From: Rhynchopus sp. YZ270_cl-10
Lineage: Eukaryota > Euglenozoa > Diplonemea > Diplonemida > Diplonemidae
NCBI GenBank assembly: GCA_964035575.1
Contig: OZ037908.1
Location: forward strand, 1,054,001 to 1,118,000
Direction of reading: 5' to 3'
Length of the DNA stretch: 64,000 nt
Made by a program: the position numbers and the translations under genes. How positions within the stretch are numbered: the first letter of the stretch is position 1; each line of letters starts with the position of its first letter. Positions 1 to 64,000 of this stretch are shown here, piece after piece. Under the pieces are notes generated by a model. It did not search any database. It saw nothing but the letters and a program-made list of their open reading frames with translations, and was not told the origin of the DNA.

Positions 1-1
1 G

Positions 2-2608
2 GATGTGTCTTTGGAGGATGTGGTGCGTGCAGGGGAGCTTGTTGCATGCAGGATGCTGGAGACAAACGAGTGGCAGGGGACTGTGGGTGTGGCGTCGGAG
101 GTTCTTGATTCGCAGCACGGTGTGTGTGAGGCTGTGCGTGATGCGTGCTTCCGCTGCCTGCCGTTCCGGATTGAGGACTTTGGGGAGGAGCGGAGTGCGT
201 TCACGTTCCGGCACAAGTCGCTTGGGGAGCACCTTGCAGCACGGCGGCTTGCACGTGATCCAGCAGGGACACTGGGGACGCTGGTGCAACGGAGCTTCAG
301 CAAGGACTCGCAGCGTGTGCTTGGGTTCTTTGCGGCGCTGGTGTGTGGAGAAAGTGGGCTGTACGAACGTGCCAGCACTGAGCTGCTTGCGGCTGTGAAG
401 GCGACACGCGGCAGTGCAGGTGGAGATGCAGGTGTTAGTGGGGAGGGTGCTGTGACAGCAGGGTCGAATGCAGCAGCACTGCTGGCACGTGCACGCATCC
501 CTGTGAGTGGGGAGGACCTGAGCGGGATCCGTGTGTCGAACTGCGACCTGCGAGGGTCTCTGTTTGTGGAGACGGCGCTGACGGGCGCTTCCTTCTCGAA
601 CTGCTGGCTGGAGCACACTGAGTTCCACACCTGCGACATGGCTGGCACGATGCTGCCGGACTGCTCCCTTGGCACACCACTTCCAGTACTACAGGATACT
701 GCCAATGGTGTGGCACTGACACCTGATGGCAGTCAAATGGTAACAGCTGGCCTTAGAACTGTGGGTGTGTGGAGCATGTCTTCTGGGGAAGAAGTGATGG
801 TCCTGAAAGGACATTCATGGCAGCTCTGTGGAGTGACAGTAACACCTGACGGAACCCGCGTAGTTTCGTGCTCCGGTGATGAAACTGTGCGTGTGTGGGA
901 TCTGCACACTGGGGAGGCAGTGTTCGTCTTGGAAGGCCACGAAGATTGGGTGTGGGATGTGGCAGTCACTCCCGACAGTTCTAAAGTTGTTTCAATTTCT
1001 CGTGATAACAGCATCCGTGTGTGGGATCTCTCGACGGGGATGGAAGTGCTGGCAATACAGTCGCCTGGCAGTCGCAGCATGGTTATTACGAAGGATGGAA
1101 GTCAAATAGTGACATGCTCTGAGGAGGAGCTGTGCGTATGGGATCTGGTCACGGGGAAGCAGGAGATGCAGTGGCCTTGTTGTGTGAATACTTCGCATAC
1201 ACTGGCAGTCACTCCCGATGGATGCCATGTTGTTTCGTGCTGTGATGGCGCACATCTTTGGAACCTCTCCACTGGGGCAGAGGTGATGGTGTTCCATGCC
1301 GACGCTGAGTTGACAGCAGTGACAGTCACTCCCGATGGATGTCACGTGGTTGCTGGATCTGAGAGCGGCAATGTGCACGTTTGGGGAATTTCGACTGGGA
1401 AGGAGGTGACGGTGTTGCAAGGGCATACTTCTTGTGTGGATGCAGTGGCAGTGTCACCAGATGGATGCCACGTGGTTTCATGCTCCGACTGCGACGATAC
1501 CGTTCGAGTGTGGAACATGACGACCGGGAAGGAGACACCAGGTTTCGAAGGACTCTTAGGCGACTCTGTGGTGGTGGCCCCTGATGGATCTATCCTTTCG
1601 TACGGTGGCAAGAGGAACTCGATCTGGAGCACATCCACCGGCAGGCAGACAGAGGTAGTCGAAGCAGGGAAAACTAAGCCTGGTGATGCTGTTGCGGCTG
1701 TGTCCCGAGATGGCTCTCATGTAGTTTATTGCCCTTCCGACGCTGGCGAAAGGAGAGCGTGTGTGTGGGACGTTGCGACGGGGAAGGTGCGGCATTTGTT
1801 CACAGATTGCAGTGAGTTTGCGGTGTTCTTGAAACAGTCTGGAAGACTGCTTTCCTTGGCAATGTCTCCCGATGCATCTCACATGGTGACCTTGTCAAAG
1901 TCTTCAGAGGAGGGTAGCACTTACTGTACCTATGTGTGGAGCATGCCGACTGGGAAGAAGGTGTCAGTTTTTGCAGGAACTACGTCATGTCCCAACCGAG
2001 CGGTAGTGACTCCTGATGGAGTGCATGTGGTTTCGTGCTATAACTATGATAACACCGTACACATGTGGAAACTTCACACTGGAGAAAAGACGATGGTGTT
2101 CAAAGGACATACTGATGATGTCTGCGACGCAGTTGTGACTCGCGATGGATCTCGTCTTGTTTCATGCTCTCGCGACAAGACTGTGCGTGTGTGGGATGTT
2201 GCCAGTGGGAAGGAGGTCCTTTCCTTGAAGCATGATGATGGGGTGATAGTGTGGAGAGTAGCACTGACACCTGATGAAGCTCACGTGGTGTCGAGTAGTT
2301 GGGACAGTGTGTATGTGTGGAGCATGTCCACTGGTGAGAAGGTGGCAATGATCAGGGCATATTGTGCTGGTTTTTCCAGACTTGCTCTGAGCCCTGATGG
2401 ACGCGAAGTGATCTGTGCTTGCAGGGACAACACTGTGCGTGTGTGGACCATCTGCACTGGGGAAGATGGCACGATTGATGGGTTGCGGCTGAAGAGAGTG
2501 ATAGGTGTCCCTCCAACAGTTCCTCGTGCATTAGGCTGTCGCAATGCTGATGCTGTGGAACCTGAACTTGCGAGACGGATTATTTGTGCTGTCGAGGAGG
2601 AGGAGTGA
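2..2608 (+). CDS. NACHT-WD40 (NLR-like) protein copy A, 3' part only
   Basis: The reading frame is open from base 2 to the TGA at 2606-2608 and continues off the left edge. It is nearly identical to 15459-18050, the C-terminal part of the complete copy at 12134, so what is missing here is the ankyrin, ART and NACHT portion. Visible parts in order are the end of the NACHT-associated helical region (to about base 480), a short pentapeptide-repeat block (about 500-650: residues of the type LSGIRVSNCDLRGSLF), and 14 WD40 repeats (about 700-2480) that end in VWDL/VWSM-type strands. Fourteen repeats fit two seven-bladed propellers. The family role is a STAND sensor whose propeller binds a trigger. 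The substitutions that separate it from the sister copy fall mostly on propeller loop positions. The C-terminus ends in EEEE instead of the GR of copy B. Role is inferred; the domain calls are secure. Confidence 0.9.
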   Translation, partial: DVSLEDVVRAGELVACRMLETNEWQGTVGVASEVLDSQHGVCEAVRDACFRCLPFRIEDFGEERSAFTFRHKSLGEHLAARRLARDPAGTLGTLVQRSFSKDSQRVLGFFAALVCGESGLYERASTELLAAVKATRGSAGGDAGVSGEGAVTAGSNAAALLARARIPVSGEDLSGIRVSNCDLRGSLFVETALTGASFSNCWLEHTEFHTCDMAGTMLPDCSLGTPLPVLQDTANGVALTPDGSQMVTAGLRTVGVWSMSSGEEVMVLKGHSWQLCGVTVTPDGTRVVSCSGDETVRVWDLHTGEAVFVLEGHEDWVWDVAVTPDSSKVVSISRDNSIRVWDLSTGMEVLAIQSPGSRSMVITKDGSQIVTCSEEELCVWDLVTGKQEMQWPCCVNTSHTLAVTPDGCHVVSCCDGAHLWNLSTGAEVMVFHADAELTAVTVTPDGCHVVAGSESGNVHVWGISTGKEVTVLQGHTSCVDAVAVSPDGCHVVSCSDCDDTVRVWNMTTGKETPGFEGLLGDSVVVAPDGSILSYGGKRNSIWSTSTGRQTEVVEAGKTKPGDAVAAVSRDGSHVVYCPSDAGERRACVWDVATGKVRHLFTDCSEFAVFLKQSGRLLSLAMSPDASHMVTLSKSSEEGSTYCTYVWSMPTGKKVSVFAGTTSCPNRAVVTPDGVHVVSCYNYDNTVHMWKLHTGEKTMVFKGHTDDVCDAVVTRDGSRLVSCSRDKTVRVWDVASGKEVLSLKHDDGVIVWRVALTPDEAHVVSSSWDSVYVWSMSTGEKVAMIRAYCAGFSRLALSPDGREVICACRDNTVRVWTICTGEDGTIDGLRLKRVIGVPPTVPRALGCRNADAVEPELARRIICAVEEEE

Positions 2609-3665
2609 GTGCACTGTTCGTACTTGCTCTTTGTGTTTGCCTCTTTTCCAAGACGAATGCAGTCTGAGTGACGAGCACGAATGGTGTTGACACTGCCTCG
2701 TGGGGTGGTGCCCTCATGCCACTGCGGGTGCGTGTGCGAGGACAGAAGAGCGGCATATTCACACATCTTTTCCAAGATGTGTTGCAATTACACATGTTCT
2801 TTGACCACTTTGTTTTTGGAGTGTCACACACTGCCACTTCCACATCTGTACACTATTCATTTCCGACTTTGCTTTTCCCTGGGGTTTGGTGTTCTTGCTG
2901 TTTCGTTTTACCAAGGTGGAGCGTTGAGGAATTCCATATTTTTGTGTTGAATGATTGAGAGTTTCAGTGTTGCGATGTGGTTCTGCTTCGATGACTGGCA
3001 TGAGGGCTGTGTGCGTGTTAACCGTTATCAAGCCCAGAATTACAAAAAGCAGTGTTTTTTCTAGAGGGGGTGCGGGGGTGCGCGCGCACCCCCGTCAGAC
3101 TTGTTTACGCCCATGCTTTTGAAAATGTGTCAGTTGGGTAACCAGGGGGGTAATAACAAATATCTACTCCACTAATCGGCTCGAGAAAAAATGTCGTAAA
3201 TTCAGAGAGGGTTGTCGTTCGGTTCAAAACGCACGTTTTGAAGCGATCTGAGCCTTTTTTGCACCTTCAAATGCGAGAATCCGTTTTTGAAAAAGTGACT
3301 TTTTGGCTGATGTTGGCTGAGGGTGTGAAATGACCATACCAGGTCCGAAAAAAATAGGGTCGATAATTTTTGGATTGGATTGGGGTTTTCAAAATAAGCC
3401 CCTCTCTCACCCCCATCATCCACCAACCCACCTCTCACAGAAACCTGCGGCATTTCCCCCCCAACGTTGAAAACTTAGCATCCCCCTTAAAAGAACACTA
3501 AACTTCTCATTCTCACATTATCCCTTCCCCTTATGACGCCTCCTTCTTGAAACCTTCCCCAAAGATTTTGAAATCTTTGGAAACTTCTTCCCTTTTTGGA
3601 GGTTTTATCAAAGCACCGTTTGGCTTTTTCTCTTTTTTTTTTTTTGTATTTTTTCCCCATTCGAC
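2609..3665. other. spacer: duplicated 3' flank plus dispersed-repeat copy
   Basis: The first ~420 bases match 18051-18480 downstream of the sister NACHT-WD40 gene, so the duplication unit includes the 3' flank. Similarity stops near 3020. Bases 3163-3240 belong to a dispersed repeat with a second copy at about 44937-45020 (shared blocks TCTACTCCACTAA and TTCGGTTC). The last 150 bases are T-rich up to the start codon of the next gene. No coding region is supported. Confidence 0.6.
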
Positions 3666-6600
3666 ATGGCACCTGATGCATGCTTCATATTTTTGGCACT
3701 GCTTTCTTCACATATCTTCTGCAATGCGGTTCTTGTATCAGTAGACACGACCATCACACTTGAGGACACGAAAGCCACCTTCCCCAGCAGCGACCGCGTT
3801 GTTTTCACTGCATACCAGGGGAACCTTTTTCTTGGCACCGAAACCGGGGTGGGTCTGCTGCTTCTTAGCCACGGCGACACGGACACACGATTCACAGAGC
3901 GTTCCGTGAGCAACACCTATGGCAGGGAAGGGGTACTCACAGCGAACATCGCTGTCGGCAGCGCCGGGGGCGTATACTACCAACTTCTCCGGGAGGGGGT
4001 GGTCTATCAGATCGACATCAGCAAGATCGTGGAGTCCGATTTCACTGCGGCGACCGTTGTGAAGGCTGCTGTCGAAACCTCGTGTACAGACATCACAGCG
4101 ACCGCAACCTGGGATAAGGTGGTGTGCGGGTCTTCCGGCATTGCAGACAGCGCGTTGAAATACGACCTCCGGACTGTCTTGAATATGATGGATGCGAGCG
4201 GGACGCCGCAACTATATTATTTCACGACAGATACGTTGTCAGGCATTGTGGACCAAACAGCACAGTGCAGTAAGGTGGCAGCACAGTTGAAAAACTACTT
4301 TTATGCGTGCGGAAAAAATGGGTTGCTACGGGTCAATGCGTATGATACTACATACGAATATACGTTGTTCTCCGCAACAGAGACGGCATCGACAGACTAC
4401 ACCGAGGTCGACTGCAACGGCGGCCTCTGCGTCGCGCTCAACTCCAAAACCATTGAACTCTGGGACGCAGATGAGTCCGGCAACACCTTCTCCACAACCG
4501 CGATCCTCTCAAGCTATCTCGTGGACGCCGCAGTCTCCGACGTTCGTCTCGAAAGCACTGCAACCTCCGTGGACACATTGCTCTACATCACCTACATCTC
4601 CTCCGGCCACATCTACTTCCTTTACATCGCAGACAAACACAAAATGGTTCTCGAAAAGGTTCTAAAATGCGACTCCTGTGAATACCACGGCGCGCTTCTC
4701 CTAGGGGATTGGATGTACACAAAACGGCAGGAGGAGGCAACAAAAGAGTGGAAGGTGTCTGCACGGAAGCTTCTTTTGTCTGGCTCTTTAACCCCATGGG
4801 TGGATGGGGTAATCAGCGTTTCTGGGTCGGATTTTGTGTATGAAAACAAATCGCGGCTTGCGACGGACAAAGATGGAAACCTCGCTGCCACCATCGGGTC
4901 TGTGGTGCATGGTAGCATACTGTACGTCGCAGCAGGGGTTGGTATGGAGCAGTACTCCATCCCAGACTATCAGACCACCTTCACCTCTCTTGGCACGGCA
5001 TCCCCTCGGGAAACCACATCCATCACGCTTCTCAAGAAGGTCGAGCATGCAGGGGTGTGGTACCTTCTTGAGGTCCACGGAACCAGAATTGTCATTCTCA
5101 AATTAACCGAATCTGGTTCAACCGCGTTTCTTACGGTACAACCTTCTGCGACAGCGAATGTGATGGGGGTCGCAGTGTTGGACGGTGCATTGTACGCTAC
5201 CGGGGCGGATACAAAAACGTTTACTCCGTGCAGATATCCCAATGTGTTTACTGCGGTGCAGTCTGGGTGCATTGCGATTGTTCGGCCGACCGTAACGTAT
5301 ACGGGGTGTGGTGAAACAGATGTATCCCCGGCAACCAATTTGCTGTACATACCGTGCACCTCTGGTGTCGTAATATGGTCCGCTTCGGCTGAAACCGAAA
5401 CCTTTGCGAAGACCACAACGTACGACGCGGTGCGCTGCCACGCAGCGCTGTGCTATGCATGGGGTGGGACCACAGTGGATGTCTGGGACGCTACGCAAAG
5501 TGATTTGACATACCTCACCCGGATGCCCGCCTTTCCCGACACCGTCGTCGACACTGCCGTTGACACCGAAGACAGCAACCCTGGAATATTTCTCGTTGCA
5601 ACAACCAATGCAGTGTATTACTTCGCCACCTCCGACCGCAAGGAGATTACCAGCAAGGCCTTACCCGACGCTGCCTCTGTGTATTCTATGTCGCTTCTCG
5701 GTGGTCAAATATTCTTTTTGATATATTACACCCAAGCGGACTCATATTGTCGATACCAGGAGGTTACGGTGTATCCTTCGTCCTCAGTACCTACCGACGC
5801 TCCAGAGACAAACCCTCCAAAGACCCAACCACCCCCGACGTTAACCCCAACAGACGCACCACCGACACCATCACCACCGATCCCCCCGACCGAGACCCCG
5901 CCTATCCCCCCTACAGACCCGCCGATGACAGCGGCACCTCCCACAGAGAGCCCGCCAACGGAGGCGCCTTTGACTATGGCACCGGAGACAGAGGCGCCGA
6001 AGAAGATTCCTGAGAAGACGGTGGCGCCGGAAACGGCGCCACCGTTAACCCTCGCTCCGACAGATGCACCACCGACCGATCCACCCGAGACACCAATCCC
6101 GCTCACCCCGACCCCTCCGTTGTCGCAGCTTGCCGGCTTCTCTCCGGTGGTTCCAGAGGTGGCGACGCTCGCTGCGCTGATTGACCGCGAGGTGGCTGCA
6201 GTGCAGGGCGCCTTAGATGCGGACGACCTGAACACCGCAAAGAAACTCTACTCTACAGGGTCGAACGCATATTTGGGGGTGCAAACCTTAAAGGATCTTG
6301 CAATGGGAGTGATTGGGGAGAGCCCTACTTTCACCTTATACTCAGAGCATTGGGGGTCAGTGGAGTACGCAGACCACTACATTTCAGATGCCCTGGAAGG
6401 TACCGGGAGGTATACCAGAGCGCCTTCTGTTGCCAGATCTGCCGCAGCGAGGTCTGGGGTGCGACTGCATGCAATCTGGATGGGGGTGGTGCGAGAAGTG
6501 GAAACAGCGGGCTCTCTTTGCAACACTACAGGGCAACTCCATCTGGACAGAGCGTGGGGGTACTACGCCGGATCTTTGGAAGGCGCCGTCGGAGCTGGTC

Positions 6601-9428
6601 TTGGCATTCAAATCAAAGCTTTGTCCGAAGAGATCGGATGGTATTATGGTGTAAAAGGAGGACCCAGAAAAACTGCGTCGGTGACGGATGACGTTCTCGC
6701 GCTTTTTCTCTCCGCGCAAAAGCTTCTGCAGGAGAAACGGTGTCCAGAGGTGGCTGGGGTGGTGAAAAAGATTGTGTCGCAGCTGACGGTGCCTCTTCTG
6801 CAGGGGGTAGTGCACTATGCTCATAAGGTGGCGGGAAGTGCGGGGCGGGGTGCAGAGGTATTGCAGGACCCGCAGCAAAGCAAGGCGTTTGCGTGGTCGT
6901 ACACGGCGGCGGTGTTGCCGTTGGTGCGGAGGTGCAGCCGGTTTGCAAGCGATTCCTTGCAACTCTACCTCGCATATGACAGTACAGAGTCCCTACGTGA
7001 CGGTGTCGGCCAAATTGTCTCCACCTTAGAAACTGTCTACCAATGTCTCGGTGTGAAGTGCAGTGAGGTAGGTGGGCATTTTGCGGGTAGTGGGATGGAT
7101 GCATATGAAGGTGGTATCGTGCCCTGTACGGACCCGACCCTGCCGCCCGCAGTGAAGGCGATGCAGCTGCGTGTCGAGGCTAGTGCCGTCGCGTCCTCGA
7201 AGATTCACGAAGAGGAGGAGGGCCTGCAGTTTAGTGTGTTCGTGGATGGGACGCACCTTGGTGTGCCAGATGGTCGTGTGCAGGTGGAGATGGGGTGGGA
7301 AGGTGCAGCAAGCTTGCAGCGTGGAGGGCAAACCTGCATGGGGTATCCTTGCGTGACTTTGGTATGGAAAAAAATGAGAGTTTTCTTTTGTCACCTTGTG
7401 AAGGAGGAAATAGAAACAAAGCATTTTGAACACACTCTGCGGTTCTGAGGGACGAACCGCGCTGCAGCCCACGCCTTTCCAAACCTTCACCCACAACCTC
7501 CCCCATTGTGTGATGAGTCTTAACGTTTCTGTTTCTCAATTTAAAACAAAACACATCCAACACAAACAACAGAAAACCAACACAAACCCTTCTAAGTCTC
7601 CGCGAGGCAGTGCAGCAACGTCGCTACGCAATTCTGGGTTTGCCTTGGCAACGGTATACACTTGCAAACCTTCCCTTTTCATTGACAACAGCAAAAACCC
7701 CCCACCACCCCAATACAGATCACAACCCTCACCACCACGCTCTCCGAGGTGCGCATTGTGCTGAAGGATGCGAACTTCCGTGCCTATTCACCGCTGTCCG
7801 AGCAGCTCACAGTACGACTCTCCAAATGGGCGTTCCTCGAGGAGGAACGGGAGGCCATCTGCAGCATCTCCGCCCTCTGTGACTGTGACACCCCTATGGG
7901 CGGCTGCACCTTACAGGTTACCTTGAAAAGCCAACGACCGTTGGAGACGCTAGGAGAAAGCGTTCCCGAAACAGCGCGGGCCCCAGCCGCAGCTACGGTG
8001 CTGGCGGCAAGCACATTACTCCCTGCGTCTGCAAATGCGGGAGCGGGTTTTGTGAGATTATCGGTTTTGACAAAAATCGCGCTTTGCCCGAACACAGAGG
8101 AGGATGAGATTGACCCTACCCTGAACCCTTTGGGGCTCAGATTTGGCTCGAAAAACCGTGAAGCAAATGGCGCTGTTGTAGGGTCAGAGGTGTTAATTGG
8201 GGGGCTTCTGGTGTTGTGTTTCTTCGCAGTGTTGGTGTTGTATAGCTGCAGGCGGATTTCCGACCCTGATAAGGTGGACCACACTTTCGCCACCCTTCCC
8301 TCCACACTCAATGCAATACCGCATGCCATGGCCAAAGCGAGGCTCGGATGGATCATAGTACCAGTATCCTTCCTCTATGGGGGTGCGGTCGCAGCGGGGT
8401 TCGGTGCGATCCTTTATTCAGAATTTTTATATCAGATTTTGGGTGCTGTTGATGTGGTGTTAGGTGTTACCGTGCCGGTGTATTGTATATTCGCGCTTCG
8501 GAGGATAACACAAAACACAACGTATGTTACTGAAGAGAGAAAATCGTTTGAGGCGGAGGTGAGAGGAGGAGGGGTTGAAGCTGATGGGAGAAGCTGTGTA
8601 CGGCGTGCGGTCTCTTTAATGGGGTGGGGCTGCGGGACGGAATGGATACCATGTGATGGGAAAGAGGATTGGTTTGATCTACATCACCTATTATTTGATG
8701 GGTATTCGCGGAGATGCCGTTTTTTTGCGGTTTTTGAACAAATGTTGACCATTCTTCTCGCTGCAGTTTCCGCTTGGGAGCCCGAAACCCGAACCGACTG
8801 TCGTACCCAAGGATACGCAGCGGTTTCCCTTCTCGGCATTCTGTTCCTCTCTCTCGTGGGGCTGCGTCCGTACCTTGCGCCGTATGAGACCTTAATGGAT
8901 AGTCTGGTTGCAGGAGTGGAAGCTGCGATGATGGTGTGTGTGCTTGTCTCTCTCAAGGTTGAGGATCCGGCAGGGCATTGGTCGGTGGAGGCGGTTCCAA
9001 CACTACAGCAAGCTGCACTGATCCTGATTTTATCAAAATTCGCGCTGGATATGACGATTTTTGTCATAGACGAATACCAGACGTGGTTGGAGTCTCGGAG
9101 AACCCTGCCCTTCATTTTACACCTCTTTTGCGGCTGCTGGGCCTCTGACTACATCCCAATCGAGCACGAAGACTTCTCCGTTCAGGTAGACTTCGACATC
9201 GTTCTGAAGGGGGGAACAGATGAAAGAGGGGGTGTGGAGGAGGAAGGGGAGGAGGGCGGGAAGCATTCCAAAGAAGGGGGCGGGAGCACGCTGAGCTGCG
9301 GGGGGTCGCAGATTCGGATGCTGGAGCTGAGCGACAGTGGGGTGGATGGGGGGTGCACGCTGCACAGCCCGACAGCAGGGTGGCCCCAGCAGAAGGGCGA
9401 GACGAACATATTGCTGACGTCCCCATGA
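3666..9428 (+). CDS. giant surface protein 1 (signal peptide, propeller, P/T stalk, FEA-like domain, 7 TM)
   Basis: Three exons are supported by comparison with the paralogues at 24762 and 51028: 3666-7361, 7573-7653 and 7719-9428, all phase 0, giving about 1828 aa. The introns are 211 and 65 bp with donors GTATGG and GTATAC and acceptors ACAG. The start is the first ATG before a hydrophobic signal peptide (MAPDACFIFLALLSSHIFC). Residues ~25-700 contain two related halves, each with a C-x5-C...WDA block (VDCNGGLC...IELWDA; VRCHAALC...VDVWDA), probably a propeller. Residues ~700-820 are a Thr/Pro-rich stalk. Residues ~823-1165 are a helical domain with [13 protein letters not shown] and VPLLQGVVHYAH, resembling algal FEA proteins. 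A beta domain with Cys spans the exon 1-3 junctions. Seven hydrophobic helices follow (about 1410-1715), then an acidic, Gly-rich tail. Function is unknown; a surface receptor or metal/nutrient binder is inferred. Confidence 0.85.
7362..7572 (+). other. intron 1 of giant surface gene 1
   Basis: The donor GTATGG follows the codons for PCVTL and the acceptor CAACAG precedes the 81-nt exon. The position and phase 0 are identical in all three paralogues. Translation through the intron gives a short non-conserved tail and a stop, which supports removal. Confidence 0.8.
7654..7718 (+). other. intron 2 of giant surface gene 1
   Basis: A 65 bp intron with donor GTATAC and acceptor ATACAG. It follows the 27-residue exon that carries AATSLRN, conserved in all three paralogues. 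Exon 3 begins ITTL, as in gene 2. Confidence 0.75.
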
Positions 9429-12133
9429 TACACAAAGTACTACAACGAAATGCAATGCAAAACAAGAGTAGCAAAAACAAAAACAAAAACAAAAACAAAA
9501 ACAAAGTTGAAGCAAAACTTTTTCAAGTCCCCATGATACGAGAGAAGGTGGGGGATGTGGAAAGTGATCGCTACTTCGAGAGCATTGCATTGTGCCTTAT
9601 TCCAGGCGCCGTTCGTGTCGTCCTTTGGAGAGCATTCATAATGAAGTGGGCTGGAGAATGGAAAGGGAAATGTGAAGTCATGGGGGGGGGGGGGGGGGGG
9701 GAGGGAGGGGGGTTTTTTTGTTTGAAAATTTGAAAAATTCAGTGCTTTTTTAGGGGAATTCCTGCAAATCCTGTGATTTGTTGTGTTGTGGGTGATGGTG
9801 TGGTCAGAAGACTCTGTTTTTTTTTTCCGCGTGTTGTAAAAATGAAAAATGTTTTGCACGAAAAACGGAGATTCACACAGGGGAGGGTAGGCCATATGCA
9901 CGCAGACCGGAGTAGGTTGTTTTTATTCATGGCTTTGTGCGATTGAAAAAAGGTGTATTTTTTTGAATGTCAATCAGGTTTGTTATTCAGTATGTTCTTG
10001 TTTTTTTAACTTTGTGCGGTTGCTTTTATTTTTGTGATCAAGGTGACCAAGCATGAGAGGCTTAGGTTCATCACACAAACTATTCTCTTATTGTTAGTGC
10101 CTGCGTCCCGGAGAAGTGTTTGCTATCAACTTCACTTTGTTTTGTTGTTTGTGTTTTTTTTTTAGTAGTCAGTAGGTTCATCTTACAAATAGTTAACAGA
10201 TGAGTTCAGTTCAGCGTACAAATTTTTTTTACTCAGGTAGCTACGTTCCTAAAGGCGATCGTATGCTAATTGTCAAGGCTGTCCTTCCAGACGCATTGCC
10301 AAAGCGACCGCGTGGGTGTGGATTTATGATTGAAATTTCATTATTGCAGTCCAGGGAGGGTTCCCCCCGGCTACCGGGCGAGGTCTCTTCCAAATCCGTA
10401 CCCCAGTTTCCGAGGGGGGGCTCATGGCTTCACTGCTCCAGCAGGGCCCTCCACACACTGTATTGTGCCTGCATTCAGCACCCAGCATTCCCAGCACCTT
10501 TTACCCTCAGGCAGACCTTCATAGAGTTTTCAAGAGGAGTGCCACAAAAGGGATCCCGGGGTGTGAGTTAACGTCCAGCCCCAGGAAGGTTTATTTATTT
10601 TTTGTTCAGTTTTGTTGTGAGTTATCTTTCCACATTGACCCTCTTTTTTGTTTTGTTTTTTTTTGTTTTTACGGGAGAATAAAACCAAACCCCGCGCTCC
10701 ACTTTGAAGATGCTACAATGCTTCAAAACGTTTTTCTTTGTTATCAATGCTTCTTCTGAGCCAAGAAAAAAACTTTTTTTTCGTTCGCGAGTTTGTTTTG
10801 CATCTTTCGCAGTTTTACAAACTCTTTTTCTTTTTTTTGCCACAAAGCAGGAGTTACGCAACCTTGTTTTTTATTATTGGAGTTCCACAAAACCCTCTTA
10901 CCGACGAAGGGTTTAGGTTCATCCACTCTAGCGTGGTCTGCACACAGTTGACACCTCACCTGTCACTCCGTTTCGAGGACCTTTTTTAGGTCGTATAAGG
11001 TGACTAAAGCACGAGAGGCTTAGGATCATCTTATAAACTTTTCTTTTAGCCCAACCAGACCCCTACCTCACACAGGACTAATTACCCTGTGTTCGCAATG
11101 CTCCCCGTTTTTTTTTTCATCTGGCTGAGGAGTGGGAAACGGGAGTACGCACACATCCGACAAAAACCACGAAATGGATTGTAGGACTGCATGGGTTGGA
11201 GACCCGGTCATATTCCAAGGTTTACTGTTCACGAGCGGGCTTTTTGTATTTCAAGCCAAGGTTTGTTTTCATCCTCTTCCCACAACTCACAACGTAATGG
11301 GGATCAATGCTCGGATGCCAAAAACTCCAGGTGAAGATAGTTTTAGGTTTTTGTGAAAATACTTTTTCATGTTTCGGGGGAGTACATGTTACACCCTTTT
11401 TAATGTCTACGTGTTTTGCCCAACATAGTACGTATATGAATTACACGCAGATGTTTCAGACTCGTTCTCTTACTCTCTTTTCCCTTACCTGAATTTCTTC
11501 TTCTTTTCACTTTTCTTTCGGAATCTTCGCTCGCACGCCGCTCTCTCTCTCTCTCTCTCGTCTCCCTGCACAGTGTGCTGTGCACAACAGCACTGTGCTT
11601 GGGCAGAGGGGGCGTGAGAGTGTCCGCGAGGCCTAACCAAAGGAGGTTCTTTGCTCTACTTTCGCTTTTTTTCTCTTTTTTCGAAAAAAAAAAAATTGTT
11701 GGAGTGTACTGTGTGCAAGGCTCCGTTGTCTTTTTCTACATCAATACCACATTCCTTTGTTCTCTCGGAGCTGACCAAGCACAGCGAGACTCAGGGAACA
11801 TCTTGGCTTTTTATTTTTTCTTTTTACGTGAACCAGGAGGGTCCATGAGATCCTCGAAAAAAAAAGACGGGCAAGAGTGCAGTTTAGGATAATTGTTTCC
11901 CCCCCCCTCCCCGCCACGCCTTTGGATGCGAAGTGACTTAGTGCATCTTCGGAAGTTAGCAATCCCAGCATTCTCGCCTTGCAGTGAGTGGATCGTGACG
12001 TGGGGATTCCCTCAGAAGTGGGTTTCCTGCAGGATTTCGTGTTTTTTTTCTTCTCCTCCTTCCCACAACACACAAACAGGGACACCACACCAACCTGTGT
12101 GAATAAACACAACACACATTTTCTTTCGGAAGG
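9429..12133. other. repeat-rich spacer
   Basis: No gene is supported. Contents: an AAAAAC microsatellite at about 9472-9503, a run of G at about 9684-9701, copies of the dispersed hairpin repeat R1 at 10041 and 10999 and a worn copy at about 11768, a fragment of the structured repeat R2 at about 10099-10145, a repeat shared with 39733-39842 at 10231-10320 (GTAGCTACGTTCCT), a repeat R3 copy at about 11160-11270 (ending in GGGCTTTTTGTATTTCAAGC), and a TC microsatellite at about 11538-11561. The last 200 bases before the next ATG are T/C then CA-rich, as expected for a 5' leader. Confidence 0.6.
10999..11048 (+). repeat. dispersed hairpin repeat R1
   Basis: One of at least six clear copies (10041, 10999, 23163, 33609, 38437, 62977; worn copies ~11768, 34054, 45901, 29416). 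The core begins GGTGACTAAGC, has a six-base stem CTAAGC/GCTTAG with a seven-base loop, then GATCATCTTATAAAC and a T-rich tail. All clear copies are in the + orientation. Confidence 0.75.
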
Positions 12134-18050
<5,917 letters not shown>

Positions 18051-19342
18051 TGAGTGCACTGTTCGTACTTGCTCTTTGTGTTTGCCTCTTTTCCAAGACG
18101 AATGCAGTCTGAGTGACGAGTACGAATGGTGTTGACACTGCCTCGTGCGGTGGGTGCCCTCATGCCACTGCGGGTGCGTTGTGCGAGGACAGAAGAGCGG
18201 CATATTCACACATCTTTTCCAAGATGTGTTGCGATTACACATGTTCTTTGACCACTTTGTTTTTGGAGTGTCACACACTGCCACTTCCACATCTGTACAC
18301 TATTCATTTCCGACTTTGCTTTTCCCTGGGGTTTGGGGCTCTTGCTGTTTCGTTTTACCAAGGTGGAGCGTTGAGGAATTCCACATGTCTTCCATATTTT
18401 TGTGCTATCGAATGATTGAGAGTTTCAGTGTTGCGATGTGTTCTGCTTCGACTGGCATGAGGGCTGTGTGCGTGTTAAGACCTTGGACGAGTGCACCTGC
18501 CTGCCCTGCTCCGTTGACACGGGATTGGGGGAGGACAGAGGTCAAGCACCCCTGTACCAGAAATGAGTTAGAATTTTGTATACAAATCTACAAAAGGGAG
18601 AAGTGTCCCCAGTCACCCAAAAACAGCCTGTGTTGCCACACTGCAGCGTGCTGGTGTGTGGGGTTTATGATCGTACTCTTAGAGGTCAAAAGAAATGAAA
18701 CAAAAGCAAAAAGGGGGAGAAAATGAGGGAGGAATCTGTTTTCAACAGGCACCGTTAGTGCGAAATGTAATGTGTGGGGAACGGAAAAACGCGAAAAATG
18801 ATTTTTTCTGCAGAATATGATGATAATTTTGTATTCCCCCAGCCCTCCCGTTCCTACCCTGCCAAAGCAGGAGGAAAAAGATATATGCAGCCCGACGCCC
18901 TCCTTTTTAGTTTAGAGTACTCAAACCCTACATAACGCACTTCCAGTGCCTTCCAGTGCTGCTATATGTGAGGAAATGCGTCAGCAAGAACACGCAGTGT
19001 GTGTGAAGTTCATCATGTGAAGACAGGTGCATTGGAGTGCATCGACCCTGAGTTTTTCACACCATGCTGTGCTGACACCAACTCTTGGTAGTTGAGTGTC
19101 GAGACAAGAGATGAAGGACACACCATGTGTATCTCTTGGCAGCCATGCTGTGCTGACAGTGCCTTTCTTACCTAAGCGTCGCAGGCAGACTCCGAAACGA
19201 ATCGTGACGAGGTTGTATTGAAACCATACCGCCACTGTGTGTCCTATGGTTACCTGGCCTCTCTTCTACACACAGCAATCAGGTTCTCTCAGCCCACCTT
19301 TGTTTTCTTCGTTTTCTGCACAAAAAAGAAAAAAAATACAAA
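18051..19342. other. spacer downstream of NACHT-WD40 copy B
   Basis: Bases 18051-18480 repeat the 3' flank of copy A (2609-3020). The rest shows no gene or obvious repeat. Just before the next ATG the sequence is T/C-rich, then A-rich, consistent with a short leader. Confidence 0.55.
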
Positions 19343-19914
19343 ATGATTCAGATGCGCAAGCTGCACATTGCATTGATCGTTATCCTAGCGGTGTGCTGGT
19401 TGATTCAGATGATTGGCACTGCGGTGAAGGAGGGGAGCAACAACGGACACGACCTCCGGCGCTACTGGTGGGCGGTGATCCTGGAGCTGATTGTGCTCAT
19501 CCTGAATGTGTTTGTGCTGTTCAAGGGCGTGGAGGAGTGGCACACCGCACTCATCTCCCTCAGTACCATGGCGTCTGCCTACCTCATGGTGATTGCTGAC
19601 GGCTGGCTCGATATGAACAAGGACGGGGACATGGGGGCTGCAGGCACAATCCTCGTGATCATCATTAACATTTGCGTCATTGTCTTCGTTTCGAACCCGA
19701 CCTTCAGACAGCAGGCACAAACCAAGGTATCTTGTTCAAAAGAAATTCCTGTTTTATTACACAACACACAACTGGGCAAATATTCCGCTCTGATGAAGCT
19801 TACCCACACACCCTTCTTTCAAAACAATTTATTCAGGTCGAGGAGGTGGGGGACACGCTCGCGACGAAGGCGAAGGACTTGAACAACAACGAAGACGCCG
19901 TTATGAGCGCTTAG
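19343..19914 (+). CDS. small four-helix membrane protein, one intron
   Basis: Exon 1 is 19343-19726 and exon 2 is 19837-19914, phase 0, with donor GTATCT and acceptor TTCAG. The product is 153 aa ending EDAVMSA. It has four hydrophobic helices (HIALIVILAVCWLIQMIG; WAVILELIVLILNVFVLF; LISLSTMASAYLMVIA; ILVIIINICVIVFV) and short loops. The loop between helices 3 and 4 carries DMNKDGDMG, which resembles the first half of an EF-hand calcium loop but lacks the closing Glu. The ATG is the first after an A-rich leader. The protein is unrelated in sequence to the four-helix proteins at 38788 and 43998. I do not recognise the family; a tetraspan membrane protein is all that can be said. Confidence 0.75.
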
Positions 19915-20739
19915 GAGAGGCAAAGGCGCTGTCCTGGTGGAGTGTGGTCTTGTTGTGTATATTACCTGAACAGAGGGCACATCATCAGAAAGGCAGCTGG
20001 CTGTTTCTTTTTCGATGTGTGTATGTACGGTGATGTGTGTGCACTTTCAACTTCTCTTTGGATGAATGCGATCAACAAACAACAGACGTACAGTGTCCTG
20101 ACACCGAGCTCTATTTTTTGAAGTAAAGGATGTTCATCTTCCAAGTGTTCTTCTCTGTTATTTTTCCCCCTGCTTCAGCTCAAGCCGGAGTTTTTGTTAA
20201 TTAACGTGTTTGCACTTTCCCCACTTTCACTCTTTTAGTAACACAAGTCTTCTTTCTATTATAATCGCAATAAAATTGCTTTCATTTTTCTCCAGTTTTT
20301 CTTTTAGTTTTGTTGATTGAATTCAGAAGAATCTGCACAAGAATACAAAAAGTTTTTTTAGTTCAAATGTTGTGCTTATCTGAAGATGACTTATGCGCGA
20401 GGTGCTCATGCAACTCTTCTGAACCCCCTCTTTTCCTGCAAAAGGTATTTCCATACTCTTCTCAAAACACACCAACCCGCTAACTCATAACCAACCTTTA
20501 CCCCCCCTGCCACATCACCATGTTCAAACTTTTCATAAAAACCCCTCTTTTTCAAAAGCAGTGACAAGACTCTTTCCTGTCTATTACTCAAAATATCTGT
20601 CACCCTCTCAGTTCTCAGCAAAACAATAGGAAGGGGGGTACTACTTTTTTTTTTTTTTGACGAGCTGCGCAATACTGCGCAATACCTAAGTGTGATCAAG
20701 GTGGCTAGACACACATAGGCGTCTCTATGCAGAACACGA
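19915..20739. other. spacer, no gene seen
   Basis: AT-rich sequence with several possible polyadenylation-like AATAAA strings (about 20270) and a T-run at 20645-20659. A worn copy of dispersed repeat R1 lies near 20700. No coding region is supported. Confidence 0.5.
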
Positions 20740-21442
20740 CACCGCACTGATCCTTTCTTTGTTCAGACCCACCCACGAGCGGAGACGTTTGGGCATGGCG
20801 TACTCCTTCTCCGTCGGCACTCTCCGTCGGCACTGAGCTTCGCCTCCTTCGCCGTCCACCACCGGATCACCACTGACTCCCGTAAGGGAACGACACATCT
20901 CGCGGAAGAAGAGCACAGTCAGACAGCCTCATCGTTGCCGTCCATGCCAACGCTGCTGCACACATGGTCGGGTCCTTGCTGGCTTCCACCGTCTTCCAGA
21001 CTTCCAGCCGTACGTCGTAGGTCATGGGGCAGCTCGGCGGTGGAGGCAGATCTTCCCCATCGCACGTCGGATGATACGCATGTGCTCGGTTGACATACCA
21101 AGATGCGCTACGAGCACGTTCACATTATCTCGCCACCGATTGTGTGGCCCTGTTCTTCTTCCCTCTTTCCCCACTCGCAGGGTGGCGTCCCTGTAGCCCG
21201 AACCATTTCCTCACCCGCGGAGGGTTAATCGCATGTCAGAGTTTCTCATAGGTGGGATCACGGGATGGGTGGTGTACTTCATGTACTCCATAGTTATAGC
21301 TGCGTGACCACTCGAACCCGTGAAGGCAATTGTTTCGAGGGAGATTGAAGAGCCTGTTTGGTGAATACTCTGCATAGTAGACGTTTGGTCGCATGAAGGT
21401 TTTCCTCATCCTGACATGTTCGGTGAAGGTCGCAGAACGCAC
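20740..21442 (-). pseudogene. decayed tyrosine-recombinase-like gene (Crypton/DIRS type?)
   Basis: Read on the minus strand, several frames in series are protein-like but broken by frameshifts and stops. In order: RMRKTFMRPNVYYAEYSPNR (~21410-21350), GPHNRWRDNVNVLVAHLGM and STEHMRIIRRAMGKICLHRR (~21150-21045), then after a one-base shift MTYDVRLEVWKTVEASKD followed by CAAALAWTATMRLSDCALLP (~21025-20900), then after another shift VVIRWWTAKEAKLSADGE (~20880-20830). The spacing of a Leu/Thr-start helix, then ALAWTATMRLSDCALL...DV, then a strand with WTAK matches the N-terminal half of a tyrosine-recombinase catalytic domain, with MRLSD as the first catalytic Arg box. I could not find the H-x-x-R and Tyr boxes. 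This is the only convincing minus-strand coding trace in the window. Confidence 0.5.
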
Positions 21443-21629
21443 CTATCCAGCGTTGTGCCTTGCATCTGTGCCATGTACCTGCCCCGCCTATCTCATATAG
21501 GAGACGACAACAAATACACATCTGCTGCAGACCACCTTATAGAGTGTAGAGGATGAGTGGTGCTTTCGTTCTTCACCTCGTGCCCACCACAACATACCAC
21601 AACAGCAGACAACACAGAGAGACAAAACA

Positions 21630-22819
21630 ATGGAGCTGTGCGTAAAGACCTTTGACAACGAGACGTACGTGATTGAGGTGGGTGTGGACGACACAGCTGC
21701 GGTCATGCGGCGGAAGGTGGCGTCTGCAGTGGGGTTGCCTGAAGACGGCTTCCACATGAGGTTCGGAGGGGAAGCGCTGGGAGCAGGAGCGGACATGGCA
21801 CAGCTGAGTGTTGGGGACACAATTGAGTTGACGAAAACGGAGAGGTACGATATAGTAGCAGCGCTTCACGCATTGGGTGAGACGGACATCACAGCAGAGC
21901 GGCTCGATACTGTGGAGGATCCTGAGGTGGCGTGTTTGCTTCTGCAGGCGGGGGTTGTGACTGTCATTCCCGATGAGTTCTTGACCTTAGGATCCTTCAC
22001 CGAACTTGACCTGGGTGTTGAGTTGCCCGTTACTGTGGTTGGAACTGGTTTCTTACGCAGTGCACCTCGTTGACAAGAATCGACATCTCAGGGTTGTGCA
22101 ATGTCAAGAAAATTGGTCGGGGGTTTTTGTATGAGTGCTACTCATTGTCAACAATCGATATCTCAGTGGTGTGCAATGTCACAGACATTGGTGGCTGCTT
22201 TCTCCAAGGTTGCTTCTCGCTGACTGCAATCGATCTTTCAGGGTTGTGCAATGTCACGAAAATTGACCATCGTTTTCTCTCTGACTGCACCTCGTTGTCA
22301 GCGCTCGACTTGTCAGGGTTGTGCAATGTCACGGAGATTGGTTTCGGCTTTCTCAGCGAATGCACTTCGTTGACAACAATCGATCTGTCAGAGTTGCGCA
22401 ATGTCACGAAGGTTGGTTACGAGTTTCTTTCGCTCTGCATCTCGTTGACAACACTCAACCTCTCAGGTTGGTGTCATGTCACTGACATCGGTGACAGCTT
22501 TCTCAACAACTGCACCTCGTTGACAACAATCGATCTGTCAGAGTTGCGCAATGTCACGAAGGTTGGTTACGAGTTTCTTTCGCTCTGCATCTCGTTGACA
22601 ACACTCAACCTCTCAGGTTGGTGTCATGTCACTGACATCGGTGACAGCTTTCTCAACAACTGCACCTCGTTGACAACAATCGACCTGTCAGGGTTGCGCA
22701 GCCCCAATAAGGGATATCTTGGGCAGTGCCACGCACTGTCAACAATCGAGGCTGCAGTGTGCCCCCAGAGCACTGCTCGCATAGTACGGAGCCCACATGG
22801 GGTGGTGCCTCTCCTATGA
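21630..22819 (+). pseudogene. ubiquitin-like/LRR protein copy A, frameshifted
   Basis: ATG 21630 opens a 147-residue frame with a ubiquitin-like N-terminus (MELCVKTFDNETYVIEV...), almost identical to copy B at 23419. It stops at 22071 because one base is missing near 22059: restoring register continues the Cys-Thr-Ser-Leu repeat start directly into the frame 22070-22819. That second frame holds about nine 25-residue LRRs of the form C-S-L-x-x-I-D-L-S-G-L-x-N-V-x-x-I-G-x-x-F-L. Two consecutive repeats (150 bp) are duplicated almost exactly at 22381-22530 and 22531-22680. The last repeat is degenerate. It is a pseudogene unless the base is a sequencing error. The LRR type is BspA-like (LRR_5). 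Confidence 0.8.
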
Positions 22820-23418
22820 TGGTCCCCTAGCGAACGACGCTACGAGGATTACTAAGGAAGTCACCTTGTCTTGGATGGCTTTGTACCAGAGGCACGAAAC
22901 AACGTGTGTGTGTGCCACTTTGACAACCTATTTCGTTATTTGGTTTGTGTGCTGCATGAACACGACCTAGCTTGTGTTGTTAAGCACGTTTTCAACTACT
23001 CTTCGCTTTGTTTTATATTGTTCATGGTTAGGTTTAGTCGTGCCCTGCTTCGGTAATGCGACTCAATGAAGAGGTGCATGCGGGGGGGGTGCTTTGTGCC
23101 CTCGGGATTGGAGCGACCCTGCACCTTTCACTGGCACGCATGATTCCGCTGTTCTGTTCTTAGGTGACTAAGCAGAGGCTTAGGATCATCTTATAAACTT
23201 TTCTTTCTTTTCGAACTTTTTCAAAAAGTACAAAAGCACGCATCCACAAAACCTTTCTCCATCCCTCTCCTCCTCATTAATATTCCTGAACAAGCATTTG
23301 TGCTCCTCCTTGTCTCTCGCACACTTATCCAACGTTGTGCCTTGCACCTGCCTCGCCTATCTTATGTGGGAGATAACACACCACACCACAACAGCAGACA
23401 ACACAGAGACACAAAACA
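22820..23418. other. spacer between LRR copies A and B
   Basis: Contains a good copy of dispersed hairpin repeat R1 at 23163-23208. Bases 23324-23418 resemble the leader of copy A (shared CGTTGTGCCTTGCA and CACAACAGCAGACAACACAG), so the upstream flank was duplicated with the gene. Confidence 0.6.
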
Positions 23419-24321
23419 ATGGAGCTGTGCGTAAAGACTTTTGACGACGAGACGTACGTGATTGAGGTGGGTGTGGACGACACAGCTGCGGTCATGCGGC
23501 GGAAGGTGGCGTCTGCAGTGGGGTTGCCTGAAGACGGCTTCCACATGAGGTTCGGAGGGGAAGCGCTGGGAGCAGGAGCGGACATGGCACAGCTGAGTGT
23601 TGGGGACACAATTGAGTTGACGAAAACGGAGAGGTACGATATAGTAGCAGCGCTTCACGCATTGGGTGAGACGGACATCACAGCAGAGCGGCTCGATACT
23701 GTGGAGGATCCTGAGGTGGCGTGTTTGCTTCTGCAGGCGGAGGTTGCGACTGTCATTCCAGATGAGTTCTTGACAGCAGGATCCTTCACCGAACTTGACC
23801 TGAGTGTTGAGTTGCCTGTTACTCAGGTTGGACACAGCTTTCTTGAGTGCTGCACCTCGTTGACAACAGTCAATTTCTCAGGGTTATGCAATGTCACGTC
23901 TCTCGGTGCTAACTTTCTTGCTGAGTGCGACTCGTTGACAACTGTGGACCTCTCAGGGTTGTGCAATGTTGCGTACGTTGGTGGTTATTTTCTCGTTGGC
24001 TGCACCTCGTTGACGACAATCGACCTTTCAGGGTTGCGCAATGTCAGGGAGATTGGCTACGGCTTTCTCTCTGACTGCACCTCGTTGGCAACACTCGACC
24101 TGTCAGAGTTGCGCAATGTCAAGCAAATTGGTTGTAACTTTGCCAAGAGCTGCACCTCGTTGACGACGGTCGACCTCTCAGGGTTGCGCAATGTCGAGAC
24201 AATTGGCGGGTCCTTCTTTCGTAGCTGTTCCTCGTTGGTAGCAATCGAAAAGCCCTCGCCCTGCAGTGAAGCTCTGTCCAGTGCGGTCTTTGACAGCGGG
24301 CGTAAGGCATATTTGCTGTAA
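23419..24321 (+). CDS. ubiquitin-like/LRR protein copy B
   Basis: Intact 300-aa frame from an ATG in an A-rich context. Residues 1-72 have the beta-grasp pattern of ubiquitin (initial strand MELCVKTF, helix VMRRKVASAVGL, then MRFGGEAL, closing strand TIELTKT). Residues ~75-125 are a helical linker (ALHALGETDITAERL). From ~140 there are five 25-residue BspA-type LRRs and a short cap (AIEKPSPC). There is no signal peptide or membrane helix, so it is probably cytosolic. It may be an adaptor or binding protein; the ubiquitin-like fold lacks a C-terminal GG, so conjugation is not expected. It sits directly after the damaged copy A and upstream of giant gene 2. Confidence 0.85.
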   Translation: MELCVKTFDDETYVIEVGVDDTAAVMRRKVASAVGLPEDGFHMRFGGEALGAGADMAQLSVGDTIELTKTERYDIVAALHALGETDITAERLDTVEDPEVACLLLQAEVATVIPDEFLTAGSFTELDLSVELPVTQVGHSFLECCTSLTTVNFSGLCNVTSLGANFLAECDSLTTVDLSGLCNVAYVGGYFLVGCTSLTTIDLSGLRNVREIGYGFLSDCTSLATLDLSELRNVKQIGCNFAKSCTSLTTVDLSGLRNVETIGGSFFRSCSSLVAIEKPSPCSEALSSAVFDSGRKAYLL

Positions 24322-24761
24322 AAAGTTGTGTCAAAATGATCATTCCTGAACAAAAAAAAAACCCCAGCTACATTCTCCTCTTTCCCTCGCCTTTTTGATG
24401 TTTTCTTTGGTATGATATTGTGTACAGACCATATGAGGAAGCAACACAACTGAGTGATATTTTATTTTGTATGCTTCAGGAAGCGGGTTTTCGGGGGGTT
24501 TTCGGGGTTTTCGGGATTTTTGGAAATAAAAAATGGATGCGATGAACAAGCAACAAAACAACAAAACAACAAAACTACAAAACTACAAAACAAAGAGTCA
24601 TATTTCATTTTTCCATTACTCCCTCCCCCCACACACACACTTACAAACCAAGCATCACACTGCCTCACCTATATCTCATCTACGGCACAACAAACACGCA
24701 CACACCACTATCCCCATCAACACAACCACACGACTCACCAACCCTTCAGACACCTATTTAC

Positions 24762-27700
24762 ATGATATGGCGCGGGCGTGGTGCGCTGCTGTTGTGCCTG
24801 GTACTTTGCACCATCTCCACAGCGACTCCGTTGGTCGACCTCTGCACAACCGAACAATGCAGGGGACAGTTGGACGTCACCGGGAGTAGATACGCTTCCA
24901 CTGCAGACAGCCTGGTCGCGCTGGGCGCGCCGGATCAGGGTGTTGTTTCTCTTATCGACACGAACACTGGGGAGACAAGAACGATCAAGGTGGTGGTGAA
25001 CTCTGTGTCGCTTTCCCCTGCTGGAGCATGGCTTGCGGTCACGACGTCCTCGGGAGAGGTCTGTGTATGGGCGACGGATGACCTGCGAGCACCACGCTTC
25101 AAGGCACGCATCCTCGGGGAAACGGTGCTGTCGCAGGTAGCCTTTTCGCAGGACGGACGCTACCTAGCTGTAGCGACGCCCACTGCAGTGCATCTCCGCA
25201 ACGCATCTTCAGGCACCCCGATCTCCATCCTCCAGGGTGCCGGTTGGGCGTCGACCCCCCTGGTTTCTTTTTCCCCCGACAGCTCCCTCCTCGCCTCCGG
25301 GGACTCAGTGTGGGAGACAGAAAGCTTCCTCCGTACGACACGGCATTCAAAAGGGGAGGCCTCGTTGACGTCGCTGCAGTTCCGTGATGAGGACACTCTT
25401 GTCTGTGCATGGGATAATGGGGAGCTCATCTGGGTTAGTACAGCGGATGCAACCACGCTACGCAAGGAAACATTCACACCGGGAAAGCTGCTGTTGTCGG
25501 AGGGTGGGGAAGAGCTGGCGGAGGTGGGGCCAAAAGGGGTGCGTATCTTCTCGGTGCGTGCGGAGGTGGTGGTCACAGCGGTGCTCGCGGAGAACAGCAC
25601 CACTGCGCTCGCGTTCATGGAAAACTCGACACTCATCTGCTCTCTCGAGGGGTGTCTGCTGTGGGGCCCTACACCCGCCCCTGTAAGCATTGGCACGCCA
25701 CGGCAACGTACGATGGAGACACTGCATTATGTAGACATGGCATACGCCCTGGGGCATATGTTTGTCGGGACCGTCGACGGAATGGAGGTTCTAGACTGTC
25801 GTGGGACCACACCGACGAGCGATTCACGTCTCCGCCCGACGCGCATGCAAAGCTTTACTTCGAGCATGGGAACCGGCGATGTGCACACCATGAAGACCAT
25901 CGCGTTGGACACGAGAACAACATATCTGTATCTGCTGCGCGGGACACATTGTTATGTCGCTGATGTGTCTGGCGTGGAGGGCCGCCTCTGGGATAATCCT
26001 GGAAGAAGCCGCGAGGCCCGCACGCCGTACAACGAAGAGATCGTGCTGCTTGATGTGGCGCCGATGCCGTCGCAGGGGAAGGTGTTCTTTGTGTCGAACC
26101 GCACCTCGTCCTACAAGAACCAGTATGAGTTTTGGGTCATGTCGGGGACAGCGGTGCTGGCAAATGCGGACCCCTTTCTGGTCGAGAAGGAAGCTGCGCA
26201 CGACCATTTCTGCCGCAGTGTGTCTGCGTCGGGGAACGTTCTCTTTGCGGCATGTGGCGGGCACGGCCTGCTCAGGGTGCACTTCTACAATGGGCATACC
26301 CAAGCGTTGCTGGAGCCGGACGTCGGGTTTGTCTCCTCAGTGCGTGTAGGGCGGGCCCCGCAGTATACTTCGGTGGACTGTGATGGGCCGGTGTGCGTGG
26401 TGCTCAACGGCGAGGTGATTGAGCTGTGGGATGCTTCCGTGCGGGGCCATGTGTACCTCAAAGGGCATATGCACAGCTCATTCGACGTCCAGGCGAAGGT
26501 GCTTAGTGTGCGTCTAGCGGGCGACCACGTGGTGTACTCTTCCCAAGGTGGAATCCATTTTCTGAACATTCGCGACAAATTTAGAATGCACAAAGAAGCT
26601 ACGTCATGCACACAGTGCACCGCAGACGCGGCGTTTCTGCGCTCCGGGGTGCTGGCGTCGATCAGCAGAGGTGATTCCGATGTCACTCTCGAGGCCAGAA
26701 CGGTGTCGCTCCCCAAGGCGCCAAGCCTGATCCCGGAGAACCAGTTGGCAGTAGCTGCGGAGCGTTCGCTTACCCTGCAGCGCAAGCACTTCCGCCACCA
26801 CGTTGTGCACAAGGGGACAATCTACGTCGCAGATAACAGCATGTTGCTTGTGTTCACGTACACCAAGGGGGTGCTGGAGAAGGTGTCTGAGGTGGCGACC
26901 CTCCCCTCTAGTCAGAGCATCGCGTTTCTGCGGCTACTGCGACACGAAGGACACTGGCGGCTTGTTGTGGGCAAGGTCGGCGGGTTCAACTTCTACCTTC
27001 TGGACAGCCCTAACCACCCGGAGCTGGTGGTCCTGGACGACACCTACATCTCCCTGCGCAACCAGGTGTCGGACGTTGCGGCAGTCGACAGCAGGCTGTA
27101 CGTCGCCTACCCAAACGGACGATACGACGACTGGAAGATCGGTGTGACGTACGGCGGGTTATGCCGTCTAAGCACCGAATGTTGCGGAGTGACGTGCGAA
27201 AGAGAGACCACGACGTGGCATCCTGGGCGGTGTTCCTCAATTGCCGCATACGGGACGAACATTCTGTTTGCCTGCGGGGACTTTGGTGTGGTGGCATACA
27301 ACACTGTTGCCGATATTTTAACTTACTTTCAGCAGGAAGTCAGAGGCGATCTGGGCCCCGCAGATTCAGTACACTGCCAGGCCGGGTACTGCTACGTCGT
27401 GAGCGGCAGCATCCTTCAGGTGTGGGACGCAACGGAAACCCATTTCACTAAGACAGAACTGAAACGCACGCTCTCCTGGGACCAGGCTGTTCTCTCCGTC
27501 GCCACAGACCCGCAGGGGAGCCCACAGTACTTCGCGGTGCTCGCAGGCAGCACTGTTGCGGTTCTGACCCTCTCCGGCAAGCAGCTTCTCTCCTTCACCG
27601 TCCCCAATGCGTGGCGTGTAACCATCACCGACGGCGTCTTGGTTGTCGCACAACAGGATGTCGGCTCAGAGACGCTTCTCTTCTATGATCTCACCGTGTA

Positions 27701-30700
27701 CGACGCAACCAGGACGCCAGCCACAGAGGCACCAAAAACACTTAAACCATCTGTGGAGGACACAGCAGTGCCGCCTTCTCGTCCGACAGATAAGCCCGCT
27801 GTAAGGAAAACTGCGGTTCCAACAGAGGCACCACGCACCAAGGTGCCGAAGACAGCCGCTCCAACGGCCCCGCCCACTGAGGTGCCCATCGTGACAGCCT
27901 CGCCCACTGAGGTTCCTCCGTGGAGCACTGAGGTACCACAGAGCCGCACCACCACCACCCCCACGACAGCCTCCCCGCCCACAGAGCCCCCAGCGACAGA
28001 GCCCCCAGCTACGGAGCCCCCACCCACGAAGCCCCCAGCGACGGAACCACCACCAACACCCCCGCCAGCAACGGAACCACCCACAGCGCCGCCGCGCACT
28101 GCAGAGCCAACCGCGACCCCGACCCTCGCTCCGCCGAAGACCACAGTGGCACCCCCCAGCACTTCCGCTCCAACGGAAGGCCCGCTTATTTTCACTGAGG
28201 TGCCGCTTGTCACAGAGCTTGCAGGATACACTCCGCAGAAGCGTGAAGAAGCGACGCACGCAGCACGCATAGACCTTGACGTGCTTGCGATTCATCAGCG
28301 TTTGGAAGCATACGACCTCGCTGCGGCACGGCAGATCTACGAGAACGGGGTCAGCGGCGGGCGCACACTACGCGACCTCGCACAGGACCTCGCTGACGGA
28401 CACAGCGAGACATTCCTGGAGTACGGTGCCTTCTGGGGGTCGACTGCCTTCGCAGACACGCTACTGCGTGATGCATTCGAAGGGCGTGGGGATTTTTCAC
28501 GAATTTCTGTTGCCGGAAGGGTCGAAGCTGTGCGGTACGGTGTCATGCAGGTCACCTGGCTGTCTGTGGTGAAAGAGGCGGAGTCTGCTGTGAAGGAATG
28601 CAGCGGAGGAGGGGTGTCGGGAGACGCAGGTCTGGACAGCTTGGACCGTGCTTGGGGGTATTATGCGGGGTCCCTAGCAGAGAGTGGAGGGGTGCAGGTC
28701 ATGGCGTTTGCGACGCAGATGGGTGCCCTCTTTGGGAGCGATATCACCACCAGAATGCTGCAGCTCTTTAATACCGCACAGCAGCTGCTCCTGCAGGGGC
28801 GTTGCTCAGGGGTGGAGGAGGCTGTGCGTGCGGTGCGATCACAGCTTGTGGTCCCGCTGCTTCAGGGGGTCTTGCACAATGTGAACACCGTGGTCGCGCT
28901 TCGGACAGAACAGCGTGGTGGTGTGGTGCTGCAGGCTGAAGACGAGGAGGTTGGGTTGTCAGCAGCATGGACCCTCGCCAGCACGGCGCTCCCCTTGGCA
29001 AGCATCTGCTCCCGCCCTGCGGCAGATTCACTACAGTGGCAGCTTTCATTGAGAGGATCCCCACTTAAAGATGGTGTTGAACCGGTGAGATCTGTGTTGG
29101 AGTCTCTCTATGGCTGTCTAGGGGTGCGTTGTGCAGAGGTGGGGGCGCTCAATGGAACTGTGCAGTCGTGTTCCGATGGGGCAGGGGTCTTTGCACGTAA
29201 GGAGATCGGCTTTGCAATGGACAGTGAACGCCTCGGGGCAAAGGGGATCTATGAAGATGAGGGGCTTGTGTTTGGGGTGGTGTTGGAAGGGGCGCGTGTA
29301 GGTGTGCCTGATGGAGATGTGCTGGTGCAGGTGGCGTGGAAAGGTGGGGCAGGCCTGCAGAGAGGGGGGGGGCTGTGTGGTGTTCATCCGTGTATTACCT
29401 TGGTATGTTTGTTTGGTGAATGCTTAGGTTCATCTGCTTTTTTGGCAGGATATAGTGTCGTAGGCAGGTTGAAACCTCACAAAAAAGTAGTAATGAAAAG
29501 GAACGTGGCGATTGCACAACTGTTGGCACACACAACCGAGGCTACACTACTCCATCAATGTATCACAAAAATACAACAGGTCACCGACACCCACCCTGCC
29601 GACGCCACCAACGGCATTGCAGCCACATCACTGCGCAACGCAAAGTTCATCCGTGCTACGGTATGTGAGGTTTTTTCTCCTCACCCCCCCTTGCTTCATG
29701 TCTCTCTGACACTATCTGACGCTCAAACAAAAAAGCATAGTTTATGACAAAATGCTATTTTATTTTCAGATCTAAACCACGAAATATGAACTGCATGGTT
29801 GCGATCCACACACACCCGCATCATTGCAACCTACGGTACAGGGTTTTTTTTTGTATTTCAATCCCCAAAAAATTATCTTTTTTTTAGTACCACCACCCAC
29901 ACCACACCCCAGATCACAACCCTCTCCGACCACACCGCTGCCATCTCCATCCGCCTGCAGGATCCTTCCCTGCGTATCTACCTCCCAGACCGCGAGCAGC
30001 TTCGTGTCGTCCTCTCTGTTGAAGCGTTTACACCGATGGACCGGGGAGGGGTGTGCGAGGCAGGGGTCTGCAGTTGCGACGACGGCGACGGGACGATCCC
30101 CCCTCCTGGCTGCACCGCAAGCATCACCATCTCTGGCGAGCCGCCTCTTGAAGACCTCACTACACCAGAAGTGCTTGCCACACGCGCCGGCGGTGCTGCC
30201 GCTGTCGTCGCCGTCAGCGCTGTGCTCCCTGCTTCTGCGACCACAGGAGGAGCTTTGGTGCGCCTCGCCATTCTCTCAAAAATCGCGCTTTGTCCTGAAC
30301 CCGAAGACGAAGACGAAGAGGACGACCCGACCCTCAACCCCCTCCGCCTGCAGCTCGGCAAAACCAACCAAGACACAAACGGGGCAGTAGTCGGTGGACT
30401 TATCATTGTTGCCACATTTATTGTACTGTGCGTCATTGCATTGCTCTTTGTGAGGCAATGTGTGTCACGAAACCACGTGGTCTCACTGAATAATGACATT
30501 GTCAGTCGCCGTACCCCCATGGCGCTCATGGCAAGAGCCAGGTTTGGGTGGTTAGTGGTTCCCGTTTCGTTTCTCTATGGAGGCGCTGTTGCAAGCGGGT
30601 TTGGCAGTATCATGTACTCCGATACGTTGTATAAGGTTGTCGGTGTTGTTGATGTGGTGCTTGGTGTGTTGGTTCCGGTCTACACCTTGATTGCACTGCG

Positions 30701-31706
30701 GAAGCTTCCTCACAAAACGGTCTTTGTTACCCAAACTGAGGAGTGCTTCACCAAATATGCGCTCAACGAAAGCAGTTCTTCGACACCTTCCGAGAAGCCG
30801 TTTCCTCTGCGGACATTGCACTATCTTGGATGGGGTGCTGGGGCGGAGTGGGTCGCTCGGGAGGACGTAGTGGACTCAGAGCATTGGTATGAGGTACACC
30901 GTCTGCTCTTTGATGGGTATACACAGAGGGCCAGGTATTTCATGGTGTATGAGCAGTGTCTGACCATAGGCATTGCGGCCATATCCTCGTGGGAGCCTGA
31001 GACGAAGGAGGCCTGCACCGTGCAGGGTGGTGTCAGCATCACCCTTCTCGGCATTCTGTTCCTCTCTCTCGTGGGGCTGCGTCCGTACCTTGCGCCGTAT
31101 GAGACCTTAATGGATAGTCTGGTCGCAGGAGTGGAAGCTGCGATGATGGTGTGTGTGCTTGTCTCTCTCAAGGTTGAGGATCCGGCAGGGCATTGGTCGG
31201 TGGAGGCGGTGCCGACGTTGGCGCAGATTTGTTTGATCCTGATTTTGTCAAAATTCGCGTTAGATTCAACGATCTTCACGATTGATGAGTACTCTGCGTG
31301 GAAGGAAGGACAGCAGAAGCACAGCTTTTTGTTCCACCTTTTTTGCGGCTGTTTGGCGAAGAAGAGCGCAGAGGAGACAGATTCGAAGGGGAATGAATTT
31401 GAGAGATGCGAAGCAACGTTGTACGACCTGAGCAAACCTGAGGACGGCCCCCCCACTGAGGAGAAAGGCATCTGGCTGGAAGAAGACACGGACGAGCCCA
31501 ACCCCCCAACAGATTGGACACCAGATGGTGGTGGTGAAGGAGGTGGAGGAGGAGGTGACGGTCTCTTCGGCGGCACCCTGCCTCCGCTGCCGCCGTTGCC
31601 GTCCCCCCCGCCCAGCGAGACACAGCCTTCCCCTCCTGCAGAGCCTTCAACAGGGAGCACAGACGAGGCAGGCATCGAGGGCTTCCCGCTGCACAGTGCG
31701 CAATAA
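24762..31706 (+). CDS. giant surface protein 2 (signal peptide, propeller, P/T stalk, FEA-like domain, 7 TM)
   Basis: Exons 24762-29402, 29580-29660 and 29913-31706, all phase 0, giving about 2171 aa. Donors are GTATGT and GTATGT; acceptors are ACAACAG and CCCCAG. ATG 24762 precedes a signal peptide (GALLLCLVLCTISTAT). The ectodomain is longer than in the other two: an extra N-terminal WD40-like part (~30-320: VSLSPAGAWLAVTTSSG, VAFSQDGRYLAVAT) precedes the two Cys/WDA blocks (VDCDGPVC...IELWDA; VHCQAGYC...LQVWDA). A Thr/Pro stalk with TEPPATEPP units spans ~983-1148. The FEA-like helical domain (~1150-1490) has DRAWGYYAGSLAESG and VPLLQGVLHNVN. Then come the split beta domain, seven membrane helices (~1729-2037) and a Pro/Gly tail. 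Bases 31042-31210 are nearly identical to gene 1, a likely conversion tract. Confidence 0.85.
29403..29579 (+). other. intron 1 of giant surface gene 2
   Basis: Donor GTATGT after the codons for PCITL and acceptor ACAACAG before the 81-nt exon. It contains a fragment of repeat R1 (GAATGCTTAGGTTCATC, ~29416). It happens to stay open in frame, so an uncorrected translation would run through it. Confidence 0.75.
29661..29912 (+). other. intron 2 of giant surface gene 2, enlarged by repeat R3
   Basis: At 252 bp it is about four times the matching introns of genes 1 and 3 (65 and 57 bp). The extra sequence at ~29772-29880 is dispersed repeat R3 (ACCACGAAAT...CTGCATGG...TTTGTATTTCAA), also found at ~11160-11270. 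Confidence 0.75.
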
Positions 31707-32259
31707 GAGGTCCACAGAGGGGGGTAGAGTGTTCTTGTGCTGAAAGAGTGGGGAAGGGGAGTGGGCATGCTTTTGGGATGGAAGTGGGGAGGGGGGTAGG
31801 GTAGGGGCAGCGTTCTAAAATACGTATGGATTCGTATAAATACTACGTGGGGGGGGTAGGTCACGTACTTTAGAACACTGGGGGTTGGGAGGGGGGGACA
31901 TGCCGTCGAAATATGATAATAAATCATTCGTTTTTTTTCGATTTTTTTGGCTAAGATTTTATGGTAGGGAGTGTAGTAGATAACGCTCCGAAGAAATATT
32001 TGTGAAACATTTTTTGTGTGACCTGTGAGGGAAGCGTTTCCAACTTTTTTCAACTTTGTGCTTTTCATCCAGATGGCTGGCATCGTACGTGGGTCAGTCG
32101 GAAGATTTCAACCTCGTCCCAAATTCACATCATTCGAGATTTACCCCGTTTTTTTAGAATCAACAGAGTTTGTGTACGTTAAGATTTTGTGCAGGGTATA
32201 GTATAGTTTTTGTAGACAAACTCTCGAGAAGTATTTGAAACATTTTCCCATACGTGTTG

Positions 32260-32426
32260 TACACGGCGGGGCTGTGTCACACCTGTTACACAGCTGAGGG
32301 TGGCGGTGTGTAGCCTTCGATGATATGCGACATGTTGTGACAGTGTCACCGTGACACTCTCACAAACCTGTGTGACTGTCGCAAATACGTGTGACAGTAT
32401 CACACGTTACACAGCCCCGCCGTGTA
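32260..32426. mobile_element. fold-back MITE, 167 bp
   Basis: Ends are perfect inverted repeats of 18 bp (TACACGGCGGGGCTGTGT ... reverse complement ending at 32426). The interior keeps partial pairing around CAGTGTCACCGTGACACT. No clear target-site duplication was seen. Confidence 0.7.
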
Positions 32427-32555
32427 TGCTTTAGAACCTGTCTGAACGTATTCTATTTGTTTAGTTTACCCCCATTTAAGGCACACTACGAAGAAGAATG
32501 CGCATGGGTTTTCTGTGTTTGTGTTTGTGTGTTTGATAACAGATCTACGCCTGAA

Positions 32556-32683
32556 CGGAGTACAGTAACACAACAAACACCGGAGGGGGTAAACACTAAG
32601 GTGGATTTTGGGATTTCAAAACTCTAAGGGGGGGGGGGGGGGGTTTTTACCCGCTCCGATGTTTGTTATGTTACTGTACTCCG
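32556..32683. mobile_element. fold-back MITE, 128 bp
   Basis: Inverted arms begin CGGAGTACAGTAACA and end TGTTACTGTACTCCG, with further pairing inward and a centre made of a long G-run. Flanking target duplication is not clear, though the string GTGTGTTTGATAAC occurs on both sides (about 32527 and 32708). Confidence 0.7.
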
Positions 32684-34491
32684 TTGTATACTGTATATCC
32701 CACTGTGTGTGTGTTTGATAACGAATAGGGGATTCTTGCGCAGGATATGGCCCCAAACTGTGTGTGTGTGTGTGCATGAAGTTTCCTTCGCTCTCTTGGG
32801 TGAAGTCAGTTTTTTTTATGCATCTTGATTTTCTCTACAAAATATGATCATATGAAGACAAAGCCCCTCGTCTACTCTGATGTATCCAAGTTTCCAAACA
32901 AAAAAACAGTGTATTGCAAATTTTCCCAGATCCACAAAATAAATAAACAAAATAAAGGTAGTGGAGAGCACACTCTAGGGTGGCTATTGCACTGCAACTT
33001 TATTTCGAAAAAAGAAAAACTACGTTGCGGTTTTGACCCTCCTGACGCTTTTGCATGCCTTTTTTTTCCCCCCACAAAGAAGAAAAAAAAGTGTTATGTG
33101 TATCGTTGTCAGAGTGTTGTGTTTAGACCCATCGTACATCCCCCACCCCAACCCACCCCACAGTCAGATATATTTTTTCTTCTTCTGAAAATGGGGGGTA
33201 AAAAAAAACCCGAGAAACAAAAAAACAAAACCCAAATGAAACAAAACCTTTTCCTGCTTGCTGTTTTGCTCAAGTAGTAAGTATTGAATTTGTTTTCTAA
33301 TGTACTGTGTACGTTCTGCGTTTTCTTCGCTTCAAAAAAAAAAAAAGTGATATTTTTTTTTTCACGTTTTCAGTACTTTTTAAGTACCCACACACAGCTT
33401 CACCCCCGCTAACCTATATCTTCTTCGTAATCGTATTCATGTTATCTTCAAAGCAAGGATACATTTTTCGCACCCTCTTTGCCTTCTTTTCGTTTAGAAA
33501 AGAATGCATATGAAATAATGTCATCCTCTCTCCCTTCCCTATTTTTAACCATAGCTCTTCTTCGTGAAAGCCAGCGCAGCTGACGCTGTGCTATAACGAA
33601 TATGATAAGGTGACTAAGCACGAGAGGCTTAGTATCATCTTATAAACTTTTCTTCCTTTTGGTCACGGTAAAATAAACCAAGAGATCGTCGCCGCTCGTC
33701 TGCGGTGACGGAAAAAAAAAAAGTGGAGCACACTCTAGGGTGGCTACACTAATACAACCAAGTTTCCAAAATACAATTCCCACTGCTCTCAGCGAGTAGA
33801 AGGTTGTTAAGAAGTTTTGCTAGCTGGGTCTTTGCCTTGAGTGGCGCTCGTTAATTATGGGTGAGGGGGGGAGGGATCAAAAAGAAAAAGGCGAAAAAGA
33901 CAGAGCTATCGTTGGTTTTTGTGACTTTTTATGTTCAGTTTCCAGTAACACTGCGTGTTTTAAAAAAGATTCTTTTTATGTTCAGTTTCTTACATCCGCA
34001 ACCTGCGTGTGTTTTTGGGTTTTTTCTGTGTCACCAATAGTTATTGTGTTACGGTGACCACAGCAAGGAGACTTAGGGGTTTATTTCTTTTTGCACCCTA
34101 TTATACCTTCTGTTCAGTAGAATAGTTAGTATATGAAACAATTTTTGTCAGTGCCTCCGCCGATGATTCCCTCCCCCGTAGATGTTACTTCAACCGCAAC
34201 AAAGCAAGACATAGACAGCAAGAGAGAGCGCTAAGAGTACAATACAAAAATTTAAAAATAATTGTTTGTTTACGAACGAACAGAACCACACACACGCCTC
34301 CCGGATTTTTGCTGTTTTTTGCTTGCAGTGACGAGAGCGGGGGATGGGTAGGGGATGGCACTTCCCCCCTGCAAGAGGAGCCTTCTCTCCTTACTTTAGC
34401 TGCTCATTAATATCATATCTCATGTTTTTTCTTAAGTGTGCTCTTTTTTTGTTCATGTCTGCCTAGTCCCTCCTGAGAGGGGTTTGCACGA

Positions 34492-34559
34492 ACACGGTGG
34501 CCCGACGGACCCTATTTGGGGTACTACCCTACCCAGAGGGTGCGTATGGGCCACCGTGT
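34492..34559. mobile_element. short fold-back element
   Basis: Arms ACACGGTGGCCC (34492-34503) and GGGCCACCGTGT (34548-34559) are perfect inverted repeats around a 44 bp centre. No target duplication was found. Confidence 0.5.
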
Positions 34560-34635
34560 ACAGTTTTGATTTTTTAAATGTCCACAATCCACACAAGGGA
34601 AAACAAAAAAGTTTGGGCACATTTGCACCCTATTA

Positions 34636-34732
34636 TGGAGCGTTTTAATTATGCACGATTACTCAGGATTACGCACGATGACGGCCGATGACACCCGATT
34701 TAGCGCGATTCACCCCCCCGGAAAACGCTCCA
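34636..34732. mobile_element. MITE, 97 bp, 5-bp TSD (TATTA), inserted in another repeat
   Basis: Inverted ends TGGAGCGTTTT and AAAACGCTCCA, flanked on both sides by TATTA (34631-34635 and 34733-34737). An unoccupied relative of the target exists at about 34094-34110, reading CACCCTATTATACC, which is exactly what remains when the element and one TATTA are removed. The interior contains GCACGAT motifs also found in the intron transposon of giant gene 3. Confidence 0.85.
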
Positions 34733-36639
34733 TATTATACCTTTTATCAGTAGAATCGAACATGGGGGGTGAAACATCTTTTCAGATGATGTGGAATCTT
34801 ATCATCTTTTTCACATCGTGTCACGTCGTGAAAAAAAGGAAAAAAAAAAAAAAAAAAAAAGTGCTCGCACACGATCTGCAGCAGTTCTACTCAATATTTT
34901 TTCAGATGAGTCACCACCACGGTTCGCACGGATCGCGATCCGTCAACTGCGGTACTTTTCCGGGAAAAACAAAAAAAAAAAAAGTGGGGTGCGCACGGGG
35001 GTCGCGCTACGCCCCTACCGACTACCGTAGATTTTTGACGATTTTGCTCGGTACGTTTTTCCTTACTAAAACCAGAGAATCGCATATTTCATAGTAAGTA
35101 CGTATTTCGGAGTGTTTTTGGACACACATGTGACCCCACCGTGGAGAGCAATCGGCTCGCGCAATCAAAAGAAAGCAGAGAAAAAGGAAAAAGAAAAAAG
35201 AAAAAAGACAAAAGTTGGGTACCGTGCGCCTGCGGCGCTACTGTGTTCCCACTCAAAACACCACAATTTCATCTGAAGTTAGGTTTTCAAACCTGAAAAC
35301 CCCTTGTTTACTTTTTTTTTTGTATGGGTTCATATTTTGCAAAAATTTAAGTCAATAAAATTTTGTCCATTTTTCCAAAATGACCCCACCACTTTCTGCA
35401 ATCGCGCCGAATCGGACGATGCGATCGACAAAAACGCGTGATCTGGACCCCAAAATTTTGGTCAAAATCACGTGATCTGGGAACATGCTTGTTTTTGACC
35501 AAAGAAAAAAAAATTTCTTTGCCCTAAATCGGGCGTGGTAGGTGATACAATGGCCCAAAAAATCTAAAGAAAATCTCAGATTGACTTTTTCTGGAAAAAA
35601 TTTTCAAGTCAAAATTTCAGCCAAAAATACGGTCATTTTCTCCTGATTTTTTTTTTTTTTTTTTTTCACGGCGTTTTTTTTTTCACGATCAAGAAACGAA
35701 GTTGTGAGAGATTTCCGAAATTTTAGATCGTGATAAGATCTTTTACCCCCCATGATCGAAAGTACATGAAAAAAATTTAAATGTGTATTGTAGGCACACT
35801 CATCTTTCCACCTTTTCAAGATAACAAGCAACGAGAGCCTCATAAAACTCTTCTTCTATGTTTTTGCCCACTCTATCGACAACCCCACACACCCCTGCAA
35901 AGGACGTGCTGCCCTCTGGGCAAGAGACAAAATGAGAAGCAGCAAAAGAGAAAGCTACAGTTACAGTGCTGTCAGTTCTTTTTTTCTCTTCTTCAAGGTG
36001 ACTTTTTGAGCAAACAATATCATATTCTAAACTTTTTTTTTTGTGTTATCAAGCATTGACGAATAGAAATGGAAAACGACGGATGGTGCGTGCCCGCTTT
36101 AGCGTATTGTTTTTCCACTAACATCACCCACGCGATAAACGAAAAAGTGTTTTCTTTATTTCATTTAACTGTCATATCCTGAAGTCGTTTTCTATTTCCC
36201 CCCGTGTCATCGGTTGCCCCTTCCCTTTTTATTTGAATAAGATGTCCTCCTCACAGAATCTTACAAGAGACAAAAAAAAAGAGCTTTTTTAATATACGGT
36301 GTGGACTCGTCATAACAAACAGATGAACTTACACGAAACGACACAGTGTCATTCCATGTGTCTGACAAATGCACCCTATTTTTTCATGATATTGCCCTGA
36401 CAGGGCCACTGGGATTCAAGGATTCCTGCCTCGTTACCTGCGTTTTCTCGCTGCCTCTGCCTTCCTCACTGTCTTTGCTAAAGCCTTCTCGTGCTTCGGA
36501 AGCGCTGTATGCTGTGTGAATAAATGTTTTATGATCAATAATATCCATGATACCGCAATAATGCACCCGAAGGTGTGTACCGGTGTCCGGTATGTCCCCC
36601 ACAACACAGCAACCCACCACAAAGAGATCACACAGCAAA

Positions 36640-38172
36640 ATGGAATTGGTGATACAGGGCTTCAGGAAGGAGTACGTGATGGAGGTGGGTGAGGATGACA
36701 CAACGGAGACGATGCGGCAGAAGGTGGCATCTGCAGAGGGGTTGTGCGAAGACAGCTTTCTTATGAGTTTTGGAGGGAAGGACGAAGGAGAGGACATCAC
36801 AGAACTGAGTGCTGGGGACAAAGTCGTGTTGACGAAAACACCGAAATTCGAGGCCATCACAGCACTACACGCTTTGGGTGAGAAGGACCTCACTGCAGAA
36901 AGGCTGGGGCAGGTGACAGATCCGAAGGTGGCTGGCTTGCTCCTTCAGGCAGAAGTTGCGACTGCGATTCCAGATGACTGCTTTTCACATACTGCAGTGA
37001 CGCGCATTGGTTTCGGTTGTGTGTCCGCTGCGGATGACGACTGTGGCATCACACTGGACCTGCCTGCCTTGCCCTGCGTCACCACAATAGGGAACAGGGT
37101 ACTCAGCGTGTGCACGACGTTGTCGACAGTGGACCTCAGCGGCCTTCAATCACTCACTGCGATTGGGAACGATTTCCTCCACGGGTGCACTGCATTGAAG
37201 ACAGTAGACTTCTCCGGCATGCGAGCAGTCACCACAATAGGAAACATGTTTCTCCGCGACTGCACTACGTTGTCGACGGTCGACCTCAGCGGCCTTCAAG
37301 CAGTCACTGCGATTGGGAGCAGGTTTCTCTCCGGGTGCACGTTGTTGACAGTAGACTTCTCCGGCCTGCGAGCAGTCACTACAATAGGGCCCAGGTTTCT
37401 CTGCGGGTGCACGGCGTTGTCGGAAGTAGATTTCAGTGGCCTGCGATCACTCACTGCGATTGGGAACTGGTTCCTCTCCGAGTGCACAGCGTTGGCAACT
37501 GCCGATTTCACTGGCCTGCAATCAGTCACTACGATTGGGACCAAGTGTCTCTACGGATGCACGATGCTGTCGACAGTGGACCTCAGTGGCCTGCAATCGC
37601 TCAGTGTGATTGGGGACTGGTTTCTCCCCGAGTGCACCACGTTGTTGACAATCGATCTCAGTGGCCTGCAATCACTCACCGCGATTGGGGACAGGTTCCT
37701 CTACAAGTGCACAGCGTTGGCAACTGTCGACTTTACTGCCCTGCGATCACTCACTGCGATTGGGACCAAGTGTCTCTACGGATGCACGATGTTGTCGACA
37801 GTCGACATCAGTGGCCTGCAATCGCTCACTGTGATTGGGGACTGGTTTCTCTCCGAGTGCACGACGCTGTCGACTGTCGACTTCACTGGCATGCAATCAC
37901 TCACTGCGATTGGGGACTGGTTTCTCTACGACTGCAGCACGTTGTCGACTGTCGACCTCAGCAGCCTGCACGCAGTCACTGATATTGGGAACAAGTTCCT
38001 CTACGACTGCACAATGTTATCGACAGTGGACTTCACAGGCATGCAAGCAGTCACCACTGTTGGGCACGACTTCCTCTACAATTGCACTTCATTGCAGACC
38101 GTACACGGCAAGGACACATGCAGCAACGTTTTACTCAGGAGGGTCGTGATCGTGGGTAACAGGGGGAAGTAA
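36640..38172 (+). CDS. ubiquitin-like/LRR protein copy C (13 repeats)
   Basis: ATG 36640 in the context CAAAATGG; 510 aa. Residues 1-67 are a ubiquitin-like fold (MELVIQGFRKEYVMEV, helix TMRQKVASAEGL, MSFGGK, KVVLTKT). A helical linker follows (ITALHALGEKDLTAERL), then a less regular repeat with Cys, then 13 repeats of 24-25 residues (C-T-x-L-S-T-V-D-L-S-G-L-Q-x-L-T-x-I-G-x-x-F-L) and a cap. The N-terminal half is essentially identical to copy D at 41325 and more distant from copies A/B. No signal peptide or membrane helix. It forms a two-gene cassette with the membrane protein at 38788. Probably a cytosolic binding protein; function not known. Confidence 0.88.
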   Translation: MELVIQGFRKEYVMEVGEDDTTETMRQKVASAEGLCEDSFLMSFGGKDEGEDITELSAGDKVVLTKTPKFEAITALHALGEKDLTAERLGQVTDPKVAGLLLQAEVATAIPDDCFSHTAVTRIGFGCVSAADDDCGITLDLPALPCVTTIGNRVLSVCTTLSTVDLSGLQSLTAIGNDFLHGCTALKTVDFSGMRAVTTIGNMFLRDCTTLSTVDLSGLQAVTAIGSRFLSGCTLLTVDFSGLRAVTTIGPRFLCGCTALSEVDFSGLRSLTAIGNWFLSECTALATADFTGLQSVTTIGTKCLYGCTMLSTVDLSGLQSLSVIGDWFLPECTTLLTIDLSGLQSLTAIGDRFLYKCTALATVDFTALRSLTAIGTKCLYGCTMLSTVDISGLQSLTVIGDWFLSECTTLSTVDFTGMQSLTAIGDWFLYDCSTLSTVDLSSLHAVTDIGNKFLYDCTMLSTVDFTGMQAVTTVGHDFLYNCTSLQTVHGKDTCSNVLLRRVVIVGNRGK

Positions 38173-38787
38173 AGCAGGAGTGGGAATAGGATGGTTGCAT
38201 TATTTGGGTGGTTTGAGGGCTGGCCCACTGTGTTGAGTATAAGCACAAAACAAGGAATGGAAAAATACCACGAAACGTGCAACGACCCCACCCAATCCTC
38301 CTCTGCCCCTTGTTTTATTTGGAAGCAACTCCCGCATTTTGTATGTGGGGGGACTTCACTGGTCCTGGACCAATGAAGTAGAGAGGTTTTTTTGTGGCAA
38401 GATGCGATATGTTCAGAGGGTGCGGCCTATTTTATAGGTGACTAAGCACAGAGAGGTGATTGGGTTCATCTTAAAAACTATTCATTTTCTAGTGATACCG
38501 TGGCAATGTCTGAGTAGAGATCCCATTGTATTGTGCCATGGTGGTAACGGTGTTTTGATACATCATGAAACGAAACCCTCACCTACCCCTTTCCGCTTCT
38601 CCTCAGTTTTTGTTTTCAATTCTCGACCTCTACACACCCCTCAATCACTCTCCCCGCAACACGCCCATCCCCGCGTGTCACGGAGATTGGGAACTCCACT
38701 ATATGTTTCACAATTTCTCTCCCTCCATCACCTCCTCAACCAGAGTCAATCCTCTTGTTCTTGCTTTTTATCCTTTTCTTTTACACA
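38173..38787. other. spacer inside cassette copy 1
   Basis: Bases 38173-38370 match 42561-42756 in cassette copy 2. Bases 38437-38492 are a copy of dispersed repeat R1, absent at the equivalent site in copy 2 (~43750). Bases 38541-38600 (GTGGTAACGGTGTTTTGATA) resemble the sequence upstream of giant gene 3 (50868-50900) and may be a promoter element or another repeat. The final 200 bases match the leader of the second membrane-protein copy. Confidence 0.6.
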
Positions 38788-39381
38788 ATGTGTCCCTCCA
38801 TTCACCCTGTCTTCATCGCAGCATCGTTCTCCGGTCTGGTGGTGGTAGCGTTGTTGAGTGTTGCATATGGGGATGGACGGTCCTTCCTTCTTCCTCAGGC
38901 GAATCAGACGGAGGTTGCGCTTGGAGTACACCACGACAGCTTGGGGCGGACGTGGACGAATCCGGCTGGGTTTCTTTCGATGAACGGATGCGGCGAGCAC
39001 CAGGTATTGGCACGGTCGGCAGAAATGTCGGTGTTTGTTGGGGTGTGTGCAGCAGCTGCGGCAGTTGTTCTGAGTCTTGCTTCGTCCACGGCGAAGCATG
39101 CAGGCATGGTGTCGCTTGTCTTTGCGGCATGCTCGTCCTCCCTGATCATGGCCTCCTACTTCATGTGGACACTCTACGACCAAACAAACCCCTGTGGCCC
39201 TGAGGGGAAGATGATCCAGCTCAGCACCCTCTTCCGCCTCTCCTACGCGCTCCCCGCAGTGGCGACCTGTGCGGTGCTTGCCTTGGTGGATGCACTGCTT
39301 TTGCAGTGCACAGCAGACCCCGAAGACGTTGCCTCTCAATACGAAGAAATCCCGGTCCTAAAGACCGTCGATCTGGAGTAG
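38788..39381 (+). CDS. four-helix (claudin/tetraspan-like) membrane protein, copy 1
   Basis: ATG 38788; 197 aa. Four hydrophobic segments: FIAASFSGLVVVALLSVAYG, MSVFVGVCAAAAAVVLSLAS, MVSLVFAACSSSLIMASYF and LSYALPAVATCAVLALVDAL. The first loop is extracellular-like with an N-glycosylation site (NQT) and a Cys, and the short second loop has NPCGPEG. The cytosolic C-terminus is acidic (EEIPVLKTVDLE). Topology resembles claudin/PMP22-type tetraspans, but no diagnostic claudin motif is visible, so the family is not assigned. It always follows an LRR gene in this window and is about 90% identical to the copy at 43998. Confidence 0.82.
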   Translation: MCPSIHPVFIAASFSGLVVVALLSVAYGDGRSFLLPQANQTEVALGVHHDSLGRTWTNPAGFLSMNGCGEHQVLARSAEMSVFVGVCAAAAAVVLSLASSTAKHAGMVSLVFAACSSSLIMASYFMWTLYDQTNPCGPEGKMIQLSTLFRLSYALPAVATCAVLALVDALLLQCTADPEDVASQYEEIPVLKTVDLE

Positions 39382-41324
39382 ATTTTGGAAATAAAATGGG
39401 GGGAGTAAATAATTTTTCATTTGGAAACGAGAAGTAGTATCCACCGTTATAGTGTGATCGGATTAATTATTGTTACACGACTGGGCTTGATTTTTTGATT
39501 ACACATCAACGCTCAGTGTGGCCAGTGCAGGTCACTGTTGTACATTACATTACACCATTGGGCCTATTCTTTACACATAATCGCAGCTTTACAGCGCGTT
39601 TTAATAATTAACGACGCACCGGACACGAAAAGAGCCGCACACTCGTTGGGTGCCTACAAAAAAAAAAAACCTCAAATTCACTTTTTGCTTTTTATTGTCG
39701 TTGCTTTATCATTGTTGGGTTGGGAAATAATACTCGGGTAGCTACGTACCTGAAGGCATTGTGTGCTATTACAGAAAGTACAAGTCAAGACTGTCCTACC
39801 AGACGCTTGTGTTTATTTTGAAGCCAAAGCGCCCGAAGGCTGGAAGCGACTATATTCTCATGGTTTTTTTTTTAACCAAAAGAAAACCGACGCAGGAGCT
39901 TTTCTTGGAACTGTGTTATTCTCCCCACCCCAACAACATCACATTTCAGAAAAAACATTGTTTTTCGTTTTTCGTTTTTGTTCACTTTCTTTTTCTTCTT
40001 CCTCACACCTGTTTGCTGTGAATTAAATTTTTTCGTTTTGTCCTGGTCGCAAACGCGAGTTTTCCTGGAAGCGCAGGAAAAATGACTGGGGAGTGTGTTG
40101 GTGGCTCCGTGACGACCACAGAGCCGGCACACTCGTTGTGTGCCTCACAAAACCTCAAATTTATTCCGCTTTGATTTTATTTATTGCCTTCACGCTTTAT
40201 TGTTGTTGGGTTGGGAAATATATTTTTTTTGTATACAACATACGAAGCGTACGGTTGTAAGGAAATAATACAAGCCGAAATTTTTGGGTATCTTCGGCTC
40301 GAATGATTGGAATTGCGTGTGTAGTTCAGACATAAATACTGGCTCTTCTATCTTGTTCTTTTATTCATGGTTTTCCTTTCATTGCCCTTTGCTTGTGCTC
40401 CCCGACTCCAATTCAACCAACACTTACAGAGGGGGGTCAAAAAAGTTATTAGCGTTTTTCACTTTAAAAAAAAACACATACTTTTCTTGAATCTTGAAAT
40501 CATGTGGTCCGCCAGGATGGGGTAATGACTGTGTACCTGCTTTACAGTTTCCCTGTAAACCACTCCCAAGCGCAACACTCCGGGGGTTCGAAAACCCGCG
40601 GAGTGTCAGTGCTCTGCGTCCCAGAGGGCGTTTGCACTATCAACTTCACTTTTTTTGTACGAGTCTGCAAATGAAAGACACGTTCTTCGGATGTAATAAG
40701 AGTAATACCGTTCCCCCCTTCCCCCCTTTTGTAGTGGAATTTATTGCTTTTATCTATTCAAAAAAAAAACATTTATTTATCAAATTCCCCCCTTTCTGTG
40801 TTTCATCTCTCCGCACTTCAAGGGTTTGCTTGTTGTTGTTATGCTACATAGTGGGGTTCCACACTGCGACTGGGCAGGGGGGACCAGTTCCCCTTTGTGA
40901 CGACACAGTCCGCACACCTCCAAGTGGCTGAGTAGGATAATGTGGTTGGGAATCAGGCAATTTGGGTGAAGGCTCTTCGCCCATATGCAGAGACGGGTGG
41001 ACAATCAATGCCTGTGTCGTGCACCACTCCTACGACAGAAAAACAAAGCATACAAAAAAAAGTACAAAATGAATCACCCAATTCCCCTTCTCCTCAATTT
41101 TGTTGTTTTCAACTCCCCACTCCTCTAGAACTACGAGGATTCACTACTCACCCTAAGTCTAGCTTCGGCGAACGGCCACCTTCCAAGTTCACATCCAGAC
41201 TCCGTGTCTCCAACCGGGTCTATACGAGTCCGAATGGACTGGCGGGCGTAACACTTCGAGGAGCCTTGTTGTTCCCGACCCCACAACACAGCAACCCACC
41301 ACAAAGAGATCGACACACAGCAAA
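39382..41324. other. spacer between the two cassettes, with paired dispersed repeats
   Basis: Two related blocks occur at 39631-39735 and 40124-40225 (GCACACTCGTTG, ATTGTTGTTGGGTTGGGAAA). A repeat shared with 10231-10320 is at 39733-39842, and structured repeat R2 is at 40514-40656. The last ~50 bases before the next ATG (CACAACACAGCAACCCACCA) match the leader of copy C. No gene is supported. Confidence 0.6.
40514..40656 (+). repeat. structured dispersed repeat R2, copy 1
   Basis: Shares with 46380-46498 a chain of potential hairpins: an outer one closing around CCCTGTAAACC, then ACACTCCG...CGGAGTGT enclosing GGGGTTCGAAAACCC, then a stem near GCGTCCCAGAGG, ending in CAACTTCAC and a T-run. 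The second hairpin looks like a tRNA T-arm (GGTTCGA loop), so a tRNA-derived SINE or a small structured RNA is possible. Confidence 0.55.
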
Positions 41325-42560
41325 ATGGAATTGGTTATCCAGGGCTTCAGGAAGGAGTACGTGATGGAGGTGGGTGAGGATGACACAACGGAGACGATGC
41401 GGCAGAAGGTGGCATCTGCAGAGGGGTTGTGCGAAGACAGCTTTCTTATGAGTTTTGGAGGGAAGGACGAAGGAGAGGACATCACAGAACTGAGTGCTGG
41501 GGACAAAGTCGTGTTGACGAAAACACCGAAATTCGAGGCCATCACAGCACTACACGCTTTGGGTGAGAAGGACCTCACTGCAGAAAGGCTGGGGCAGGTG
41601 ACAGATCCGAAGGTGGCTGGCTTGCTCCTTCAGGCAGAAGTTGCGACTGCGATTCCAGATGACTGCTTTTCACATACTGCAGTGACGCGCATTGGTTTCG
41701 GTTGTGTGTCCGCTGCGGATGACGACTGTGGCATCACACTGGACCTGCCTGCCTTGCCCTGCGTCACCACAATAGGGAACAGGGTACTCAGCGTGTGCAC
41801 GACGTTGTCGACAGTGGACCTCAGCGGCCTGCAATCGCTCACTGCGATTGGGAACGATTTTCTCTCCGAGTGCACAGCGTTGAAGACAGTAGACTTCTCC
41901 GGCATGCGAGCAGTCACCACAATAGGGAACAGGTTTCTCTACGGGTGCACGGCTTTGGCAACTGCCGACCTCACCGGCCTGCAATCACTCACTGCGATTG
42001 GGGGAAAGTGTTTCTGCGGGTGCACCACTTTGTTGACAGTCGATCTCAGTGGCCTGCAATCACTCACTGAGATTGGGGACAGGTTCCTCTACAAGTGCAC
42101 GACGTTGGCAACTGCCGACCTCAGTGGCCTGCGATCACTCACCACAATAGGGAACAAGTGTCTCTACGGATGCACGGCGTTGTCGACAGTGGACATCAGT
42201 GGCCTGCAATCGCTCACTGTGATTGGGGACTGGTTTCTCTCCGAGTGCACGACGCTGTCGACTGTCGACTTCACTGGCATGCAATCACTCACTGCGATTG
42301 GAGACTGGTTTCTCTACGACTGCAGCACGTTGTCGACTGTCGACCTCAGCAGCCTGCACGCAGTCACTGATATTGGGAACAGGTTCCTCTACGACTGCAC
42401 AATGTTATCGACAGTGGACTTCACCGGCATGCAAGCAGTCACCACTGTTGGGCACGACTTCCTCTACAATTGCACTTCATTGCAGACCGTACACGGCAAG
42501 GACACATGCAGCAACGTTTTACTCAGGAGGGTCGTGATCGTTGGTAACAGGGGGAAGTAA
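41325..42560 (+). CDS. ubiquitin-like/LRR protein copy D (9 repeats)
   Basis: ATG 41325; 411 aa. The ubiquitin-like domain and linker (residues 1-~140) are identical or nearly so to copy C, while the repeat array has nine 25-residue units against thirteen in copy C, and several units are shuffled or hybrid. The last four units and the cap are again nearly identical. This pattern points to unequal exchange within the array. There are no membrane or secretion signals. It heads the second cassette, followed by the membrane protein at 43998. Confidence 0.88.
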   Translation: MELVIQGFRKEYVMEVGEDDTTETMRQKVASAEGLCEDSFLMSFGGKDEGEDITELSAGDKVVLTKTPKFEAITALHALGEKDLTAERLGQVTDPKVAGLLLQAEVATAIPDDCFSHTAVTRIGFGCVSAADDDCGITLDLPALPCVTTIGNRVLSVCTTLSTVDLSGLQSLTAIGNDFLSECTALKTVDFSGMRAVTTIGNRFLYGCTALATADLTGLQSLTAIGGKCFCGCTTLLTVDLSGLQSLTEIGDRFLYKCTTLATADLSGLRSLTTIGNKCLYGCTALSTVDISGLQSLTVIGDWFLSECTTLSTVDFTGMQSLTAIGDWFLYDCSTLSTVDLSSLHAVTDIGNRFLYDCTMLSTVDFTGMQAVTTVGHDFLYNCTSLQTVHGKDTCSNVLLRRVVIVGNRGK

Positions 42561-43997
42561 AGCAGGAGTGGGAATAGGATGGTTGCATTATTTGGGTGGT
42601 TTGAGGGCTGGCCCACTGTGTTGAGAACAAGCAGAAAACAAGAAAATACCACGAAGCGTGCAACGACCCCACCCAATCCTCCTCTGCCCCCTTGTTTTAT
42701 TTGGAAGCAACTCCCGCACTTTGTATGTGGGGGGACTTCACTGGTCCGGGAAATATTTTTCTCCTTTTTCCACACGCGCTGGTTTTTGTGTTTCGCGAAT
42801 TTGTATAAAAAAATATTCCCCTTCCTCCGCTCCCTGCGTTTTTGCTCAAAAATTGTGCCTCATTGACTGACCTGCTTGACCAGCTCTCTCACCCTCTCTC
42901 TGTGCTGTTTGCACACAGTTTTGTTTTCTTCCTGTTACAGTAATGTGGCTGAGTTTGTACTTGGTAATCCTGGTGATGAGACTGAGTGCCGGATGGGCTC
43001 GTCTCTCATGGGTGATGAGTTCTTGTGGCTTGCGTGGACTGAGTATTTGATGCTCGGATGTTTTCTTATGCTCTCTCTCTCAGTGCTGTTTGCACCCTGT
43101 TTGCTATCTTTTTTCGCTGCATGAATACAAATGAATTTGGTGCTTGTCTAAAGATCTTGTGTTGATCCTAATCTTGTGGATCGGACAGAGCACTTATGGG
43201 CTCGCCTGTCCTGGGTAGTGGGATTGTGGTCTGATGCACGAAGGTTGATGCGTCTTTTTCTTACAGTGCTCTTGTGGTCTCTTCGTGGATGGAGTGCTGG
43301 ATGCTTGTTATACGTTTCATGTGGTTTCTTACGATATTTCTGTTCGTCGTGGCGTTATCATGGCTTTTCTTTGATCCCTCCCTTGTCTTGGAGCGTGGAT
43401 ACATGCTTCCTTTTGCTCTGTCGGCACACAGCCAATCGTCATGTTGCTCTTCTTACGTTTCTCTTGTCTTTTGTCATAAACCAGAAAAATAGGCAAACGT
43501 CTCAAATTTAAAACCCTTGCTACCTGTGTTGTCATCTCTCCCTAGTTTCGATAGTGAAACCTTTCCCCATGTATTGCACGGGAAACAATATGACAAACAG
43601 GTGCAGGGTGGTTCCGTGCATATCATACAACTTGGCACCTTGTGTGTCTCCCAAAAATCAAAAGCGTTGTGTGTGAAGTTTTGAAGGAAAAACTAAAATT
43701 ATCACCTTTTGTGGCAATGATGCAACACGTTCAGAGGGTGCGGTGACCTAATTTATATGGTGTTTTGATGCATCATGAAACGAAACCCTCACCTACCCCT
43801 TTCCGCTTCTCCTCAGTTTTTGTTTTCAATTCTCGACCTCCACACACCATTCAATCACTCTCCCCGCAACACGCCCATCCCCGCGTGTCACGGAGATTGG
43901 GAACCCCACTATATGTTTCACAATTTCTCTCCCTCCATCACCTCCTCAACCAGAGTCAATCCTCTTGCTCTTGCTTTTCACCCTTTTCTTTTACACA
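42561..43997. other. spacer inside cassette copy 2, with ~950 bp insertion relative to copy 1
   Basis: Similarity to cassette copy 1 stops near 42756 and resumes near 43716. The extra sequence has short open frames with hydrophobic content (42876-43124, 43274-43492) and a repeated string (GTGCTGTTTGCAC at 42902 and 43085). I cannot tell whether these frames are real; their codon pattern and lack of homologues in the window argue against it. From 43716 the leader of the membrane protein follows. Confidence 0.5.
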
Positions 43998-44606
43998 ATG
44001 TCTCGCTCCATTCACCCTGTCTTCATCGCAGCATCGTTCTCCGGTCTGGTGGTGGTAGTGTTGCTGAGTGTTGCATATGGGGATGGACGGTCCTTCCTTC
44101 TTCCTCAGGCGAATCAGACGGAGGTTGAGGAAGGATTTGCGCTTGGAGTACACCACGACAGCTTGGGGCGGACGTGGACGAATCCGGCTGGGTTTCTTTC
44201 GATGAACGGATGCGATGAGCACCTGGCATTGGCGCAGGCAGCTGATATGTCGGTGTTTGTTGGGGTGTGTGCAGCAGCTGCGGCAGTTGTTCTGAGCCTT
44301 GCGGCATCTACGGCGAAGCATGCGGGCATGGTGTCGCTTGTCTTTGCGGCATGCTCGTCCTCCCTGATCATGGCCTCCTACTTCATGTGGACACTCTACG
44401 ACCAAACAAACCCCTGTGGCCCTGAGGGGCAGAAGATGATCCAGCTCAGCACCCTCTTCCGCCTCTCCTACGCGCTCCCCGCAGTGGCGACCTGTGCGGT
44501 GCTTGCCTTGGTGGATGCACTGCTTTTGCAGTGCACAGCGGATCTCGAAGACGTTGCCTCTCAATACGAAGAAATCCCGGTCCTAAAGACCGTCGATCTG
44601 GAGTAG
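43998..44606 (+). CDS. four-helix (claudin/tetraspan-like) membrane protein, copy 2
   Basis: ATG 43998; 202 aa. Same four-helix plan as the copy at 38788. Relative to copy 1 it has five extra residues in the first loop (EEGFA region, ~44128) and one in the last loop (EGQK). Differences concentrate in the first extracellular-like loop (GCDEHLALAQAADM against GCGEHQVLARSAEM), while helices and tail are conserved. This suggests the loop is the variable, exposed part. Confidence 0.82.
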   Translation: MSRSIHPVFIAASFSGLVVVVLLSVAYGDGRSFLLPQANQTEVEEGFALGVHHDSLGRTWTNPAGFLSMNGCDEHLALAQAADMSVFVGVCAAAAAVVLSLAASTAKHAGMVSLVFAACSSSLIMASYFMWTLYDQTNPCGPEGQKMIQLSTLFRLSYALPAVATCAVLALVDALLLQCTADLEDVASQYEEIPVLKTVDLE

Positions 44607-45460
44607 ATTTTTGGAAATAAAATGGGGGGAGGAAATAGTATATTTGACAGTCTTTTCAGGATTTTTTTCTGGAAGTTCGACCTTTTTTTCCCAACATTTT
44701 TACGTACCTTGTTTTTGTTGTTGTTTTCCACACACCGTCTTTCAACCTCTGTAAGATCAGTTGTTTTATCTTTAAATTGGACAATTTTTTGACCACTTAA
44801 ATTTTGGGAAATATGAGCCCGTCAAATTTCCAAAAAAAGAGAAAAAAATCGATTGCCATGCGCCACCACTTTTGCAAATAATAACACTATTTATTTGAAA
44901 TGTGTGTTTTCGGGTTTAAATAGCCTTTTAATGGGGTTCTACTCCACTAAATAAATCGAGCAAAAATATGGTGAACTCAGAGGAGGGGGTCATTCGGTTC
45001 GAAAAACACAATTTCGGGCAATTAGAGCTAAATAGGTCGGGCACATTTTTCAACTCAATTTCGAAATAAGCGAGAAAAAAAATATAATTTGCTAAGCACC
45101 AGAGGCTTCGATCGTGTTCCAAGTTTTTGATTTGTTTCTGTGAATTTTACTTTATTTTGTAGATGTGTGCACCCCCCTCGAGAGGCACATCCATCTGACA
45201 TTCCTTTCTTTTCTTTTTCTTTTTCTTTTTTGTGTGTAGTCGTTGTGTGTCGCGAGACCTTCGCTGAACACGGTTACGCCGCTTCCATAGAAGCTAAGAA
45301 GAGCACATTTCAAACCTCCTTGCCTTCCACCCCTTCAATTTTTAGTCGCATTTTTTTTTTTTCGGTGTGTGGCCCACAAAAAGGCCAAAATTGAACTTAC
45401 GAAGGCACTGAGAGTTTACGTTGTTTTTGTTTTGTTTTGTTTTTTTCCCTCTGACCAAGA

Positions 45461-45559
45461 CCCACCTGATTTTTACCCCGCGTATAGGCGCGTAAAGGCT
45501 GGGAAAAATCGATGGGGTTTGGCCTATACGGGCCTATACGCGGGGTAAAAATCAGGTGG
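45461..45559. mobile_element. fold-back MITE, 99 bp, 5-bp TSD (CAAGA)
   Basis: Perfect 28 bp inverted arms (45462-45489 and 45532-45559; outer part CCACCTGATTTTTACCCCG) with a 42 bp centre that carries an extra GGCCTATACG. CAAGA flanks both sides (45456-45460 and 45560-45564). Confidence 0.8.
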
Positions 45560-45606
45560 CAAGAGTTTAGTCATACCGAAACCAACAATATGCACTCCAA
45601 CTCACA

Positions 45607-45727
45607 CACGGTGGGGTCCAGCCTCTTGAGCTGGAGTCAAACCGGGGGTCTCAACTAGCGGGTGTGCCACACCCGTTAGTTGAGACTCCAGCTTTTGGTC
45701 CAGCTCAAGAGGCTGGACCCCACCGTG
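45607..45727. mobile_element. fold-back element, 121 bp near-palindrome
   Basis: Outer arms CACGGTGGGGTCCAGCCTCT and its reverse complement, and a second nested hairpin (GTCTCAACTAGCGGGTGTG with its near-complement). No certain target duplication was seen. Confidence 0.7.
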
Positions 45728-46379
45728 CACCTATGAACTCTTTCCCCAGCCCCCCTCGCTAGCGGGCAAAGGTGTTTTGCACCACCACGTTACGTCTTCC
45801 CTCTCCCTCTTCTCTCGTACTGTAGTTTAAGCTTTTTGCGATGTGTGTGTACAAGACACATTCATCTTGTGAGCTTTAGTATTTTTAGGTACACTTTTTA
45901 CAGGAGATTAAGCGAGGCTCAGGTTCAGCTTATAAGCGTAACCGCCTCCGTTCTCTGGCGCGGAACACGTGTGTGGAAAAAATGGGCGTTGGAATCTGTG
46001 CAAAGGTGAAGAAAACAAATGTATTTTTTTTTTTTTTTTCATTTCTTCAATTCAGTACAGATTCTGGGGCTTGCACGCACGTTCACGGAGCTGGTCGCTG
46101 GCAGAGGGGGGTTTTGCGTATGTGCAGTGTTCTCAGAAACTGAACATGGCCAGCTGACGGAACTTTGTCCTCACGCTTTTTTCCTTTTGAATCATTCGAC
46201 ACCCAATTATCATGTGGAGCCTGAAAATGGCTTCCTAAATGGTTGCGGGTAACGAAAAAGGACAGTAGTAGATTCGCAATTTTTAAACATACATACAATT
46301 TAGATAATTTAGATACAATTTTTAAATTACTTTCGTCCGCCGGTGTACGGTGAGGCGTTTGCACTTTTTCAACCCTTAT

Positions 46380-46498
46380 GGATGTGGCTTACAGCTTCCC
46401 TGCAAACCACATCCAAGCGCAACACTCCGGGGTTCGATAACCCGCGGAGTGTCAGTGCCTGCGTCCCAGAGGCGTTTGCACTTTCAACTTCACTTTTC
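46380..46498 (+). repeat. structured dispersed repeat R2, copy 2
   Basis: Closely similar to 40514-40656. First hairpin GGATGTGG...CCACATCC, second ACACTCCGGGGTTCGATAAC with CCCGCGGAGTGT, then GCGTCCCAGAGGCGTTTGCA and a T-rich end. Base changes in the first stem relative to copy 1 (GGATGTGG/CCACATCC against a different paired sequence) would be compensatory if the fold is real. Confidence 0.55.
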
Positions 46499-46616
46499 AA
46501 CAAATCTCTCTTTATCATACCAACGCAACGAAATGAGTATAGGCCGGATGGTCGGGGCCTACCTGCTCATGACCACCACAGTGCGGGCTTTGTCTTTTTA
46601 AAATCAATATTTTTTT

Positions 46617-48548
46617 GGGGTAATTATCATAACACCCACGTTACTAATACCCATTTACGATAATACCCACTGGGTATTATCGTAAACTTTTTGGGTATTA
46701 TCGTAAACTTTTTGGGTATTAGTTTTGGGTATTATCGTAAACTTTTTGGGTATTATCGTAAAGTTTTTGGGTATTATCGTAAAGTTTTTGGGTATTACCC
46801 AGGTTGGGTAGTACCCAGGCACCCAAGTACCCAGATACCCAGGTACCCAGGTACACTGGTATACAAGGAAAAAAGTCGTGAAAGAGAAACCACAGCCAAC
46901 CCGCCAGTCACTGAAAAGTGACCAGACAGTCCACTTGACAAACACAAAAGTGTCCAGTCACGTGGGGCATTCATGCACTGAGGAGATAATGAGAGATAAT
47001 AACCTACTGCTGGAAATTGCCAGGTCGTAGTAACACACAAAGTGTGCCTCCGTTCGGGAATATCGGAGTTATAGAGTCCTAAAAGGCCTCTGCCGCTAGT
47101 CAAGGTATAACCGAATGAACGGCCCAAGACCCCCGTGGAGAAGTTAAATGTTGTAATGCTATCAAGTAGAAACTGCGACCACTGTCTTACCCTCCTCAAT
47201 GCATGGTGGAAGATGTCTTTCACAACAAATATCCTGTACCCAGGTACCCATATTCCCAGACCCACGCAGCACTCGTCGCAGTACTACGCAAAATTTACCA
47301 CCAGACCCTGTCTTCGTGCACCTGAAGTACAACGCCGCAGACAGGCCAAACATGCGTTGGACTCAGAGGAATGCCCGCTGTGCAGGTATCAAACATGAGA
47401 ACCAACTCCCAGCAACAAGGGGCGCCTTTTGGCGGGCGTTGTTGAGGGTGTTTGGGGTGCAAAGTTTTCCACAATTTTGATGCGCGGGTACAGAAGTGTT
47501 ATCTTGTTCTTTCATCTCTAGGAAATGTAAATGTCAATCGCGTTTAACTACCACTAGGGCTTGTTCAGTGAACCCACGAGGGGTCGAAGGGGGTTGGTTA
47601 TCCCGTATCTATCAAAGGTTGTGTCGACCAGGCTAAACCACTATGTTACGCTGTACGTTGTTAAATCCGAAGAAATAACACTTTAGCAGCCGCAGGAAGT
47701 TTGCTAAAAAGAGTGCCTCACGCTACACAAACCACCACCCGCGATTGACTTAGATGTTATAACAAAGAGAATTCAGAACAAAACAACACCCTGCCCCATA
47801 CACACTAAATTGTCATGCTTCAAGAACATGCCTGGGCCAAAATTACTATGACGAAAAGGCAACAAGACCACCCACAAGGAGTGTGAATTGTGCACTGGTT
47901 TTCTGGGGGAACGCAATATTTTCTTGTGCCTAGTCCTCCGCGAGCAGAGGACAGACTTTCCGGAAGGTTTCCAAAGTCGAATTTCTTGCACTAGCTATGC
48001 TCCCTGGGTTAATGGCTATAGCAGTGACTGACAAAATGTTCCCACCCAGGTCTTCGTGTGTTGAGGTGTAGAATGTCGGAGACGGAGAAGCGCAATCGCT
48101 GATGCAGTTCAGATTTCGCGATCCTGTGATGAGTGTAAATGTGGGTGTTATGATAATTACCCCTTAATTAAGTTATGTCGCTTGGAGAAAGATTAATTGT
48201 TAATTGTCAAGAAAAATGGTTACCCTGAATTTGAGGATGTAAGACAGGGATGCAAAAAGTTGTGTAAACACCCCCATATATTTAGTGAAAATTGTATTTT
48301 CTCTGGGGTCGATGAAACCATACCTTGTCTGCACATTCACCAGCGTGCGAGCGCCTCTGATACCTTGCGCGAGTAGCCAGCTAAATCACATCGTACCTGG
48401 GTACCTGGGTAATACCCAAAAAGTTTACGATAATACCCAAAACTAATACCCAAAAACTTTACGATAATACCCAAAAAGTTTACGATAATACCCAGTGGGT
48501 ATTATCGTAAATGGGTATTAGTAACGTGGGTGTTATAGTCATTTTCCC
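46617..48548. mobile_element. Mutator-like DNA transposon, 1.93 kb, probably non-autonomous
   Basis: The two ends are long inverted repeats (about 160-240 bp) starting GGG and sharing ATAACACCCACGTTACTAAT; inside them the ~23 bp unit GGGTATTATCGTAAACTTT recurs several times. Both ends are flanked by TATTTTTTT (46608-46616 and 48549-48557), a possible 9-bp target duplication, which with long G-starting ends suggests the Mutator superfamily. The interior has no intact transposase. Short protein-like traces (CDHCLTLLNAWWKM at ~47176; EECPLCRYQT at ~47372) could be captured or decayed sequence. The low-complexity target makes the duplication length uncertain. Confidence 0.7.
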
Positions 48549-50610
48549 TATTTTTTTTTCCAGCTGTGTGATCTGGGGAAAATGCACGCACTGGTGTGAT
48601 TCAGGGGGTACGGACAACCCACGGACAACCCACGGGAGAACCACGGGGGAACCACGGAGAACTGTTTCGGGCTATATTAAGATTTGCGGAGCACCTTCGG
48701 GAGAACCACGGGGGAACCACGGAGAATCCGTTTGGGTGATCACACCACCGCCCGCTTTTTCTTCCAGTTTTCGCGAACCCCCTCTTTAGAAGAATCGAAC
48801 AGAGTGTGTACGTTAGGTGACCAGCGAACCCATTTTTAGGGGGAAGAGGTAGTGAGCGCACCGCGTCATCAGATATATCACTCATTCTCCAAACTCGTGC
48901 TTTATTTTTTGGAAAGTAAATGAATACAATGTTATTTTTTTTTTTAGTAAACACGTAGTATTTGACAAAATGCTCGAGACCCTCGTGAAAAGTCGCGCGT
49001 TCGGCGTATCCACCTGCCCGCTTGCTTTCCCCCTCTCTTTTCCCCCCTGTGCTCCACAACATTTTCTGTACTTCAGGAAAAACACATTCAAACCGTAAAT
49101 CTGCGTATTTACCGTTATCAAGTCGAGAAAAGAAAAGAGAAAAAAAAAAAAAAAATGTGGAAGCGAACAACAAACAACCAAAATTTTTCCTCTTCCCCTT
49201 TTTATCCTTTTGAGCAACAAGCAAAGAGTAACGAGTCTCTCGAGCATTTTGTAACAACTGCCTTGCAAAGGTTGTAGGGGAGGAAATGACAACGTATCTG
49301 AGTGTGCCCGAATTTTTGGTGAGAGCGACACAAATTATTCACAGAAAATTTTTTTTGATTTGTCCCTACAGTCTCCACAAAAATCCGGTGTGATCAACGA
49401 AAAATTCTTTTTCCGATTTCGTTTCTTTCTTGATCAGACTAGCTCAGATATCAGTTTTTATTTTTCCCTTCAAAGCGACCGAAGGCTGTGAGCTTCATCT
49501 CACATTTTTTTTTTCTTTCGCAGGTACCTGTCAGAGGGAGCGTTTTTTTATTTTGTATTTCAAGCCCACTTTTTTTTTCCCAAATACAGCTTTTGTGCAG
49601 CGTACCTGTTGCACAAGAGATGGAGATGTTCCCTTTCACCCCTCCTCACCCCTCACTGCTTCACCCCCTCACTGCCTCACCCCCTCACTGCCTCACCCCC
49701 TCACTGCTTCACCCCCTCACTGCTTCACCCCCTCACTGCTTCACCCCCGCTGTCTTTTCGGTGGGTTTTAAGCCCTTGCTCCTTCTGTATGAATGCGGTC
49801 GAAGGGCACTTTTCCTGGTCAGGGAGCAGACCGCCAAAACCAGTTTTTACCCGTACTACTTTTACTTTTATTTTGAAAAACACGAAAAAAGATTCCTGAA
49901 TACCATTTGATGGATCCAAAACACAAGCAACAAAAAAGCAAATTATATTTAGTACAATTTTAAAGACCACCAAAACAAAAAGAGCACAAAGCAAAAAAAC
50001 AACAACTTTCATTCAATCCCTTGTCTTTTCACCTCTGCTTGCACACATACAGTGTCATACCATCTGGCTGTTGCGGGCAACCTACATAGTGCCACTTGCT
50101 GCTTTCTCTTTCGTGGTATATATTTTTTTTGTACCCTACTTTTTCATTTTACTTGCAAAAGAACAAAAACAAAAAAAAAGACGAAGCTGGTGGATACAAC
50201 TCCATCTTTCGATTGAAAATTATATCTTTTTTTTGCATCCCCAATGTACCCAAGGCCACACACAGGTCTTGGCTAATCTTAATATTCGCTCGGTTTCTTG
50301 CAGTTAACAAAGATGCGTAGTTCGCTGTGCAAACGCTGCCAGCCATCCTTGCTGCAAAGTGTGCACAGCATGGGAACTCTGCACGTCTGAACTGTACGAA
50401 ACGGTGCGAATATTGAGAGAAAAGACCTGTCTTGTGTGCCAACAGATTCTCGGGGTGATCTTGTTTTTTGGGTGTGTGCGTTTCACCACAACCGCTCCCT
50501 TTTGTCTTTATTGTTTTTATTGCTTTATTGTTTGCGGGGGTGGGGGGAAAACATAAAAAGGAAAAGTAGGGTGCGGTTTCAATTTCTCCCTCTCCTCCCC
50601 ATTCTCATTT
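48549..50610. other. spacer with simple repeats
   Basis: Contains a duplicated ~28 bp block (GGGAGAACCACGGGGGAACC at ~48632 and ~48699), a 16-bp tandem repeat (CCCTCACTGCTTCACC type, ~49650-49745), an R3-like piece at ~49545 (TTTGTATTTCAAGCCC) and a T/A-rich remainder. No gene is supported. Confidence 0.5.
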
Positions 50611-50784
50611 ACCGCAATCGACTTGTCAGGGTTTTTGCAACGTTACAGAGATTGGTGCGTTCTTTCTCGCTTGCACCTCGTTGACAACAATTGACTTCTC
50701 AGGGATGTGCAGCGTCACGGAGAGATTGGCGAAGACTTTCTCACTGGCTGCGAGTTGACAACAATCAAGCCCTCTGTCCCGTGA
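50611..50784 (+). pseudogene. relic of the 3' end of a ubiquitin-like/LRR gene
   Basis: Reads as two to three LRRs of the copy A/B type (AIDLSG...CNVTEIGAFFLACTSL, TTIDFSGMCSVTE) followed by the cap region (TIKPSVP), with at least two single-base shifts. No ubiquitin-like part is present. It lies just upstream of giant gene 3, the same relative place copy B holds before giant gene 2. Confidence 0.7.
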
Positions 50785-50865
50785 GATTGAGTCTGCTAGG
50801 CTCAGGGCGCGGGAGCGCGAATGGAAACCCATGGACAACTATAATATAGGGCCTCCCTTTGCGTT

Positions 50866-50910
50866 GTGCCGTAGTGGTAACGATTTTTTCGATACGCCAT
50901 AAAAACGGAA
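50866..50910 (+). promoter_or_regulatory. possible shared upstream element
   Basis: The sequence GTAGTGGTAACGATTTTTTC with GATAC, then an A-rich and C-rich leader, resembles 38541-38590 upstream of the first four-helix gene (GTGGTAACGGTGTTTTGATA). It sits 120-160 bp before the start codon of giant gene 3. It could be a core-promoter element or simply another dispersed repeat. Confidence 0.2.
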
Positions 50911-51027
50911 ACCCACCTCCTCCACTTTTTGTTGTCTTCCTTTGCACCTCGCCCCCCTCGCCACAACACCCCCTCTCTCACCCCCTCTCTCACCCCCTCT
51001 CTCACCCCCTCTCTCACCCCTCAGCAA

Positions 51028-54000
51028 ATGCCTGACTCAACCCGACCATGTGTTCTCCGTATTTCATACCTCCCCCTCCTCCTCCTCCTTCTGTTTCTCC
51101 CCTCCACAATTGCTAATGTGCTTACTGGGAAAGGAGACTTCCGTACTGTGGTTTCTGACGGTGCTGCGTTTACAGTGTCGGGCGGTTATGTGGTGTTTTC
51201 GGGAGACCAACAGGTTTTGGGCGCCATCCTGAGCACGCCACCTGGGGACTTTGATACGAATCCCATTTCGATTCCACCGAGCCCTGCTGCGGCGATATCG
51301 GACACCTCGAAGAGTAAATTTGCGAAGGTGTCCACGGGGTCGCTTGGAAGCGAAGCGTATCTGCTTTTTTTGAAGTCGACCGATCTGTACGAGGTCAGCC
51401 TCGCAAACATCGCTGGCGTCTGGGAGGACAAAGTCCCCAAGAAGACCGGGATCGACAATATGGTCGACTTTGCTGCAGTGCCTTCTCTCGATGCGGTGTA
51501 TGTTTTGCAGCAGAATTTGCCGTTCTACAATTTGATCGAAGTCACCGGCGCGCTCGACAACAACGGAGCTAGCAACGAAGCGGGCGCCACCTCAGCTCTC
51601 GCCGCCGCGCAGTGCCACAGCCTCTCCGCTTACAGCACACAGCTCTTCGCAGCCTGCGGCGCATCAGGCCTGCTCCGCTACTCTCTCGCCTTTGGCAAAA
51701 ACCCGACCGAGCGTTCCACCTACCTCCTCCCCACCGGACGCACGACACTGTACACCAAGGTGGACTGCAGGGCCGGCTACTGCGTGGCGCTCAACGGGGA
51801 GTACATTGAGCTGTGGGATGCAGAGGTGGGCACACAGGAGTACCCCGCCGCCTCCATGCTGGGTGTGCACCACGCTGGCGCAGGGGTGACCAGCCTCGAG
51901 CTCGACGTCATCGTAGCCTCTGCGGCCAATATGCGCCGTATTGTGTACACACAGAGCGGGTCTCCGTTCTTCTTGAACATGGACAACCCTGAAATGCTTG
52001 CGCTTGAAGCCTCTACCTGCAACTCCTGTACCTTTGAGAACGCTGTGCTCTACGGGGATTACATCATCGCAGGCAAGGAGATGACGGCCACGCAGTACCA
52101 ATTCGGCACCCTCACCCTCACCCTGCCCGCAGTGTACGCGGTGCTGGACGCTTCTACGCACGGCCTCTCCGTGACCTCGGTGCTGACCGGACCCATGGCA
52201 ACCCCACCGATTTCTGGGGTAACCATGGATAAGGTGTACGGCATGGCCGCGTATGGGGGGTTTCTGTACTTGGTGACGAACAATGGTGTGTTGCTGCCGC
52301 ACGATGAGTCTGGGGTTGCGGTGAGTGGGCTGTCCATTGTGTACGCGCCGAACAGTTTGCCGATTGTGTCGGCAAAGGTGGTCGCATACGCGGGGACGAC
52401 GTACCTCGCGCTGCTGAAGGGCGCTGTGTTGAAGGTGTACAGTTTGGCGGTGCCGTCGTTCCCTCAGAGCAAGGCGTCGCACGACATCGATCTGTTCTCA
52501 GCTGCGGCAGATGTGACCTTTGCGGATGGGAATGCATACGTCATGACGGCTACCACGCAGTCGCCTGTGTTGACAGGTGTGTGCCGTATTGATGGCTTCT
52601 TCTCAGGCTCGGCAGAGTGTGTCGCAGTGCCGTACGCGGCGATCACGCCGGGTGTGTGCACATCGATCTCGTCGCAGGGGGTGAACCTCTTCCTCTCGTG
52701 TGGTGGTAGCGGGCTGGTGCATTACAACATCGCAACAGGGTTTGAGGAGTTGTTCAACTCAGGTGACGCAGACTACAGGTTGGTGACCTGCCACGCAGGG
52801 CTCTGCTTCGCGCAGAACGGCGACTCCGTGGTGGAGATCTGGGACGCAACGCAGCCAGGGAAGTACACCGTCGCGTACCTCGTGAAGAAGTTCTCGGTGG
52901 CAGCGGTGATCACAGACATCCATGTGGACCAGCTCAACGTTGCGCCCGATGTCTTCTTCGTGACGACGGCGTCTGCAGCAGCGTACTACACGATGGCAGG
53001 CGACCTCGTGCACACCGTCACCAAGGCAGCTGCCTACGAAGGTGCTGCGAGTGAAGGCTCCGTCGCCATCTTCGCCTACCGTGAAAGCCCGACAGACATC
53101 CATTTTGTGCGTGAGGAGTTTACAGTTGAAGTGAATCCGACACCCAGTCCGCCGACACCAGCACCACCTACACCTGCACCGCCGACACCGGCACCACCGA
53201 CGCCAGCGCCACCAACACCTGCGCCACCGACACCGTCCCCGCCAACACCATCACCACCAACACCTGCACCACCGACGCCAGCGCCACCAACACCTGCGCC
53301 ACCGACACCGTCCCCGCCAACACCATCGCCACCAACACCTGCACCGCCAACACCGGCACCACCAACGCCAGCGCCACCGACACCTGCACCGCCAACGCCG
53401 GCACCACCAACGCCATCACCACCAACACCTGCACCACCGACGCCAGCGCCACCAACACCTGCGCCACCGACACCGTCCCCGCCAACACCATCGCCACCAA
53501 CACCTGCACCGCCAACACCGGCACCACCAACACCTGCACCGCCGACACCATCCCCACCGACGCCCAGTCCACCAACACCGTCGCCACCGACACCATCACC
53601 ACCAACACCCAGTCCGCCGACACCATCCCCACCTACACCGTCGCCACCAACACCTGCACCACCGACACCCAGTCCGCCGACACCAGCACCACCTACACCG
53701 TCGCCACCTACGCCTTCTCCACCAACACCCGCACCACCGACACCATCACCACCAACACCATCCCCACCTACACCGTCGCCACCTACACCTGCACCACCGA
53801 CACCCAGTCCGCCGACACCGTCGCCACCGACGCCTTCTCCACCAACACCTGCACCACCGACGCCATCACCACCTACTCCTTCTCCGCCAACACCATCCCC
53901 ACCTACACCGTCGCCACCTACACCTGCACCACCGACGCCCAGTCCACCAACACCGTCGCCACCGACGCCTTCTCCACCAACACCTGCACCACCGACGCCA

Positions 54001-57000
54001 TCACCACCTACTCCTTCTCCGCCAACACCATCCCCACCTACACCGTCGCCACCTACACCTGCACCACCGACACCCAGTCCACCAACACCGTCGCCACCTA
54101 CGCCTTCTCCACCGACACCCGCACCACCGACGCCATCACCACCAACACCATCCCCACCGACACCCAGTCCGCCAACACCATCCCCACCTACACCGTCGCC
54201 ACCTACACCTTCTCCACCAACACCATCCCCGCCAACACCTGCACCACCTACACCGTCGCCACCGACGCCTTCTCCACCAACACCCGCACCACCGACGCCA
54301 TCACCACCTACTCCTTCTCCACCAACACCATCCCCACCTACACCGTCGCCACCGACACCTGCACCACCGACACCCAGTCCGCCGACACCATCACCACCGA
54401 CACCCAATCCACCAACACCGTCGCCACCTACACCTTCTCCACCAACACCATCCCCGCCAACACCTGCACCACTGACACCGTCACCACCTACACCGTCGCC
54501 ACCAACACCATCGCCACCGACGCCTAGTCCACCTACACCGGCGCCCACAGCATTGCCCCCAGGAGTGACAGTAGCGCCACCAACCCCTTCACCACCAACA
54601 CCAAGCCCGCCTACACCGGCACCTGCAACACCTGCACCACCGACACTTTCTCCACCTACACCAGCTCCTGCGACATCTGCACCGCCAACACCTTCTCCAC
54701 CGACTCCGAGCCCACCGACACCCTCTCCACCAACACCTGCACCACCCACTCCGTCTCCACCGACGCCCAGTCCACCAACTCCGTCGCCGCCGACACCAAG
54801 CCCGCCTACACCTGCACCGCTGACACAGTCACCACCTACCCCCAGCCCTGCAACACCATCACCACCTACACCTTCTCCACCGACTCCGTCACCGCCAACA
54901 CCGTCGCCACCTACACCGGCGCCGACAGCGTTGCCCCCAGGAGTGACAGTAGCACCACCAACACCATCGCCACCGACACCCAGTCCACCGACACCGTCAC
55001 CACCGACACCTTCCCCACCAACTCCATCGCCACCGACTCCCAGCCCTGCAACACCGGCACCACCTACTCCTTCTCCACCAACACCAGCACCGCCGACACA
55101 GGCTCCACCCACTCCTAGCCCACCGACACCGTCGCCACCAACACCTTCCCCGCCAACCCCTTCACCACCAACACCAAGCCCGCCTACACCTGCACCGGAA
55201 ACACGGAGCCCACCCACTCCCAGTCCACCGACGCCGGCACCTGCAACACTGTCACCGCCAACTCCAAGTCCGCCAACACCGGCACCTGCAACACCAAGCC
55301 CTCCGACGCCCAGTCCACCAACTCCGTCACCACCGACACCAAGCCCGCCTACACCTGCACCGCTGACACAGTCACCACCGACTCCCAGCCCTGCAACACC
55401 GGCACCACCTACTCCTTCTCCACCAACACCAGCACCGCCGACACAGGCTCCACCCACTCCTAGCCCACCGACACCGTCGCCACCAACACCTTCCCCGCCA
55501 ACCCCTTCACCACCAACACCAAGCCCACCTACACCTGCACCGGAAACACGGAGCCCACCCACTCCCAGTCCACCGACGCCGGCACCTGCAACACCGTCAC
55601 CGCCAACACCTTCCCCACCTACACCTGCTCCAGAGACAGTGAGCCCACCGACACCAAGCCCGCCGACGCCGGCACCTGCAACTCCGTCACCACCTACTCC
55701 AAGCCCACCTACACCTTCCCCGCCGACGCCATCACCACCGACACCAAGCCCACCTACACCTGCACCGGCCACAGAAGTGCCCGACACATCGACACCGGCA
55801 CCTGCAACCCCAGCACCACCTACACCAGCACCGCCCACCCCATCGCCACCGCTGCAGGAGATTGCGGGCTACGTCCTCATTGCTGCAGAGGAGGCAACCC
55901 GGGCGGCACTGCTGGACGAGGCCATCCTGCAGCTGCGCGAGGAGCTGGACAGGGGCGACCTGGATAGCGCACGCGCGTGGTACGTGAACGGGACTGGCAA
56001 CAGCCGCTCTGTTGACGTGCCTTCCGTGCAGCAGATCGCCTTGAGCGCCGATTCTGGCAAGAGCAAGACACACGCGAAGTACATTGCACACTGGGCTGCC
56101 GCCGACTACGCCGACTCCTACATCAGCGATGCTCTCGACGGCGATGGCCGTTTCATTGACGCGACGACGCCTGCCCGCACTGCCGCTGTCTGGCGCGGCG
56201 TGCAGCTCCAAACAACATGGATGGCAGTCATCCGCGAGGCCGAGACTGCCGTCAGCGAATGCCACCTCTCTTCCCCCACCGCCCTCGCCAAGCTCGACCG
56301 TGCCTGGAGCTACTACGCCGGGTCTTTGGAAGGCACCGACGGCACGGGCAGCGGCGTGCAGATCATGGCCCTCGCTGAGGAGGTCGGGGCAGCCTTTGGC
56401 ACAGAGGGGACCACCCTGCAGGACACCGTCAACACTGCGGCGCTCGCTCTATTCCAGTCAGCACAACGCCTCATCGAAAACGGCCAATGCGACGAGGCTG
56501 AAACCATCGTCGACAGAATCCTCTCCCAGGCCACCATCCCGCTTCTCCAGGGCACCATCCACTACGCTGAGCTGGCGCACCGGGTGCGCCGTGGTGAGCA
56601 GCTCTCACGTGACGGTACAATCCTGGCAGACGAAACCGAGCTCCGTGCAGTGGCCTGGACCTTTGCCACCGCAGTGGTGCCTCTGGTTGAACTCTGCAAC
56701 ACGACGTCGTCAGACATCCTTATCCAGGAGCTTGCCTTCGATGCACCGTCCCCCCTCCAGGGAGGTGCCGCTCGCGTCGCAGAAGCGCTCCAAGCCACCT
56801 ACTCCTGCCTTGCCGTGACCTGCGCTGACGTCGGCGGGCATCTGTCCGGGGATGTGTACACCACAGGGCTTGCCCCCTGCGGTGCCGTGGTGCCACCCCC
56901 ACCCGCACCCCTCGACGCGAGACTGCATCTCAACGATGCAGAGGTGCAAGGGAGCGACGTCCACAGCGACGACGGCCTGCGCATCACCCTCACCGTGGCC

Positions 57001-60000
57001 GGCGTCGGGGTAACCCTGCCGGAGGGCCCGGTGCGGGTGGAAGTGCGTTGGGAAGGTGGACAGGTCCTCCAGGGGACCGGGTCCAACTGCGGGGATGTGC
57101 CGTGTGTGACTCTGGTATGGGGTAGTTTCATTTTGTTTTGTTGATTGTACACCAGTGAACTTCACGAGGTCGTCTTTCAAAAAATTTACCTTTTTTTTTA
57201 CAGGGGGCGGGCCGAATACAAGGGGCGCCCCTTATATTTGGCGTGCCAAATCGGTAAAAATGGGCCAAAATCCCCTCTCCCTCGGGGTGGCTTTTTCAGG
57301 AGGTGGGTAAGGACTCGAGGCCGGAACGCTCGTTTTTCGGCGTTTCCGAAATCCGTCCGGCAAGTGGTGGGGTCATTTCGAAAAAATGGACCAATTTTTA
57401 GGTGTTTAAATTTTCCCCCATTTTTGGCCCTAACACACAGCTTTACCCGTTTTCACTCGGTTTGTACACATTTTCAGGCCATGTTTGACCTGAAAAGCCA
57501 GTTCATACAGGCACCAGACAGTTGTACGGGTGTTAGTGAGCGGTCCCGCGCGAAGCGCATCCGCGAACTACGTGTAGGAAGTGAAGCTGCTCAGTACGCA
57601 CATTCCATTTGCAACCGAAAGAGTGTGCCTTTGTACACCTACTGGTAAAAGACAAGGATCTGCCACTATCTGTGAATTTACCAAAAGCCCCAGCCCCAGG
57701 CCACTACATCTCCTCACTAAAGCAGATAGGTCTATTCTCTTGAACTCCCCTCTTCGTTCGTATGAAACGAAAATAGCAAGTGCAGCGAGTGGGTAAGGAA
57801 ATTGCCCGCCGCAGGCGGGTTTTTTTGAAGTAACACTCAAATTTTGCACCTATTTTCTTCCCAACTGACGATTGACACTGGCGGGCAGAGTCAAAAATGG
57901 GTTCCCAGAACAGCAAAAGGGGGTGCCCCTTATATTTAGCGGGCACCCTGCAGCGTTTTCAGGCTCAGTTATCGTGCATAATCGCGTGTCATCGTGCGTC
58001 ATCGTGCGTTATCGTGCGTCATCGCTCTGGTGCACTTTTTTAGGGGGCAATTGGGGGGTTTCGCAGCCAATCACCCTGCACCTTCCTCAGCTTGTCTCGT
58101 CGATGACGCACGATAACAACACGACAGGCTTCAACCGTGACGATCCTATTTTCCGGGTTTTTTCGGCTGGGGACCGGTTTTTTTCCCGCCCTTCTCGCGT
58201 CTTTTTTGTGTGATTTTTGTGCCCTTTTCCCGGGTTTTTGCGCTTTGCGCGGCCTCCCTGACAAATTTGGGAAGCACTGTGAAAATTCGACCCAATTGAA
58301 CACAATCTGGGTCATGTCTGGATGATGGGTGGAGGGATTTTAGACCATATTAACACCCCCGATCAACTAATCATAAAGGGTGCGACTTGACCTCCGTAAC
58401 CCTCTCACGGAGACGAGAGCGAGGTCGATGTCGCCATACGTCGGGGCGTCACGGTCTCATCCACACAAAGTATTTTTTTTTCGGGCTCCTCTGAGCCGCT
58501 GTGGACACCAAAAATGCAGTGGAGAAGGCGGGAAAAAAATGCGGGAAAAAAATCGAGTTCGCCCGAATCTGGGGACGGGGACGACATTTAGAGAAAGGCA
58601 TGTGAACGCGATTTCACTTTATTTTAATAAGTGGTGGTTTCACGGGGTTGCACCACTAGGGCTGGGAGGGGGAGGGTGGAATCTGTGCGCACATGTTGGG
58701 AGGAAAAGTTACTTGTGTCTCTTTGTATCAAAGTTTAGTGTTGCATTGAAGCATCCACACCATAGCACCATAGCACCATAGCACCATACCACCATACCAC
58801 CATAGCACCATAGCACCATAGCACCATAGCACCATAGTACCATAGTACCATAGTACCATAGTACCATAGTACCATAGTACCATAGTACCATAGTACCATA
58901 GTACCATAGTACCATAGTACCATAGTACCAGTGAAAACCAGTGAAACCACCACTAAAAAAACAAAAAAAGTGAAATCGTGTTGTCATCGTGCGTCATCGT
59001 GCGTCATCGTGCACAATCACGTGTTATCGCCCCCTACCCCGCAGCCCAGGAAACGCTGCACACCCCGCGAAAATTTCCCGAACCCTGGGTGCCCCTTGTA
59101 TTTGGCATGCCCTTTGTATTTGGCCTGCCCCTTATATTCGGCCCCCCCCCCTGTAATACCTTTTCACACTACCCACTCCACAGGACACCACCAAGCTGCC
59201 CTCCGACTCCACCAAAGGCGTTGCTGCGACAGCCCTGAAGAACTCCCTCTTTGTCCATGCCAGGGTATGCCTCCACCCCCCTTCCGCACCCCCACCTACT
59301 TTCCACCACACCACCCTCCAGGTTGCACACATCTCCGCCACCTTGACTGAGGTGCACATCACCCTGCAGGACGACGGCTTCCGTGCCTACACACCGCACA
59401 GCGAGACCCTGCGGGTAGGTCTTTCTTTGTCGGCATTCGCTGCGACACCTATTTCGGTGTGTTTAGCGGAGGGGCTGCAGTGTGAATGCAGCCGCCCTGC
59501 TGGCGCCTGCGGGGCTTCAACCAATATGAACAGCGAGCGTCCATTCGAGGCTCTCACCGGACCTGCAATCACCACCCCAACTGCGCTCGGCGCTGCCGCT
59601 GTGGTTGGCCTCGGAAGCGTTCTGCCAGCCTCCGCTGCAGGTGGCAGCTTCGTCAGACTCTCTCTTCTTACCAAGCTCGCACTCTGCCCCAAAGAGGACG
59701 ACGAAGACATCACCATGGATCCAACGTTGAACCCCCTCCGTTTGCACCTTGGCAGATCCGAGCCCGAAGTGAACGGAACCGTTGTCGGAAATTTTGTGCT
59801 GACCGGCACTCTCTTTCTCATCGTCGCTGTGGTTCTTTTTGTGCTGCGCTGCAGGCTCCGTGGTGATGCGACGACCCACAGTGGCGAGCCTGCGCATACC
59901 GACTGCAGCCACGAAGACACAACACTCCTTGCTCTCATGGCGAAGGCGAGGTTCGGGTGGTTGGTTCTGCCGTTATCATTCCTCTATGGTGGTGCTGTCG

Positions 60001-61271
60001 CAGGGGGTCTGAGCAGTGCGCTCTACTCCGAAACTGTATATCGCATCTTCGGAGGATTCAATGTTGCAATGGGTCTTGCCTTCCCTCTGTACACTGCGTA
60101 CTCTGTGAGGGGTGTGAAGACACACTGTCACTACGTTGCTGCTGGTTCGAAGGAGAATGCGGGTGAGGAGGAGGAGGAGAACAACGCAGCGCAGCAGCCC
60201 CAACCAAGCGCTGTCCGTCGTGCCCTGCATTTCCTCGGATGGGGTGATGGATCTGAATGGGTGGTAAACAGTGTACCACAGAGCGGTCATTGGTTTGAGG
60301 TACATCACCTTCTGTTTGATGGGTACCACCACAGAGGGAGATATTATATGGTGTTTGAGCAGGCGATCACCCTGCTTCTTGCCGGAATGTCTGCGTGGGA
60401 GCCGGACGCAGATGACGGTTGTACCACCAGAGTTTGGGTTGTGCTGGGTTGTCTTCTGCTCGCCCTTCTGGTTCTTCTGGTGTTGCGTCCCTATATTGCG
60501 TTGTACGAAGCTATCATGGACTCGGCGGTTTTGATAGGAGAGATTTTTATGATTGTGTGTCTACAGCTTGCGATGCAGACCACGTACCCTGAAGAGGATT
60601 GGGGGGTTGATGCCTCGGAGGTTACCGCGCTTGTTGTTATTGCTCTGATTCTTGCAAAACTCATAATCGATTCAATCATCTACATCATTGACGAATACGA
60701 AGGCTTTTCCGAGAGCGGTGCTACAGGCTCATTCTGCTTATTCCTCTTATGTCCTTGCTGTGTTTCGAAAAGTTCGGAGATTTACGTAGAATCGGATCAT
60801 ACCCCGCAAAAGACTGCAACAAAAAGACCCCCCGCTCTCTGGGAGGCGGACGCGGAGGTGGAGGATGTTGCAGGAAGGGGAGGGGAGAAGGTGGAAATGG
60901 AGATGTCCGCGCAATCCATGAGATATTCCCCAACGAATCGTTCAGGGGAGCGGTCAACCAACCCATTTTATGCTGGAGCGCACAGTGCACATCAGCCGGT
61001 AGCTTCAAGCACCATAAAAACCCCGGTATCACGCAGCCCAGGTGTGCAAAAATCCGGAAAGGGGGTGAGACCAGGAGAGCGGAGTATGTCAATGTCAATG
61101 GCAGATGCATCCGGCCGTCGGTTCTCCTCGAGGAATGTTGGAGGGGAAGGGAGTGGGCGGGAGATGGCAAACCCGTTTTCGAAGGAGGGACAGGCTACGT
61201 ACTCACCAAGAGCGCAGCATCTCAAAGAAAACCCATTTGACGGTTCGATTGACAGGCTTGTCTTGGTGTAG
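51028..61271 (+). CDS. giant surface protein 3 (signal peptide, propeller, ~900-aa TPSPP stalk, FEA-like domain, 7 TM)
   Basis: Exons 51028-57114, 59184-59264 and 59322-61271, all phase 0, about 2705 aa. Donors are GTATGG and GTATGC; acceptors are CCACAG and CTCCAG. The ATG at 51028 was chosen because it opens a strong signal peptide ([18 protein letters not shown]); the frame upstream is a CT-rich leader. Two Cys/WDA blocks (VDCRAGYC...[14 protein letters not shown]...VEIWDA) lie in residues ~25-700. Residues ~704-1609 are an almost pure T-P-S/A-P-P array, far longer than in its paralogues. The FEA-like domain (~1612-1960) has [20 protein letters not shown] and [12 protein letters not shown]. 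The beta domain, seven membrane helices (~2207-2513) and a Ser/Arg-rich tail follow. Intron 1 is 2069 bp because of a transposon. Confidence 0.87.
53139..55855 (+). repeat. 15-bp repeat array encoding the Thr/Pro stalk
   Basis: About 180 pentapeptide units of the type TPSPP or TPAPP. Two units of a longer order are visible: the interruption [13 protein letters not shown] occurs twice (~54540 and ~54922), and a segment of about 210 bp starting at ~55031 recurs at ~55376 with almost no change (shift 345 bp, 115 codons). Extensin- or pherophorin-like stalks are usually O-glycosylated and rod-shaped. Confidence 0.95.
57201..59153. mobile_element. DNA transposon inserted in intron 1 of giant gene 3
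   Basis: The ends are inverted repeats: CAGGGGGCGGGCCGAATACA at the left, and at the right the reverse complement of CAGGGGGGGGGGCCGAATAT; both continue into AAGGGGC and further copies of a CCTTATATTTGG-type motif. The element is bounded by TA on each side (57199-57200, 59154-59155), suggesting a TA target duplication (Tc1/mariner-like or related). Subterminal ATCGTGCGT motifs occur at ~57967-58025 and ~58982-59015. The longest open frame (to 57648) is not recognisable as a transposase, so it is probably non-autonomous. Related fragments appear near 35330-35480 and 44760-44880. Confidence 0.72.
58761..58928. repeat. 8-bp minisatellite (CATAGTAC / CATAGCAC)
   Basis: About 21 units with two main variants grouped in blocks (CATAGCAC, CATACCAC, then CATAGTAC). 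It lies inside the intron transposon and creates a false minus-strand frame rich in Tyr, Gly and Trp. Confidence 0.9.
59265..59321 (+). other. intron 2 of giant surface gene 3
   Basis: A 57 bp intron, the shortest in the window, with donor GTATGC and acceptor CTCCAG. It follows the 27-residue exon (AATALKN) and precedes [11 protein letters not shown]. Confidence 0.75.
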
Positions 61272-61470
61272 GGTTGAAATAGGGAGGGGATTTTTTTTTT
61301 ATAAGACATGCATGCATTTCTAGTGAAATTTTTCAGTATCCACGAGTCGTTTTTTCCCTCCCGTGCTCCCCATCTCACACATACATTACATCTTCATCAG
61401 GAAAATTGTCAATTTTTCGTTCATTATTGTGAACAGCGTTTGGTGTTTTTCAAAAAAAAAAAAAAAAAAT

Positions 61471-61501
<31 letters not shown>

Positions 61502-62004
61502 GGAACTACAAATAGGAGCTTTTGCGCAAAACACCAAACTACCCAAAATTTACAATTATTTCGTAAACCTTTTTCCTGTGTGTGTGACTGAGTGTGGGGA
61601 TGCGTTCAAGAATTAAACTCTTCCCCCCAAACCCCCTTTCATCTCTAGTTTTCTTTATCCAAACGTCGAGTGGACGCGTAATAATTTTGAGATGCATTGG
61701 TTGGTGTCCACCCGGTACGGGCTTTTGTATTTCAAATCAACTTTTTTTTCTTCCCTCTGTCACCTACCGAGATAGGCGTGGTGTGCTGCTATTCCGTAAT
61801 TTTTTTTAAAAAAAAGGAAGTCGCGCGACACTGCTCTTCTTTGCTTTGGTTGTTTGTGTTTCATCCTCGATGTGTTGGCATCGTGCAGATAGAGTCGAAG
61901 GTGTGCCTGCACTATCCACTACTCCTTTTTTTAAAATACTAAATTACGAGTAAGAAGGAGACCTTTTTTGAACGAAAACATACCACAAAAAAAAAAAAAA
62001 ATGA

Positions 62005-62704
62005 TGGTGTGGCCCGCCCCTCGATTTAACCCACTTTTGGGCCATTCTTGAGCCGTGTTTTTTTAGGTGTATTTTTTAATTTTTTTGCCCTTTACACAGT
62101 ATACACAGTATACACAGTATACACAGTATACACAGTATACACAGTATACACAGTATACACAGTATACACAGTATACACAGTATACACAGTATACACAGTA
62201 TACCGAAATTCGTCTTCGAGGTATGCGTAGGGGCGCCTTAACAAAGGAAAAAAGTCATTATCGGTCCCTCACGGTTTTTGGCTTCCCGAATATCGGGAAT
62301 AAAGTGACCAGCTGGACCAACTGTGGCACAGCAGTTAACAGGCTCAACCCGATTATTCTGCCAGGGCACGCCATGTGCCCCCCCCCGAGGTGAACTGTCT
62401 GGCTCCTTGAAGCCAAGGAGGACTCAAGGTCAATCGGTTTCCCCCTTAGGGTATCCCTTCCCAGAAAACCCCGATTTTAGCCACCGTGTTGTGAATTATT
62501 CCTAACCGAAAGGTTCGGACCACCCCAAATTTCCCCTCCAGTCACTATGCAGAGGTGCCTCCGGGTCAGACCTAGCGTGAAAACCACCCCAAAAAAAACA
62601 CCGGGTAACAAATTAAAAAAGGGACCCCCCCTCGATTTAACCCACTTTTGGGCCATTCTTGGGCCATTCTTGAGACACGCAAAACCAGAAATCGGGCCAC
62701 ACCA
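62005..62704. mobile_element. DNA element, 700 bp, 5-bp TSD (AATGA)
   Basis: Perfect 12-bp inverted ends TGGTGTGGCCCG and CGGGCCACACCA, flanked by AATGA on both sides (62000-62004, 62705-62709). A direct repeat lies inside each end (CTCGATTTAACCCACTTTTG then GGCCATTCTTG). The centre includes a 9-bp tandem repeat and no recognisable protein. The TGG start and 5-bp duplication are shared with the 97 bp element at 34636. Confidence 0.75.
62092..62203. repeat. 9-bp tandem repeat (TACACAGTA)
   Basis: About 12 uninterrupted units inside the 700 bp element. Confidence 0.95.
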
Positions 62705-64000
62705 AATGAGGTTTTAAAAAAAATTCTATCATTTCTTATTTTTATTGTTTGTGCTAGAGATGCAGTAGCGGAAAAGTCATATCGTATCCCCGTTAGCTGT
62801 AACAGTGATTCAAGAACAAACAAATGGGAGGGGTTTAAAGAAAAACTCAGGTGAGTTTGGGAGTTTTTTTTTTTGCTCCGATGCTTTTTTCTTGGATTGT
62901 TTTGTATTTCGCATTCAATATTATTTTGTCTTTGTTTGTGTAATATCCCCGTGTTGCACTCATCAATTTTTTTTAAGGTGACTAAGCACGAGAGTCTTAG
63001 GATCATCTTACAAACTTTTCTTTTTTGTGCGTTGTTGTTTTTATCCTTATTTTTGTTTTTTGTTTTTTTTTGTCTTTTTTCAACTATGTTTTTTGTGTTC
63101 GTTCTTCCCAAGATGTGTCCTTTTTTGTGTGTACGCTGTTATTTTTTTCTCTAATCGTAGCTTTACCCTAAACCACGAAGGATATTAGCCCATGCAGCTT
63201 CAGCGCGGGGCGTGGTATTGTTTAGTCTGGTCTTAGGTGGGCTCTGTTCATGTTAAAGTGGTCGAAGAAACATCACAGTGGGTTAAATCATAGGGGGTGG
63301 TTAAGCACAACGGCGAGTTTTTGTATCTACCGTTGTAGGTACTTTGTGCTTTCATCCCGGATGGCTGGCATCGTACAGTGGGTCAGTCGGAGGTGCCTGC
63401 ATCAACAACTACAGTTTTTTTTTACCATCACTGAAGTCAGTTTCTATTTATTTATTTTTTAAATACTTGCGTGACATCTTTCAACAGCGTTTTATTTATT
63501 TCCCCTTCCCCATTCTTTAATTGTTCCCCTCCCTGCCTTTTTTTTGTAAGTTTTGCTGTTTCCCGATTATTCCAAAAAAAAAAACCCCCCAATTTCATTA
63601 CCTATGCTAACTCCTTTAAGAAAGATAAGTAATTATCCTTCTATGTGGCCGTGCGTTTTGACGAAAAAAAAAAGGGAGAAGGAGCACTGCGTACACTCTA
63701 AAATGATTTTTTGACTTTGTGGTTTTTTCTTGTGGTTTGGTTTCACGGTTGGTAAACCAAACGGTGGCTTTCAAACCACAAGGCATGCCGTGGGAGGTCA
63801 GTGATCACTCTTCGAGGCCACCAAGGGTTTTACCCCAAAAAAAAGTCAAGGAATTTACTTCACTGTCGTGTGTGTGTCCCCTCCCCAATAAGACGCTCTG
63901 TGCTGCAAACCATTTTACATTCTTCTCAACAAAAACTATTAAAAAAAACATTGGCGGCTGCACGAACCCATCTTCGGACAGGTGATGGTCGGAAAAAAAG

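What the first reader, a model, noticed from the sequence alone, without database searches (positions are those of the whole stretch)
700..2500. Differences between the two WD40 arrays cluster at propeller surface positions, as in fungal incompatibility NLRs
Comparing 700-2500 with 16150-17930, most of the coding sequence is identical, but changes pile up just after GH (GHSWQLCGV against GHSERISGV; GHEDW against GHKIW; GHTDD against GHPSD) and at the x positions of S-x-D-x-TVRVW (CSRDKT/CSCDKT, DCDDT/DYDGT, CRDNT/CDDNT). In HET-E/HET-D these are the hypervariable, positively selected, ligand-facing positions. This suggests diversifying selection on recognition.
Basis: partly seen in the sequence, partly recalled or inferred. 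Interest (0 to 1): 0.85.

Follow-up and report, generated by a model that had tools for sequence, protein, structure and literature searches.

The report
Hypervariable WD40 sensors in a eukaryote
In an unnamed eukaryote, a large family of immune-receptor-like genes changes its amino acids fastest at the few positions on one face of its sensor propeller, the same positions that vary in fungal self/non-self receptors, and a separate, apparently cell-surface receptor family in the same genome does it too.

Summary
Gene 1 (ORF 2-2608, cut by the window edge) and gene 2 (13365-18050) belong to a family whose exact start pattern occurs 67 times in the genome: MGSGASKP start, ankyrin repeats, ADP-ribosyltransferase (ART), NACHT/STAND-like NTPase, pentapeptide repeat, 14 WD40 repeats. 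Between the two genes, 36 of 51 amino-acid changes in the WD40 region fall in top-face loops (177 compared codons), 15 in the other 420. Over 18 paralogues, codon likelihood gives omega 3.7 (LRT 77) at the positions selected in HET-E (7, 9, 25, 27), 8.1 at position 6, 0.73 at position 8, 0.15 in ART and 0.44 in NACHT. So diversifying selection is supported. Unlike HET-E, the repeats are not internally alike (mean 33% identity), no HET domain was found, and the organism is unidentified. Two additions: one tandem copy looks like an unequal crossover joining one gene's effector half to another's sensor half, and a second WD40 family with Pro/Thr stalk and hydrophobic segments repeats the selection pattern (omega 3.0, 9 of at least 13 genes). 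Ligand and function are inferred. No 3D model could be obtained.

The parts
2..2608 (+). Gene 1, 3' part: NACHT end, pentapeptide repeat, 14 WD40 repeats, tail. The ORF starts outside the window (start codon C76:1051293).
   Evidence: full protein 1771 aa
680..2476 (+). Gene 1 WD40 array, 14 repeats (read as two sets of seven)
   Evidence: Pfam WD40 PF00400, 185.7 bits; register drawn by hand on the translation; ends checked
818..829 (+). Gene 1, repeat 2 d-a loop, register positions 6-9 (WQLC; ERIS in gene 2)
941..946 (+). Gene 1, repeat 3 d-a loop changes, positions 5-6 (ED; KI in gene 2)
1490..1498 (+). Gene 1, repeat 7 b-c loop (CDD; YDG in gene 2)
2111..2116 (+). Gene 1, repeat 12 d-a loop changes, positions 5-6 (TD; PS in gene 2)
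2171..2173 (+). Gene 1, repeat 12 b-c loop change (R; C in gene 2)
2423..2425 (+). Gene 1, repeat 14 b-c loop change (R; D in gene 2, all three bases differ)
13365..18050 (+). Gene 2, longest table-11 ORF: ART, NACHT/STAND-like, pentapeptide, 14 WD40 repeats
12134..12286 (+). Gene 2 start (MGSGASKPEK...), 51 residues identical to gene 1; not in one frame with 13365-18050
   Evidence: sequence; start pattern at C76:1066134
12466..13321 (+). (ACA)n tract of about 285 units inside gene 2, between ankyrin and ART parts
13863..14171 (+). Gene 2 ART domain (PF01129, 25.6 bits, over its cut-off of 22.3); FRG, STT and ExE motifs
14643..15215 (+). Gene 2 NACHT/nSTAND1-like NTPase (below the Pfam cut-offs; Walker A GEGGSGKTS, Walker B LVLDSLDE)
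15972..16082 (+). Gene 2 pentapeptide repeat (PF00805, 22.4 bits, over its cut-off of 20.2)
16137..17927 (+). Gene 2 WD40 array, 14 repeats
   Evidence: Pfam PF00400, 175.9 bits

Best explanation
These are cytosolic NLR-type receptors. A double WD40 propeller is the sensor; its top-face positions (6, 7, 9, 10, 25, and more weakly 27, of each repeat) form a ligand-contact surface under recurrent diversifying selection, while the framework is kept. The NACHT/STAND-like module is the switch and the ART domain the output: on recognition the switch is expected to oligomerise and turn on ADP-ribosylation (or NAD loss), probably as a defence or cell-death response. An N-myristoylation-like start may place the protein at membranes. 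New sensor/effector pairings arise by unequal crossing-over in tandem arrays. Shown: architecture, number of start sites, selection at these positions, conflict between sensor and effector histories, and one chimaeric tandem copy in the assembly. Inferred: ligand binding, oligomerisation, ART activity and its output.
For: Register-specific omega with pooled codon frequencies: positions 6, 7, 9, 10, 25 with LRT 14.5-47, position 27 weaker (LRT 4.7), while position 8 (0.73) and position 26 (1.9, LRT 2.7) are not significantly above 1. Codons differing by one base in six disjoint close pairs: 103 N to 11 S at six hypervariable positions, N fraction 0.904 against 0.765 expected, p 1e-4; rest of WD40 0.683 against 0.73. 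Robust to gene set and to either half of the array. 67 exact start patterns, 0 for the reversed control. The FRG, STT and ExE motifs are kept in 23 of 24 aligned genes, all but L022; Walker motifs in all 24. Sensor and ART/NACHT trees reject each other (AU 8e-4 and 1e-34, 18 genes). Copy B (L010) equals C (gene 1) from 3 kb upstream to ORF base 3350 and equals A (L009) from base 3115 to the end of the comparison; the two 4497-bp spacers are identical. The same positions are selected in a second family.
Against: No ligand, no expression data and no enzyme assay. NACHT is below the Pfam cut-off (13.9 against 26.7; nSTAND1 20.9 against 27.1). The codon model is my own implementation, not HyPhy or PAML, and the sequences recombine, which can distort site tests. 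Pairwise counting is weaker (top loops median 1.17, position 27 0.94). Position 10 (strand a) and position 1 (3.4, LRT 4.6) are also above 1 and lie outside the HET-E four. Gene 2's frame is interrupted upstream of ART, so it may be a pseudogene. Within the gene 1/gene 2 pair alone, omega in all top loops is only 1.6.
Confidence: 0.72

Rival explanations
1. The loops are simply less constrained; the pattern is relaxed selection on WD40 surface loops.
For: Surface loops tolerate change; the remaining d-a loop codons have omega 0.99, and pairwise counting puts all top loops near 1.
Against: Relaxation cannot lift omega above 1; HET-E positions 3.7 (LRT 77), positions 6, 7, 9 and 25 5.46 (LRT 122). 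Bottom-face turns are also loops and have omega 0.38 (AB) and 0.66 (CD, LRT 3.3). In the second family, however, AB+CD has omega 1.0.
Confidence: 0.1
2. A local mutational process (hypermutation, micro-conversion or a retroelement-type mutator) writes change into the loops, with selection secondary.
For: Fourfold synonymous differences in amino-acid-invariant columns are higher near hypervariable codons (0.148 within 3 codons, 14 columns; 0.065 at 5 or more, 57 columns; p 0.018; NACHT 0.034, 119 columns). About half of changed hypervariable codons differ at two or three bases (110 multi against 114 single in six pairs).
Against: Neutral simulations with 30 or 60% multi-nucleotide events gave omega 1.20-1.57 and LRT 2.3-16.2 (8 runs), far below the observed. 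All six change types and all three codon positions occur (94 of 412 changes at third positions, seven pairs), unlike an adenine-only DGR. None of the 173 distinct 12-base loop strings occurs at another repeat index.
Confidence: 0.15
3. The chimaeric tandem copy and the identical tracts are assembly artefacts, and part of the family variation is haplotype mixing.
For: A loop through the 236 bp shared by A, B and C could be walked once too often by an assembler; the frame of gene 2 is broken near a long microsatellite.
Against: 126 contigs for 152 Mb suggest long reads (inference). The selection result does not need copy B: dropping all four C76 genes leaves omega 2.94, LRT 47.5.
Confidence: 0.2
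4. The proteins are not immune sensors but, for example, allorecognition or mating-type factors, or adhesion/signalling proteins co-evolving with an internal partner.
For: The best-studied case with these positions, HET-D/HET-E, is an allorecognition system that recognises HET-C (PMC1805685: passages, section 10).
Against: Nothing here separates the two; 67 start sites fit a broad repertoire better than a single partner (inference).
Confidence: 0.3

Closest known systems
HET-E/HET-D (HNWD) receptors of Podospora anserina (PMC1805685, PMC12222747; passages read, section 10 of the first)
   Same: C-terminal WD40 sensor of an NLR-type protein; diversifying selection at positions 7, 9, 25, 27 in the d-a loop and b-c turn; position 8 not selected; gene family with genetic exchange. 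The 2025 paper also models reactive alleles as a double propeller.
   Different: No HET domain found (ART instead, with ankyrin and pentapeptide parts); repeats 33% alike within a gene instead of over 80%; every repeat's nearest neighbour in another gene has the same repeat index (252 of 252); position 6 is also selected; 67 start sites instead of a 10-member family.
Fungal NLRs in general (PMC4986451, PMC9815663; passages read)
   Same: Effector-NOD-repeat layout; WD, ANK or TPR repeats with positive selection at binding surfaces.
   Different: The string ADP-ribos- does not occur in the main text of either paper, so an ART effector is not described there under that name; the host here is not shown to be a fungus.
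DGR-diversified NACHT/nSTAND1 sensors of multicellular bacteria (PMC10907252; abstract, outline and passages read)
   Same: STAND NTPase receptors with concentrated sensor variation.
   Different: There the variable fold is a C-type lectin and the change is adenine-directed; here WD40 loops and all change types.
Bacterial WD-40 repeat protein 2YMU
   Same: Best solved-structure match by sequence (E 6e-88).
   Different: Its aligned repeats are nearly identical to each other; no NTPase or ART in the 577-residue chain is known to me (not tested).

Membership tests
HET-E/HET-D (HNWD) | Positive selection at WD40 positions 7, 9, 25, 27 | tested here: met
   omega 3.7, LRT 77 over 51 codons, 18 genes; second family 3.0, LRT 20.1, 9 genes; position 27 alone only 1.8, LRT 4.7
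HET-E/HET-D (HNWD) | High internal conservation of WD40 repeats (concerted evolution within the array) | tested here: not met
   mean 33% aa identity between repeats of one gene (1637 comparisons), maximum 62%; nearest neighbour same index 252 of 252
HET-E/HET-D (HNWD) | N-terminal HET domain | tested here: not met
   Pfam scans of the N-terminal parts list ankyrin, ART, STAND-type and pentapeptide families, no HET
HET-E/HET-D (HNWD) | Recognition of HET-C and incompatibility reaction | not testable with these tools
   needs genetics
NLR / STAND receptor | NACHT or NB-ARC type NTPase with Walker A and B | tested here: inconclusive
   Pfam hits below cut-off; Walker motifs kept in 24 of 24 aligned genes
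NLR / STAND receptor | C-terminal superstructure-forming repeats | tested here: met
   14 WD40 repeats
Arginine-type ADP-ribosyltransferase (R-S-E) | ART family match and R, S-T, ExE motifs (motif meaning recalled) | tested here: met
   PF01129 25.6 bits, cut-off 22.3 (gene 2); FRG, FTSTT and EDE stretches kept in 23 of 24 aligned genes, all but L022. Activity not tested.
DGR target | Changes confined to template adenines | tested here: not met
   all six change types, 94 of 412 at third codon positions; no search for a reverse transcriptase or template was made
Hypervariable top-face WD40 surface | Variable residues exposed on one face of a propeller model | not testable with these tools
   structure prediction not obtained; placement rests on the register and on PMC1805685 section 10

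The most novel reading that the evidence does not exclude
One eukaryotic genome runs a two-compartment repertoire built on the same hypervariable WD40 surface: cytosolic ART-NACHT receptors (67 start sites) and separate, membrane-anchored receptors (at least 13), diversified independently at the same positions, with local mutation or micro-conversion in the loops adding to selection.
Probability: 0.35. Interest if true: 0.92.

Novelty: new variant of a known kind. Interest (0 to 1): 0.72.

Why it matters
Hypervariable WD40 sensing has been worked out in fungal NLRs with nearly identical repeats. Here the same positions are selected in proteins whose repeats are unlike each other, with a different effector, and again in a second family of different architecture. 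That suggests the WD40 top face is a general antibody-like scaffold for innate recognition in eukaryotes, and it makes the question testable: swap the loop residues and look for a change of ligand.

Tried and rejected
Targeted adenine mutagenesis (DGR): rejected on change types. Shuffling of repeats between blades: rejected, 252 of 252 nearest neighbours keep their repeat index. Multi-nucleotide mutation alone: rejected by simulation. First codon fits failed: the optimiser stuck at its start, and per-position fits with class-specific codon frequencies gave implausibly high values at conserved positions; they were replaced (classes; classes and positions). In one search the ankyrin fit did not converge (negative LRT) and is not used. 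Organism identification by ribosomal protein L3 was not decisive: top scores differ little between entries of yeasts, an apicomplexan, Euglena and plants (species of PDB entries recalled). PADLOC gave one hit, HEAT-ARM_XIII, in the WD40 part.

Rows dropped: of 25 sequences in the first alignment, L017, L018, L022 (divergent), L027 (duplicate of L026) and L026p (partial) were left out of the 20-gene core; L024 and L030 (disrupted WD40 part) were left out of the 18-gene codon models. Of 70 WD40 places that I had listed, 20 were fetched; 50 were not, two of these being partly covered by L026 and L027. itself scored only 150 of 2642 candidates and only 30 of 961. The surface-type family was analysed in 9 of at least 13 genes, and hydropathy was scanned in 2 of these 9.

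Full report
What is in the window. Window ORF 2-2608 is the 3' part of a gene whose open frame (C76:1051266-1056608, start codon at 1051293) lies in L011. The second array is in ORF 13365-18050. The window is G000:C76:1054001-1118000 of a 152.4 Mb genome in 126 contigs. The full protein of gene 1 has 1771 residues: an MGSGASKP start (N-myristoylation-like, motif recalled), ankyrin repeats (PF12796, 35.6 bits), then, as found in gene 2, ART (PF01129, 25.6 bits, cut-off 22.3), an NTPase with Walker A and B motifs that matches nSTAND1 and NACHT below cut-off, and a pentapeptide repeat, and 14 WD40 repeats in the register. A hydropathy scan found no membrane segment in it. An exact start pattern occurs 67 times in the genome, 36 of them on contig C21, 0 for the reversed control; this counts starts, not checked genes, and misses variants such as L009 and L029. 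I read 25 sequences of the family, gene 2 included.

The pair. In the shared part, 64 codons differ non-synonymously (gaps and tail included) and 15 synonymously. dN/dS is 0.25 in the NACHT end plus pentapeptide part, 1.74 in the WD40 region, and 0.18 in the tail. I numbered each repeat so that G3-H4 and D26 match the HET-E numbering. PMC1805685 (passages, section 10) puts 7 and 9 in the loop from strand d to strand a and 25 and 27 in the b-c turn. Amino-acid changes hit 36 of 177 compared top-loop codons and 15 of 420 others (p 3e-10). The HET-E four take 15 of the 51 changes, and no circular shift of the mask does (0 of 598). In this pair synonymous change is also denser in the loops, so omega for all top loops is 1.60 against 1.14 elsewhere.

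The family. For 18 paralogues and 14 repeats, codon likelihood with pooled codon frequencies gives omega 3.70 at the HET-E four (LRT 76.9), 5.46 at 6, 7, 9 and 25 (LRT 122.5), 0.99 in other d-a loop codons, 0.98-1.24 in the four strands, 0.38 and 0.66 in the bottom turns, 0.15 in ART and 0.44 in NACHT. Single positions: 6: 8.1; 7: 7.8; 8: 0.73; 9: 3.3; 10: 3.05; 25: 5.4 (9 of 14 repeats have it); 26: 1.9, not significant; 27: 1.8, LRT 4.7; position 1 reaches 3.4 with LRT 4.6. A tree from ART plus NACHT instead of WD40 gives the same answer (4.48, class-specific frequencies). Leaving out the C76 genes gives 2.94 (LRT 47.5), ten C21 genes alone 3.97 (48.0), repeats 1-7 4.45 (46.2), repeats 8-14 3.16 (31.7). 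Counting only codons that differ by one base in six disjoint close pairs gives 103 N to 11 S. Neutral simulations with 0, 30 or 60% multi-nucleotide events (12 runs) gave omega 0.99-1.57 and LRT up to 16.2. Plain pairwise counting over all pairs of 20 genes points the same way but is weaker: pN/pS 2.27, 1.80, 1.60, 1.71, 1.54 and 0.94 at positions 6, 7, 9, 10, 25 and 27, also 2.29 at position 30, and a median of 1.17 for all top loops.

How variation arises. Repeats within a gene are 33% alike on average; the same repeat in different genes 74%. So this is not the repeat homogenisation of HET-E. WD40 and ART/NACHT trees reject each other. On C76, A (L009), B (L010) and C (gene 1) are tandem units. 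B equals C over 6.35 kb, from 3 kb upstream (where the comparison began) to base 3350 of the ORF, and equals A from base 3115 to the end of the comparison, 3 kb downstream; all three share the 236 bp between, and the A-B and B-C spacers (4497 bp) are identical. The simplest reading is one recent unequal crossover between codons 1029 and 1108, before the WD40 array, that made B from C's effector half and A's sensor half. An assembler walking a loop once too often would look the same. Synonymous change is raised near the variable codons (0.148 against 0.065, p 0.018; NACHT 0.034). That may be old linked variation kept by selection or a local mutational process; I cannot decide. A DGR change pattern is absent.

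A second family. A conserved 30-base pattern marks at least 13 genes, most on C47; I read nine. They start with a stretch that looks like a signal peptide, then seven WD40 repeats and a Pro/Thr-rich stalk. Hydropathy was scanned in two, L001 and L008: both have three hydrophobic segments after the stalk, and the N-terminal stretch passes the threshold in L008 only. Topology was not tested, so 'surface' is inferred. With the same procedure the HET-E four have omega 3.0 (LRT 20.1), position 8 0.51, position 26 0.36, strands 0.92, AB+CD 1.0. Positions 6 and 9 alone are not significant there (LRT 2.4 and 2.3).

Mechanism, shown and inferred. Shown: architecture, number of start sites, selection at defined positions, conflicting histories of the two halves. 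Inferred: that the selected face binds a ligand, that the NTPase oligomerises, that ART is active, and that the outcome is defence or cell death. Placement on the top face rests on the WD40 register and the published HET-E model; my own structure job did not finish.

Comparison. Positions match HET-D/HET-E; the HET domain and internal repeat conservation do not, and the host is unknown, so I do not file it there. Searches of the held library (listings and abstract starts) and passages of PMC1805685, PMC12222747, PMC8195603, PMC9815663, PMC4986451 and PMC10907252 showed me no description of an ART-NACHT-WD40 family of this kind; most subscription papers are not held, and one search listed 12 of 237 papers, so this is weak evidence of absence.

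Noticed in passing
L001, L002, L008, L034-L039 (contigs C47, C42, C8): Second WD40 family with signal-like start, Pro/Thr stalk and hydrophobic segments; same positions under selection.
   Followed up: partly
window 12466-13321: (ACA)n tract of about 285 units inside gene 2; the frame of the gene start differs from the ART-WD40 frame, so gene 2 may be a pseudogene or mis-assembled.
   Followed up: partly
window 3666-7448 and 24762-29747: Long ORFs with hydrophobic, signal-like start and a Fea1-like domain (PF07692, 34.7 and 31.4 bits, cut-off 25); the second has weak propeller matches in its N-terminal part.
   Followed up: no
window 22049-22700, 23849-24206, 37090-38054, 41775-42442: Tandem units of 75 bp; the last two code BspA-type leucine-rich repeats, the first two look alike but were not scanned.
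   Followed up: no
window 53137-55766: Long Pro/Thr-rich coding repeat inside ORF 50929-57144, no Pfam match.
   Followed up: no
L026 and L027 (C21:1490759 and C21:1503674): Two stretches 12.9 kb apart with the same two genes in the same places; the complete gene is 100% identical in protein after rounding.
   Followed up: no
L033 (C39) and C78: Four ribosomal protein L3 loci, each with the end of the gene in a separate match, which looks like an intron after about residue 330.
   Followed up: no
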